From the NCBI RefSeq assembly GCF_000372725.1, contig NW_005196756.1, positions 839,783-903,782 on the forward strand: 64,000 nt of DNA, read 5' to 3'. The stretch comes from Emiliania huxleyi CCMP1516 (Eukaryota > Haptophyta > Isochrysidales > Noelaerhabdaceae). The notes under the pieces are model-generated. The model saw only the letters and a program-made list of their open reading frames with translations. It ran no database searches and was not told the origin of the DNA. Below are positions 1 to 64,000 of this stretch, piece after piece (position 1 is the stretch's first letter; each line of letters opens with the position of its first letter). The position numbers and the translations under genes were made by a program.

Positions 1-39
1 AAGGCGAGCTCGTGAGCTGAGAGCAGGAAATAGCGCTTC

Positions 40-790
40 GTGGCACTTCATCGCGACAAGGTCATGGCGGTGGCGAGGCTGTGCGGTGCTGGGCGCGCAG
101 GTGGGCTCCCGCTTGCCCTATCATCGGTCGGCGCGCTCGTGCGGAGTGGGCGGACTTGGGGCGCCGTGCTCCGGTGGCTCTCGGACGCGCGCAAGGAGGT
201 GGAGGTGGGGCCCGACTACCACCCGGAGTACGGCGAGGAGTACCGCACCGTGTACGCTGTGCTCCGCATGGGCATCGAGGCGCTGCCGGACGTGAAGAAG
301 GAGCGGTACATGCGGCTGGCCGTCTTCGCCGAGGACGAGGCGATCGGAGAGGAGGTGCTAATGGTGTTGTGGCAGCTCGAGTCGGTGGACGAAGTGCGCG
401 ACACGCTGGTTCTCTTCCACGAGCGATCGCTGCTGGCCAGCCTGACTACCGCTGCTCGCAGTTTGTGGCCAGGCTACACGACTTGCAGCGCGAGGTCCTG
501 CCGGGATCCGCGCGTAGCCGGCTGGCACGCGGAGGTGCTGCGCCGGTGCGGCTCGACCCAGATCGGCGTCTATTGTGGGGCGCCGGCTCGCGTCGCTGCC
601 TGCCGAGATCGGCCAGCTGACAGCCCTCACGGAGCTCCACCTCTCCGGCTGCTCGAAGCTCGCGTCGCTGCCAGCTGAGATCGGCCAGCTGACGGGCCTC
701 AAGATGCTCGACCTCAACGGCTGCCCGCAGCTCGAGTCGCTGCTGGCAAGTCAGGACAAGGGCGAGGAGAGCCTCTGGGCGCGCACCTGA
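40..790 (+). pseudogene. NB-ARC/LRR (NLR-like STAND) fragment
   Basis: Reading rightward, the frame holds a GLPLAL motif near 100-125, typical of the GLPL box of NB-ARC ATPases. It is followed by a helical winged-helix-like stretch (MRLAVFAEDEAIGEE, about 310-360) and a HERSLL element. An RLHDLQREVL motif follows, but in another frame, so there is at least one frameshift near 440. Two leucine-rich repeats (LASLPAEIGQLTALTELHLS and a near copy) end at a TGA at 788-790. The P-loop half is absent and no ATG opens the frame. The left edge carries a 30-bp sequence also found in repeats at 56.75 kb. STAND NTPases of this kind act as signalling or immune switches; this copy looks like a relic. Confidence 0.6.
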
Positions 791-1392
791 AGGCCGTGCT
801 CAAGCAGGTGCAACCGAGATGGGTTTGGGTACCCGAGACTACCCGAGATTACCCAAACCGGATCAGCCCGCCTCGGCGGTCGCCAACCTTCTCCGCTACC
901 TCCGGAGCGGCGGCGCGCCGTGCAAGGAGCGCGTCTGCAAGGTGTTGCTGCGCGTGCTGCCGCACGCGACGCTGCGCGACGTCGACTTTGACTGGGCGCG
1001 TTTCGGCTCGCTCGAGGCGATCGTTGAGTGGCACGAGGAGCAGAGAGTGCCGCCGGCCGGGTCCCAGGCGCGCGTCGCCCCTCCGCGCACAGCGCTTGTT
1101 CGCCTCCCCGCCACTCCCGATGCAGTGGAGGCGCGAGTCCGCCTCCAGCAACTGGACCTCCCTCCGCATTGAAGCTCTCGAGATCGCGTTGGAGGTCCTG
1201 TTGCTGTGCGGAGCAGGTTAACGGCTCATGGTTCCATTGCATTTTCCGATTAGTTGCGGTAGCGCTACGGTCCGCGCCGGTGGGAAGAAGGCGGTCTCAG
1301 ACCTAGACCCTATCTATATTCCAGGATGGCATTCTTCGATATCGTTTGTGGCGCTCCTCCTGTATCGTCTGTGTGTGACCTTTCTTTCCTAT
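791..1392. other. Intergenic, possible NLR tail
   Basis: A frame at 819-1172 (+) contains a helical stretch (NLLRYLRSGGAPCKERVCKV) that could be the degenerate C-terminal part of the NLR relic to its left. I see no conserved domain, intron signals or RNA gene. Confidence 0.25.
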
Positions 1393-1520
1393 CAAGCCTC
1401 TAATGTGCTTCGTTGTCCATCGTCCGCGTGCTGTACAACTCTGGCCGTCTCTTCCTTCGCAAGGGCCCCGCCCCCATTGCGCAGGGGGCGGGGCCCGCGC
1501 AGGGGGACCTCTACGTACTA
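1393..1520 (+). repeat. Dispersed repeat with GC hairpin, copy A
   Basis: This segment matches the reverse complement of about 20426-20555 over some 130 bp, including a strong hairpin (GGGCCCCGCCCCC, a short loop, then the complement) and the flanking CTTCGTTGTCC and GTACA segments. At the other copy the homology stops at a CTAG followed by T, the expected 3-prime end of a Helitron. Here it stops at the equivalent CTCTA, but the last bases have diverged. Confidence 0.55.
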
Positions 1521-1800
1521 CGAAAATTGGAAAAGACGCGAATCCGAAAATCGCCTGTCCGCAAGTGCCGCAGCTGATAAAAATGTCGAACGAAAGTTAA
1601 TGCATAATGGGGGACAAACCCGAGGGTCGGGCCACAGTGTGGCACGATCGGGTCATCTCCACCACGCGTGTATACCGTCATACCCCCCGTACTCCCGAGG
1701 CGCCGCGCACCTGTGCATCGAGGCCGGCGGGGGCCGCAGCAGACGCGCAGACACCGCTCCCCCCCCCCCCCCCCCCGACTCGCCCTCTTCTATTCTCCCC

Positions 1801-2724
1801 TCACGCGGGCAAGACGCTCTTGGCGAGGCGGGCCTCCATCGCCCACGGCTCGGCTTTGAGCGTGGGCAGCGCCTCCTTCACCTGCTCGCAGCTCGTCGCC
1901 CCTGCGAGGCAGAGCGCGAACCAGCGCTGCGACACGTGTGGCCAGCCAAGCTCGACTTCACGCAGCCCTTGCCGCGCCACGAGCCGTGCGAGGCGCGTCC
2001 GCTCGATCGACGTGCACGCCGGGTAGACCCAGCCTTTCTCTTCGTCGGCGGGGTGCTCGGGCCGCGGTAGGTGAGTGCTCGCGGTGTGCACGACGAAGGT
2101 GGCGAGGAGCACGCTACGAGGCGACAACTTGCGGCGAAGCCGAGACAACGCCGCCTCGAGCAGGTCCTCCGCGGCGTGGGAGAGCACCGACTGTGCCATC
2201 AAGTAGTCGTACGAATCGACCGCGTCCTCGCCTTCCGGCGGCGCAAACTCAGAGTTCGTCGCGAATGTCGGCAGCTTTAGCTGCAAGAGGTCTGTCCCGA
2301 GCTCGTAGCGAACGCCCGAAGACAGGGCCGCCAGGGAGGGTTCGATGCAGTGGTAGTTGCCGCGCGCCAGGAAAGGGATGGCCAGCCGCCCGAGCCGCAG
2401 TGAGCCGCAGCCCACATCCAGGAGTCGCGAGGACTCGCGCAGTCCAGAGAAGTAAAGCAGCGAAAACATCGAGGCGGCCATGTCGCCGTACCTCCCCGTC
2501 GGCCCCACGTAGCTGCGGTGACGCTCGTGCTGATCCGTGTGGCGACCTCGGCGGCGATGCCTCTTCCTCATCCTCTTGTCCAGCCACGGGGCGTGCGTGG
2601 CCCACGCTTCGTCGCTGCTGCTCGCGTTCAGAATCGAGCCGTAGCGGAGAAGCACCGCGCGCTCGAGCGGCATGGCGAGCGCGGTGACCGCCGAGCAGAG
2701 AAGCACCGCGCGCTCGAGCGGCAT
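1801..2724 (-). CDS. Class I SAM-dependent methyltransferase
   Basis: This is an intronless 307-aa frame from an ATG at 2724. A basic region (residues about 50-70) leads into YVGPTGRYGDMAASMF and then a clear motif I, LLDVGCGSLRLGRLAIPFL, followed by the acidic motif II (HCIEPS). This GxGxLR arrangement is typical of class I methyltransferases that use S-adenosylmethionine. A later YDYLMAQSVLSHA stretch matches the post-motif III strand and helix. The substrate cannot be told. The N-terminus carries a tandem duplication (PLERAVLL twice within 25 residues), so the true start may be the second copy, and it could be hydrophobic enough to act as a weak signal. A 16-base C tract lies just beyond the stop. 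Confidence 0.8.
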   Translation of the reverse strand: MPLERAVLLCSAVTALAMPLERAVLLRYGSILNASSSDEAWATHAPWLDKRMRKRHRRRGRHTDQHERHRSYVGPTGRYGDMAASMFSLLYFSGLRESSRLLDVGCGSLRLGRLAIPFLARGNYHCIEPSLAALSSGVRYELGTDLLQLKLPTFATNSEFAPPEGEDAVDSYDYLMAQSVLSHAAEDLLEAALSRLRRKLSPRSVLLATFVVHTASTHLPRPEHPADEEKGWVYPACTSIERTRLARLVARQGLREVELGWPHVSQRWFALCLAGATSCEQVKEALPTLKAEPWAMEARLAKSVLPA

Positions 2725-3218
2725 ATATGGCGAGGAGCGGGCAGGCAGTGCTTTAGGCCGAGGGAGGGGGACAGCCGCTGAATGAAAAAGAGCGGGCGCC
2801 TCAATCGAGGTTTCGCGGAGCGTAATTTTTTTGTGGCGTGTGCGTTCTCTAGGCCCCTAAAGGCCCTATTCGCAAGAGCTACCTTACAGTGGAAAAAAGA
2901 AGCAAAACGAGCGTAGCTACCAACACAGAAAAACAATCATGTGCGACGCTCTCCCCTGGGGGGTAGGGTATGGTGTGGTCCCGGCCCTGGCGCCGCGACC
3001 ATACCCCCCCACCCGCACAGGACGTCGCCTCTGGCCAGCAGGACCATACCCCCCCACCCCCCACACCCCACCACACGAGCGCGTACAGTAACCGTCGTAT
3101 TAGGCCGTCCGGTCGTGCGGCACGGGTTCGCGCGATGCAGTCTGCGCGAGGTGACCCGCCGGCAATCGTGCTCACCCCTCAGAGCGTGTCCGCAAAGGCC
3201 GCCAGGGCCTTGCGTGCC

Positions 3219-3249
<31 letters not shown>

Positions 3250-3360
3250 CCGGTGCGAGTGCGGCGTGTACTGTTGTAACGTGGGCGGTACGGCGGCTCC
3301 AGCGATTGACCATACCCCCCCACCCGTCGAGCAGGCCGCCTCCGGCGGGCGACCATACCT
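2725..3360. other. Intergenic with CCATACCCCCCCACCC repeats
   Basis: There is no supported gene. Near-identical CCATACCCCCCCACCC blocks recur at about 2999, 3044 and 3309 and may be promoter-proximal simple repeats of the gene to the right. A short GC-rich GGCGCA tandem lies at 3221-3250. Confidence 0.4.
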
Positions 3361-3379
3361 TACCTTAAAAAGGTCGAAT

Positions 3380-4740
3380 CCAGTGGCTCGCGAGCTGGTC
3401 GGCCTCCATTCGCTTAATCGACACGAGTTGAATGGGAAGCTTGCTGCTGTGACGGGCCGGCTCGGCGGCAACATGCGACTCCCCGTCCAGCTGATTGGAA
3501 CGGGCGCAAACCTTTCCGTCAGGCTTGATAACGTGACTCGTACGACAGGAGAAAGCGCCAACGTGCCCATTTGCCGCATTTGCTTCGAGCCGGCGGCGTT
3601 GCCCTCTCTCGCAGCCATGCTCATGCCGTGGCACATCGGCGTGGGCACACGGTGAGTGCCTCACCCGCTGGCGCCGCAGTTGTGTGAATATCGACGCGGC
3701 GATCGAGTGCGGCCAGTGCAAGCAGCGGTATCGGGACCTGCTCTCAATCGAGCTCATAGCCGAAGCGGCGCGCGCGCAGCGCGACAACTTTGGCTCCATC
3801 AGCCTCTCGAACGCCCTCGAAATGGCGCGAGAGTTCGCTGACCAGGGCCACTACGCCGAGGCCGAGGCGCTGTACCGGCACGGGCTGCGCTCCCTTCCAA
3901 CGGCTGCCCACGGACGAGCGCGTGACGGACATGGCGTGCGATGCGACCAACAACCTCGCGATGGCGATGCTCGAGGGGGGCGACCTGGGCGGGGCGCTTC
4001 CCCTCCTACGTCGGACTCTCGAGGTGAGCCGCGGGTCGCTCGGCGATCGGCACCCGAGCACGCTCACGTCGGTCAACAACTTGGGGCGCGCGACTCCCCT
4101 TGGCAAGTCCGCCAACATCGCCTCCGGGCTCTCACGCCCCTCTCGTGCTGCGAGCAGGCTCGTCCTCAAGAAGGGTGGCGAGTTGGAGGAGGCCGAGCAG
4201 TACCGCGAGGCCCTCGCCGCCCGCCGCGACGTCCTCGGCGCCTCGCACGAGGACACCCTCAACTCGACCTTGAACCTCGCGGGTCTGCTCAAGGCGTGGC
4301 GTGTGGTTGTCGTCGCCCCTCTCTCCCCCTCGGTCAACCCCCTCCCTCTCCTCCACCTAAGGCGAAGGGCGACATCTCCGCAGCCGAGCCGCTCTACCGC
4401 GAGGTGCTAGCTGCTGCGGTCTACCGTCGGCAGCCGGCACCCTCACGCCCTCAACGCGATGCAAGGTCTGCAGCCGCCTCGCTCGCATGCGGTCTGTGTG
4501 TGGCGTCAACCTTTTGAGGCAGTGTGGGCTCGCCCTTAGGCCTCTCCACTCTGCTCTTCCAGCTCGGCCGCGAGGAGGAGGCGAAAGTCCTCTGCCGCGA
4601 GGCACTTGGCATCGCTCGTGACGTGCTGACGGCCGAACCGACGAGACACGCGCCTCCTCTTCTCGTGCCGACACGGAGCCCGTTGACTGTAGGTGGTTGG
4701 CGTGTACCACCCGCTGTACCAGGTGCTGGCCAGCAACCCG
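3380..4740 (+). pseudogene. SH3-like / RING-CH / TPR protein, frameshifted
   Basis: Domains in order: an SH3-like 'ELNG' module (LVGLHSLNRHELNGKLAAVT, about 3385-3530); a RING-CH (RINGv) finger with CRICFE near 3570, CSCRGTSAWAHGECL near 3618-3660 and a CGQC pair near 3708; then kinesin-light-chain-type TPRs (AEAEALYRHGL, GGALPLLRRTLEV, LEEAEQYREALAARRDVLG, ISAAEPLYREVL, EEEAKVLCREALGIARDVL). RING-CH proteins are usually E3 ubiquitin ligases and TPRs bind partners. Two introns with GC donors are well placed (4086-4157 and 4294-4361). Three one-base frame changes are needed, near 3600, 3890 and 4415, so this is either a decaying gene or a poorly sequenced one. The 5-prime end is not resolved. 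Confidence 0.55.
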
Positions 4741-4750
4741 TGGGGTATGC

Positions 4751-6738
4751 ATGCATGTGATGCGAGCCATCGCGGAGCATCGCGGCGCCGGCACGGAGCA
4801 TAAGAAGCAGACGCGCGACGGCACGACGGAGCAGGAGGCGCGCGCGACGGCCAAGCGGCGACGGCACGAGGTGGCGGCGGAGCTGCAGAAGGTCAAGGAG
4901 TCGCGCGAGAAGGGCGAGCGCGAGCGCGAGGCGTGGGAGGCGGAGAAGCGGCAGCTCGACAAGGAGCTGGAGCAGATGGCGTTTGCAGACAACCAGCGGC
5001 GCGAGGACGAGTTCCAGCTGCAGCAGGAGCGCTCGCGCGCGGTGCGGCGCGTCGAGGAGGGGCGCGCGCGCCTCGTCGACCTCCTCACCGCAGGCCTCTC
5101 GCTGCTCGAGAGCGACGCCGCGCCGTCCGAGCTGCTGCCGAACGAGGTGCCGGACCCGCTGGCGGTGTTCGAGCACAGCAGCGAGGCGGAGCTGCGCGAG
5201 CTGCAGGGCGAGATCTCGAGGCACTCCGACCTCGACTCGGGCAACGCCGACTTTTGGGCCGCCATGGGCCTCGTCTGCGACGACGCGCTGCAGGCGTCGT
5301 CGGGAGACACGACGGTGACGGCAGAGGTGCGGGGCGAGATCGACGCGATGCTGGACGGCAAGTCGCCGGCGGAGCTGGACGAGCTGCAGGGGCAGATCGT
5401 CGAGCTCGCGCGGCAGGACACCAACGCCGACTACTGGGGCGCCGTGCTCGCGCGGCTGCGGCTGGTTCGCGCGCGCGCGGTGCTGAGCGGCGCCACGGTC
5501 GGATGCGGCGGCTCCGGTCCCATGTCTAAACCCCGGAGGTGCTCGGAAGAGATCNNNNNNNNNNNNNNNNNNNNNNNNNNNNNNNNNNNNNNNNNNNNNN
5601 NNNNNNNNNNNNNNNNNNNNNNNNNNNNNNNNNNNNNNNNNNNNNNNNNNNNNNNNNNNNNNNNNNNNNNNNNNNNNNNNNNNNNNNNNNNNNNNNNNNN
5701 NNNNNNNNNNNNNNNNNNNNNNNNNNNNNNNNNNNNNNNNNNNNNNNNNNNNNNNNNNNNNNNNNNNNNNNNNNNNNNNNNNNNNNNNNNNNNNNNNNNN
5801 NNNNNNNNNNNNNNNNNNNNNNNNNNNNNNNNNNNNNNNNNNNNNNNNNNNNNNNNNNNNNNNNNNNNNNNNNNNNNNNNNNNNNNNNNNNNNNNNNNNN
5901 NNNNNNNNNNNNNNNNNNNNNNNNNNNNNNNNNNNNNNNNNNNNNNNNNNNNNNNNNNNNNNNNNNNNNNNNNNNNNNNNNNNNNNNNNNNNNNNNNNNN
6001 NNNNNNNNNNNNNNNNNNNNNNNNNNNNNNNNNNNNNNNNNNNNNNNNNNNNNNNNNNNNNNNCCGAGAGAAAGAAGCGTTTGAGGGGTGGGAACAAGAT
6101 AACACAGTACCGCGCCATTTCCCTAGCTCATAACCTCGCCAGTGGACCCCGCCACCGCCCCATACCCCGCCCCCGCCCCCGCCCCGCCACTTTCTTACCT
6201 AAGCCCACCGCGCGCCGCAGGTACTTCAACCGCGTCCACACCGGGTACGAGTGGAACAAGTACAACCAGACGCACTACGACCACGACAACCCGCCGCCAA
6301 AGATGGTGCAGGGGTACAAGTTCAACGTCTTCTACCCCGACCTGATCGACCGGCGCAAGACGCCGACCTACTCCCTCTCGCCCGACCCGGGCTCGTCGGA
6401 CACCTGCATCCTGCGCTTCCACGGCGCACCGCCCTTAGTCATGCCGCAGAGCCACGCCTCACGCACCTACTCGCTGGCCGCTTGATCTCGCCGTCTTCTC
6501 GCGACATGGCCGCTGCCCCTGCCTCGATGCGATGCTCGAGAAGGCGTGGTGCTGTAGAGTATGGCCCTCACCCGCCTCTGCCCTTCGCCCCTCAGGCGGC
6601 CCTCCGTACGAGGACATCGCCTTCAAGATCGTCAACCAGGAGTGGGAGACCAACCACAAGCGCGGCTTCCGCTGCCGCTTCGAGCGGGGCATCCTGCAGC
6701 TCTACTTCAACTTCAAGCGCCACCGCTACCGCCGCTGA
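4751..6738 (+). CDS. CACTN: Cactin (splicing-associated protein), interrupted by gap
   Basis: The N-terminal part (4751-5554) is a charged coiled coil (ELQKVKESREKGERERE) running into the cactin central region: EDEFQLQQ, GRARLVDLL, NADFW, and a block ending VRGEIDAMLDGKSPAELDEL with NADYWGAVLARLRL. After the 509-N gap, an exon at 6221-6423 encodes the diagnostic C-terminal signature (YFNRVHTGYEWNKYNQTHYD, then VQGYKFNVFYPDLIDRRKTP). The last exon (6596-6738) gives GPPYEDIAFKIVN and the basic end FNFKRHRYRR before TGA. Cactin is a conserved nuclear factor linked to the spliceosome. The last intron (6424-6595) needs a GC donor, because only CACG|GC keeps the FHGGPPYED frame. The start is uncertain; ATGs lie at 4751 and 4760. 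Confidence 0.92.
5555..6063. other. Assembly gap (N run)
   Basis: There are 509 consecutive Ns inside the cactin gene. The missing coding part lies between the central coiled-coil domain and the C-terminal signature exon. Confidence 0.99.
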
Positions 6739-7393
6739 CTGGGGGGGGGGGGAGGGGTGGTGCGCCGTGCGCGCTCTACTGCCGCCTCGAGTCGAGAGGA
6801 GCTGCCGCGGTGGCGCCTCGCGCTTTCGCGCGCTCGATCGCGCGCGGGCGGAAAGTCTTGGCGGAAGCTGGAAGAGACGCGGACGCCGATGCATCTCACC
6901 AAAATACATCCAAGAAAAACGAGACACCACGCTCACATGTCCGCTTCGCGCGCCGTGTGCCGGCAATAATGCGCCAGCCCTCAATACAAGAGCTCAACCA
7001 GCTCAGCTGCTCCAGCTCTGGCCCTTGGAGCTTGGACAGGTGCCCGGTGTAATATACGATATTTCTAAGGACGCGTCCCCCCACAACACATAACTAGTAG
7101 GTTGAGATGGCGACCGTATTCGTATCGAGAGCGGCCGCCGCCCAGGCGAGGAGTCGAGGAGGAGCTAGTGGAGGTCACAGAATGATAGCAATAGAGCAAA
7201 GGCAGGGCGAGGCGGATGGCATGCAAAAGGAAGTGCCGAGACGACCATAGTGGAAGGGCAAGGAGGGCGGGACGAGGGGGCTTGTGGGTGAGTGCTCTAC
7301 CAGGTCAGCAAGCGCGCCAGGTGTCCTCGCTTCAAAGTGCCTCACTGAGACCAACACGGTCGGCGAACACGTTTCTCATGCTCCGTCATCGGC
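6739..7393. other. Intergenic between convergent genes
   Basis: This holds the 3-prime flank of cactin and of the leftward gene ending at 7394. I see no coding sequence, RNA gene or repeat apart from a 10-base G tract at 6741. Confidence 0.6.
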
Positions 7394-10300
7394 CTAGTCA
7401 TCGGCCAAATCGTAGGGTCCGGCAAACTCTGCGATCGTCGCAGCCTGCGAGACCATAGACCAGCATCTGCGACAGGGTGGATGGTAGAGGTTAGCTTCTA
7501 TGTGGTGTGAAAAGAAGGGCAGAGACTCTGCGCACGCGAGATCAGCCGACAGATTGGCGATGTCCGGCAACAGAGGAGCCCCGTAAAAGTTGGAGCTCGC
7601 GTAACTCGGGAAGCCCTCATAGCCCGGGAAGGCCTCTCCGTTCCATGTCCCAAGATTGGTGGCACCGGGGGCAGTCCATTGCGTTGGCATGAAACCAGCG
7701 TAATGGGCAGGGTACACGTAGACGAGAAGATCAGCCGTGCGACCCCCGTGAGTGCCATGGTACTGATTGTCGACCACATCCAAGCCCTTCAAAACGATGA
7801 TCTCGGGCCCAGATCGCTTCCACACTCCATCTTGTAAAAACCCCTTCACAGGCCCAGTCTCGGACTTGAATTGTTTCGTAGCTTGACGGAGCGCGTCCAT
7901 GGCCTTTTGAGGGAAATGCGTGACGGGTTCAACGACATCCGGGGCGGTGTAGATTCGGGGCGGTGCGTACGGCCCGTTCATGACATCCGAGTATCCATCG
8001 ACCGACACAGGGTCGCCCGCGTCAAAGATCTTCGCCATCGATGGATAGGCCGCGGGCGGGATGTCGTTACCGCTCCCTCCCCAAGGTGCGCCAGCGAGGT
8101 AGGCCTGCCATTTGGGAGCAGCGCATAAGACGAGGGCGTGTGACGCATTATGCGAGGAGAGAGGAGCGGGGTGCCTGGTCGCGAACATACGGCAGGCCAA
8201 AGAGGGGCAGGATCGAAACGACGAAGGAGTAGAAGGACACAATCATCACCTTGTTCACGCCGCGCGCTATCGCCGGCCCGACCCGCGGAGAGGGGAAGTA
8301 CCTGCGCGAATGGGACGCAGGCGGTTGGGACGCAGATGTGTTTCAGCTACCGGCGTGTGCAGCTAGATACCCCGCGTCATCAAAGAGCAGCTTGGTGGCA
8401 ACTTTGGAGGTATCACCGTCTGGCCAGCCATAGAAAGATTGGTTTGAAGAGTATTTCAGGTTGCGGCTGATGCACTCCTGAGTGCGCTGCGGCAACCACT
8501 TGAACGGAGGGCAGCCCAAAATTTTCGAGATGATCAGATCGCTAAGGCCTCCAGTCAGCGCGTTGGTTCCGGCCGCTACCGCATCCTTGAGCCGAAAGTT
8601 GCCGCGGTTGAACTTGACCGAGGGCACGGTCATAGAAGGGTGCGGCGAGAGAGAGACAGACGGGAATGGCAACGCTGCCCACCCACTGCAGCATCCCGAG
8701 GAGTATTCGGGCACGGGCCCTCCGAAATACATAGTCTCAACTGTGTCGGGCGTTGCCGTGAAGAGCATCGCTGTGACGCCTGAGTACTTCTCGTTGCGCA
8801 ATTTGGTCACCGCTTTGGTGTCAGGAATGGCCCTCATTTCCGGGGCGTAAGCTCCCGTGGGGGCGAACGGTGGCTCATCGTAACCCTCGATTGCCTCACC
8901 ATAGACGGTATTCTGGCGGATGGCCCGGTCGAGCCCCAAGGCCAGCTCTGTGTACGTCGAAGAGCCCGCGCTGGTGTTGCCACCGGGCCCGGAGAAGCGG
9001 AAATTTATGTAGGCCGGCGGCTTCTTGGCCACGACAAACTCGCTGTCGCACAAGCAACAGCAGCTCTGGCCAACAGCTTCCTTGATGGCGTCGTCGCCCG
9101 AGGCCGTTCGCGCGAAGCCGTTGACTCCCATGAGCTCAAGTGCAGTGACGCCTGTCATACAGTTCCAGAGCCCTGCCAAAACACTGTTTCGCGGCCCGCA
9201 CAAGGCGCGTGGGAAGGCCAAGCAGCAGCGAGGGACACAGCACGGGCAGCAGTATGCACACACCATACACGCTCCCTCGCCGCAGAGTGCCTGCTGGGTT
9301 GACGCGTAGCCGATTGCGGTGTGCGAGATATTTCCGTCGAGCCGGAGCCCCGCGGGGTTGCTCGTGTCGCTGTTCGGCCCAAAGTCGTACTGGGGCACCC
9401 CGTGACCATCTGCCGCGCGCTCCATCTGAAGCAGATGTGGCCGCTCATAGTCAGAGTAGGAGAGCGCGACGATGGGGACAGTCGACCCGCTCTCGGAGAG
9501 CACAAAAGCCGGAGTCTCCAGGAGCGGCTTCTTCGGGTTGTCCGGCGTCTTCACAAGGATGGCGTTGAGCCCGCGAAACACTCCCTCCGTCGCCACCCAA
9601 GGAACAGCATTCCCTCCTTCGATCCCAATTGCCCACTGATTCTCACTCGGCGGGCTTGGTTTCGGCACGTTCTTTTGGCGACAGCTCTTGATGTAGTCGT
9701 GAGTCGGCTTGGGGACCGAAGGCAACATTGGGCCCGCCCCTCGCATCCTGCCGACAATTCTGACCTCAGCATCCACCGGCAAGTATTTCGGCACGAGGTC
9801 ATCCGGTTCAAATGGCGTCCGCCCGGTGGCGGGCACGTCGAACCTAGGGAACAACCACGGTATCGGGACGGAGTGTGTCGGTTTCAAAGGGATGCACGCG
9901 AAGCTCACCAGACGCTCCCTCCCTCGCAGACAGCGGCGGTCTCCGCCGACAGTTCACGGAAAGTGGTACCGCCCTTGATAGAGAGTGAGAACGTCTTGCC
10001 GCTGAGGTTCTTGAACAAGACACGGACGGGGCGCTCCTGGGTCGTAGCATCCGGAACGTGTTAGATGGGGGACGACGAAAAAAGCAGCGCCTGGCCGCCG
10101 CGCACCTCCGGCGTGTTGGGGGGGGGCAGGAACGGCGGATTGTCCCCCGGCTTTCCGAGGAAGGCGTTGACCGACGTTTCGTCTACTGGCAGCTCCATGT
10201 CCACGGGCTCGATGGCAAAGGCGCGCCCCTTGGCTACGCCCGCCACCGCCGCCTCCGCGCCCTCGAATGCGCCGCCCGCCGCGCCCGCCGCCGCCGCCGT

Positions 10301-11190
10301 CGGTGGCGCACCCTCCTCCGTCGGCGGCTCCACGTCGATGGCCGACGAGGACGTGGCAGGCTTTACCTTGGTGGAGCGAGTCTTTACCGACTTGCGAGCA
10401 CTGCCGCGCATGGGGCCCGTCCACCCCAACGGCACGCCTTTGGCAATGGTCGAGGACTTGGAGACGCCGCCGCCGCGAGACGTCTTTCCCTTGATGATGA
10501 GGGCGTCGCGAAGGCGGTTGGTTCTGCGCGTCTTGACGCACAGAGGAGCCGCAGCGAGGGACTCCGCAGCGAGGTACTCCTTGTAGGACGCGCGAGCGGT
10601 AACCTTCGCCTAAATCATACGGCACGCGTGAAAAGATGAAACCTGCTGTCAAGCAGTGCTGGCTGCATGCCTTCTCCCATGCGTCCATCGTCGCGGAGCT
10701 CGCCTTGCCGAAGCCGCGCATGTCCTCTGCCGGAGCCTGGTTAGGCGTTGACGGATGATAATAGAAGGCGCAACCCGCCATGGTCGGGTCAAAGGGGACG
10801 TGCTCGCGAAGCTGCGTGTGATCGCGCGGGCTCCACGCAAAGGTGTCACGCGCGCCGCATCCCGCCGGTCCCGAGTCCTGACCCAAAAACGGCCGGTCGA
10901 TGGCGACCGCCTTCCTGGCCTGTGCACAGGCAGTGTGGTGGGGTGAGGGGTTTGACGCTACCAGGCCCCACGCGGCGAACGAGCGGACGAAGTACCGTCG
11001 TGAAGCTCGGCTGGCTGGCACCGACCGGCCACCCCGAGTTCTGCTTCGAGCCCTTAGAGAAAACGAACCTGCACTCCAGCTTAGTGAAGACCAGCGCGCT
11101 AGTCTGTTTCCATGGCGCTGCCGTTGCCGCGGCTAGGCCGAGCTCGCGGGGATCGAGATTTGTCCAGTCGTCTGATTCGATGCAGTCCAT
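7394..11190 (-). CDS. Unrecognised 1136-aa protein with internal ubiquitin-like fold
   Basis: I derived seven exons: 11190-10972, 10919-10671, 10609-10106, 10036-9909, 9843-8371, 8301-8175 and 8104-7394. They sum to 3411 nt, exactly 1137 codons, with no internal stop. Introns are 52-70 bp; those at 10610-10670 and 8105-8174 need GC donors. Residues about 325-410 look like a ubiquitin-like domain: VRVLFKNLSGKTFSLSI aligns with the first strand of ubiquitin, and the segment ends EVRIVGRMRGAG, like the ubiquitin RLRGG tail. A Cys-rich patch follows near residue 558 (MVCAYCCPCCVPRCC), and a hydrophobic segment near 874-893 (VMIVSFYSFVVSILPLFG) may span a membrane. The N-terminal third is basic and low in complexity. 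I do not recognise the family and assign no function. Confidence 0.75.
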
Positions 11191-11483
11191 TCTTGATAGC
11201 GATAGTACTGCGAGCGGAGGGGGCAAGCGGTTGGTGGGGGTGCAACCCACTCGGTCGGAGAGCGAGGGCGCATCGGGATTGATGCGTGGTGGGATTGATT
11301 GCATGCGTCGGTTTCGTGAGAAAGAGCCGTCGCGGGGCTCAAGGCGTGCAGCTCGCGGCGACCAAGGCGATGCGTTGGAGCCAGCGCGAGAGGAAGGGCT
11401 AGAGTGCATGCCTTGGACCATCGGGGAACAGCGTGACCAACCTGAGGCGCCCTGATTGATGCAGACCTTCTCGAGGTCTCGAG

Positions 11484-11658
11484 TTAACCCTGGTAGGTGG
11501 ATTGTCCAAAATACGTCAGCCTCGCACGCCAAGAGCTAGGTCTGACACCCGACCGCCCCCCCCTCCCTAATATTAACCGGCGAGAGCACATTTTGGCCGG
11601 CTAATGTTAGGGAGGGGAGGCCGAAAAACGCAGACTTTTGTCCACCTACCAGGGTTAA
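11484..11658. mobile_element. TTAA-flanked MITE (piggyBac-like), copy 1
   Basis: A 167-bp core (11488-11654) has 14-bp perfect terminal inverted repeats, CCCTGGTAGGTGGA and its complement, and is bounded on both sides by TTAA. TTAA target duplication with CCC-starting termini is the signature of piggyBac-class transposons. An internal inverted repeat (CTCCCTAATATTAACCGG against CCGGCTAATGTTAGGGAG) lets the element fold into nested hairpins. There is no coding capacity. Confidence 0.85.
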
Positions 11659-11806
11659 TCAGCTGGACCGAATTTTACCAAGTTGGACGCCGTTGGACGT
11701 ATCCAGTGTTCACTGTCTACGTGTAGCGACGGGCGCTGCGCGATAGCTGCTTTGTGGGTCCCGAAAACGAGAAAACAGGCCTTTTTGGGAAAGCCGACTT
11801 TGCCCC

Positions 11807-11981
11807 TTAACCCTGGTAGGTGGATTGTCCAAAATACGTCAGCCTCGCACGCCAAGAGCTAGGTCTGACACCCGACCGCCCCCCCCTCCCTAATATTAAC
11901 CGGCGAGAGCACATTTTGGCCGGCTAATGTTAGGGAGGGGAGGCCGAAAAACGCAGACTTTTGTCCACCTACCAGGGTTAA
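11807..11981. mobile_element. TTAA-flanked MITE (piggyBac-like), copy 2
   Basis: The core at 11811-11977 is 167 bp. By eye it is identical to copy 1, in the same orientation and separated from it by 148 bp. It is bounded by TTAA at 11807 and 11978. It supplies the last codons and the stop of the F-box/RCC1 fragment read leftward from 12422. Confidence 0.85.
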
Positions 11982-12422
11982 GGTCTTTTTTTTGGCTGGT
12001 ATGGCTATGTGTGCATGTGCACTGTCGGCACGGCGCCTCGGGGTCGCAGCGGCTCTTGCGGACGACGAGAGCCGCCCCTCGCCGTCGATGAAGACGCTGT
12101 GGAACTGGCCTCCCGCCGCCCTCCTTGGCGGGTTGGACTCGCGCAGCAAGGCACAGAAGCACAGCCACCGCACGGCGCAGCCCTCGCCCTCTGGCTGCGC
12201 CGGCAGCTCGAAGCCGCGCTCTTGCGCCCACAAGCGGATACCCTGCTCCGCGAGCGAGGCGTGGAAGAGGAGCGAGACGGCCGCGACGCGAGCGATGTCG
12301 GCGGGGTCGCAGCGAGAGATGACGCGCGCGAGAAGCTCAAGGGGCAGGTCGGTGAGGGGGCAGTGTGCGGCGGCGGCGGCGGCGGGCGCGAGGCGGCGCG
12401 AGCGGCGCGGCGGGGAAGACAT
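11859..12422 (-). pseudogene. F-box/RCC1-type fragment truncated by a MITE
   Basis: From an ATG at 12422, a basic/Ala-rich start leads into an F-box (CPLTDLPLELLARVISRCDP, ADIARVAAVSLLFHA). FHSVFIDGEGRL follows, which is how a first RCC1-like blade begins. The expected further RCC1 repeats are missing. After about residue 145 the frame runs into the MITE at 11811-11977, whose sequence provides the C-terminus and stop. F-box proteins normally bring targets to SCF ubiquitin ligases. This copy keeps the F-box but not a full propeller, so it is most likely a 3-prime-truncated member of a gene family. Confidence 0.65.
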
Positions 12423-12451
12423 CGCGAGAGAGAGGGCACACCGGAGAGTCA

Positions 12452-13273
12452 GGGATACCCATCACTGAGCCGACGATGCTATAGCGTAGCCCCAGGGTGG
12501 CGCCCACCCCCATACCCTCAGGCACTTGCCTGCGCCCTGGCCGCGCATGCCGCGCACGCGCGCGCACGCCCGCGCACGCCGCGCAGTGCTCGATCTTTAC
12601 CGGTATGAGACCGGTATTTGGCGATATTTTGATTAGTTTTGGAGTGGTATGGTATAGTGGTACGCGAAAGTGGTATGCGGGGTTTTCATTAGTTGTAGCG
12701 GCTGTCGGTGTTGTCCCGGGGGCGAAAAACCATGCAAAAGTGCGGGCATTACCCGGGTATACCCGGGTTTTTCCAGGTATACCCGCAAAATACCCGGTAT
12801 TTTGCCGATTTTGCCGATTTTGCCACGAAGAAGGCACTCCGACTCGCTTTGATTTCCGTGAGGCAACTGGTATCCCGTACCACTTTTTGATTAGTGCAGG
12901 CCTTGGGTTTGATTAGCCAAAAACTCCCATACGATACCGGTAAAGATCGAGCACTGACGCCGCGCACGCGCGCGCACCACGCCCGCGCGCACGCCGCACT
13001 ACGCGGCACTGCCCAGGTTCCCTCACGCTCAGATTCCCTCACGCTCAGATTCCCTCACGCTCAGATTCCGTGCAACAGGGGGTGCCGAGGTATGCCGCAG
13101 GCCGGGATGGAGTGAGATCTTGCGGGGCAGGTGGCGTGGGCTAGCGCGTGAGGCGGGCGCAGGCAAGTGATGCGCCCGAGGGTACGGCTTTATGGGGGTG
13201 GGCGCCACCCTGGGGCGGCTACCCGTAGCATTGTCGGCTCAGACCTCAGTGATGGCTGGGATGGGTATCTCCC
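12452..13273. repeat. Nested inverted-repeat (foldback) element
   Basis: The outer imperfect arms are about 12452-12533 and 13164-13273. They share GATACCCATC, GAGCCGAC and the exact block CCAGGGTGGCGCCCACCCCC in inverted orientation. Inside lies a second element, 12585-12955 (371 bp), with 22-bp perfect terminal inverted repeats beginning AGTGCTCGATCTTTACCGG. It is flanked by direct copies of a CGCGCACGCGCGCGCAC-type sequence. Its interior is rich in ACCCGGGTAT blocks that resemble repeats at 54.35 and 59.0 kb. No protein is encoded, so both layers look like non-autonomous DNA elements. Confidence 0.65.
13018..13066. repeat. 16-bp tandem repeat, three copies
   Basis: Three consecutive copies of TTCCCTCACGCTCAGA lie within the right half of the foldback element. 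Confidence 0.9.
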
Positions 13274-13368
13274 AGCGGGTGAGAGGGGGAGCTTCCGAGT
13301 TCCGAACAATGAACAAAAAGTATTGAAAAAATCGGAAACCACGACACGACTGAGGAGGTGTCATGGTC

Positions 13369-16300
13369 CTACCACGGACGATACGAAACCGTCGGCCCCG
13401 TGGCCGTGCGCAGTTGTGAGGCTCGTGCACCCAGCTGTGACGCTGGTACTAGCGGCGCGCGGGCATCCATCGACGCGTATACGCTGAGGTGCTTGGCGAC
13501 TACATCCCGCGGCGATGCTGCGGCTTGCCAGCTCGCCGGGGCCCCCAGCGCGCCTCGGCGCGCCACCTCAGCCTGCCTGCAGGGCTTGTTTGCATGCCGC
13601 GGCGCTGGCCTCGCCGGCGCCGGCGCCGCCCCTGTTGCATGCCGCGGCGCTGGCCTCGCCGGCGCCGGCGCTGCCTCTCTCGTGTGCTGTGGCGCTGGCC
13701 TCGCCGGCGCCGGCGCCGCCCCTCTTGCATGCCGCGGCGCTGGCCTCGCCGGCGCCGGCGCTGCCTCTCTCGTGTGCTGTGGCGCTGGCCTCGCCGGCGC
13801 CGGCGCCGCCCCTCTTGCATGCCGCGGCGCTGGCCTCGCCGGCGCCGGCGCCGCCTCTCTCGTGTGCTGTGGCGCTGGCCTCGCCGGCGCCGGCGCCGCC
13901 CCTCTTGCATGCCGCGGCGCTGGCCTCGCCGGCGCCGGCGCTGCCTCTCTCGTGTGCTGTGGCGCTGGCCTCGCCGGCGCCGGCGCCGCCCCTCTTGCAT
14001 GCCGCGGCGCTGGCCTCGCCGGCGCCGGCGCTGCCTCTCTCGTGTGCTGTGGCGCTGGCCTCGCCGGCGCCGGCGCCGCCCCTCTTGCATGCCGCGGCGC
14101 TGGCCTCGCCGGCGCCGGCGCCGCCTCTCTCGTGTGCTGTGGCGCTGGCCTCGCCGGCGCCGGCGCCGCCCCTCTTGCATGCCGCGGCGCTGGCCTCGCC
14201 GGCGCCGGCGCTGCCTCTCTCGTGTGCTGTGGCGCTGGCCTCGGTTGCTGCGGCGCCAGCCCTCCGGAGGGCGACGGTGCCAGCCTCGCCGACGGCGCTG
14301 CCCCTCTTGCATGCCGCGGCGCTGGCCTCGCCGGCGCCGGCGCCGCCTCTCTCGTGTGCTGTGGCGCTGGCCTCGGTTGCTGCGGCGCCAGCCCTCCGGA
14401 GGGCGACGGTGCCAGCCTCGCCGACGGCGCTGCCCCTCTGGCATGCCGCTGCGCAGGGTGTGCCTGAGCCGGCCCCAATCTCGACGGCTGCGGAGCTGTG
14501 GGCGGCCGAAGTATCGATGGCTGTGGAGCTGGATCCGACGGCTGCGGAGCTGGCCTCGACGGCTGCGGAGCCAGCCCTCTCGAGGGTGGGGGAGGTGCAG
14601 CTCTGGTTGCAGCGGCCGGAGCCGCTCTAGCTGGGGTGCCTCTGGCCAGGGCGTTGCGACGCTCGAGGGCACGCTCGAGAGCAACGACGCTGTCAGAGCC
14701 TTGCGCCGGTACGACTCGGCCCGGCGCGGGAAGAGGAGCGGGGCGCCCCATAGGGGGGGGCGGCGGGGCGGGCGCGACGGGTGGGAGGCACTTGGGGTTA
14801 TCGAGTAGAAGTTGCACCTACAAGCACGGAATGACGGAAAAGTGGCGAGGAGCGAGGAGCCGGAGATAGTGCACTCGCGAGAGCGGCAGCACCGCGCGGG
14901 AGGTGTCGCCGCCGCAACGGCGCAGCGCCTCCTCTGCGAGCGGTGCGCGAAAGCCCATTCGGACCTGCAACGTGGGCGGCCCTCCTTAGATAGGCAATCG
15001 GGTGCTCAGCGAAGCGTAAAAGCGATCGCGTACCAGCTCCGCGACCTCTCCGGTCGCTGTCGTCCCCGCGGCGCGCCCGCCTAGGGCGGGCGCGGCTCTG
15101 CAACTTGCGGCGGGCGCGGCTTTTGCGGCGGGCGCGGCGGGTTGACGAGGAATGGGGCGGCCAACTCCGTCGCCGCCAGCGCGGAGGACGCAAACAATGT
15201 CGTGTCGCTCGGCGGCGAGGCCCGACGCCCTCGCGCGGAGCGATGCGATCCGCTCCCCGACCGCGCGAAAGAAGGCGGCCCCCTGCGCCACCTCGGCCGA
15301 GAGCGCCTCGTGCATCGCCACCGCCTGACCGAGCCCGCGCAGGAAGGACTGCTTGGCGCGTAGGGCGCCCTCTGAGGCGGAGCGGATCGACGCCACAAAA
15401 GTGGTGTTTGCAGCGACGGCCGCCTCGAGCAGCTCGCGGTGCCGCGCGCAGAACACCTCGGCGCGCCGCTTGACGGGGGCCAGCTTGGCCAGCTCCGCCG
15501 CCACAAGCTCGCCGGCAGGCATGCCCTCGGGCCGGTGCACGAGTGCAGAGACAAACTCCTGGTTGTATGGCGCAGCCTCGAGGCACAGCTCCAGCCGCGG
15601 GCCGTCCTCAAGCAAGCCGAACGCCTGCTGCGCCGAGCGGCAGAGCACGCCGTTGACGCTCAGCACTACATCGCCGACGCAAAGGCCCGCGTGGTGCGCC
15701 GGCGTGCCGACTCCCACCGCCTATTCACAGCAGTGCGGGTGTGAAGAGACGCTGTTCACACCTCCTTGCGGATCTCGTGCCGACTCCCACTGCCTCGATC
15801 ACCACCCCGAGCTCTCCTCGCTCGCCGTCGCCGTCGCCGCGGCCGCAAGCGCTGATGGTGACCCCGAGCTGTGCCTTTGGCGTCGGCCGCTGCAGTACGA
15901 GGCGGCGTGTCGGCCGCTGCAGCTCGCTCGCCTCGGCGCAGATCGCCGCGCGCGAGTCGGCATGGGCGGCGAGCGCATCAAGCGCCGCCCGCAGCGCCGC
16001 ACTGGACGCAGGGTCGGCGCTCGCGCCCTCTGCCGGCGCGGCGGGCATGCGCGACGCCACCTCTGAGAGAGGGAGCTCGAGGAGTGGCGCCGCCTCGGCG
16101 GAGCAGACCGCGGCCGCGCGCTCGAGCACGGCCTTGTTGGCGGCCGTCGCCTCGGCTAGCCGCGCGAGGCACCGATCCAACTCGGACCGCAACTCGGCGA
16201 TCGCGCCGCTGCCCCTCGATGCGCGCCACGCCTCGCCGAATCTGGCCGCCATCTCGGCCTCGGCCGCCGCCTCGGCCGCGAGGACGGAGCCCACCCCCCG

Positions 16301-17923
16301 CGCGGAAGCCTCGCTCGCCCGCTGCAACTCCACCAGCCGGCCGGCAAGCGCCTTGAGCACTCTCGGTCCGCCACTCTTGTGCACGGCCGTCAGGGCGCCC
16401 GTAAGCGCCAGTGGAAGCGTGCCGCTGCCGCCGCCCGCCGCGGTGCCGGCCGCCTCGGCCGCCTCGACTGCCTCGAGCGCGTGCGGCAGGTCGAGGGCGA
16501 GGAGGGCAGAAGCGGCCGAGTCGCGCTCCTCCTCGAGGCGCGTGTGCAGCCCGTCGAGGGCCTCGCGGGCGGCGGAGGCGTACGCGAGCAGAGCCGGCTG
16601 TACCGAGTGTGGCACCAAATGGGCAAATGGGTCCGCCTCTCCGCCCGGCGCGGCGGGGCCGCTCCCGTCGCCCTCGCCCCGCCGGCCCTCCAACAGCCAG
16701 GCCTCCTCCTCGAGCGCCTCGAGCGGGTCCGAGTGCGGCCGCACAATCGCCTTGCCTCGCACCGGCGACAGCGCCGACGCGGGGGGGAGGGGCTCGAGGT
16801 AGACTATGGTGTTGTCCTTGTCGGCCTGCGCATGGGCCTCCTCGAGCCGCGCGAGCGCCGCCTCGAGCGGAGCGCGTGAGACGGGCGCCACCGTCGCTGA
16901 GGCGCGCCGCCCTTTTGGCGCGGCTTGCGCCGACGCCGCCAGCGCGGAGCGCAGCCGCTCGACGCCAGCGGCGAGCCGCGCGACCTGGTGTCCGTACTCG
17001 TTGGCCGCCGCGTGCTCCTCCGCCCGATGGAGGAGGGCAAGGCTGTCGAACACGGCAGCGCCCAGGCCAACCGCCTCTCCCCAAGAGCTGTCGACCCGCG
17101 GCGAGGCCGGCGATGCGCGGAGCTGCTCGCCTACACGCAGAAAAGGGCTTCGTGGCGCGCTTAAGGCCCGCGAGACGTGAGGCGCCGCGGCGGCCGCGCC
17201 CGTCTGCGCGTAGAAGGTGCCCGTCTGCGAGGCGGTGACCGAGAGGAGGCGCGGAGACAGGCCGTCCGCCGCCGCCCGCTCGTAGTAGCAGCGCTGCGCC
17301 TGCGCGAGCAGCAGTGTGCGCATCGCGTCGAGCGTCGCGTCGCACAGATCGCCGCACCTGCGCCAGGGTCGGAGACACGGTTGATGGCTCCATTTGGAGT
17401 GGGCCCTCGTCGCTCTAGCAGCGTGCCTGGCGCCGCCGGCCCACTCCGCCGCGACAAGCTCGCGCAGCCGGTCGAGCAGCCCCGCCGCGAGCTGGAGCAG
17501 CTGACAGGCCCGACGGATCCCGTCCGCGTCGGACCGCTGCTCCGCCGTCGCCTCGAAGGAGAGGACCGCCGCAAGATTGTACAGTGCAGCAGCGCGCTCA
17601 AACTGTGCGCTCGGCTCGCGCTGCTTGGCGGAGGGGTTGAAGGCGCTGCGCCAGACGGAGGCGAGCTCGAGCTCGCCAAGGTCGAAGCGCCGCTCCAGAG
17701 ATCCAAGCAGCCGGAGATACCGCAGCAGAGCGGCGCGCAGCAACCCAGCGGTCTTGTCGGTCAGAGGTTGGGCAAAGGCGAGCCGCCGCGTCTCATCCAC
17801 GAGCCGGCCTGCGGCAGCGTGCGCGTCCGCCTGCCTGGCGGAGTAGGCGCGCCGGATGTAGCGGTCCAGCGCGCCTGCCCAGTCAGCGTCGCCATCGGGC
17901 CGCTTGAAGGGGAGGGCGAGCAT
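13369..17923 (-). CDS. ALIX-like ESCRT adaptor: BRO1, V domain with PDZ, UBA, Pro-rich tail
   Basis: Five exons (17923-17427, 17357-15794, 15720-15034, 14964-14893, 14817-13369) sum to 4269 nt, that is 1422 aa. Residues 1-370 form a BRO1 domain (FKRPDGDADWAGALDRYIRR, LYNLAAVLSFEATAEQ, LLAQAQRCYYERA). An ALIX/PDCD6IP V domain follows (YLEPLPPASALSP, FAHLVPHSVQPALLAY). A PDZ domain sits within the V domain at about 655-735 (AQLGVTISACG, then AGLCVGDVVLSVNGV), and V-domain helices resume after it (NQEFVSALVHRPEGMP). Exons 3-5 join to give a UBA domain (ELVRMGFRAPLAEEALRRCG, DTSRAVQLLLDNP) and then about 470 residues of Pro/Ala-rich repeats. ALIX proteins link cargo to ESCRT-III in endosomal sorting. 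The first intron (17358-17426) needs a GC donor and is frame-neutral if retained. A 1-kb transposon sits 94 bp upstream of the ATG. Confidence 0.85.
13577..14460. repeat. 60-bp minisatellite in 120-bp higher-order dimers
   Basis: About a dozen 60-bp monomers alternate between two types (one with CTTGCATGCCGCGGCGCTGG, one with CTCGTGTGCTGTGGCGCTGG). Together they form near-perfect 120-bp dimers. A later pair carries a 45-bp variant insert. Read leftward they encode 20-residue Pro/Ala/Arg units in the ALIX-like tail. Several other frames are also open because the unit length is a multiple of three. Confidence 0.9.
15721..15793 (-). other. Intron with 18-bp exon-start duplication (introner-like)
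   Basis: In the ALIX-like gene, within the PDZ-coding region. The intron begins GCAGTGGGAGTCGGCACG and the next exon begins GCGGTGGGAGTCGGCACG (17 of 18). The body holds GTGTGAACAGCGTCTCTTCA with an internal inverted repeat and ends GCTGTGAATAG. A GT donor three bases further on is also possible. Confidence 0.6.
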
Positions 17924-18016
17924 GGGTCTGGACTCACAATGAAAAACTCTCCACGAAGTATTTCAGCGTCGTCTTTTGCGGCGGGCGTCGGTCGTCAATC
18001 GCCAGCGCGCTCAAAT

Positions 18017-19018
18017 CCTGGCGAGTAGAGACCACGCCTGCTATTCACAGCACAAGCCCTCGCCGGGGGCTCGAGCATGCGCAGCGAAAAGCAGGCGTGC
18101 GGCATGCGGAGCCCCCACCGGCGGTGGGCTTGAAGACACTGAGCCGAGCGCGCCGGCGGCGGACCGCCGCCGGCGCGCTCGCTTCGGCGGATGGCTGAGC
18201 GGCACAGTTTCTGGCCGCCCGGCCTGCGAGCAGTCGCCGCGAGACGATCAAAGGCGCTCAATTCAAGCGCGCCGCCATGCCAGATCTCGCCCCACGCCCC
18301 GGCCAGACCGGGCAGTGCGTGCAGGAATGATGCAGGCATGATGGACGGGTGTGGTGAGCACGCCAGCGGCACCGCTGCGCACTCTCAGGGTCGCAGCCGC
18401 CTATCTCGTGAGGGGCGTGGCTCGGGGCGGGTGCGAGAGAGTCGAGGAGCGCGGCGCGCGAGCGCGCGCGTGGTAAAGTCGGTTTATATTTCATCACTGG
18501 TATAAGAGAGACCCAAAACGGCACTCGCGCCGCGCCCACGCGAGCTCGTATCACCTCAACACTCACACAGCACGCTTGAATGAAGCCCCCGAGGGGCGAG
18601 CCGGACCGGCTGTGGACTTGATTGGACTCGACGGTTCTCCTCGCAGATCCATGAGGAGCTGTGCGGAGGCACATTTCCGGCTGGTTTCGGCTCCAGCAAC
18701 TGCTAGCATCACGTGGAACCGCCGGCGGGGCGAGAGCCAGCAGCGGGCAAACCGCGCCTCCGGTGCTCCGCTGCGATGACGAGCTGGCGCCAGCCACGCG
18801 CGGCCTGGCCAGGTCGGCAGACGAGCAGCAGGCATGCCGAGCGCGCGCGCGCGCGGCGGTCTCGTTGAGGCGGCAGAGCAGGCCGCATGTTGAGCAAAGA
18901 GGGCTCCAACACCCATCCTCGCCGAAAGACGGCGATCCAACCCTCCACTTGTCACACGCCTCCTTTTTCCAGACGGATCCCCCTGTGAAAAAGTGAGGCG
19001 TGGTCTCTACTCGCCAGG
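18017..19018. mobile_element. 1002-bp non-autonomous TIR DNA transposon
   Basis: Perfect 23-bp terminal inverted repeats (starting CCTGGCGAGTAGAGACCACG) are bounded on both sides by a 7-bp direct repeat, CTCAAAT (18010-18016 and 19019-19025). No transposase is encoded. A 35-nt near-perfect GC palindrome lies at 18146-18180. The superfamily is unclear from a 7-bp duplication. It lies just upstream of the ALIX-like start, where a promoter would be expected. Confidence 0.8.
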
Positions 19019-19025
19019 CTCAAAT

Positions 19026-20425
19026 CCCTGCTGCTGCAGGCAAAAAGAATTCTGAACTCCCTCACTGGCACACACCGGCTCACCACCGGAGCCGCACGTA
19101 AAAAGAAGTGGTGCGCAGTCCTCTCTAGCAAGATACCCAGCTGCAGGGACCGCAGAGGCCAGAGCACTGAGAGCTCTCGCATCCCTTCAGCATGCGGCCC
19201 AGCGGGCAGTACCCCCTACGCCGACCGAGAACCTCGGAATTTCTTTTTCCTTCTGCCGAACGAGGAACGTGCAACGTCCAACGACCACAACGACCAACGT
19301 TGGAAGGTTCTGAGACGCCACAACGATCAACGACAACGCTCTGGGGGAGGCGGGGGCCCCCGGAGGCACCGTGCGCCGTGCAGCAGTGCGGAAACGGGGC
19401 TCCGGCTCTATTAGTCTCTATTAGCACCGACTTCCCGATCTAACCTGGTCTAACAGAGGGCAGATTTGGAGAGATCTCGAGGAGTACATACAGATAGACC
19501 CTCCAATCATCAGAAACCTCCAACCTGATCGGTCGTACTGACCGCCGACAGATCACTCTAGACAGCAGACAGGCCGACGTCTGCACGCGGCCGGCCGGGC
19601 GAGAGGCTTGACACGATCCGACCCTGCGACCCTGATGCTGCTGCTCTAGCTATCAGACATGCATTGCTGACTGCTGCCACAATGTGCGACCTGTGCTGGC
19701 CCACTTGGCGGCCTTCCCGGTCAGTGGTGAGGCGCAGTTCAGAGCTGTCGATGGCGCGATGCCGCACTGGTCCCACATCGGTGACACGAGACCACCACGT
19801 TTGCCGGTCCAAGAGAGAGGCACTGGTGCTGTCCTGAGAAGGTGCATGGTCCCTCTTGACTGCCCATTAGCACGAGGCTGTGTAGGCATAGCCTCGAGAG
19901 TGCCAGCAGCCAATCCGAGGCAGTTTGTGACGCGCATTGCGTCAGAAGCGTGCACGCGCCCTGGAAGGACACCTTCCTACTGGCCGTACGATCAGGTCGT
20001 CACTGAATGCCGAAGACTAAGGCCGCGAGCTATGCAGGTGATCAATTGTGCAGCATGGCATGGTCAGCAGCGCCGAAAGGATGTCGCAAGGCGTGATAGC
20101 ATGGCCGCAAGTTCGCCGCGAATTCCCATGTGAAACAAGTAAAAAATCGCTGCTTGGCTCAACCCGACCGTCCAACCTCCTTGTCGTCAGCTGTCGTTGC
20201 ACGTTAAGTTGCCCCCCCGCCCCCGGTGGGGGAGGGGAACACGCCCGCGGATCGCTCCGTCTCTCTCCTGGCCGTCTCGCATGCTCGGTCGCCCGCGCCG
20301 GGCCGGCGCACTCCGGCGACGTCGCTTCGATCCTGATAGGCTTGCGCGGACGGAGGGGGGATTTTAGAAGATGCTTCATCCCAGACGTGGTTTCGCGCAA
20401 ACTGCCATTGGGATTTTAGGAAAAA
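19026..20425. other. Intergenic, no gene recognised
   Basis: Several overlapping short frames exist, the longest at 19684-20133 (+), but none shows a domain, composition or splice pattern I can support. I see no RNA gene. Confidence 0.5.
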
Positions 20426-20733
20426 CTAGAGGGCCCCTGCGCGGGCCCCGCCCCCCCCTCGAGGGGGGCGGGGCCCTTGCGACGGAGAAGAGGCCAGAAT
20501 CGTACAGCAGCAGACGACGGACAACGAAGCAGTAGAGGCTTGCTAGGAAAATTGTAAGGCCGCCGTCAGCCGGGTTTAGATGTGTCTTTTTCGCGGGGAG
20601 GTGCCTTAGTGCCAGGTGCACCACATGTCTATGAGGTGTAATAAGCAAGACAGCGGCAGACAACGCGTCGCCACACACACAGAAGCACGCATATACTATG
20701 ATACCCTCTCTCCTCTCTGTATAGCGCCGACGC

Positions 20734-21087
20734 CTAGTCGGAGGGCAACCAAGACGCGTCGCTGTCCTCGTCGGAGGCGCCGCCGACATCGGAGTCGATG
20801 CTGGAGGAGTCGCCGTCGGTGTAGGACGCATCGGAGGAGTCGTCGGCCCCGAGCGTCTCGCAGTGAGAGGCGTCCTCGTCGGAAGAGTTGCCCGCCTCGA
20901 GAGAGTTGCCCGTCTCGACGGCCGATGTCGACGGCCCGCACACATCACCCGCCGCCCGTATGGCCTGCTCGAGGAGGGAAGACTCCGACTCACTGTCGGA
21001 CGCCGCCTCCGCGGCCGCCGAGCCGCACTCGTCACCAGAGCTCTCGCCCTCGTCGCTCTCGGGAACAATGCACGAGCGGAAGCCCAT
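20734..21087 (-). CDS. Acidic Ser/Asp/Glu-rich ORF in Helitron 3-prime part
   Basis: This is a short frame made almost entirely of acidic and serine clusters (SDSESESSLLEQ and similar) lying downstream of the Rep stop. It may be a separate small ORF or an alternative 3-prime exon of the Rep gene. I see no domain. Confidence 0.3.
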   Translation of the reverse strand: MGFRSCIVPESDEGESSGDECGSAAAEAASDSESESSLLEQAIRAAGDVCGPSTSAVETGNSLEAGNSSDEDASHCETLGADDSSDASYTDGDSSSIDSDVGGASDEDSDASWLPSD

Positions 21088-21110
21088 ACCGCGAGTGCGG
21101 GGACGACGGG

Positions 21111-24100
21111 CTATGAGTCACATGCTAGGCTTGGCGGCGGCGGCACGCCCGTTGCGGACAGGGCGCGATGCGGACGCCGGCGAGGCGGCGGCGGCCCGCT
21201 TTCGTCGTCAAACTCGCCCCACTCGCAAGCGACATCAGCGTTCGGGGAGGAGGACGCACCCGCTGCACCGGAGAGCACCTCTGGATACACGACGTTGGCG
21301 GTGACGTGACGCCCGTCCGCACGGGGAGGGATGGCGAACCGGATGTTGTCGGGATGCCCGACGCGCGACGCGGCGACGTAGAGCTGCCCATGCGCAAAGC
21401 AAATCTCTGCCTCGCTGCCACCCTCTGCCAGCAGTGTCTGATGCTCGTTGGGCAGATGGACGCACAACGCCTCGACGGGAGGCGAGCGCTCGTAGAGGTG
21501 GAACTCGAAGATCCGCCAGCATGCCTCGCAGGCACCGATGCACCGAGCGTCCTGAAAGTTCTGTATCTCGTCGACATCGATCGCGTCGTTCTCACCGCAG
21601 ACGCAAGTCATCGCACGGTCGGGGCCCTTGTACACGTATTTGTAGAGGTACTTCACAGAGCTGACGGAGCAGCACACCTCGACGTTGATGTGCGCATCGT
21701 ACTTTAGCAACAGGTACGGGCTGTAAGGGACGACCCATCGGTTGTCGACAACGCGGCCCTTGTGGATTACGGGCGGCGCTCCAACCTCTGGAGGACGTCG
21801 ACGGTATTCGGGGTAGATCTCCATCTCGCTGAAAGTCGTGGCCGCATGAAACGGCTTCGGGAAGCCTTTAGTGCAGAAACCCTCCTTGCTGAGGCACGGC
21901 GCTCCACGGTTACGAGTGCAGTCATTGTGCACCATATGTTCCAGCACGGCCTCGTGCAGCCTGACGGCTTGATCGTACGCTTTGGCCTGCTCGTCGTCAT
22001 TCGGGCGAGGGCCAACTGGCAGCGGCGGTATCTCTGCGAGAACGGTGTCGTCAATCTCGTCGGCACAGGTGAGGCGGAACTGGCTATCGAGGATACACAA
22101 GATGTGACCGTGCGGCAGCCCACGCTTTTGAAACTCGGTGACGGAAAGGTTCGCATTGGCGGTCCCAAAGATCGCTTTTTCTTTGATGTCGGTCAGCAGT
22201 TCATTCAGCTTTTGACGAAAGACTCGGCTCACAATGTCTGGTCGATCGCACGCCTTGAGCCCCTTGGGGAGGGAGTTGACAATCTCGGGCCAGTTAGGAT
22301 TGCACGTGAACGTGATGAAGAAGGACGGTTTACCGTGCGCGCGAACGACCGCCATCGCATCTTGATAGCGTCGGTGCAGATCTCGATTGCCGCCGACGAA
22401 GCTGCTGCTGAGAACGACACGCTTGCCGATTTTCTTGCCAGCGTCCCCCGCTGCGACATGGTCGACGAGGTTTTGATAGAGCACGGCCCGAATAGTTGTC
22501 TGATTGTGACGCTGCCATTGCAGCCTGCAATGCTCCGCCTTTGCAAAGGCGCTGCATACGTACTCCTAAAGACATGGACGTGCGATCGTGAGCAATGTAG
22601 GCAGCACGCGCTCTCGGGGCATGCCTCTCGTTTACGTGCCTGAAAGAGACGGCACGACATGAGGAGCGAGTTTGCCCCGTCTTGGTCGACACGCCACTGC
22701 ACACGATAGGCGTAGAAGTCGCAGGGACTGACGGACTGCTTGCTGCCAGTCTTGGTCATCCCGATCTTCCATCCGTCGTCGCCAGCTGGATGGAGGATGA
22801 CGAAGTGAAGTGGGTCGTACCCTCGATGTGTCTCGTTGATTGTCTTGAGCGCGCCCCCCCGCATCTTGACCACGATATCTCGGCCATTCTCATCGGCGTC
22901 GGGCTTGAGAACAGCCACCTCGGCGTAATCTTGGCGGCCGTAGGTTTTGTCACTGGGCGCGTTGTACCTCCGAGGGTGCGAGGTAGCAGGACCGTCGCCG
23001 GGAGGGGGCGGAGGACGAGCGTCGGCGTTGATGACAATCTTGGCCTTCGTCTCGTTGCCGCCCGTACGCTCGTACGCCTACGAGGAGGACCGAAAGAATA
23101 AGTCAATATGGTTCATTTGCAGCGCGGCACACGCAGCACGGCGCTTACCTTGACAAAGTCTTGGACGTACGGGTTGTGCTCGGTGATCGCCTTTTGCATG
23201 ATCTCGAGGCATTCACGGACACGTTCCTTCTCGGCTTGAGACGTATCGGCTGGCAGGTAGATCGCGCCCATTCGATAGTCGATCTGTTGGCACTCGCTCA
23301 TGGACGGGTCATTGATGTACGTCTGAACGAATTGTTTCGACTGGTTGTCATTCGGAGCGAGGGACCCGATGAAGTGGTGGACTCTGCCCTGGATCACGAC
23401 GGTCGGACTCCACGTGCTTGAGCCCGGAAGATTGTTCGGCCGCTTGACCTTTTGCGAGGCGAATGCTAGCGTGTTGTTGATGGCGCGGGCAAACTTCCGA
23501 AGTGTCTTGCCGACGACGCCATCAGCATCGTGCCACAATTTGGTGACTTCCGGACAGGGCGTGCAGATGGGCGGGAGCGAGACCTTGTTCTTCTTGCAGC
23601 ATATGGAGCCGTAAGTAGGGTTGGTCGAGGTGACCTCGCCCGGAAGCAGCTCGGCGCCACAGCCAGCGCACGTGGTGGAGGTGCTCTGCTCTTCCTTTGT
23701 GAGAGCGAGCCTACGGTATGAAGAAAGTAGCACGTGTTAGGATCGTGCAGAGTGCGGCCGGGGCGGTGTCACGGCGGGCGCACTTGCCAACGTCGCTCCC
23801 CTCGACCAGCAGCGAGCCGTTGAGTATTTCGGAAGCGCGGCGGGCGGGGCGAGCGGCAGCCTGCCTCGCCCTTTTGGTCTGCCGACGCTCTCGTTCATCG
23901 TCCCTGTGCTTGTCACGCTGCCCGGAGCTCTCCTTCCTCCTCCGCACTCGGGACTGGTTTGCGGCCTGGCTGAGCTCGGTTGGACGATTGTTTGGCTTAC
24001 GCACTCGGGCGTCAAAGAGCCGGCTCTTCGCCTGACCGACCGTCTCCCTCGGGTTGTCCCTGGCTCGCTCCTCGGCGTCGTCCGTGAGGGACACGCCCTG

Positions 24101-24460
24101 CTCGGCAAAGTACTGGTCCTCCATGTATTGTGCCCACCCAGCCGTGTCGCCAGCAAAGGTGTCGAGGTACTCCCTCCTCGTGAGGATGTGGCGGCCGCGG
24201 ACGACGGTGCGGCTGAAGGGGACGGTTGCCGTGCCGCCGACCGACGGCAGGCAACCGAGGAATACAGCAAAAAGGAGAAGCCCGCACGCCATCCCGCAGT
24301 TCGTACTCAGCTGCCCAAACCACCCAACAGACGGACCGCGGCGGAGTTGCGGCGGCGGAGACACAGCGAAAGGCCGGTTGGCGAGGCGTTCCTTCTCCTG
24401 CTGACGGCGACGCGACCGCACAGAGACCTTCCTCGCGCCTGCTTGGCCGCAGGCCGTCAT
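21111..24460 (-). CDS. Helitron Rep protein with residual helicase tail
   Basis: Exons 24460-23784, 23710-23149, 23077-22640 and 22565-21111 sum to 3132 nt, an uninterrupted 1043-aa frame. The first part is basic. A zinc-ribbon-like region follows (CAGCGAELL, ICCKKNKVSLPP), then the Helitron_like_N signature (VVIQGRVHHFIGSLAP, YNAPSDKTYG, DPLHFVILHPAGDDGW). The HUH motif (KRGLPHGHILCIL) and the two-tyrosine motif (VKYLYKYVYKGPDRA) of the rolling-circle nickase are both present. After VHLPNEHQTLL the sequence jumps to CFAHGQLYVAASRVGHPDNI, which is helicase motif VI of the Pif1-type domain. Nearly all the helicase is therefore gone. The third intron (22566-22639) has a GC donor. I chose the ATG at 24460 because the TATA box at 24554-24561 would place transcription start after the upstream GTG frame. 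Confidence 0.85.
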
Positions 24461-24553
24461 CTCCGCCCTGTCTGGTGCACGGAGGTGCGGCGATGTGCTG
24501 CGGCGGGCTCCACGCGGCGGGCAAGCGAAGTTCGACCGGACCACGCTGCGGCC

Positions 24554-24561
24554 TTTATATA
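24554..24561 (-). promoter_or_regulatory. TATA-like box upstream of Helitron Rep
   Basis: TATATAAA on the minus strand lies about 95 bp upstream of the chosen ATG, within a GC-rich context where such a motif is rare. Confidence 0.45.
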
Positions 24562-24707
24562 TTGGACGTCAAACATCCCACGTGGGCTGATTCCACACCA
24601 CCAAGCACCAGAGATGGAGCGAGGAGACAGGACACACGGGAAGAGGGGTCTCCCTGAAGAGGTGGAGAGCCGAGGCCCGAGAGGCGCAAAATTCTGGCAG
24701 AAACTTG

Positions 24708-27029
24708 TTAGCAGCCTGGCGGTGCGGAGGTCGAGGCCTGGTGCGCAGAGGAAATGTAGATGGCGTACTGGCCGAGGAAGACGTCCTCGCAAATGTCGAC
24801 GCCATGGTCGGTGCCCGAGGCGCAAGCACCCGACGCCGGAACAGTGTTGGGGCCGGTCGGCGTGATCATCGTGGCGACGTCGAACCAGTAGTCGCAGCTC
24901 TCTTGAGTGCCGGCCTGTGCGCTGTTGACGTGGTTGGTGCAGTAGTGCATCCCGAGGCCCTGCGTCTTGTCGTGGTTGTCATTCTCAAGCTCGAGGTACT
25001 GGCCATCGAGGGCGATGCGGGCCATGTTAGTGTCATAGTAGAAGTTGAAGTAGACATCACCGCCACTCTGCCAGAAGATGGGGTCCTTTTCCTTGTTGGA
25101 AAGGCTCGTGGGAATGAATTCCTTCACCGGCCCGCCGGAGGTCACCTTGGTCCGGTAGTCGTTCTGGAAGTGGTCGAGCAAATCTTTCCCGGTGTGGCCA
25201 AGTGCAAACGCCCAGGTCTTGTACGCCTCGCAAGCCCCGTCCTGGTGGCGCACGATGGCCATGTGGTTGGCGGTCTTCTGAAAGACCGTCTGGTCCTTGT
25301 AGTCGGCCTTGAGCGCCCCTTTTGCGTCTGAGTAGGCAATGTCGGAGTCCCAGTAGGTGAATTTGCCCGCCGCAATTTGCCCGGCGTAAGGGCTGGTGCC
25401 ACCATACGCGCCAGAACCGTGGCCGTCGCTCGAGTGAATGTTCATTGCCAGTTCCCAGCCCCCGGGGGAGTCGGGGGTGCCGTCGCTGTCACAATCCACT
25501 TCGGACAAGTGCCGCGCGGGGTAGCCGAACGCAGCCTCGGCACCCGGTCCGCCGCCCTTGTCGTCACCGTCATCCACCGTCGAGGCCTCGCCGGCGGCAA
25601 GAAGAAGCCCCCCGGCGGCCGGCCTCTTGCTGTAGAAGCGAGAAAAGGCAAACTCGACCGAATCGCCAGAAGGAAGCTCGTAATCCTTGGCGGCGCCCTC
25701 GATGGCGCCCTCCGCCATTGCCGACGTGCGGAAGCGCCCCTCGGTGGGGTAGACGTCGCGCTTGCCGTTGCGCGGCCCGGACGACGAGAAGCTCTGCCCG
25801 ACGAGGCCTGCGAGAGGCCATTTCAAGTGGGGGGGGGGGGGTGTGATGGGAGAAAGCTGACAAATAAATGTGCCGGTCGTGTGCGCGAAGCACGCGTCAC
25901 GGATGGGCGGGCCGCATGCGGTGGCTGTGCGGCGGCGCGAGGGGCTGGCCGCGCCGTGCGTCTGCCCGAGCGTGACTGGCGCAGTGGCGCGAAGGGAGAG
26001 GTCGATGCGGTGCTCTGGGCCCGCGATGCGCCCATACGCAAAGTTGCCTCGCGCAGTCGCCTGCCACTCCGGCGTGGTGAAAGTGGCGCTGGAGTGCTTC
26101 GTCTCGACGGTGAGGGTGCCGCAGGAGTAGGACCGGCCTGGGCCCAAGAAGAAGTTGCGCTCGCCGCAGAGGCCGGTGATCATGTTTCGCCCCGTGTTGA
26201 ACTCGCTACGGGATGACATGACATGCATACATTTGCATGTGACATGTGCATGTTGCATGCACATGTCAGCGAGGCTGTCCCGGACTAATCCCCTCTGAGA
26301 GCGCGCACTTGAGCTCGTTGGCGCGGAAGACTGCGTGGACGAGCTCGCCCTCCTTTCGGCCCTTTGCGATGAAGTGCGCCTCGGTGATGAAGGAGCCGTC
26401 CACAGTCAGCCTGCCGTCGTGGAGCGCGAACGTGGCATCCTGCGGGGAACAGAGCGGCTGGGTGAAGCCTACTGGAGCTTCACTCGCGGCCAAGGACCTC
26501 AGCGCAAACCTCAGTCTTGATGTTGATCGCAAAGAACGGGGCGGAGTGGAAGCAGTACATCAGCCTGCGTGGGGCAAGCAGCACATCACCCTGCGAGCAT
26601 GCGGGCAGCGGGGCGAAGGGACGATCACGCGGTATCACACCCGTTGCGACCGCGAAAGTCGGCGCGCCCCCCACGAGCGAACGACAGGTGCGGATCTTTG
26701 ATGCCCTCGACAACGGCATCACAATCAACTGCCTCGGTGCGTCGTCGTATTTCGCGCCCGGTCGCTTTGAGTTGACCGAGTTCTGTAGCCTGGGCCGCCA
26801 ACTGCTTCTTCAGCTCCCTGGCCTCCGCCTCCTGGGCCGCAGTCCGCTTCGCCATATTTGACTCCATCTCCAACATCTTAGCGTTCATGCGTTCAATCAT
26901 CTGCGCAGCCTGCGCGGCCTTCTCGACCGCGGCAGCTAGTTGCACGCGCGAGACCTTGTCATCTCCCCGCACCCAACAATGAGAGGCAAGGCCGATGAAC
27001 AGCACCCACAAGGGTGCTCTGCCTCGCAT
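24708..27029 (-). CDS. Secreted coiled-coil / root-cap-like / fibrinogen-like protein
   Basis: Exons 27029-26686, 26564-26510, 26439-26309, 26205-25955 and 25807-24708 sum to 1881 nt (626 aa). The start MRGRAPLWVLFIGLASHCW is a signal peptide. An alanine-rich coiled coil follows to about residue 95. Then comes a region resembling root-cap/VWD-type extracellular domains (KDPHL, FHSAPFFAINI, LTVDGSFITEAHFIA, THGLVGQSF, AMAEGAIEG). The C-terminal half has a fibrinogen-like look (EVDCDSDGTP, GGWELAMNIHSSDG, many Trp/Tyr/Cys) and may bind carbohydrate. It is probably exported or cell-surface. The last intron (25808-25954) needs a GC donor; the third (26206-26308) contains a perfect hairpin. Domain names are resemblance only, and the third donor is the least certain. 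Confidence 0.65.
26240..26268. repeat. Perfect 13-bp hairpin inside an intron
   Basis: TGACATGTGCATG, a 3-nt loop (TTG), then the exact complement, within a CATG-rich tract of the third intron of the secreted-protein gene. Confidence 0.8.
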
Positions 27030-27053
27030 GACGCCCGAGTCGGCGATCGCCAC

Positions 27054-28475
27054 GAATGATCCGACGGACCAGCTTATGAAGTTATGAGCAGTCTGCTACG
27101 TACGTTCCCGGATTTTGACCGCGAGGAGTTCGAGGCGACTTTGGGCTACTCGCGGTCCATACAGACGTCCAGGCGTGACTGAAATTGGGCCCCCCACCTG
27201 CGCACCGCTATCAGTTCCTTTGTTTTTTTCGCTAGTCATGGCGCATGGGCGGGGCTTGCCTTTTTTTTACCCAATGGCAATGCGCAATGGCCGTAACCCA
27301 ATGGCATCTCCATAAACAAACCTAGGAAACAAAAGAGAGACCTTTCCGCGGCGGCGTCTCCAGTCACCACACGCTCCCCGCGCTGCTGGCAGTAAAGCCG
27401 TCGTCGGACGCATTACACACACCTTAGCTTTGGGGCCGGGGGGGGGGGCGGGCGGGGGCTCGTTGGCGGGAAGAGCGAGACCATAAAGAAGAAAAAACGA
27501 GTGCTGATGAAAGGTTGGCGCCTGACGAAGCGGTCGGAGGCATAGCAATCACAATACCACAGCTACACCTTTTGGAGGCGCCACGCTCCTGCATCTCTTC
27601 CGCATCCGCCCTCCGGATACGCCTCTGCCCCCTCCCACCCTCCCCGCCACGCCGAGCGCCCCTCCCTTTCCCCGCCCGCGCAGCTCTGACATCCAAGGTG
27701 CGTGTCGTCATCATCTGTCTCGCGTCCACCCATACCGCGTTGGTGTCCAGCAGGTCATGCAAAATAAATCTCAGAATAACCGATCGGTGTATCACACGCC
27801 CATTACAGATCACAGACGCCGCCGGCACGCACTCGCACTTCACACATGCTCAAACACAGCCCCACCAAAGCACAGCCCTGCTCAGAGTAGTCATGGACCG
27901 CGCGAAAAAAGAAAAAATCCCAAAAAATCGGCGCCTGCGGCGGGCTGGGGGACCCCATCTCCCCCCCGCATGGGTACCCCCTAGGGCCCTCGCCTCCCCC
28001 CAGAGCGACAACGTAGGTCGGCCCGTACAGTCTTATTTCAAACGTCAAAATCTGGTCTCTCTCTCTGAAGCACGGTGCACGCTCATTTCTGCAGTCGTCT
28101 ACTGTACTTGCGTCGCATTCGGCCGGCAGCCCGCCCGGGCCCCACGCGCCAGCCCACCCCTGACGCTAATCTTAGTCCTGACACTGGCACACGTTTCTGC
28201 ACATGCTGCCACTGGGAGTACCCCCCCCCCCCCCCAAGTCAGCCAGCCTGCCACCGCTCGTCGCTCCACCCCGCTGTCGCATTCACTTCTTCTCCCCCTG
28301 CCCACCCTTCTCCTCCGCCCCCGCCTTCGCATCCTCCGGAGGCGGCGTCCTGCGGCCGATGCATGGATGTGTCAGCAATTCCGCAGTGGTCTAGGAAGCG
28401 TGCGGGGAGGGTGGCTAGAAAATGAAGTGTCCAGGAGGTGTCTAGGAGGTGTCTAGGAAGCGCTTAGGGCAGCCG
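27054..28475. other. Intergenic, contains a dispersed repeat
   Basis: No gene is supported. Positions about 27790-27890 match, with few differences, segments at 57300-57395 (same strand) and 55135-55225 (opposite strand), so this is one copy of a roughly 100-bp dispersed repeat. C and G homopolymer tracts occur at 28220 and 27440. Confidence 0.55.
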
Positions 28476-28988
28476 TCACCGCGCGAGTATATCCCGCGCA
28501 AACGTGATCTTCTGCTGCAAGTACTCCGAGCCGCCTAGGAAGGTTGGGTGGGAAGTTCCGCGAAGCCTCTCGGAAGCGTCTGCCGCAGTCTTGGTGTTGC
28601 CCTTGGCGGGGTCGTTCATTGCGATCATTTTCTCCGCCACCTCGCGCACCTCCTCCTCGCTCGCCTTCCCGCCGACGTTCAGAATCTGCCTCGCCTCGGC
28701 CTGTGCGGCCGCGCTGCCAGCCGCGCGACCCGACCCCCGGCTCGCCGCCTGCCCCCCATCCTTGAGCGCCTGCTGGTAGGCCTCGAGGAACGCGCGCCCC
28801 ACCACCCCGCTCCCTGCCATCACCAGGTTGGCGAGCAGGCGGATGATCGGCGCGCCGACCCCGCCCGAGCCGTGCCGCACCGGGAGAAAGGCGGGCGACG
28901 CCAGCCTCGGCAGCCCGACTCTGCGCGGCGCGAGTGCCAGCGCGGTCGGCCGAGGGAGCCGTGTCGTGGCTAGCAGACCTCTCCGCAT
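28476..28988 (-). CDS. PAM16: PAM16/TIM16 (Magmas), mitochondrial import motor subunit
   Basis: An intronless 170-aa frame. Residues 1-43 are rich in Arg, Leu and Ala without acidic residues, as in a mitochondrial presequence. The core matches PAM16: RLLANLVMAGSGVVGRAFLE at the membrane-proximal helix, EARQILNVGGKASEEEVRE as the degenerate J-like region, and YLQQKITFARD near the end. PAM16 partners the J-protein PAM18 to regulate mtHsp70 at the TIM23 channel. An insertion of about 20 residues (GNTKTAADASERLRGTSHPT) before the final helix is longer than usual. Confidence 0.9.
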   Translation of the reverse strand: MRRGLLATTRLPRPTALALAPRRVGLPRLASPAFLPVRHGSGGVGAPIIRLLANLVMAGSGVVGRAFLEAYQQALKDGGQAASRGSGRAAGSAAAQAEARQILNVGGKASEEEVREVAEKMIAMNDPAKGNTKTAADASERLRGTSHPTFLGGSEYLQQKITFARDILAR

Positions 28989-30118
28989 GTGTGCGTGGAG
29001 TCGGGCGCCTTGCTGGAATTACTTTTTTTGGTGTGCCGGTGATAGTACTAGCACGCGCCAGTTCGCACCTGTGTCGAGCCTGTCTGCTGTGAGAGAGAGT
29101 TGTTTTGTTTAAATACTTTTTTTATAGGAAGCCTGCAGGAAGCCGAGCCCGGAGGGAGCTCGGGAATTTTTCGAATTTTCGTGGATTTTTCGCGAGTGAG
29201 CATCGTGCTCCACACGTGATGAGCATCGCTGCTGCTCGCCACCCCGGACTGGACCACTACAGGGTAGGGCAAAGCGCCATACCTGTTGCTTTCGGAACCA
29301 TGCGTGGTGAGAATGTCCACACACCTGCGGCTTGGGCGAGGGAGCCGCCACCGAGTGGAAGTGCGAGCGCGTGCACCACATCTCGTATCTCTTTTCTCGG
29401 CGGTGCCTGTTCTCACACGAAAACTAGGGCCCCCCACACCGGTGCGTGGTCGAGTCATTATAAGTGACCTGCCGCGGTGCTCGACCACGCACCAGGCAGG
29501 GGGGCCTGACCGAGGTGACTACCCGCAGCAGGATACTCTCTGGTCGCATCTAAACAATGGGAGTGCTCGCGGGAGAGTGATTGCTCCGCGGGAGAGGGAG
29601 CAGCTGCACGAAGCGGTGGTTTACCTATGGTGCAGACCGCGAATATAGCGGGCAGGGCTAGAGGGATAGAGAGGCCGCCAACGTCAGAGGCTCTCAGACA
29701 CCGACACGTGTCGAGGCTGCAGAGAGGCCGTGCCACGAGCAAAGCTGCAGCAGCCTTCGCCGGAGAGAGAGCTCGGATAGAGAGCGAATAGTAGAGTCGC
29801 GGCATCTCACACCTACAGCTGAGGAAGCTTCGGTGGCAGACCCGAGCCCACAGCGCAAACGCCAAGCTCAGCTCAGGACAGCCTCCGGCTCGCGCAGGAC
29901 AACCTCCAACTCAGCTGCGCTCCTGCCACCACGTCAACCGCACCGACAAAGACGAGAACAGCACGCGAAAGCCAAGCCTGCGTGCCGACTCCCAGCGACT
30001 CCGCAGGCGCCGCTGGTGAAAGTCGAGCGTGTCACTCGCCGGCAATCTTTTCTCTTTTTATTTGTTAAACACCGTCCCTGCGGCGCGAGCTGTCATCAGA
30101 TTTGCTGCTACGCTGTGA
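28989..30118. other. Intergenic, no gene recognised
   Basis: Short frames on both strands show no domain. The sequence GTGGATTTTTCGCGAGTGAGC near 29182 recurs at about 34276, 50 bp upstream of the HIG1-domain gene start, and may be a shared promoter or leader element. Confidence 0.45.
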
Positions 30119-31498
30119 ATGAATGAAACTTCCCAGCTGGACGTCAGTATGGGGGGCTTGTTCGGTGCATTCGGTTCACACCGTATACATCTCGGTTTAC
30201 CTACCTACCTCGACACGTGGCTCCGGCTGCGCACCGTTCCCGCCTCGGCCGTGTGGGACACTAGATCCACGCCAGCGCTCATCCGACAGGCCAACGGGCA
30301 GCCCTTCTCACAGGAGATCGCCCCTCGACGCTCCGACGAAGCTAGGACGGGGAACGACGCCGTCGTGGCGATGCGGGCCGCGCTGAACGGCCGCGGCAAC
30401 GCCAAGGTGGTGCGGCTCGGATGCTCGCCCTCGTGTCGAGAGGGGAGGCTGTGCCATGGGGACAGCCTCGCAGCCATGGCGCGAGAGCTCATCGGCGTAC
30501 GAGACGAGCGGCGCAGAGAGGGGCAGCAACGTGGAGACGCCCCAAAGCCACGCAAGCCGAGGGCAGACAAAGGGGTGCCGAGAGGCCCGCGAGCCCTCAA
30601 AGGCACAACGGCATACCAGATCGGGCACCTCAGTCTACTGCGGTTTCGGCACGGGCACGAGAGGCAAGTGTCACAGCGGACCCTCGACGCGGTGCGCGAA
30701 GCGCAGGGAGCTGGGGTCGAGCCGTGGAACACGGCAGAGCACGACAAGGCAGTCCACGGCCCAACGCCCGAAGGCGGGACGACGAACCCGATGGAGAGCG
30801 AGCCGCCAGCGAGCGAGACGTACGACGACGAGGGAGACGACGAGAGAGATAAGAGCGCCGCGGCGGACGACGAGATGGCCTTTATCGACGATGAGTTCTT
30901 CGAGCTTCCCGACGCGGCAACGGAGGGAGAGGCGGAGGGCGGGGGAAGCCAGAGTCAGTACAGCCAACAGAGCCAGGGGGGCGAGAGCGAGGGGAGCCAG
31001 AGCAGCCAGGGCAGCCGACGGACAGCGCACCGAAGGTCGCGGACAAATCGACAAGCCGCGGAACGATTCATGGACCGACTCCGTTTCGAACTCCTACAAG
31101 GAGGCAGCGGCGGGGACGGACACAGACACCCGGAAGACGCCAACGACGGCGACGAAGATGGAGAGAGGAGCGAGGACGAAGAGATGCCCGACCGCACAAC
31201 AGAGCCAGGGCCGAGCGAGCAACCACCCGAAACGAGCCATCCAAACGAAGGCAGCCAGACAGACGACGAATTCACAGTGATGGACGTAGAAGAGGAACAG
31301 CCAGAGGACGAGGCGCCCCAGCCGCCGAGGAAGCGAGGGCGCTTTGAGAATGAACGTAGCGATTCGATGAGTCAGGGAGGGGGGGCGAGCCAGCAGCATC
31401 ACGAGGGCGAGGAGCCGATGACGAAGACACAGAGACAGCGCCAACGCCAGCGGAAGCAGGGATCGCACCGGAAGCCACCCGTCAAGTTCAGACGCTAA
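30119..31498 (+). CDS. Acidic low-complexity 459-aa protein, unrecognised
   Basis: An intronless frame from ATG 30119 to TAA. The N-terminal third is mixed, with a Cys pair (LGCSPSCREGRLCHGD). The middle is strongly acidic with Ser/Gln runs (SQSQYSQQSQGG), and the C-terminus holds PPRKRGRFENE and a Gln/Arg tract that could be nuclear localisation signals. Other frames are also partly open, as expected for biased composition. I do not recognise the family. It could be a nuclear protein or part of a mobile element. Confidence 0.45.
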   Translation: MNETSQLDVSMGGLFGAFGSHRIHLGLPTYLDTWLRLRTVPASAVWDTRSTPALIRQANGQPFSQEIAPRRSDEARTGNDAVVAMRAALNGRGNAKVVRLGCSPSCREGRLCHGDSLAAMARELIGVRDERRREGQQRGDAPKPRKPRADKGVPRGPRALKGTTAYQIGHLSLLRFRHGHERQVSQRTLDAVREAQGAGVEPWNTAEHDKAVHGPTPEGGTTNPMESEPPASETYDDEGDDERDKSAAADDEMAFIDDEFFELPDAATEGEAEGGGSQSQYSQQSQGGESEGSQSSQGSRRTAHRRSRTNRQAAERFMDRLRFELLQGGSGGDGHRHPEDANDGDEDGERSEDEEMPDRTTEPGPSEQPPETSHPNEGSQTDDEFTVMDVEEEQPEDEAPQPPRKRGRFENERSDSMSQGGGASQQHHEGEEPMTKTQRQRQRQRKQGSHRKPPVKFRR

Positions 31499-32160
31499 CC
31501 GAGAGAATGGTGACAAGAAAGGGGGGACTCCGAACGGCCGAGCATGCCCTCGCATGCCGGACAATTAGGTAGGTCATAGACCTCCCCCCTCCCGATGAAC
31601 GTGGTTCAGGGTGGGTGTTCTGTTCATAAGTCATAAGGCTACTTACTTGTAACCACGATCGATGCGAGGACGCAAGTCCACCAAACTCGGCCATTCCAAC
31701 GGCCAGACCGCTCGCTTAAGGCTGATTGGCTAGACGAGCGGTCTACCTCCAACGGGGCTGACTGGCACAACGAGGAGAGGTCATCCGGATGTGGCGGGAC
31801 GCCGCCGGGCACCTGGTTGCTCTCCTCCGCCAGACAGCCCCTCCCGACGGGGACGCCACCACCCTCGCCCAGGGATCTACAATGCTGTCTTAAGGTCCGA
31901 CAGGTTCGGCACCGGGCACCGCCTCGGTATACAAAATGCGCTTGCGGGCGGACCCTTACAGATCACAGATCACCTACCTCGGTTTACGCAAATTCCTTGT
32001 TTGTGTTTCGCACCCGTAAACGGTGTGCTCCTTTTGGGTCGCATTCCCCTTGTTGTCACCAGTCGCACAACGCAAAGGAGCTAAAATCCCGCTCCTTCCT
32101 TAAATCACCTTGTGGCGGGATGCAAGGTTGCCGAAACAAAGATTAGCGCCGCAAAGGGAT
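31499..32160. other. Intergenic, no gene recognised
   Basis: I see nothing coding or structural that I can support between the acidic ORF and the MITE. Confidence 0.45.
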
Positions 32161-32334
32161 TTAACCCTGGTAGGTGGACAAAAGTCTGCGTTTTTCGGCC
32201 TCCCCTCCCTAACATTAGCCGGCCAAAATGTACCTGACCGGTTAATATTAGGGAGGGGGGGGCGGTCGGGTGTCAGACCTAGCGCTAGGCGTGCGAGGCT
32301 GACGTATTTTGGACAATCCACCTACCAGGGTTAA
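32161..32334. mobile_element. TTAA-flanked MITE (piggyBac-like), copy 3
   Basis: The 166-bp core (32165-32330) has the same 14-bp inverted repeats and TTAA on both sides as the copies at 11.5-12.0 kb. It is inserted in the opposite orientation and carries a few substitutions. Confidence 0.85.
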
Positions 32335-32570
32335 AAGTCGGCGCCACAGATAAGGGGGGTCCTCGAAGACCGGGAATGGCGGCGGCTCCGGCTCCCTCGG
32401 CTGGCAGCGGCCACGAGGAGTGGTTTGACCCGCCGTCTCCAGGTGTCGTGAACCAGGTGTGTTTATAAACTCTTAGTTAGTCCGCGTTTATAGGGGTCCC
32501 GTACCACGCGGAATCGGCCCTATCCAGTGCTCAAGTGCTCAAGTCCGCGTTTATAACATTCACACACTGC

Positions 32571-33262
32571 ACTAGAGTGAGGCCCTCGACGGGCCCCGCC
32601 CCCAATGGGGCGGGGTTGAATGGGCTACAGGCTAGCCTGTAGCGCTGGCGTGGCGTTGACATGAGCACAAAGTTGCTAATGTGCGTAGACGAACAAAAAG
32701 TAGGGTTGAATTCGTCCACGTAAGGCTTGGTGAGTGCTTGGGGTGGCCTCAGGCATCCCCAAGGGAGTCGCAGCGGTGCCCCAAAAGCAGCTTTTAGCGA
32801 TTGTCGAACCTCGAAGCGCGTTCGTTTGAAGAAAGGCACACGGTACTATCGCCTATCGGGCCACGGGCGTCGGGTCACCGGGAAACGAAAATTCGACACT
32901 TTGAGGGGTGAGAGCATAGCTAGAGTTAAGCCCTTGAAGGGCCCCGCCCCCAATGGGGGCGGGGTTGAATGGGCTGGCGCTGGCGTGGCGTTGACATGAG
33001 CACGAAGTTGCTAATGTGGGTAGACGAACAAAAAGTAGGGTTGAATTCGTCCACGTAAGGCTTGGCCTTGGGGACTGGTTGGGGTGGCCTCAGGCATCTC
33101 CAAGGGAGTCGCAGCGGTGCCCCATAAGCATCTTAGCGATTGTCGAACCTCGAAGTGCGTTCGTTTGAAGAAAGGCACACGGTACTATCGCCTATCGGGC
33201 CACCGGTGTCGGGTCACCAGTACTAAACAAAAATTCGACACTTTGAGGGGTGAGAGCATACA
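32571..33262. repeat. Two tandem units of about 350 bp
   Basis: Each unit begins with a GC hairpin (GGGCCCCGCCCCC, AAT, then the complement) followed by GGTTGAATGGGCT. Both share long blocks such as GACGAACAAAAAGTAGGGTT and ACGGTACTATCGCCTATCGG. The second unit lacks about 15 bp present in the first. A fragment of the last block recurs near 33698. Confidence 0.85.
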
Positions 33263-34326
33263 GTATTGTGGCATATCATGTCACATAAGGTCAAGCTTGA
33301 CCGCAGAAGCATCAAGAAGCGGATACTCCAGCTCGACTGTGCCGGCAATGCTGCCTCCTCACGCCGGCTGGCTGCCAGCAGCCGTCGCGGCCCGTGGCGT
33401 GCACCAGAGAGGGAGAGAGGTCGAGTCCGCGTGGCTCAGGCCGGCCAGAAGGTGTGTGGCGACGGCACCGTGGCAGGAGTGCGGAGAAGAGCTCGCCGAA
33501 CGCGAGCAGCGGAAGGCCGAAGTGTGCCAGCGCGAGAGCCTCGCGAACGGGTGCAGAAAAAGCTCGCCGTGACACGATGCCGGGCGGTGGTGGTGCTCTG
33601 GCGGCTGTGCACAGTGGGAAACGTCAGGCTGCAACAGGGCAGCACGATGGTCGTGCCCCGCTGCAGCCTGGCCTGACATGCACAGGGCGAACAGAGACGG
33701 TACTATCGCCTGGCGCTCGTCTGGGCAAACTTTGACCGCCGCCACAGCTCGCCACGAGCACGCAGCGACAAAATGATGACCGTGTCGAAGTTGAGGCTGG
33801 TCGAGAGAAAGAGGCTGCCATGCGAGCCGGCAACTGGCTGGCTCGGCGTGGACAGCCGGCGGCGACTTTTTGCCGAAGAGCGTGCCTGCCGAAGAGCGAG
33901 TCTGACTCAAAGTGCACGGAGTGGGCGCCGCCGACCGTCGGGAGGAGTCCGATGGGTGCCAGGACGATCCAGAGAGCGATGAAGGCGCAAATTGCGCCGC
34001 CGAAAGTGGCGGTAGAGGCCAGGCGGTGCGCGTGGGCCGGTCGGGCCACGTCCCGGGGCGAGCGATCGAGGGCCGCGGGGCTCGCCCCGTCGGCCGAGCG
34101 GTGCGAACGGCCGGTCGCCCGCTTCGGGTTGGACCCGCCGGGTGGTCCGGCGGCGGATTGCATGGCCGGGCGGGCCTCCGGGAGGCAGCCGGGGCTGCGA
34201 CAGGGGCAGGGCAGAAAATCCCATTCGGAGAGCGTGTAGCGCGACCCGGTTGCTACTTTCAATGATAGGGAAAAGTGGATTTTTCGCGAGTGAGCGCTCC
34301 AGGCCGCTGGCCCGCTGGTGCTGGGC
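33263..34326. other. Intergenic, no gene recognised
   Basis: A leftward frame (34328-33624) has one hydrophobic stretch (ICAFIALWIVLAPIGLLP) but overlaps the start of the HIG1-domain gene and shows no recognisable domain. I leave it uncalled. Confidence 0.4.
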
Positions 34327-34815
34327 ATGTCCTCCGAGCCACCGCCACTCTACAAGCCTGAGCTGCTCGAGCCGAAGAAGAAGCTCACCCTGCTGCAGCA
34401 CTGCTACAAGGAGCCATGGATTCCGTTCGGTGCGGCGCGCCCCGGTCGACTCTTCGGCGGGTTGTAGCGCTGTCATAATCCATCCGCGAACGCTGTTCGG
34501 ACCATTCGGCCGCCGCTGCCGCCGTCACACACCCGGCCGGCGGAGCCCTGCCTCGCGCCGACGCCGCCTGCCTCTGCGGGCAGGATGCTTGGTCACCGTC
34601 GGGGCGCTCTGTACGGGCCTCGCTGGCTTCATCCAGGGGGACCAGAAGCTGATGCAGCGGATGATGCGCATGCGTGTCGTAGCGCAGGGGGCGACGGTGC
34701 GTATACGGCTGAATCCTGCGCCTGTTGTTCCGCTTCTCACCCCGCGGCCCCATGGCAGGTGCTGGCGATGGTGGTGGGCGTGGCTTCACAGGCGCTTCAC
34801 TCTCCCCGCAGATAG
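34327..34815 (+). CDS. HIG1-domain protein (RCF1/HIGD family)
   Basis: Three exons, 34327-34429, 34584-34696 and 34759-34815, sum to 273 nt (90 aa), the usual HIGD size. The protein opens MSSEPPPLYKPELLEPKKKL. It then shows the HIG1 pattern: KEPWIPFGCLVTVGALCTGL (first membrane helix), the loop QGDQKLMQRMMRMRVVAQG, and a second helix VLAMVVGVASQAL. The QRMMRxRVxAQG block is the family hallmark. HIG1/RCF1 proteins sit in the mitochondrial inner membrane and associate with cytochrome c oxidase and supercomplexes. Both introns are GT-AG. Confidence 0.88.
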
Positions 34816-35370
34816 AAAGGAAGTCCAAGACTGGACATACGCCTCGCTTTCCCCGCAGGCGGCGAGTCAGCTATCGGGCGACAAGGAGAGCGTAAAGCTC
34901 TCCGGCAAGTAGGAGCGACGCTCAAGGGGTTTTCGTGCAGTCTGAGGGGAGTCCAGAGAGCGAGAGAGGAGGGAGGAGGAGGGGAGAGGGAGAGCGTGCC
35001 CGCGCGAGCCGCGAGTCTCGTGAAGCGTGGTGCCACGATACATAAATCCAAATTGTGATCGCACGCCTAGTCGGCTGTGCTCCCAACCTCGGGGGTGCCG
35101 GCCGGCTGGGGCTGCTGAGCGTTGCTGCTGCGGTGTGCGTCGTCTCTCGTGTCAGCCGACGTGTGGCATGCGCGTTGCGCGCAGGTTGCGCTCGATCTGC
35201 CATGCCATCGGCCGATGCGGGGCCCGCGCGCGCGCGAGGACTGCCGTGGTCTGCCGACTCGCCCCCTCATTCGCCGTAACACAACGCATAAAATATCACC
35301 TTATCAGCCTACAACAGCGGCAACCGAGCCAACACCGGCTAGTGCTTCACAGCCTCCAGTGCCCCGCGCT
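34816..35370. other. Intergenic
   Basis: The 3-prime flanks of the HIG1-domain gene and of the convergent RRP1 gene meet here. I see no additional gene. Confidence 0.5.
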
Positions 35371-36481
35371 TCATGCTACGTGGCGGCTCTTTTGCTTACG
35401 CGGCTTGTTGCTCGGGGCTGGAGCGCTCCTCCGCTTGAGGCCGCCGCTTGCCTTGCGAGCGTCGCCACTCATCATCCCCCGCAGGGCGCGGCTCTTCTCC
35501 CCACGCCCAACCGCCTTGCCCGCCCCCTGCCGCGGCCGCGGCGCGTCCTCCTCCGCCAGTCTCGCCGCCGAGGCGCCGCTCTGCTCGGTGCGCTGCTCCG
35601 CCCTCCGCTGCAGCCCGTACAGCGCCTGCCGGTTCGCCTCGGCGGTGCGCGGGTCGGCCGCGAGATCAAAGAGGCGCTCGCTCAGCTCGCACAGGAGGCG
35701 GGGCAGCGGGGCGCCCTCGCCACCCTCGCCGTTGCCCGCGCCGGCCTCGCCCTCCTCGCCGGCCTCGCCCTCCGCGCCGGCCTCAATCAGCGGGTTCAGC
35801 AGCTGCTCGGTGCCGCGCTGCAGCACGTGCGGGTCTGCGACTGCTCCGAGGAGCAGCAGCGGGGGATCGAGGAGGGCCATCCACACGGCGGGCGCCGCGT
35901 CGGCTGGGAGCTCGCCCCGCAGCGCCGTCAGGTACTGGTCCAGCCCGAACAGCTGCACGCCGCGCGGTGCGCCGCTCGCGAAGAGGCCGTCTTGCAGCAA
36001 CGCGGCGAAGGCGGTGGCCGACTGCTCGTCGAGGGCGTCGGCGCAGAGGGCGCGGAGGGAATGGCGCAGCGCGAGGCGCATCAGCATGTAAAACTTGTCC
36101 AGCCGCAGCCGGTCGATGCCATGCCACTCGCGCGCCATCGTCCTCCAAAACACTCGTGTGAACAGCGGCCGCTTCTCCGCCGGCAGCGCGTGCACGAGTG
36201 CAGAGAGGCGCTCGGCGAGGTCGGCCTGCACGGGACGCTTGTCCGAGTGCCACATGCAGTAGAAGAGCGCCTTCCACACCTTGGACAGCTCGAGCTCGGT
36301 CAGGCTGTGCGCCTGCCGCAGGTAGCGGGTCACCGCCTTGACGGCGTCGTCACGGATGCTCTTGTCTGTGGCGCGGCGGCGGGCGGGCGTGAGGCGAGGG
36401 AGAGAAAGCGACACGGCGCTCGGGAGGCGCCTCACCGCTGGAGGCGAGCTGCTTTCCGAATTTGGGCGGTTGGCCACCCAT
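35371..36481 (-). CDS. RRP1: RRP1 / NOP52 ribosomal RNA processing protein
   Basis: Exons 36481-36436 and 36365-35371 sum to 1041 nt (346 aa), joined over a 70-bp GT-AG intron. The first exon gives MGGQPPKFGKQLASS, and the second continues DKSIRDDAVKAVTRYL. Family landmarks follow: ELSKVWKALFYCMWHSDKRP, and the near-invariant MAREWHGIDRLRLDKFYML. The C-terminal part is acidic and then basic (a KRRSAPAPSNKPRKQKSRH tail), typical of nucleolar proteins. RRP1 is needed for processing of 27S pre-rRNA in the large ribosomal subunit pathway. The short first exon is needed to recover the conserved FGKQLASSDK start. Confidence 0.92.
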
Positions 36482-36559
36482 CTGTGTTAGTGCCAATGCT
36501 CGCCTGTCCCCGTGTCCCGTGCCTATCAGATATAGTAAGACCGTCAAATTCTTTCGGCG

Positions 36560-36821
36560 CGCTGGTGTCGCAAGGGGGCTGAAGGCTCGGGCTGGACGCT
36601 CGAGGTGTCGGCCGACAGCAGCGGCGGCGGCGGAGCGCCCGCAGGCACGAGCCCGTTGGGCTGGTGGTACAACACCTCAGCCCACCCGGCCGGGCCACTC
36701 GGGCAGGTCGAGCTCCCAGGCGAGCGCGTACGCTTCGCGCATTTTGGTCACGCCCTCGGCCGCAGCGTTCGCGTCACACAGAGCTTCGCCCTCGATGTAG
36801 AGGAGGACAGCGGGAAGCCGG

Positions 36822-36861
<40 letters not shown>

Positions 36862-36904
36862 GTTAGCCTTGTCGGTCGGAGCCCACGGGGTGGTGAACTC
36901 GGCC
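36560..36904 (-). pseudogene. Small unrecognised gene with (AC)n insertion
   Basis: Leftward from an ATG at 36904 the frame reads MAEFTTPWAPTDKANRLP. It resumes after a 41-bp insertion with AVLLYIEGEALCDANAAAEG, VTKMREAYALAWELDLPEWP. The insertion is a dinucleotide tract plus a duplicated AACCGGCTTCC. A second frame change near 36690 precedes EVLYHQPNGLVPAG. The amphipathic, non-repetitive sequence suggests a once-real protein, but I do not recognise it. Confidence 0.4.
36824..36853. repeat. (AC)n microsatellite
   Basis: About 15 AC units flanked by an 11-bp direct repeat (GGAAGCCGGTT at 36813 and 36854). Confidence 0.95.
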
Positions 36905-37131
36905 ATGGTTGTGGCGAGGTGTGCACTGCAATCGTGAGACTGTTCCAAGGCACTGATGGGACTGTTTCTTTCACATAAATAAATAAATACAACGGACATC
37001 CCAAGCTAGGGCTGGGTCGAGGACAGACACGTCCCCACCTTTGCAGGATTTTGCAAAAGCGAGGGGGGAGGGCGCAGAAACACGTACCTTCCCGTAGCGC
37101 GGCGCAATTTTCTTCTTCGCGCTGGCTGTCA

Positions 37132-38550
37132 ATGGTATATTGCAAAATGCTGCGGCTTCTCTTCCGCGCCGATCAACACACCACGCCCTCCAAAGGCGGG
37201 GCCGTCGAGGCGTGGGTGCGCGACGAGATGGACAAGCTCGAGTCTCGTCGCGAGCGCCCAGACGAGACGGCCTGGGAAGTTGAGACGCGGGGCAGCAAGG
37301 CTCGGCGCGAAGCGGACGCCGCAGGCCTCGCGTCGCTGCCGCCCGAGCTGCTGCAGTTCGTGTGGGAGCACTCCACCGCCCGCGACCTCGCCCGCTTGGC
37401 GCTCACGAATGCTTATTGGGCACTCGCCGTTGCGCCCGCACGCCGCGACTTCTGGCAGAAGCACGATGAGATGTGCGTTGCGCTGAAGAGCGCCCGCAGC
37501 TTCGAAGACATGGAGGCTGCGTCTCAGATCTGCGCGTCGAGCACGCTGGGGATCAAGGCTCATCGCGACCTCATGCACATCGGCCTGCGCCACTTTCGAG
37601 ACGAGGAGCGCTTCGCTGAGCTGCAGCAGCAAGAGGTGGCTTCACCTCCGTACTCAGCATTGCGCGCACTCAACATCGACGGCATCAACGCGTCGGACGC
37701 CATCGCGCGGCTGGAGTGCGCGAAACAGCATTTGGTGGTCCGCGAGCGTTGGCTGATCGATGACAATCCACGCTTTCCGCTGAGCGTGGTCTCAATGGCT
37801 GAGAGTGATCTCGTCGTCGCGACCACCCTGCGACTGCTGCCCTCCGCGCTGATGGGCGTGTGCATGGACATCCTGCAAGTTTCTCCGCATCGGGGGCCGG
37901 CTGCACTCATCAGCTCCGCTCTCAGCCGCAACCTGCACCGCACCCTTTGGGATGGCCCGCTGCTCACGCAGCTGCTCGAGGAGGCGGTCGAGGTGATGAC
38001 AGGTGAGGACGACTCCGAGACAGTGGTCGTGTCCAGCCTTCTCGGGCGGCTGCCGTTCGAGCAGATCATGTGCGCGGCCAGCTCCTTCAAGCCGCTGAGC
38101 GAGCCTGGCAACATGCGCTTCTTCTTCGAGCTCTTCTTTTGCGACACGGATAACGAGCAACCCTACTTTTGCCTCGGGCACTGCAACTTTGGCTACGGTG
38201 TCTACGGTGTGAGGACGCTCTGCGAGGCAATCGACGCCCGGGCTCTGGCCGAGCTCATTGCCATCACGGTTGAAGAGGAGGTCGAGCACAAGATGAACGA
38301 CCAGGACTACGATTACGACTTCCCGCCCGACTACCACCAGCTGACGGTCGACCTACTGCGCCGCTGGGTGGAGGCCAACAATTTCCCCAAGTCGCAGCTG
38401 CCGCGCGAGGAGGAAGACGCCTTCATCGGCATTCTCACGTCGCTCCCAGACGTCATCAAGAATGAGATTTCGCGCGACGCGCTCTCCTGGGTGCTCGGAT
38501 GCAGCCGGCTGCCCGCGGCGGCGAAGCGGATCTGCAGCGGGCTTGCCTGA
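37132..38550 (+). CDS. F-box-like protein, intronless
   Basis: A 472-aa frame from the ATG at 37132 (an upstream in-frame ATG lies at 37051). Near residue 70 an F-box-like motif appears (LASLPPELLQFVWEHSTARD, LARLALTNAYWALAV). A long helical region of unknown fold follows, without LRR, kelch or WD signatures. It includes an acidic/Tyr segment (MNDQDYDYDFPPDYHQ) and ends KRICSGLA. If the F-box works, the protein would recruit an unknown target to an SCF-type ubiquitin ligase. No frame breaks were seen. Confidence 0.6.
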   Translation: MVYCKMLRLLFRADQHTTPSKGGAVEAWVRDEMDKLESRRERPDETAWEVETRGSKARREADAAGLASLPPELLQFVWEHSTARDLARLALTNAYWALAVAPARRDFWQKHDEMCVALKSARSFEDMEAASQICASSTLGIKAHRDLMHIGLRHFRDEERFAELQQQEVASPPYSALRALNIDGINASDAIARLECAKQHLVVRERWLIDDNPRFPLSVVSMAESDLVVATTLRLLPSALMGVCMDILQVSPHRGPAALISSALSRNLHRTLWDGPLLTQLLEEAVEVMTGEDDSETVVVSSLLGRLPFEQIMCAASSFKPLSEPGNMRFFFELFFCDTDNEQPYFCLGHCNFGYGVYGVRTLCEAIDARALAELIAITVEEEVEHKMNDQDYDYDFPPDYHQLTVDLLRRWVEANNFPKSQLPREEEDAFIGILTSLPDVIKNEISRDALSWVLGCSRLPAAAKRICSGLA

Positions 38551-38943
38551 AACCCAGCCATGTCATGAAGACGTTTCATTGGCGCCCGCACAAGCGAGTC
38601 GCGAGCCGCGACGGCAAACGCGCGAGACATGGCGCGCATGATGGAGCGAGAGAGTAAAGGAAGGGGACCGAGCACGCGCGAAGTGGGAGTCTATGCGCGC
38701 TGGGACTGCGCTGGGACCCACACCACACAACTGATCTGCGGGAAACGAATATCGCGTACGGTGAAGTTCAAATAAAATTCAGAGACCCACATGAAAACCG
38801 TAGTTGGCACGTCGCGCCCCACATGACGACATGACGCCCCGCTTACCCCGTGGTTACCCCTTACCCGTCCCCCTCTCAGCTCTCTCTCCACACCACAAAT
38901 ACTCACACGACACGCGCCTACTCTCTTACTCGACCACACACTC

Positions 38944-39092
38944 ATCAGCAATGAGACACCCGCCATGACCCACTTTGATGGCGGCTTTTTGGTCTTCAGC
39001 CCGGCCGTAAAGACGTAGGTGGGGCCGCGGAACTGCGTCTTGTAGACGGGGCACGCGTACTGGTCTCGGCTCGTGTCAGCCTTCTCCACCGG
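38944..39092 (-). pseudogene. C-terminal tail of an axonemal dynein heavy chain
   Basis: The frame VPVEKADTSRDQYACPVYKT, QFRGPTYVFTAGLKTKKPPS, KWVMAGVSLLM matches the extreme C-terminus of axonemal dynein heavy chains (the PVYKT...RGPTYV...LKTK...KW..AGV.LL pattern). Only this last part of about 50 residues is present. The rest of the roughly 4500-residue motor is absent, and the sequence to the right switches abruptly to TPR repeats. It marks a flagellated organism and a rearrangement. Confidence 0.7.
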
Positions 39093-39665
39093 CACAGCCT
39101 TTGGCCTTCAGCAGCGCGCCGAGGTTGCTGATCGACTGGAGCGTGCTCGGGTGCCTGTAGCCGAGCGTCTCTCGCTTCGCCTCCAGCGCCTCGCGGTACA
39201 GCGCCTCCGCGCCGTCCAGGTCGCCCTTCTTCTTCAGAAGCGCGCCGAGGTTGTTGTCTTGTTGATCGAGGCGAGCGTGCTCGGGTGCCGAACGCCGAGC
39301 GTCTCTCGCTTTGCCTCCAGCGCCTCGCGGTACAGCGCCTCCGCGCCGTCCAGGTCGCCCTGACTCTTCAGCAGCGCACCGAGCTGGTTGATCAGCGCCG
39401 ACGTCGCCCTCTCCGCCGCCTCCACCCGCTCCAGCGCCGCCCTCCCCTGCCCCGCCAGAGGCAGAGCCCCACGCAGCAACCCAAACACAGCCTTGTTGCA
39501 CTCGGTCAGGCCAACCTCCCGCTCCAGCTCGCCCAGGATCTGCTCCGTGTCCTTCGGGTTGCGGCACTCCGCCTTGCGCACATCCACCTCGGACAGCTTC
39601 TTCGCGATCGAGGCAAAGTCCTCCAACAGCGCCGTCTCAAACGCCTCCTGCTGCTCCGAGCTCAT
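39093..39665 (-). pseudogene. TPR (kinesin-light-chain-like) protein fragment
   Basis: From ATG 39665 (MSSEQQEAFETALLEDFASI), a helical N-terminal region is followed by TPRs with the pattern LGALLKSQGDLDGAEALYRE, ALEAKRETLGVRHPSTLASI. An 8-nt insertion near 39255 breaks the frame, after which two more TPR units follow in another frame. The array then ends by running into the dynein tail near 39093. Such TPR arrays are very common in this genome type. Confidence 0.65.
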
Positions 39666-39833
39666 CACCACCTCGAAGCGAGCGCCCTTGAGCACTTATT
39701 ACTTGATAGGGCCTCCGCATGGTGGTACGGCTCTACGGGACCCCGCGGGCCTCGTGTCGACTGCGTGTCGATCGTGGATTCGTGTGAACGTGTGCCCCCT
39801 CACTCTGTAGCGCTACACCGCGGCTCTATCAGA

Positions 39834-40496
39834 GGCTAGTGCCATTTCACTCTGACACGCTAATCTTGAAAACGTCTCCAACGGAGCTCCGTGTTGCATC
39901 CAGCGCCCTCCCCCGCGCTCCCTGCGGCCATGGCCGATGATCCTAGTATGAGAGGTCATCTGGCTACCGCGAGAGCGACCCAACTCGTCGACATCGTCCG
40001 ATGATGGTGCCTCAAAGTCAGCCTTCGGAGGCTATCGTGGGGTCGAGCCGGCAGTAGCCGTGACATGTGGTTCCACCACCCCTCGTAGGCTTTGCCTCTG
40101 ATCGCCACCGTTCCCAGGCTGCCTAATGGGATGGAAAGGAAGGCTCGGCGAGCGTATAGAAGCGTGCTCGACCTCGACGTGGCAGCCTGCACGGCAGCGC
40201 TGGCGGGCGCGATGAGCGTCGTGCCACCTGACCCGAGACGGGTCGCAGGCGTCGTACTGAGCGCGTCGAGACCGTGTCCTGATGTGATCTGCACGGGGAA
40301 ATCACGTCGGCGTCAAAGGAGCGACGTGCGACCTGTCAGAGCTTGATCTCCGATCTCAGCGGCGTCGAGTCGTCTCCGGCGCGCGACAAAGGTACATCCA
40401 CAGGACGCGCAGAGGCACCGACATGTACCTTTGTGCGCAAATGGTCAAATCAAGGTTTTGTAACGCGAGCTGTGCCACAGTGAAATGGCACTAGCC
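39834..40496. mobile_element. 663-bp TIR element, PIF/Harbinger-like duplication
   Basis: Perfect 18-bp terminal inverted repeats (GGCTAGTGCCATTTCACT) are flanked on both sides by AGA. A 3-bp duplication with GG-starting ends fits PIF/Harbinger. An alternative reading is a 5-bp CAGAG duplication around GCTAG ends. There is no transposase. Inside, near 40391-40434, ACAAAGGTACAT and its complement form another inverted repeat. Confidence 0.7.
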
Positions 40497-40820
40497 AGAG
40501 AGAGCTACGGCTTTACACGCCGGTCGCCGCTATACTTTACTCTTTAGCGCCTATATTGGATGGGGGAGGAGGAGGGCCACAGACCAGAGAGCAGCCTGAG
40601 CCAGGCAGCAGGGCAGAGACCAGAGTCGGCTTTTTGAATTGATCATAAACTCCCAGATACGTTAAAAACACCCCGCCACACCTCAATACATAGAAAACGC
40701 AACGTAACGTCGAGTCGTACCTCTGTGTTGACTTTGTAGAGAGCCATGCCGTCGCGCACGCGGCACGGCCCGTTGCCGCGCCCCACCGGCCACAGTGGAG
40801 CGCGGGAGGCGGAGGCCACG

Positions 40821-43800
40821 TTACTGCAGCTCGACGAGCAAATCGCCCGCCTGCACGTCGTCGCCGGACGCGACCGTCAGCTGCGCGACGCGCCCCGCGA
40901 CCGGCGCCGCCACCACCGTCTCCATCTTCATCGCCGAGAGGATGAGCATCGGTGTGCCTGCGGCGGAGGAGGGGCAGAGGCGTCTGGGGGGCGAGGGACT
41001 TGGCGACTGGCCGCGAGGGCAGAGAGCGCGGCTCGCGAACCAGCAGCCACATTCTCTCCGAGCGCCACCTTCGTCTCGACGACGACGCCCGGCATCGGTG
41101 CACCGACGCTGTTGACGTCGCCGCCGTCCGCCTTTGGCCGCTGCACCTTCGTGGCCTGTGTTCACGGCGGGAGGCGTGAAGGTGCACCATTCACAGACGT
41201 CGGCCGCTGCATCTCGTTGGCCTTGGCGGTCTTGTCCGAGATGAGGACGGAGCGCGGCATGCCGTTGAAGTTGAAGAACACCTAGAGGGCACACTCAGTG
41301 GCGCGCGTCCACGAGGGCCCGAAAGGGACGCAGCAGCCGGACCCCAAGAACACCTCGCGTGTGGCGTCCTTCTCATTGAGCATCCCGATTGCCTCGAGTG
41401 AGATCCCAATCGTTTTGCCGCGCTCGAGCTCGACGGAGATCTCCTCGCCGAGCTCGAGCGGCTCGATGTACGCGCGGGTGGGCAGCTTTGACACGTCGCC
41501 AAAGTGGTGAACGTCCGCCTTGAACTGCTCAAAGACCTTGGGGTACATGACCCACGACCTATAGACAAAGGCGGGAGGCTGCGGCAGGGCGTGCGTTGAG
41601 CCAGAGGCACGCGCGGCGTCGTTTGCATGAGGTCCGTCTCGCTCGTGGAGTCGCCGTACTTGGCCTTGAGAGCCGCCATGGACGCGTCCAAATCCAGCGG
41701 CGGCAGCTCCGCGCCCGGCCGGCCCGCAAAGACGGGCAGCTCCTTGACCACCTGAGCCTGCATCGGCTGCGGGAAGCCGCCGTGGGGGATGCCGATCGCT
41801 CCCTGGAAGTACTCCACCACGCTGGAGGGGAACGAGAGCGTCTCCGCCTGCGCGCGCACCCCCTCCTCGTCCAGGCCATTGGCCGCCATGAACTGCGCGA
41901 GGTCGCCCACCACCTTGGACGACGGCGTGACCTTGACGATGTCGCCGAGCAGCCGGTTGGCGGCGGCGTAGTTGCGCTTGACCTGAGACCACTGGTCGGC
42001 CAGCCCGAGCGAGGTGGATTGGAACTGCAGATTCCTGTTGGGCGAGATAGCGAGTCAGGGGGGGGGGGGGGGGGAGAAAGGGAGAGAAAGGGAAGAGAGA
42101 GGGAGAGGGAGAAGGATCGCACGTGTACTGCCCGCCCGGCATCTCGTGGTCGTACACCTCGGACGAGCCGCTCTTCTGCCCCGACTCGAAGGCGGCGTAC
42201 GAGAAGCGCACCGTCTCCCAGTACTCGATCAGCTTGGACAGCTCCTGCAGCTCGACGCCCGTGTCGCGCTCCCCGTTCTGCAGCGCCGCGACCAAGGAGC
42301 CCATCGATGGCTGGCTGGTCATGCCGGACATCGAGTCGACCGCACAGTCGACCGCATCGGCTCCCGCCGCCGAGCAAGCGAGCATAGAGGCGACGCCGGT
42401 GCCCGCAGTGTCGTGGGTGTGCACGTGGATCGGCAAGTTTGGGAACTCCTTGCGCAGCGCCGAGATGAGCGTGGTCGCGGCGGCGGGCTTGAGCAGGCCC
42501 GCCATGTCCTTGATGCAGAGCACGTGGATGTGGCACTCGACGAGCTGCCGCGCGAGGTCGAGCTGCGGGCGAGGCGGGCCGGGGTGAGGGCCGCGCCGGT
42601 GTGCGTGGCGCTTGCACGGGTCGGGCGCGCACGTAGTAGTCTAAGGTGTACTTGGCCTTGCTCGGGTCGGAGATGTCGCCCGTGTACGAGATCGCCGCCT
42701 CGACGACGCCGCCCGCCGCGCCGACGGCGTCCACGCCCAGCTTGAGGTTGTCCATGTAGTTGAGCGAGTCGAAGACCCGGAAGACGTCCATGCCGTTCTT
42801 GACGGCGACGTCGCAAAACCTGGCGCGGGGCGCGTACACGTGGCAGGCGGTGAGCAGATGCATGCCAAGGTAGGCCATCTCGTGGAGAGAGGAGTGGTAG
42901 GCGGGCAGCAGCAGCGCAGGGGAGGAGGAGACGAGAGAGGAAGGGCAGGAGGGGTCCTCCGCCGGCTGGTGCGCACTTGAAGACGGCGTTGTCCGGGTAA
43001 TTGGTGTAGCCGACCCCGTTGGCGCCGCGCAGCAGCATCTGGAAGGGCACGTTCGGCACGTCCTCTCGCATCTGCTGGAGGCGCTCCCACGGGCACTCGC
43101 GCAGGAAGCGGAGGCAGACGTCGAAGGTGGCGCCGCCCCAGTTCTCCAGCGAGTAGCACTTTCCGAGCACGTGCGACGTGAGCGGCGCGATGGCGAGGAT
43201 GTCCCGGGTGCGCACGCGAGTTGCGAGCAACGACTGGTGCGCGTCGCGCCAGGTGGTGTCGGTCAGCAGCAGACCCTGGCTCTGCCGCACCGCCTTTGCG
43301 AACCCCTCGGGCCCCTCCTCAGTCAGCACCTGCTTGAGGCCGCGAGGCTGCAAGGTAGTAGGCGACGCCGCGATCAGAGGCGTGACGCGCGGCGTCACAG
43401 GGCCAGACGCGCCGGCGGCGGTGCGGCCGTTGACGACGAGGTCGCCTGGGGCGGGGAGGGAGCGGCGTCAGGCGAGAGCACGGCCTGAGACGCCGGAGGG
43501 CGGCGCGGCGGCGCGGCAGCTCTAGCGCGCCAAGGTAGTTGAGCAGCCTAAAAGATTGATTTGCATCTCTAAGAGTTGAGCTTTGACTCTCGGTGAGCTG
43601 CTCTCTAAGTATTGCTTCTGGCCGCGGTCGCGCGCGTCGGTGAAGTCGAGGAGCTGCGGGTTGTCTCCGATGAACGAAGTCGTGGCATGCCCCGAGACGA
43701 AGTCGGGGTGCTTGAGCACGTTGAGGATGAACGGGATGTTGGTCTTGACGCCTACGTGTACCATACCTCCAGGGTATCGAATCCAGTGTGGGTTCAGCCC

Positions 43801-46677
43801 TGTGGGTGGTGTGGTAGCAACGGCCCATCCTGCCAGGCGCCTGGGGGGGGAGGAAGGGGCGGAGAGGCGGCAGGGGCGGAGAGGCGGCAGGGCGGGAGAG
43901 AGAGACGCCTCGAATGCGCGTCTCCAGCAGCGCGCGCGTCAGCTTGTCAGCAGCCTGGTTGAAGCTGAGCGCGGAAGCCGTCACCTTCATCAGCATCGAG
44001 TCGTAGTGCGCGAGCACGCGAGCGCCCGGGTAGGCGTTGCCGCCGTCGAGCCGGATCCCGAACCCCTCGGCCGGCCGCCACACCTGGATGCGTCCCTGAG
44101 AGGCGGCGGAGCGGTTGGCGGTCAGCAGGAGAGGGATGGGGCCAGAGGGCGCGTGGGTAGTGGTGCGGGGGCGAGCAGGGGCGGTCTCGGAAAAGCGTCT
44201 CCGTGCGTGCCGTCTGTCTGGTATAGCCCCAGCCGACTCCGCGTGAACTCTCGAGGGATCTCGAGTTGCGGAGCTCCCCATATCTTCCCATATCTCCCCA
44301 TATCTCGAGTTGCGGAGCCAGCCCGGTGTACGACCTCTGTTCACACCGAGCAGCTGGGAGTGGCTGCGGCTATAGCAGACAGGCGCGCCGTATCGGGCCG
44401 GAAGTCCTCGGCCGGGTCCTCCGTGGTCACGCGAGCTTGGATGGCGAAGCCCCTCATCGCGACGTCCTCCTGCGACAGCCCGATCTCGTGCAGCTTCTGC
44501 CCCGCAGCGATCCTGATCTGCGACGACGGACCGGGGCAAGCTCGGGCGGCGGCGGCGAGGGCGGCGGCGGGCGAGGGCAGCAGTGGCGGCGACGGCGAGG
44601 GGGGGCGGAGGCGACGGGGGAGGCGGCGAGGGTGGCGGTGGGCTCGGCGGCAGCGGCCTGCGACTGGACAAGGTCGACGCCGGTAATTACCTCCGTCACG
44701 GTGTGCTCCACTTGAATCCTGAGCGTTTTGGGGGGCGAGCGCGGTGAGCGCGATGAGCGCGGTGAGCGGTGAGCGCGGTGGGCGCAGTGAGCGCGGCCCG
44801 TGTAATGAACAGCCGTGTTTGGCTTGTTGAGTATGCGTGTGCCTCGGATTGACTTCGAGAAAGTAGTAGTTCCACCTGCGACGACGGAGGGGCCAGGCTC
44901 GGGCGGCGGCGGCGAGGGCGGGGGTGGCGACGGGTGAGGCGGCGAGCGCGGGGGGGGGGCGAGGGCGGCGAGCGCGGGGGGGGGCGAGGGCGGCGGCGGA
45001 CGTCTTCCGGTCGACGAGGAACTCAACGGTGCCAGCGCAGAAGTAGCCGGCACCCTTGGTGATGCGGATCGCGTCGGCGTACAGCGACTCGCGCAGCGAC
45101 TCGGGCAGCCCGATCGACGGCGCAACCTCGACGATCTTCTGGTGGCGCCGCTGGACGGAGCAGTCGCGCTCGAAGAGGTGGGTGGCGTTGGTGCCGTCGG
45201 CGATGATCTGGATCTCGACGTGGCGCGGCGACTCGACGTACCGCTCGATGAACATCGCGCCCTGCGCAGAGGAGGTACATTGCATTTGGTTCACTTCGGG
45301 CTGAGATAACTTGTACAATTTGATGGGCCATGTCCTTTGGTCACGCACGTTGCCGAAGGCCGTCGTCGCCTCGCGCGACGCCGAGAGGAAGTTGGTCTCC
45401 AGCTCGTCCTCCGAGCGCACGATCCGCATGCCCCGCCCGCCTGAGTAGGTCAGCAACCGGCCGTTTCCAGGAAACGGCCCGGCCAGCCCGGAGGCGGAAA
45501 CGTCGAGACGTACCGCCGCCGAAGGCAGCCTTGCAGATGACGGGGTAGCCGATGGACTGGCAGAAGTCGCGCGCCTCCTCGACCGTCTCGACGGAGTGCT
45601 GCGTCCCTGGCACCACCGGCACGCCGAACTCCTCAGCCAGCTGCCGCGCCTCCGTCTTATCGCCGAAGCGCTGAATGACTTGCGAGGGAGGGCCTGTTCA
45701 CAGCTCGAGGCGTGAAGAGACGCTGTTCACGCTCACAGTAAAAGAGGCTCGGCCACGCCCACCGATGAAGGTGATGCCCGCCTGCTCGCACAGCTCGACG
45801 AAGCGCGTGTTCTACGATGAATAGCTAAGCATGAAGTAAGCAATGACGGTGTGGCTGAGCATCGACCCGGCGGCAGACAGGACCTCGCTCAAGAAGCCGT
45901 AGCCTGAAAAGAAAACACAGCCGTAAAACGAAAGCTGTCGACCCGGGCCGGCGCCTGGTCTTGTCGCGCGCCTGGGTGGATGGCGTCGACGTTGTTCTCC
46001 TGTGCAAGACGGCAGCCGAGAGTCTGCTTTCTGCTCTTTGCTCTCTCATCCTGATCTCTGCTCTCTGCAAGCCTTTGCGATCTGCACAATCTCCTCCGCC
46101 GACAGGTATGCGCCGACAGGCGACTTGTCCTGCCCCACCAGAAAGGCCTCGTCCGCCTTGGTCCTTCCTTGAGGGACGGCAGGGGTGAGATGGGGCAGAG
46201 AGGACCCTCGGCGCAGTCTGAACATTATTGCACCTGTGCACCGAGTTAAAGTCCTCCTTGGAGTAGATGGCGACCGTCTTGATGTCCATCTGAGCAGGCG
46301 AGGGAGCGGCGCACTGGGGCTGCCAGGCCGACGCTTGCGCGGCGCGGGAGTGGGCAGGGCGCTCAGGCGACGGCTCGCGCTTGCAGAGCAACAGCGCGCC
46401 TCGGTGGCGGCCCGGAAGATGCGAATGGCGATCTCGCCCCTGTTGGCGGCCATCACCTGCGCAGAGACGTCGACGTGAGAATGGCGGCTAGCAGACCACC
46501 CGAAGTTCGAACCATACTCACTTTTTTGATGGGCCGCCACCCCGGTCGCGCTGGCGGTGGCGTCGCCATCGCGCCGGTCGACGCCCAGCGGCGGGTCAGC
46601 GGCGGCGCAACCGCCCAATGCCGCGTCAGAGGCGGCGGTGCGATGCGTGCGCCGCACGAACGAAAGGAGCGCAGCAT
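40821..46677 (-). CDS. PC: Pyruvate carboxylase, 24 exons, complete
   Basis: Exon right-left edges: 46677-46522, 46456-46400, 46289-46234, 46163-46073, 45999-45972, 45903-45884, 45811-45763, 45693-45514, 45440-45349, 45261-45002, 44875-44843, 44718-44658, 44517-44389, 44095-43909, 43751-43616, 43547-43531, 43445-42977, 42819-42633, 42562-42123, 42034-41618, 41558-41354, 41281-41222, 41155-41041, 40957-40821. The sum is 3582 nt, 1193 aa, close to the human enzyme. An Arg-rich presequence ([20 protein letters not shown]) suggests mitochondria. Biotin carboxylase: [23 protein letters not shown]. Carboxyltransferase: [37 protein letters not shown]. The biotinyl Lys is in [10 protein letters not shown]. 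It makes oxaloacetate from pyruvate, bicarbonate and ATP. Eleven of the 23 introns need GC donors. Confidence 0.96.
41156..41221 (-). other. Intron with exon-start duplication (introner-like)
   Basis: In pyruvate carboxylase. The intron starts GCCAACGAGATGCAGCGGCC and the next exon starts GCCACGAAGGTGCAGCGGCC (16 of 20 identical). The body ends CTTCACGCCTCCCGCCGTGA then ACACAG, resembling the introns at 45694 and 15721. Confidence 0.6.
45694..45762 (-). other. Intron sharing its body with an ALIX-like intron
   Basis: In pyruvate carboxylase, 69 bp, GT-AG. Its 3-prime half (GCGTGAACAGCGTCTCTTCA, then a CGCC spacer and GCTGTGAACAG) aligns with the intron at 15721-15793 over about 40 bp. It contains an inverted repeat, GCGTGAA and TTCACGC. 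Confidence 0.6.
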
Positions 46678-48933
46678 GGCACTGGTCTTGAGGCCGGCGC
46701 CGCCGCGCAGCGTGTGGGGTGCAATCAACTGGAGCGCCGTTTGGCCGAGCAGTGCGTGGTTGTTTTTTTTTATCGGCATGCCGAGGTAGGAGGGGTAGGG
46801 GGTCTGGGCCCTCCCGTCGGGGTTTTCCCTCTCTTCAAGCTGGAATTTTCAAAAAAGAAAATTTCCGCAGAAATCACGATGTCAACCCTCCCCAAATGGT
46901 GTGTGTGTGTGTGTGAGTGAAAAACCGCCAATGGCCGTTATCCGTTAGTGCGGACGTCGCCGCGGCTCGCCTCTGCCGCGGCGGCTGCTGCGCGCACGCG
47001 GCGGCGCCGCTCTCTCGCGAGACGGCTGGCGACGCGGCTCGCCGCCGACGTACGGTGCGCTCGTCCGACGGTCCGCAGCGTGGCGTGCGCGGCGCTGCGC
47101 GCCGCTCTGCGAGCGCTTCTGCGCCTGCACTGCCTGTCTCTGTTGCTGCTGGTGGTGGTGGTGCTGCTGCTGCTGGTGCAGATGCTGCTGCTGGCGCGGC
47201 GCGGCTCTGCGACTGGGCTCGACGCGCGCGTCGCGAGCGTCTGACGCGGCGGGCGGCGTCGGGCAGGTGCGCTTCTCTCTCGGGTGGTGGTGGTGGTGCT
47301 GCTGCTGCTGCTGGTGGTGCAGATGCTCCTGCTGGTGCGGCGCGGCTCTCCGACTCGACTCGGTGCGCGCGTCGCGGCTATCTGACGCGGCGGGCGGCGT
47401 CGCGGGCGGCAGCGGTGGCGGCTCGCGGGTGGAGGTGGAGGCTGGAGGCTGTGGTGGACCTTTGAGTTTATTTAATGGTCGACTACGAGGACCGGGGGTC
47501 AACCGGGAGGCAGGGGGTTCAACCAGGTGACGGCGGACCGTGGGCCATCGCGGGGACCGTTCGCCCGGAGGGCGTACTGGGCTGATCCGGATGGTCTTCA
47601 CGCCGGTGGGTGGCACCGAGGCGTCTGGGACGCTCAGCTCTACCTTAAGCTCCTGAGGGGCGCGTGGTTGTAACCACGTAGTAGGACTACAGCCCACCAC
47701 AGACACCCTCCCCCACTCCTCACGTGTGTTCACACCCTCACCCTCTCCTCTCTCCTCTCTCTCTCTCTCTCTCTCCTCTCTCTCCTCTTGTCTGTGCTGT
47801 CTGTCTGACTCAGGCACTCAATCTGCCGATGCGTGATTGTGTGTGGGCTGCTCCGAGGGGGCCCTCTGTGCGATCCGACGGGTAGGGGGGCTGTGCCCGG
47901 GCGGTGTCCGGTGTGGAGTCCCCTTCTGATCCCGCCTGGGATGTTGGGTGTGAGGTTGTGGCGGCTTCGATCCCAAGGGGGGGAGCTGATCCCACTCAAT
48001 AACCAACTCTCAGGGGCAGTAGGTGGGCGAGCCTCGAGCGCGCTCATCTCGATCGTCAAGACGTCGCTACGCGCGGTCTTCCGCGGGGGGAGCTGCGTCG
48101 ACGGGTGCGGGACCGCGGCGCAGCCAGTGCCGCGGCGAGGCCTCCGGCTGTTTGCGGCGGGCGGCTTGCTGCTCGCGGCGATGGCGAAAAACTCGTCTCG
48201 CCACACGCCAAGGGCTTATGCTCTGGCGAGACGTGAGGCGCATGCGCCCAGGAGGGGAGGGGGCATGTGTAACGACACTGCTAGAGATGCCTTTTGGGGC
48301 CCAGAGATAAAACTTCTGTGATCTTGCCATGCGTGACCTAGTAGTGTCCCCAGCTATGGGCGTGTCCACGTTGGAGCCAGGTGTGGTGTGGGCGCGAGAA
48401 TAGCTCCGCCGTTCATGGAGGCAACCGATGCGAGTCGACTGGTGTGTGTCGTCGTGGTTTCGTATCAAGAATACTCACTCACACTCACTCCCCAAATGGG
48501 AGAGACTTCTTGCAAATGGGTGATCTGATGCTTGTAGGGCTTGAGAGTGGCCTGCCATGTCACAAGAAGGACTGTGGTTGCAGGAGAGTACCACCAACCA
48601 TCACTCTAGTTGGTATAGTACCCCACCTTCACCGATCGAGTGATTTCTTTTTTAGTTGGGTAGGTAGGGGCAGGGCAGGGGCCGGCCAGGTTTTTGCAGA
48701 ATTTCAGCATGAGGTCCGCCCAAGCAAGAAGTACACACACCTGGGCCGAGGTCCCTTTTGCTCCCGCTTTTTCTTTCTTTTTGAGAGAGAGAGATTTTTA
48801 GCAATACCTTAAAGAGAGGTTACAGGCGGGTAAGATCCGTTAGCGGGAGATCGGCGGGAGCGGCGCACGTTTCGAATTCGGCGGGCGCGTTTCGAATTTG
48901 TCGACGGACCGTTTCAGATCTCTGCGCTCCCGT
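46678..48933. other. Intergenic with simple repeats; possible His/Gln-rich ORF
   Basis: A leftward 290-aa frame (47817-46945) is made of low-complexity HQQQ/HHHH runs and a duplicated block (PPAASDSRDARTESSRRAAP type). I cannot say whether it is expressed. Simple tracts include GT repeats near 46900 and CT repeats at 47745-47790. Nothing else is supported. Confidence 0.4.
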
Positions 48934-49558
48934 ATGAGCGAGGCTGCCGACGCTGCCATGATTGAGGCTGCCGACGCCGACGGGCGGCTGTGCGACGACC
49001 CGCTGACGGACCGCCCCGTGGACGCGGCAGCGGCGGCAGAGCGAGAGAGATCGGCGAAGGCGGCCAAGCTTGCTGCGCAGACCGCCAACGCGATGGTTGC
49101 CGTGCAGGGGCAGCTCAAGTTGCGGGGACAGGCAGCGGACAAGGCCGCGCACGACGCCAACGCGGAGGCGGGAGCGCCGGTGAAAGCGTCGTCTATGATG
49201 GTCGTCGAACGAGTGTTCGCCGCCCGCCTCGACGGTCCGGACAGGTACATGGTGGCTCGACGAAAGGAGCGAAAGACGGCCGCCGGGGCTGGCACTGCCG
49301 TCGAGGTGGTGGCGTGGTTGGAGAAGATGGCGAACTCCGCCGTCACGATGGTGCGGAGAGAAGGCGCCGACGGCATCACGGTGACTGCGGAGCACAAGGC
49401 GCTGCTGGATGACGTGGCGTTGGAGCAGGGTCGCAAGGCGATCGTGGCGAGGGCGGCGTCAAATTACCGCCAGCACACCGCGTGGCTGGCGACTTTTGCG
49501 ACGTTTGTGCAGTGCTTTTACCCGTGTGGATGGCGGCACAACCCGCCGCTGGATGGAA
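48934..49558 (+). CDS. Unrecognised protein fragment, interrupted by insertion
   Basis: From ATG 48934 (MSEAADAAMIEAADADGRLC) the frame is helical and charged. It ends in a Trp/Phe-rich segment (HTAWLATFATFVQCFYPCGW) faintly like the core-binding part of site-specific recombinases. At 49542-49558 lies one copy of a 17-bp direct repeat; the other is at 51176-51192, where the same reading continues (SEGAGTAIDPRLVALWRYTW). The original frame was therefore split by an insertion of about 1.63 kb. Confidence 0.5.
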
Positions 49559-50033
49559 AAAATAAAATATTCTTAGCTTCAAGCCCCCCTCCGAGACTAG
49601 GGACAGAACCCAGAGATACATACGTCAAAGGGACTGCGCCTCGCCCCCACTTGCCCTGACTACACAGGATAGCGTGCCCCGATAACGGCGACACATAGTG
49701 GGGGACACTGCGCAAGGAGGGGGTGCGAAGGCTCATTGGGGTACTAGGTGGGACCATGAGGGGGGGTGGGCGGGGTCCTGTGGGGGTGAAATGTTGCGCG
49801 GCGAATTCGAACCTACCCCCTCGCCGCGCCGATCCTCACGCGGAGGGTAAAACCCTGTGGGACAAAACCCCCCCGCGATCGGCAGTCTTCAGAGTGGACC
49901 CCCCCCTCCCCAGCCTCCCCTGTGCATCTCGCACCCCCCCCCGCTCCCCATCGGTGACTCGCGAAGGACACGGACACTCGGGGTGAGGGGGGGTCCCCCC
50001 GGAGGGGGCTCTGGGGCATTGTTGGGTTGATCG

Positions 50034-50155
50034 CTCGTGCCGATCTCGGGTCGATCTCGGGTCGATCTCGGGTCGATCTCGAGTCGATCTCGGGTCGATC
50101 TCGGGTCGATCTCGGGTCGATCTCGGGTCTCGGGTCGGTCTTGGGTCGGTCTCGG
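50034..50155. repeat. Tandem array of GTCGATCTCGG units
   Basis: About ten near-identical 11-12-bp units, with one A-for-G variant and a shifted pair at the right end. Confidence 0.9.
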
Positions 50156-50184
50156 AGTGGTCTAGAAAAGAAAAAAAATGTGGG

Positions 50185-50470
50185 GCGAGATGAGGCGAGA
50201 TGAGGCGAGGTGAGGCGAGGTGAGGGGCGATGAGGCGAGGTGAGGCGAGATGAGGCGAGGTGAGGCGAGATGAGGCGAGATGAGGCGAGGTGAGGCGAGA
50301 TGAGGCGAGATGAGGCGAGTGACGAGATGAGGCGAGATGAGGCGAGATGAGGCGAGATGAGGCGAGATGAGGCGAGGTGAGGCGAGATGAGGCGAGGTGT
50401 ACCTCGGCGAGATGAGGCGAGGTGAGGCGAGATGAGGCGAGCGGGTGAGGCGAGATGAGGCGAGGTGTGA
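50185..50470. repeat. Tandem array of GATGAGGCGA units
   Basis: About 28 units of 10 bp alternating GAGATGAGGC and GAGGTGAGGC, with a few interruptions. Confidence 0.9.
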
Positions 50471-50480
50471 GGGGCGCGCG

Positions 50481-50600
50481 CTGGTGTGCGCTGCGGAGCC
50501 GCTGAAGATCGACCACGGCATCGTTCTCGCCGCGGTGCAGCAGACCGGTTACGCGCTGCAGTGCGCCGCGGAGCCGCTGCGGGCCTGCGTGCGCCGGTAG
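50481..50600 (+). pseudogene. DUF4116-like repeat fragment
   Basis: The frame reads AAEPLKIDHGIVLAAVQQTG, YALQCAAEPLRACVRR and then stops. The L.xDxxIVLAAVxQxGxALxxAxxxLR pattern is that of DUF4116 repeats, which occur in long arrays in some algae and their viruses. One and a half repeats remain here, inside the insertion. Confidence 0.55.
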
Positions 50601-51537
50601 GGGGGAGTGTGTGCGCGCGTGTGTGAGATGAGGATTGTGGCAGGCTGGCTGCTGCTGATGTGGGCAAGTGTGCTCTGTGTGGGGCGCTGCGCTGGCGTGC
50701 GACGCGCGCGTGCTGTGTACGTGTGCGTGCTGCGGTCGCGCGCGCGTCTGTGTGTGCTGCGCGCGCGCCGCCGGTGTGTGCTGTGCGCTGTTCTCTGTTG
50801 TGCGCCCTGTTTGTGCAGCTGGGAGCGCAGGCTGGCTGGCAGGGCTGCGCGGCGGGCTGCGGCGTGCTGCGGGTGGTCGCGCGCCTGCCTGATGGTGTAC
50901 GGCGGCCGCGCAGCCCGCCCGACCGGGTCGTCGGCGGCCCAGGGCGCGAGCATGCGGACTGCGCTGCATGTGAGGCTGCTGCGCGGCTGGCGCGTATGTT
51001 TCCGTGCGGCGAGGGACGCGCGTATGTGTTCACGCTGCGGGCGCGGGCGGGCGCGGGGGGCGGCGCAGTCTCACCGCGGTCCGACGTCGGTTGGTCTTCG
51101 GCGTGGCGAGGGCGGGCGCGCAAAGAGGCCTTGCCGCCATCGCGTTGCCGCGAAGGAAAAAGAATCTATGTATGCCCCGCCGCTGGATGGAAGCGAGGGC
51201 GCAGGGACAGCTATCGACCCGCGGCTGGTGGCGCTCTGGCGCTATACTTGGCGATGGTGGCAACAATACCAAACAACTCTAACACTCACACATTATTGAT
51301 GTTGATTGTTGTCGAAATTGATGATTTCCGCGGAGTTTCCTCGGGAAAACTAGAGAGGAAACGGCTGTAGAGAAACGAAAGGAACGAGACGGGGTGAGCG
51401 AGGAAACCGCATGGGTACAGCCTAATTCCCGGGCCGAACTGAGCGCCCAAATCAGCAGGCCGAGGAGCGAGGCGGGCCCAGCGAGGCAATACCAAACAAC
51501 TCTAACGTTGTTTTGTTGTTCTTTTTGTGGATCAGTT

Positions 51538-51660
51538 GCGGCTGACCATGTTCCGTCAGAGGTCACCTCCATCACGCCGCTGCCCGATGGCGTCTCGATT
51601 GGCGACCGTGCTTTCTTTGACTGCCCCCTCAACGACGAGGCGGTGGCAGTACTCGAGTAG
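51538..51660 (+). pseudogene. BspA-type leucine-rich repeat (LRR_5) fragment
   Basis: VTSITPLPDGVSIGDRAFFD followed by CPL matches the TSIxIPxGVTSIGDxAFxxC repeat with a small internal loss. Only one repeat is present before the stop. A partial copy of its 5-prime flank (CTGACCATGTTCCG) recurs near 52020. Confidence 0.5.
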
Positions 51661-51689
51661 TACGGGCCATCAACTGTTGGGCGGTGTGA

Positions 51690-51765
51690 GCCTAGCGCAG
51701 CGCGAACTCGCCGTCTGAGCCTAGCGCAGCGCGAACTCGCTCTGAGCCTAGCGCAGCGCGAACCC
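51690..51765. repeat. About 27-bp tandem repeat, three copies
   Basis: Units contain GAGCCTAGCGCAGCGCGAAC in three head-to-tail copies with slightly different spacers. Confidence 0.85.
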
Positions 51766-52472
51766 GCGCACACAAAAGCTTTTGCGCAGCAACCGAAAGA
51801 AAGAAAGAAAACAGACAGCCCAAGGGAGGGATGGGAGGACGGCACGCCGCCACCACACAGGGATTTTAAGGAGAGGTGTGTGATGCGCTAGCCGTCGCCC
51901 ACCCTAGGGAGTCTGCCTCTTGTGCGCAGAACCCGGCCGGGCAAATCCTGATGAGCGATTCTCTCTTTTTGTGGTTCGGCGGCTGCCTAAACAACCCCGC
52001 CGCCCATCAGTTGCGCTCGGCTGACCATGTTCCGACGCCTACTCTCGGATGTGGCCGAGGGCTCAGGGGTGCTCTTGGAGCCGCGGGGGTGGCGCCCCCC
52101 CCTCCCAACCGCCAGCGCGGCGGACGACGCGTGCGCGGTCGAGAGGGACGCTTTCCTCTCACGGTGCGGCGAACAAGGAGAGGAGCTCTGTCCCGCAGCT
52201 GCGACCGACCTCGACCTCCTAAAGTGCCTATCGACGGTGCACGCGGGGCGCCGGAGGATCCGGTGCCATGGACGGCGTCTCTTCACCATCGTTGGATGTG
52301 AACAGGTCGCGAGCCGGACCCGGGGAGAAGTGGGCGAGAACTGCGAGGTTGCAATGTCGCGATTCTCTGACTGCTTGTACGGTGCGCGCCTCAGCCCGCT
52401 CTCCTCCCTTTTCTTCTCAGCCTCCCCTCAGACTTGCAGCACGCACCCGCAGGCCCGCGCCTGCTCCTCCCG

Positions 52473-52880
52473 ATGGAGCTCGCCTCGGTCCTCCTCCTCG
52501 CTGCGGCGAGCGGCGTCCTCTTCTGCTCCGTGCTGCGCTGCTGCCTCCGCCACCTCTGGCTCCGCCCCCGCCGCTCGACTCGAGACGGCGGTGTCTGTAT
52601 TCACACGCGTGCTGTGACCAGGCTGCGCCCCGTCTCCGGGCTCCACTCGGCGCGCGCGGCAGAGGCGATGCTCGATCAAGGCGACTCGGAGGCGGAGGAG
52701 GAGGAGGAGCCCCACGCGACCGAAGTCGGCCTCGAGCCGCTGCGCATCGCCAATGCTACCGCCAGCGGCAAGGCGGCGCCCGCTGGCGCCGCAGCCCCGG
52801 CAGCGGAGGACGAGCTTCTCCCCGCGTACACGGACGTCGTCGCTGGAGCCGCCCTCGCCCTCCAGCCGCGCGCGTCGTGA
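52473..52880 (+). CDS. Possible small membrane-anchored protein
   Basis: From ATG 52473, MELASVLLLAAASGVLFCSV followed by LRCCLRHLWLRPRR looks like an N-terminal membrane anchor with a basic stop-transfer. An acidic tail (SEAEEEEEPHATE) and an Ala/Pro-rich end with LLPAYTDV follow. A sequence at 52598-52620 (TATTCACACGCGTGCTGTGA, then CCAG) resembles the 3-prime end of the introner-like introns, so part of this frame could be intronic. The family is unknown. Confidence 0.35.
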   Translation: MELASVLLLAAASGVLFCSVLRCCLRHLWLRPRRSTRDGGVCIHTRAVTRLRPVSGLHSARAAEAMLDQGDSEAEEEEEPHATEVGLEPLRIANATASGKAAPAGAAAPAAEDELLPAYTDVVAGAALALQPRAS

Positions 52881-54090
52881 GCGCAGTGTACTGTGGGCGT
52901 GGTGGGATGGACACCTCTCGTGGAACTGTCTGCGCCGCGCGGTGGCCGTGCTCGTGTTTGCTAGGAGACAGTGGGGGGCGCGGCACTCGGTGCCTGTGGA
53001 CGAGGGAGCTGCCGCGGCGTGCGGGAAGAGGACGTGTCGTGGTCGTCGCGCGCGCTGCCGATCGCGCTATACGCGCAGCATGTACAAAAAAAGGCCAAAA
53101 CTGACCCCCCCCAAATCCGGAGGTTGCCTAACGTTAAATTACGGCCCCGGTGCCCGGAGTAGAGGGGTGCGCAGCGTCCTAACTAATCTAAAATCTGAGG
53201 ATTCAGGATTCCCAGGCATCGCTGCTTCAGTGGGGACAAAGTGAGTTTATGGATGTGTGAGAACGGTACGGGACACGAGGAGTCACGCGGACCGACTCGT
53301 TGGTGACTCTGCTGCACGCCGTTTCAGAATTTTTCTCAGCGTGAGCGAGACGTGGAAGAGTGCCACTGTGGAAGGGATGAGAGTGGTCTGACCAGCAAGA
53401 AGAGTCCTGGTCGAGGCCCTCTGTAGCGCGTGAGGCGTCCCTCTCCCCTCGTTTGCAGAGGGGTCGTCATCTGGACCCAAAGGTTGGTGCCCAGCAGGTG
53501 TGAGTGGTGAGCCGCGTGCACGGAGCTCTGCTGTACTGGTGATCGCGGGTGAGGCTGGTGCAAAGCCATCCTCGATCCGGGTGCCGTCTCAGACGGCTGT
53601 AGGATTGGTATAAGGAACTCGGATACCCGAGTGGTTTAAGGGAATGGTGTAACACTACACCGGGAATGCTGGGGCGCAGCCTCAGCGGGGAGCATCAAGG
53701 TGTCACATGACAAACAACTCTAACACTCACACGTCATTTGGGGCCTGGAGCCCTGTTCACGCGCGCGCGAGATCTCTCTCTCACATGACGACGCCTCGAA
53801 GAGGACAAGGGAACTATTACGTGCCAATGTTTGGGCGCCTATTCGGCGCCCAAGGTGCCAATATTAGGGATCTAGGTGGCGAGACGTGCCACTGCACAGG
53901 GTGCGGCAAACGTAGATCAAATGGTTCGAGATAGCGTCCACTCAGCGACCGATACCCGTAACACATTACCGAGGGAATAGACACCACAGATACGCACACA
54001 CCGACGCCCGAAGTGCCAAGAAGGACGTCATTAGTACGAAACCTCAGAAAAGGCCATGGGCGTCGAGAGAACATTCCCTCGAGAGGACAA
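52881..54090. other. Intergenic, no gene recognised
   Basis: Short frames only. A sequence ACAAACAACTCTAACACTCA near 53710 recurs at about 51270 and, in part, at 51490. Confidence 0.45.
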
Positions 54091-54096
54091 AGAAAG

Positions 54097-54275
54097 GCGA
54101 CGCACCCCCTCCTTGCGCAGTGTCCCCCGCTATGTGTCGCCAATTGGGGCACGCTATCCTGCGCAGGCAGGGCAAGCGGGGGCGGGGGGCAGTCCCCCTG
54201 GTCTGATACTGGGGTGTGGGTGTCTCCAGTCTCGGAGGGGGGCAAGAAGGTAAGAATATCTATTTTTTTTTGTTC
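54097..54275 (+). repeat. Dispersed repeat of about 170 bp with T-rich 3-prime end
   Basis: It matches the reverse complement of about 49565-49740, including CACCCCCTCCTTGCGCAGTG and the terminal AAGAATAT plus a T tract. It may be a SINE-like family. Confidence 0.65.
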
Positions 54276-55409
54276 AAGTCTTCACCCCAGCCCATGCTGT
54301 TACTGTTTGTTACTGTTGTTACTGTTGTTCAGCAGCCAGCAAGCAGAAAATGGCAAAAAACCCGGGTAAAGCCCGAAAATACCTGGGATTTTCCGGGTAT
54401 TTTCGGGTATTACCCGCACTGGACACTAGAGATCGTCGTGGTTCACTGCCAGGCCTTCCTTACTGTTGTTCAGTCGGCCTAACGTCAGCTACTGTTGTTG
54501 GGGAGCCCCACTGTTGTTCTGTTGTTACTGTTGTTCTGTTGAGTGTTGTTACTGTTAACACTAAAAAAACTCGACCCACGTAGACAAGGAGCGCGCGCCA
54601 ATGGCCGCCTCCGTGACACTCCCACCTCCTGGGCCGGCGCGCGAGTTTTAACGAGTTTCTCCCGGCCGATTGCCTCCTGACACGCCCACTGACCGACCCC
54701 ATTAAAGGCCTATTTCCAGCTTGGGGAAGTGCGCCGCCCGTGCGTCATTGGGACTCGTGGCGCCTCCCAGGCCCGCCGCAGCGGTCCCGTGGGTACCTGC
54801 CGTCCGTACCGGTCCACGGGCTAGCCCTGGGCACATTCGGACCGAACTCGCTGCGCAATCCGGTCTCGGTGTTGCTGTCGGCGGCCGGCAGCCCTTGGGG
54901 GTCGAGTCGCAGGATGTCGCAAAACTTTGCCACACGTGCTCGAGCGTCGAGCTTCCGGCGTTCCCAGTCGCAACTACCTCCGGCGAGGTGGCTGACGTTG
55001 CACAATCACATCGGCGGCGCACTCGGAGAGCACCAGTGCTCTTTCGGTGGGCTGTCGTGGGGTGGTGCACGACATGCATTGAGAGGAGCCGAGAGAAGCA
55101 GCGGCTGTGGGGCTTCCACGGCTGCCAAAGGGTGGTTCACGACTACTCTGAGCAGGGCTGTGCTTTGGTGGGGTTGTGCTTGAGCATGTGTGAAGTGGGA
55201 GTGCGTGCCGGCGGTGTCTGTGGGTGAAACGGGCGTGTATGAGGCCGTAAGAGCCGTGGTATGAGCCAGAGTGGGCTTCATCACCCAAAATAAGGACGGT
55301 TTGGGAGAGCTCAGACTTGATGCTGATGGGCCTGGGCCAGGAGAGCGACAGAGAAGGCGAGGTGGTGAGCTGGGAAGCCGCTTCGTCGGCACCTGGACGT
55401 GTCGCGATG

Positions 55410-55645
55410 AACTGCCAAAAAGCACCTTTTGCGGCTATTGCTCAAGACTTCGGGAGACAAGGCCTACATATTATGACTGCATCCATGCGTCTGGTGCATG
55501 AGGTCTGCGGGTTCGGACATTTCACGGTCGGTGGCGCCGGTGATGGCCTCCGGAAAGCCCTCGCAATCGCCTCGGATGGGGTCCACCGGAGACAATCTCG
55601 AGCCCTCTCCGTGGCATCACGAGCCGGTGTGAGCTTGCAGACCCA
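55410..55645 (+). CDS. Repeated exon-like frame of unknown family
   Basis: The frame AAIAQDFGRQGLHIMTASMR, LVHEVCGFGHFTVGGAG, LRKALAIASDGVHRRQSRAL is followed by a good donor (CAAGGTAAGT). Equivalent frames occur leftward at about 57105-56865 and 56745-56510, all with the donor kept. This suggests tandem exons of a gene family. I do not recognise the family. Confidence 0.35.
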
Positions 55646-55793
55646 AGGTAAGTGCGGTCTGGGACGGCTCAGGTGTGCTACTGATGGGCCTGGGCCAGGA
55701 GGACGACAGAGAAGGCGAGGTGGTGCGCTGAGAGGCTGGAGCGTCCGCGTGTGACCTTGTCGCGATGCAAGTGCCACAAAGCGTTGTTTTCTG

Positions 55794-55893
55794 NNNNNNN
55801 NNNNNNNNNNNNNNNNNNNNNNNNNNNNNNNNNNNNNNNNNNNNNNNNNNNNNNNNNNNNNNNNNNNNNNNNNNNNNNNNNNNNNNNNNNNNN
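55794..55893. other. Assembly gap (100 Ns)
   Basis: Exactly 100 Ns, a conventional gap of unknown size, at the centre of the inverted repeat, where assembly would be expected to fail. Confidence 0.99.
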
Positions 55894-56130
55894 TTCCTGC
55901 GCGAAATGAAGGAGGGAATCGTTGTTGGATGCCTGCTCAAGGTTGTCGCAATGGCGAGCGATGACGAGGGATTCACGCTCAGCGTGACGAGCAAGCTCAG
56001 GGAGTTTACGGCGCTCGGATACCCCTCACACGTGCTTAATGGGGCTATCGGGCGCGCGTTTGCCCGGACAAGAGACGAGCGGCTCCTTCGGGCCAGACTA
56101 TGTTCACAACGGTGGGAGGCCAACCTCTAG
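55894..56130 (+). CDS. Unrecognised C-terminal ORF fragment after gap
   Basis: The frame FLREMKEGIVVGCLLKVVAM, FTLSVTSKLREFTALGYPSH, VLNGAIGRAFARTRDERLLR is open from the gap to a TAG. It is helical and basic and not low-complexity. I cannot assign a family. Confidence 0.35.
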   Translation, partial: FLREMKEGIVVGCLLKVVAMASDDEGFTLSVTSKLREFTALGYPSHVLNGAIGRAFARTRDERLLRARLCSQRWEANL

Positions 56131-56318
56131 CCATGTGAACCAAAAAGAAAAATATATTCTCAAAGCCAGTCAGAGCACCGTCCAAAGGCGGGTGCTGTCG
56201 ACTAAGGGACAATCTTGTCTGTCGGCAGCCGAACTTGTGATGGGACACCCTCGGAATCCAACTGCGTACTACTTGGCTAGCACGCTATTGGCATACCGAC
56301 GGCTAAGGCCGAAATCGG

Positions 56319-56344
56319 TTCACACCTGCTCTTGCAGGTGTGAA
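56319..56344. repeat. Perfect 11-bp hairpin
   Basis: TTCACACCTGC, loop TCTT, then the exact complement. It resembles the stem sequences in the introner-like introns. Confidence 0.8.
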
Positions 56345-57964
56345 CACAAAGGATTCGCTGTATCTACTCAACTGCTCCGCTTACACTTACCTGTGAAGTG
56401 TGAACAGCGGATTTTGAATCAGCGTTCTCCTTGAACGATATCGGTGTCGAAACACCGCTCTGACAGCGCTCACAGCTGTGCCCAGGCCCATCAGTAGTAA
56501 GCCTGAGCCGTCCCAGACCGCACTTACCTTGGGTCTGCAAGCTCACACCGGCTCGTGACGGCACGCAGAGGGCTCGAGATTGTCTCCGGTGGACCCCATC
56601 CGAGGCGATTGCGAGGGCATTCCGGAGGTCATTATCGGCGCCACCGACCGTGATATGTCTCGTCCCGCAGCCCTCATGCATTAAGTGCATGCATGCAGTC
56701 ATAATATGTAGGCCTTGTCTCCCGAAGTCTTGAGCAATAGCCGCAAACAACGCTTCGTGGCACTTGCATCGCGACAAGGTCACACGCGGACGCTCCAGCC
56801 TCTCAGCGCACCACCTCGCCTTCTCTGTCGTCCTCCTGGCCCAGGCCCATCAGTAGCACACCTGAGCCGTCCCAGACCGCACTTACCTTGGGTCTGCAAG
56901 CTCACACCGGCTCGTGATGCCACGGAGAGGGCTCGAGATTGTCTCCGGTGGAGACCCCATCCGAGGCGATTGCGAGGGCTTTCCGGAGGCCATCCGGCGC
57001 CACCGACCGTGAAATGTCCCGACCCGCAGACCTCATGCACCAGGCTCATGGATGCAGTCATAATATGTAGGCCTTGTCTCCCGAAGTCTTGAGCAATAGC
57101 CGCAAAAGGTGCTTTTTGGCAGTTCATCGCGACACGTCCAGGTGCCGACGAAGCGGCTTCCCAGCTCACCACCTCGCCTTCTCTGTCGCTCTCCTGGCCC
57201 AGGCCCATCAGCATCAAGTCTGAGCTCTCCCAAACCGTCCTTATTTTGGGTGATGAAGCCCACTCTGGCTCATACCACGGCTCTTACGGCCTCATACACG
57301 CCCGTTTCACCCACAGACACCGCCGGCACGCACTCCCACTTCACACATGCTCAAGCACAACCCCACCAAAGCACAGCCCTGCTCAGAATGGGCAAGGGCC
57401 ACCACTTGGTGACCCAGGTAGCCTCTGGCTCGCCACTGCACTCGGCTCCTCTGCAGCTGTCTCGGGCTCTCCCCACGACAGCAGTCAGCACCCCGACGGC
57501 AAGCTTTGACGCCCGTGTGGTGGGCCTGCTGTGTCCACAGCCGCCCCTCACATGCAGCTCGTACCATGACTCGACACTGGGCCCTCTCATCCCGGTAGTG
57601 GCGGCGTGTGTGAAGGATGCGCGGCCGAGCCGCTGGCTGGCGCCACTTGAACGTCCGAGAGCAGCCTCCAGGAGGCGGAATGGGTCGCGGTGCATGTCGC
57701 CATCGGCCTCCGGGGGTGGGCCCGGGGCCAGGCCACTCTCGGCGCCCGAAATACCCGGCGCAGAGCCCGGCATTGGGGCCGCGCGCGGCGCTGACACAAC
57801 CCGTACGACGTACGGGTTTGAGGGCGCCCGCCCAAGAGCCGAAATAGGCCTTTAAAAAAGTCCGGCGCGCCGCACTGCTCTGACCCCTCTCGCCACTGCT
57901 CGCCACTGTCGCCTCGGTTGCCGAGGCTGCCGCGCACCCGCGCGCCCGCGTCGCTGCGCGACTA

Positions 57965-58046
57965 CGAACTGCACCAGCTGGGCTCGAACCAACGACCAAA
58001 ACGTCCCCGACCCGATCGCTGCACCAACTAGGCCACGCCCCAGGCT
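57965..58046 (-). other. tRNA-like / SINE-head sequence
   Basis: On the minus strand, GGGGCGTGGCCTAGTTGGTG carries a good Pol III A box (TGGCCTAGTTGG), and GGTTCGAGCCC a good B box, at tRNA-like spacing. The acceptor and anticodon stems do not pair, so it is not a working tRNA. Confidence 0.45.
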
Positions 58047-58204
58047 CGATTTGCAATGCGCACGATACTGGCCGCTCATAAACCACTACTCATTTGCCGA
58101 GGCCACGCGGCGCCCCCCCACAGCCAGCCTACCCTCCTATCGCGCCACTCGACGCCCCGCGGCCGCCTCTCGCCTACCGCGCTGCCCTCGCCGGCCACCG
58201 CACC

Positions 58205-58425
58205 GCCCGCGCCCCAGCCTAACCAGCTTTGTGCTCCAGCCTAAAGCTCTGTGCTCCACACCAGCCTAACCAGCCCATGTGCCCCAGCCTAACCAGCAGC
58301 CTAACCAGCTCTGTGTGCTCCAGCCCAACCAGCTCTGTGCCCCAGCCTAACAAGCTCTCCAGCCTAACCAGTGCTCCAGTAACCAGCTCTGTGCTCCAGC
58401 TAACCAGCTCTGCATCTCGCAACAC
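58205..58425. repeat. Degenerate minisatellite (CAGCCTAACCAGCTCTGTGCTC)
   Basis: About nine irregular units of 17-26 bp built from AGCCTAACCAGC and TCTGTGCTCC blocks. Confidence 0.8.
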
Positions 58426-59395
58426 ACACATGACAGGGACAGACCAGGCGCAGGAAAAGGGAGCGGGGCCCGAATCCAAGGGACCACCGCGTCGGGCGGA
58501 GGAGCTGTGAACTCAGGACCAGTAGGAAGGCTGCTGGCTCCTGACTCATCCCCCAAATCCCCCACCCCTGTGGCCTGAAACCTTACCATTCCACCACCTC
58601 ACACACACCCCTCCCCTAGGGCTAAGCAGTACTTCAGGCGAGACGTCGACCACTCCTCGGGAATAGTTCTGTCAGTGGCTGCACTAAGACGCCCACAGAT
58701 GGCGCGCGGCGCGGGCGGATGACTAGGGGAGAAAAAGCGGAGATCGGCCTAGCTCGCTGGGAGACGTGCGCAACCTAGAGTTGGGAATAGGGGAGAAGTG
58801 TCAGTGTGAGGGGAGGGCGTACGCCGGCGTTTTTCGCGTAGAGCTGTTTAACGTTGGGAGCTGAACAGTGTTGCTAGTGTTAACAGTAACAACAGAACAA
58901 CAGTGGGGCTCCCCAACAACAGTAGCTAACGTTAGGCCGGCTGAACAACAATAAGGAAGGCCTGGCAGTGACCCACGACGACCTCCAGCGTCCAGTGCGG
59001 GTAATACCCGAAAATACCCGGGAAAACCCAGGTGTTTTCGGGTTTCACCCGGGCTTTTTGCCGTTTTCCGCTTGCTGGCCGCTGAACACGAACAGGAACA
59101 ACAGTAACAAACAGTAACAGCATGGGCTGGGGTGAACACTTGAACAACGTTAAGGATTTCAGCCAACACTAGCGCAACTGTTAGGCCCAAAGGTAATGTT
59201 AAACAACTCTATTTTGTTTTTTGTCTTTGAAAACTGAACAGTTTTTTTTTACTGTTAACACCTGCAAAACTGTTCAGCTCTTAACGTTAGGCAACCCTAC
59301 CGGCGGCCGCGTCGATCTCTCTCCTCGAGTCTCCCTCACGATCACCCGTCATCCTAGTCTAGAGCCCTCAGCTTTTATTATTACATCTCTCTCGA

Positions 59396-60790
59396 TCAGA
59401 GCTCCTCGTGCAGAGCATCGTCTCGAATTAGGTCGGCGACAAGCCGACGCAGGCCTGGCGAGCGCTGCAACGGCTCACGCAAGGCGGCTGGTTCGAGTCG
59501 GCAGCTCGAACAGAGCAGAGGGACGTGCCTCGACGCGTCGGCGGGACAGGACACGTGCTGGCCGTCGATGAAGAGCGCGTGGTGGCCGTCCGCACGCTCA
59601 ATGAACGCGAAGATCGCCGTCTCGCCGTGCCGCAGCGCTGGTGCGTCCGGTGCGCCGCACGCGATCGCCGCCACCACCCCGTCCGGGCCGTCCAGCCCCC
59701 CGTCGCACGGCAGCTCGCCTGCGACAACAGCCCCCAACTCTTCCGACGCACCCCCCTCTTCCACGGCCTCGACGCCGGGCGGCGCAGCGGCAGCCCATGT
59801 GGCCGAGAGCGCCCTGACCGCCTCGCTCCGCATCCCGGGCGCGCGCCGCCTCGGCTGCGTGAGGACGCCGCCGAGCCACGCCTCGAAGCTCCGCTCGTCG
59901 TGGAGCGCCGCCTCGAGCGCAGCCGCGACGGTCTGTCGAGCGTGCGCCACAGACTCCGGGCTGATGCGCCCGCGGCGCTCGGTTGATGGCGGGGTGGCCT
60001 CATCGCCGGCCCAGAGCGCATCCGAGGCGAGCGAGGCCGCAGAGTGCTCGACGAAGGAGCGCACAAGCTCAGCGTCGGTCGGCGCGCGGAAGCCGATGGA
60101 GTAGGAGAGGCACTGCTCGTCGGTCGAAGTGCCGCAGTGCGCGTAGCGGGGCGGCAGGTAGAGCGCGTCTCCAGGCTGCAGCGTGCTCGCCTGGTCGGAC
60201 GAGAAGTCCGCGAGGACCCGCACGTCGAGTCCGGCGTGCAGCCTCTCCGCTGCTGCATCGCGTGGGCGCGCCTCGATCTCCCAGCGCCGCTCCCCAAGGC
60301 CCTGGAGCAAGAAGACGTCATAGTTGTCGATGTGCGCGCCAATCGAGCCTCCCGGCGGCGCGTAGGAGACCATCACGTCGTCGAGCCGCCAGCGCGGCAG
60401 AAAGTCAAAGAGCTCACGCAGCTCCTCCACCTCGGGCGCAAACTTCTCCGCCTCGTTGACAAGCAAGGTCCACTTGCCACCCTCACGCGCGCGCGCCTCG
60501 AGGGCGGCGCGACTAAAGGGACCATGAGTGAGCACCCAGCCCTTGTCCTCCTCGACGAGGCGGGAGGCGGCATCGGCGGCGCACGCCAGCTCGAGGAGGT
60601 CGCGAGGGGCGAACGGACAGCAGCGTCGCGTCTCATCCGCGTCGAGGAGGCGACGGATGAGGACCGGAGCCTTGCCCCAGAACGTCGACAGGAAGCGCTC
60701 GCGGGAGGCGGCGCCGAAGCCAGCGAGTTCGGGTATGGCGCGCCGCGGTACGCTTCCCACGCAGCAGATCGCGGCGAAGGCCAGGCTCAT
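59396..60790 (-). CDS. RoxA/YcfD-like cupin ribosomal oxygenase
   Basis: An intronless 464-aa frame from ATG 60790. FLSTFWGKAPVLIRRLLDAD is the family start. Then come WTLLVNEAEKFAPEVEEL and the JmjC/cupin core: DDVMVSYAPPGGSIGAHIDN with the metal-binding HxD, YDVFLLQGLGERRWEIE, LQPGDALYLPPRYAHCG with the second His, and SYSIGFRAPTDAELV. Bacterial YcfD/RoxA proteins are 2-oxoglutarate/Fe(II) oxygenases that hydroxylate an arginine of ribosomal protein L16. The short hydrophobic N-terminus (LAFAAICCVGSV) may be a targeting signal, so action on an organellar ribosome is my inference. Lack of introns beside intron-rich genes is compatible with bacterial origin or retrocopying. Confidence 0.88.
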   Translation of the reverse strand: MSLAFAAICCVGSVPRRAIPELAGFGAASRERFLSTFWGKAPVLIRRLLDADETRRCCPFAPRDLLELACAADAASRLVEEDKGWVLTHGPFSRAALEARAREGGKWTLLVNEAEKFAPEVEELRELFDFLPRWRLDDVMVSYAPPGGSIGAHIDNYDVFLLQGLGERRWEIEARPRDAAAERLHAGLDVRVLADFSSDQASTLQPGDALYLPPRYAHCGTSTDEQCLSYSIGFRAPTDAELVRSFVEHSAASLASDALWAGDEATPPSTERRGRISPESVAHARQTVAAALEAALHDERSFEAWLGGVLTQPRRRAPGMRSEAVRALSATWAAAAPPGVEAVEEGGASEELGAVVAGELPCDGGLDGPDGVVAAIACGAPDAPALRHGETAIFAFIERADGHHALFIDGQHVSCPADASRHVPLLCSSCRLEPAALREPLQRSPGLRRLVADLIRDDALHEEL

Positions 60791-60894
60791 CTCTTGGTGG
60801 CGAGATGTGCTTTATCCGGTGGCCGCAGGGACGGCACAGGCGGCGGCATGGCCATTTGTGTATGCGCCGCGGATTTTCTTTTTTTATGCTAGGA

Positions 60895-60934
60895 GGGACT
60901 TCATGAAGTCACTTAGTGACTTCTCGAAGTCACT
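60895..60934. repeat. AGTGACTTCTCGAAGTCACT palindrome, copy 1
   Basis: A perfect 20-bp palindrome (60915-60934) preceded by a half-copy (GACTTCATGAAGTCACT), about 125 bp upstream of the RoxA-like start. The same palindrome recurs at 63065-63084 and a variant at 62875-62892. Confidence 0.7.
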
Positions 60935-61129
60935 CGCCCCGCGCGCGCACAGTACGTGCTCTCGCGGCCGGCCCGTGCACCGTGCGAGCCCCGCGGACTC
61001 GGCCCCAGTCGGGCCGCGATGGGAGAGGCTCCTAGAGCAGCCTGGGCGGGGTTCAAACGGCTTTGGAGCACTTGGGGCACTTGGATGTTTTCTCCTTCCC
61101 CGACGAACTTGCGATTGCGGTCCTCGTAC

Positions 61130-62027
61130 TGAGGGAGGGTGTAGAGGATGTAGAGTGTAGAGCGCTGTAGAGCTGTAGAGATGTAGAGCGCTCTGGAGCG
61201 CTGTAGAGCTGTAGAGCTCTACATCCGCCGCGGGACGAGGCGGGTGCGTTGTAGAGCGATGTAGAGCGCGATTTTGTTGTAGAGTTTGTTGTAGAGGCTC
61301 TACAGCCAAACCGCCGGGAAGGCAGTGACTCAAAGAGGTCGAACCGCACTAATGGGGTGTCTCCGAGCTTACTGGAGCTCTGGTGGACGGCCCTGACTAT
61401 CGCTGACACACAGAGAGTCACTCTGACGGCACACCAACACCCTATAACTGCGTCATCACCAGCCTGCCATGCGTCGCCGGTGCCGCATTCGTCGCAGTGC
61501 TTCTTTAGCAGGCGGTGGACTGTCGGCTGCGAGGACGGTCGCATTTGCGCGAGGCGAAGCGAGCATTCAGACGCGTTGCATGCGCCATGACTCGCGCCAG
61601 CGCGTGCGGGAGCTCCTGGCTGAGCGTTGAGTCCAGGCGAGTTGCGCTGGCCACGATCGCTACGCCGAGCCGAGCTGACGCGCCGAGGCGCCGGCCAGTC
61701 GCAGCCGTGAGGCATGCCACAGCAGCAGAGGCACCTCCTACCCATTGGGCGGGCAGACAGAAGGCCAGGGCAGCACTGGCAAGTGCAACGCGCCTCATGT
61801 CGGAGAGCGACCGTGCCTCGTTCGCCGCTTATGATGTAGAGTTTGTTGTAGAGATTTCACGTTGTAGAGCGCCTCTACATCGCTCTACAACGCACCCGCC
61901 TCGTCCCGCGGCGGATGTAGAGCTCTACAGCTCTACAGCGCTCTACAGCGCTCTCCAGCGCTCTACATCTCTACAGCTCTACAGCGCTCTACACTCTACA
62001 TCCTCTACTCTCTACACCCTCCCTCAG
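61130..62027. mobile_element. TIR element of about 900 bp with TGTAGAG arrays
   Basis: The termini CTGAGGGAGGGTGTAGAG are perfectly inverted and flanked by an 8-bp direct repeat, TCCTCGTA (61122-61129 and 62028-62035). Depending on where the ends are set, the duplication could be 10 bp. Inverted arms extend about 180 bp and consist of TGTAGAGCGCTGTAGAG-type subterminal repeats. Long repetitive arms suggest hAT or Mutator-like relationships. No transposase is recognised. Confidence 0.75.
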
Positions 62028-63435
62028 TCCTCGTACGAAGAGGCGCACACGGCCTGCCTCCGCACCGCTACGCGATGACACTCAAGCGCCGCAGTCCCGG
62101 CGACATGCAGGCACCCAATGCTGTGCCGGAGGCTGACTGGTCGAGACGGTCGACCTCGTCGTGGCTCTCCCGCGCGCCGCCGCTTCTCGTGTGGACAGCT
62201 GGTTCGGCTCGGACGCAGTGGACAAGAGGACCACCACATTCGCTGGCACACCGCGGCCGACGCTGTCTGCGCTCCCACGCAAGCGCCGGTATCCAAATCG
62301 AATGCATGCGTTACTGCGCTTACTGCGCGCCGCCGCCTACCTCAGACTCTCAATACCAATGCGCACGCTCCGGCACTGACTACATTGGTCTGCGCGAATT
62401 CGATGCGCCGTGCGACGTTTGAGGCGGACAGCCCTAGGCGGCGCGGCGCCTGTGCTCGTGTTTAGTGTGCTCGTGTTCAAGCAAGAAGCATCAGTGCAGG
62501 TACATGCGGTCCTACCACTGCACACAGTGCTTCCCGGACCCGAGCCAGGTTGGCTATGCGATCAGCCCGGTCGGGACCAAAGCTGGCGACCCTCACCGGC
62601 CCTGCTTTGCCAAGCACCTGCTCGAAGAGGAGCCGTCGCATCGGGCGCAGCAGCGCATCCCGCCGCGACGCGGCGATCGACCATCGCCGTACCGGCGACC
62701 TGAGCCTGCGCCTGCGCCGGGCCGCCGCCGGCGGCGGCGCCGGCCGCCGCGGCGCCGGCAGCCGCAGTGCCCCGTGCGCGCCGCCGCATCATCTAGAGGT
62801 GAGACGGGGTGAGTGGCGAGTGTGCGGCGGCCGGAGGGCGCGTCAGACGACCGCAACGGCGGCCCACATGCGGAGTGACTTTTAGAAGTCACCCCGTTTC
62901 GGGCGTCTCACCGGCGTACTTGAGGTGCTTCAGACGGACGCAGTGGGCTGTCAGCAAGGTAGGTGAGTGTCTAGGGGTCGTCTCTAGGCTGGTTGGCCTT
63001 GATTTGGATCAAAGATGGCCGCCCGCAAGAAACGGTCGCGATGCCTCGTGTGAACGCTGTGAAGAGTGACTTCTCGAAGTCACTCGGTCCTAGGGAGAGA
63101 CAGCCAGTGCGCGCCAGTCCCGTGCCCAGTGTAATAAATAAATATAAAAAAACGGGCACACCAAACAAGGGGTGGGAGAAGGACAGGGTCCCCACCTGCG
63201 CGAGCAGGATCTTGTAAGGACGATCAGGGACACACACAGGGGAACGGGAGCGGGGAGCGCATCGCGACGCGTGCCCAGTGTTGTGCGAGCGAGCTTTTGT
63301 AAAATCCTCCGAGAAACCCATCGGGTCGCTCCTCATCGCAAACCCTGTCAGCAGAGTCCTCCTACGGGAATAAAAGAAAGAAAGAAAACAGACAACCCAA
63401 TGGAGGGAATATATGTAAGAGCCGCGGCTTGAAAA
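62028..63435. other. Intergenic; Cys-rich frame of unknown origin
   Basis: A rightward frame at about 62465-62640 has a Cys pattern (CSCSSKKHQCRYMRSYHCTQ, CFPDPS, PCFAKHL) resembling a zinc ribbon at the end of some transposases. It runs on into a basic low-complexity region. No other gene is supported. Confidence 0.35.
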
Positions 63436-63439
63436 TTCT

Positions 63440-63890
63440 GTGAGTCTATCTGTAAGCGCGGGTTAGCGCGGGTTAGTGCTCACTAACCCGGCGCGGGTCA
63501 GCACGGGTCAGAATGGGTTACCATAACCCGGCACTAACCCGGCACTAACCCGGCACTAACCCAGCGCTAACCCATGCGGCTGGGGGGCATACGTCAGCAT
63601 GGGTTTGTTTGCTCCGGGTTAGGGATGGGTTAGGGCCGGGTTAGTGCAGTGCACCCGCGGGTTAGAGCTGGTTGGCGAGATGAAACGGCTGCGGCGGGCA
63701 CCCGAGCCGACCTCCGCGATGGAGCCTTGGCTGCAGAAGGCCGTGCATGACAAGGTGCTCATTGAGAAGAGCACCCGCGTGCATGACAAGGCGCAGCCAC
63801 ACTAACCCAGCACGGGTCAGCACGGGTTAGAACGGGTTACCAAACCCGACGCTAACCCGGCACTAACCCGGCACTAACCCGCGCTTACCT
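63440..63890. repeat. GGGTTAG / CTAACCCGGCA arrays in direct repeat
   Basis: Two roughly 75-bp blocks (63479-63555 and 63801-63876) share CACTAACCC, GGGTCAGCACGGGT and two to three 11-bp CACTAACCCGG units. Between them lies a short unrelated segment with a repeated GTGCATGACAAGG. Confidence 0.75.
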
Positions 63891-64000
63891 CGACTCGCAA
63901 TTCTCTTGTTCGCCGCGCGAGAGCGCGCCTCATTCATCTCTCGCCTCCGCCGAATGTGGAGCCTAGCTCAGCTCTTCATACTCGCGCTCGAAGCGCAGCT

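Follow-up and report, generated by a model that had tools for sequence, protein, structure and literature searches.

The window, the 64-kb stretch of DNA analysed here, contains between positions 17923 and 13369 of its minus strand a five-exon gene whose spliced product has the Pfam domain order BRO1, V (part 1), PDZ, V (part 2) and UBA, followed in the proposed frame by a Pro/Ala-rich tail. ALIX is a central adaptor in multivesicular-body sorting, cytokinesis and virus budding. We read the locus, with a probability of roughly 0.65, as a genuine nuclear gene for an ESCRT adaptor of the ALIX/Bro1 type, in which a PDZ within the V domain and a UBA in the linker would provide extra cargo recognition. 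What was observed directly is which domains are present, in what order they come, where the PDZ is inserted and how the exons interlock. The protein is a variant of a known family and not a new kind of system. The four domains named in the first-pass annotation (BRO1, ALIX_LYPXL_bnd, PDZ and UBA), for which a search of the spliced product had been asked for beforehand, were all recovered, the UBA above its curated cut-off on a short segment only.

Joining the five exons gives a single contiguous reading frame of exactly 1422 codons and a stop, the total that had been claimed. The accompanying claim that each exon is a multiple of codons is correct for exons 3 to 5; exons 1 and 2 are such a multiple only jointly. 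All features described here lie on the minus strand. Exon 1 (17427..17923, 497 nt) contains the start codon and the N-terminal third of BRO1, exon 2 (15794..17357, 1564 nt) the remaining BRO1, part 1 of the V domain and the first half of the PDZ, and exon 3 (15034..15720, 687 nt) the second half of the PDZ, part 2 of the V domain, a linker and the first residues of the UBA. The UBA is completed by its core with the MGF loop in exon 4 (14893..14964, 72 nt) and by its end in exon 5 (13369..14817, 1449 nt including the stop), which continues into an Ala/Pro/Arg-rich tail. Since all introns sit within domains, BRO1, V, PDZ and UBA cannot be separate genes.

The introns are short, with two types of border: introns 1 (17358..17426, 69 nt) and 2 (15721..15793, 73 nt, inside the PDZ) are GC-AG, and introns 3 (14965..15033, 69 nt) and 4 (14818..14892, 75 nt), both inside the UBA, are GT-AG. 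GC donors in two of the four introns require a lineage that tolerates them, and Emiliania huxleyi also has GC-AG introns (PMC4028052). The GC content is 63.6%, which together with the share of GC-AG introns makes a haptophyte origin plausible. Splicing raises the Pfam scores of BRO1, PDZ and UBA. Intron 1 has no in-frame stop, and its retention would add 23 residues to BRO1; its removal increases the BRO1 score from 207.7 to 213.7 bits.

The BRO1 domain (aa 1-429; 16568..17923) matches PF03097 with E = 5e-63 over profile positions 1-381 of 385, and the match opens at residue 1 of the protein, in exon 1, with profile position 1. The nearest solved relatives in phmmer searches are human ALIX (6e-19) and HD-PTP (1.5e-14). 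In the ALIX alignment, positions of the CHMP4-binding Surface 1 appear largely conserved (D143 is D, K147 is R, F199 is Y and I212 is L), but L216 is replaced by T, a departure from the CHMP4 site. The loop bearing Phe105 of ALIX falls in a gap of the alignment and is absent.

The V domain (ALIX_LYPXL_bnd, PF13949, E = 6.2e-18) is matched in two stretches of the spliced product, part 1 at aa 408-644 (15923..16633; profile 2-165) and part 2 at aa 739-859 (15205..15567; profile 191-292). The alignment to the human ALIX V domain likewise begins at aa 408. The PDZ lies between these stretches (aa ~654-735; 15577..15895, interrupted by intron 2). When it is excised in silico, the V match becomes one continuous match over profile positions 2-292 of 295 (72.4 bits), which places the PDZ inside the V domain. 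The excised form aligns by phmmer with the human ALIX V domain (2oex) over almost its full length; a phmmer search of the PDB with part 2 alone does not recover ALIX, for which the joined domain is needed. The insertion site corresponds to human ALIX ...ENDLKSVNFDMTSKF. The continuous match after excision bears out the proposal that the PDZ lies between the V helices flanking the human VNFDMTSKF region.

The inserted PDZ scores above the curated cut-offs of both profiles that match it (PDZ_6, 1.2e-10, 41.4 bits against 27; PDZ, 9.1e-6, 26.4 bits against 23.2), and matches the PDZ domains of Scribble (1.4e-5) and DegP (4.6e-5). Its carboxylate loop reads QLGV (aa 662-665) in place of GLGF, with the core hydrophobic-Gly-hydrophobic pattern retained. 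The alphaB1 position is Ala, where class I PDZs have His. Binding of the PDZ to the protein's own C-terminus as a class I ligand is rejected, as the terminal ...SYRPW does not end in S/T-x-hydrophobic.

FYX2L is the V-domain ligand-binding motif of ALIX (PMC5145805). The segment aligned with it, at human F676, is FFRAV (15259..15273), a possible but inexact counterpart in which the Phe is kept, Tyr is replaced by Phe and Leu by Val. An exact match to the YPXnL contacts of ALIX is not apparent. In a single-sequence AlphaFold2 model of exon 3 alone, the V part is a helix of 76 residues, with pLDDT values of 86-93 over most of its length, the half of the PDZ is modelled poorly and the linker to the UBA is disordered.

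The UBA (PF00627; aa 913-944; 14806..15045) is divided among exons 3, 4 and 5. On a 61-aa segment it scores 24.6 bits (2.2e-5), over the curated Pfam cut-off of 22.4 bits, and on the 1112-aa product 19.9 bits (6.5e-4), under that cut-off. Exon 4 alone gives E = 0.0033 and a read-through of intron 4 gives E = 0.012; both are weaker than the joined sequence (2.2e-5), so that the full UBA appears only once introns 3 and 4 are removed. This agrees with the first-pass placement of the UBA at the junction of the three exons. When the region was shuffled 20 times and taken through the identical splice enumeration, no UBA signature arose. The UBA of NUB1 is matched at 4.2e-6. The residues that contact ubiquitin in UBAs are present, namely the MGF loop (ELVRMGF) and the C-terminal Leu-Leu (AVQLLLDN).

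Past the UBA the model is less secure. The frame of exon 5 is set at its start by the UBA, and codon usage, which falls beyond that point, gives it no further support. The 45/90-bp minisatellite (13592..14454; about 19 copies of the 45-mer) is real, as had been claimed, and in this frame would encode AAPAPARPAP(Q/R)H(T/A)R(E/G), within a tail that is 24% Pro and 29% Ala over 470 residues; that it codes in the proposed frame is the part of the claim that codon usage does not bear out. The 45-bp unit has no stops and leaves several frames open on both strands. Over the array, the proposed frame has a synonymous-codon score of -4.6, and the remaining two sense frames reach 54.2 and 60.2. As the copies are not independent, each unit really contributes no more than a few bits to this difference. 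These properties could mean that the architecture is correct up to the UBA and exon 5 is mis-modelled, with a shorter tail, an additional intron followed by a change of frame, or a partly non-coding sequence; the minisatellite would then not encode the Ala/Pro/Arg repeat. We consider this explanation possible, but on the unlikely side: the proposed frame needs no additional intron, it stays open beyond the array to the stop at 13369, and ALIX-type proteins do carry Pro-rich low-complexity tails. The tail also contains a single PTAP (14491..14502), which may be a ligand for the UEV domain of TSG101 in ESCRT-I or may be due to chance; shuffling the unique tail yields a PTAP-type motif in about 13% of cases, and the motif is therefore retained only as a possible ligand.

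The order of an N-terminal BRO1, then V and, if the proposed frame of exon 5 is right, a Pro-rich tail last, is shared with human ALIX (PDCD6IP) and yeast Bro1, which differ in having neither the PDZ between V helices nor the UBA between V and tail. The match is dominated by BRO1 and V, and extras on BRO1 proteins are known, such as the phosphatase domain of HD-PTP, the PDZ of rhophilins and the farnesylation site of BROX. The protein could accordingly be an unexceptional ALIX orthologue, from a protist that evolves fast, into which accessory domains were shuffled with no special functional consequence. We regard this as plausible but doubtful, as the nested PDZ is intact with its core motifs and the halves of the V domain are still alignable, which suggests a maintained function. 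Scans of viral_contigs and genome_contigs and a tblastn search of phages found no relative; these sets hold no eukaryote genomes and are silent on conservation.

HD-PTP (PTPN23) also combines BRO1, a V/CC domain and a Pro-rich region with an accessory domain on the same core. In HD-PTP the addition is a tyrosine phosphatase, in the present protein a PDZ and a UBA. As Pfam finds no phosphatase domain in aa 1-1112, in the last 76 residues or in exon 5, assignment to HD-PTP is rejected. Rhophilins bind Rho, carry HR1 at the N-terminus and are not known to have a V domain. Rhophilin-1 and -2 (RHPN1, RHPN2) combine BRO1 and PDZ on one polypeptide (PMC3230590), which could mean that the present protein is not an ESCRT adaptor and serves as a scaffold for Rho effects. 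This reading is very improbable and is rejected: the present protein has a V domain, the PDZ lies inside it instead of following BRO1, ALIX and HD-PTP are the closest solved relatives, no HR1 is matched by Pfam, and with BRO1 starting at residue 1 there is no space for an N-terminal Rho-binding HR1. An assembly chimera or pseudogene juxtaposing unrelated domains, for which one could cite the two N gaps that the window has outside the gene, is still harder to credit and is likewise rejected, since the gene itself is gap-free, its 1422 codons have no frame break and each junction falls inside a domain completed by both sides.

The claim that no such architecture is known holds in part. In the literature searched, no description was found of a PDZ inside a V domain or of a UBA on a BRO1 protein; the union of BRO1 and PDZ as such has the rhophilin precedent. 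The idea that PDZ and UBA would join membrane-tail and ubiquitin recognition needs a similar qualification. The V domains of ALIX and Bro1 recognise ubiquitin (PMC4276913), and a ubiquitin-seeing ESCRT adaptor of this family is therefore not new. ESCRT-0 and other ubiquitin-binding sorting adaptors (Vps27/Hrs, TOM1/TOL, Ede1) similarly place a ubiquitin-binding module on an endosomal adaptor, in Ede1 a UBA (PMC4276913). No VHS, FYVE, GAT, UIM or EH domain was found in the present protein.

For the ALIX/Bro1-type adaptor that we favour, a mode of action can be proposed. BRO1 would most likely bring in ESCRT-III of the CHMP4/Snf7 class, as it does in ALIX and Bro1, and the V domain would bind YPXnL-like ligands via the retained Phe. 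The PDZ, displayed close to where the two V arms meet, would bind certain membrane or scaffold proteins by their tails and may affect how the V domain opens. With the UBA as a second ubiquitin-binding site, ubiquitylated cargo bearing a PDZ ligand could be passed to ESCRT-III with high avidity.

A stronger version, which we consider improbable, is a lineage-specific adaptor that merges early cargo selection with late ESCRT-III recruitment, the PDZ, at the joint of the V arms, acting as a ligand-gated switch that opens V on binding the tail of a membrane protein, and the UBA checking for ubiquitin. A single protein would then take on tasks that animals divide between ESCRT-0 and ALIX. There is no settled account of how ALIX opens and loads its V domain, and this natural variant is well suited to testing whether the domain merely tolerates a module at the arm junction or is controlled by it. 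The haptophyte lineage is not known to have the opisthokont ESCRT-0; if the architecture is conserved in haptophytes, it would bear on how ubiquitylated cargo is selected there.

Intron 2 has a further feature. A 20-bp direct repeat (19/20) spans both of its ends, and it is introner-like. An exact 19-mer of it recurs in an intron of the pyruvate carboxylase gene that lies 30 kb from here, where chance would be expected to produce none; we count this in favour of our reading of the gene. Once the latter intron is removed, pyruvate carboxylase is matched without gaps (8e-20), so that protein homology confirms the splicing of that intron.

The BRO1, V, PDZ and UBA segments of the ALIX-type ESCRT adaptor candidate belong to a single gene. 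Rebuilding the model from the minus strand of 13369-17923 yields 1422 aa, exactly the length given in the first-pass annotation. It has five exons: exon 1 (17923-17427, 497 nt), exon 2 (17357-15794, 1564 nt), exon 3 (15720-15034), exon 4 (14964-14893) and exon 5 (14817-13369). The annotation took all five to be multiples of codons; exons 1 and 2 are not, and the frame is preserved over their junction. At 69, 73, 69 and 75 nt the introns are short, and their GC content (0.59-0.65) lies below that of the exons. Donors are GC in two and GT in two, and the acceptor is AG in all four.

A domain search of the spliced product, proposed earlier as a check, matched all four domains in Pfam, with E-values already corrected for the whole library: BRO1 (aa 1-429, 5e-63), the ALIX V domain (6.2e-18, split in two stretches), PDZ (PDZ_6, 1.2e-10; PDZ, 9.1e-6) and UBA (6.5e-4 when scored on 1112 aa, 2.2e-5 when scored on its segment alone). 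Among solved structures, BRO1 is closest to human ALIX (6e-19) and HD-PTP (1.5e-14), the PDZ to the PDZ domains of Scribble and DegP, and the UBA to that of NUB1 (4.2e-6).

No exon boundary coincides with a domain boundary. Exon 2 holds the end of BRO1, the first part of V and half of the PDZ; exon 3 holds the other PDZ half, the second part of V and the initial UBA residues, and the rest of the UBA comes from exons 4 and 5. Loss of any one exon by skipping could not cleanly drop the PDZ, since each of the two main exons encodes part of it. Joining raises the scores: BRO1 goes from 207.7 to 213.7 bits once intron 1 (17358-17426) is removed, PDZ from 38.8 bits on exon 3 alone to 45.7 on the joined exon 2 and 3 segment, and UBA from E = 0.0033 on exon 4 alone to 2.2e-5. 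The join of exons 3, 4 and 5 is where the UBA had been placed; every UBA signature among 10265 enumerated splice pairs is this same one, and none arose in 20 shuffled controls.

The V profile is matched at positions 2-165 ahead of the PDZ and 191-292 behind it. Excising the PDZ in silico leaves one unbroken match (2-292 of 295, 72.4 bits), which aligns with the human ALIX V domain (2oex) across almost its full length. The join falls at human ENDLKSVNF/DMTSKFLTAL, the insertion site originally named. In a single-sequence AlphaFold2 prediction of exon 3, the V part behind the PDZ forms a helix of 76 residues, with pLDDT mostly 86-93, comparable to the very long final helix of the HD-PTP coiled-coil domain (PMC5145805); the linker ahead of the UBA is disordered. 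Because the V-domain chain crosses from long-arm to short-arm helices near the corresponding point (PMC5145805), the PDZ probably sits near the V hinge, as judged from published topology rather than computed coordinates.

The view that no such architecture is known holds in part. BRO1 is already combined with PDZ in rhophilins, and BRO1-V with an extra domain in HD-PTP (PMC3230590). In open-access full texts no precedent was found for a V domain with a PDZ inside it, for a UBA on a BRO1 protein, or for both together on one. Ubiquitin is bound by the V domains of ALIX and Bro1 themselves, ALIX preferring K63 chains (PMC4276913).

Intron 2 (15721-15793) is one of a family of similar, introner-like introns. 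A direct repeat, identical at 19 of 20 bases, marks the two ends of the intron, and the intron's 3' half matches 45730-45692 (an exact 19-mer; 41 nt at 83%), the end of an intron in the multi-exon pyruvate carboxylase gene (41194-45900, minus strand; biotin carboxylase, HMGL-like and PYC_OADA parts). Removing that intron gives a gap-free pyruvate carboxylase match (8e-20). The common sequence both places intron 2 in the family and supports it independently as an intron. In these unrelated genes (introns 15721-15793 and 45692-45790) the shared stretch sits immediately 5' of the 3' splice site; a weaker third copy (3 mismatches) lies at 52268-52286 on the plus strand. The GC content of the window (63.6%) and GC donors in two of the gene's four introns resemble Emiliania huxleyi, in which GC-AG makes up 56% of hand-mapped junctions and the genome is 65% GC (PMC4028052), so that a haptophyte source is plausible.

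The minisatellite reported in the tail, a 45/90-bp unit array at 13592-14454 in exon 5, is real. Codon usage strongly marks the frame in exons 1-3 (exon 3, itself within the training set, scores 100 bits, the other frames -65 and -85) and stops doing so past the UBA; the tail frame therefore rests only on the UBA frame and the lack of stops, and the tail is open in several frames. The synonymous-codon score of the array is -4.6 in the proposed frame vs 54.2 and 60.2 in the others, a gap of only a few bits per unit because the copies repeat one another. The tail's single PTAP is unremarkable by shuffling.

By analogy with their families, BRO1 would recruit ESCRT-III, V and PDZ would capture ligands, and the UBA would bind ubiquitin. 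In the human ALIX alignment, the Surface 1 positions of the CHMP4-binding site are mostly retained (D143 to D, K147 to R, F199 to Y, I212 to L, L216 to T). Surface 1 and I212 are named in PMC3230590. The FYX2L motif, which binds ligands in all Bro1 proteins (PMC5145805), reads FFRAV here. The UBA retains MGF and Leu-Leu. The PDZ carboxylate loop retains LGV; alphaB1 is Ala, which makes a class I PDZ unlikely.

Elsewhere on the minus strand are coding stretches for Nop52 (35374-36486), TPR repeats (39237-39695) and JmjC_2 of ribosomal oxygenase type (59399-60811). A tRNA-Lys (anticodon ttt; 23666-23756), called by ARAGORN only, exceeds plain tRNA length. A 741-bp inverted duplication (55051-55789 and 56745-57482, 94% identity), one arm of which adjoins a gap of 100 N (55794-55893), represents either a mobile element or an assembly error; another 509 N (5555-6063) lie within a region otherwise open. 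Directly downstream of the ALIX-like gene is an F-box ORF (11862-12461, minus strand), and a 175-bp repeat occurs three times at 96.6% identity (11484-11658, 11807-11981 and, inverted, 32161-32334).
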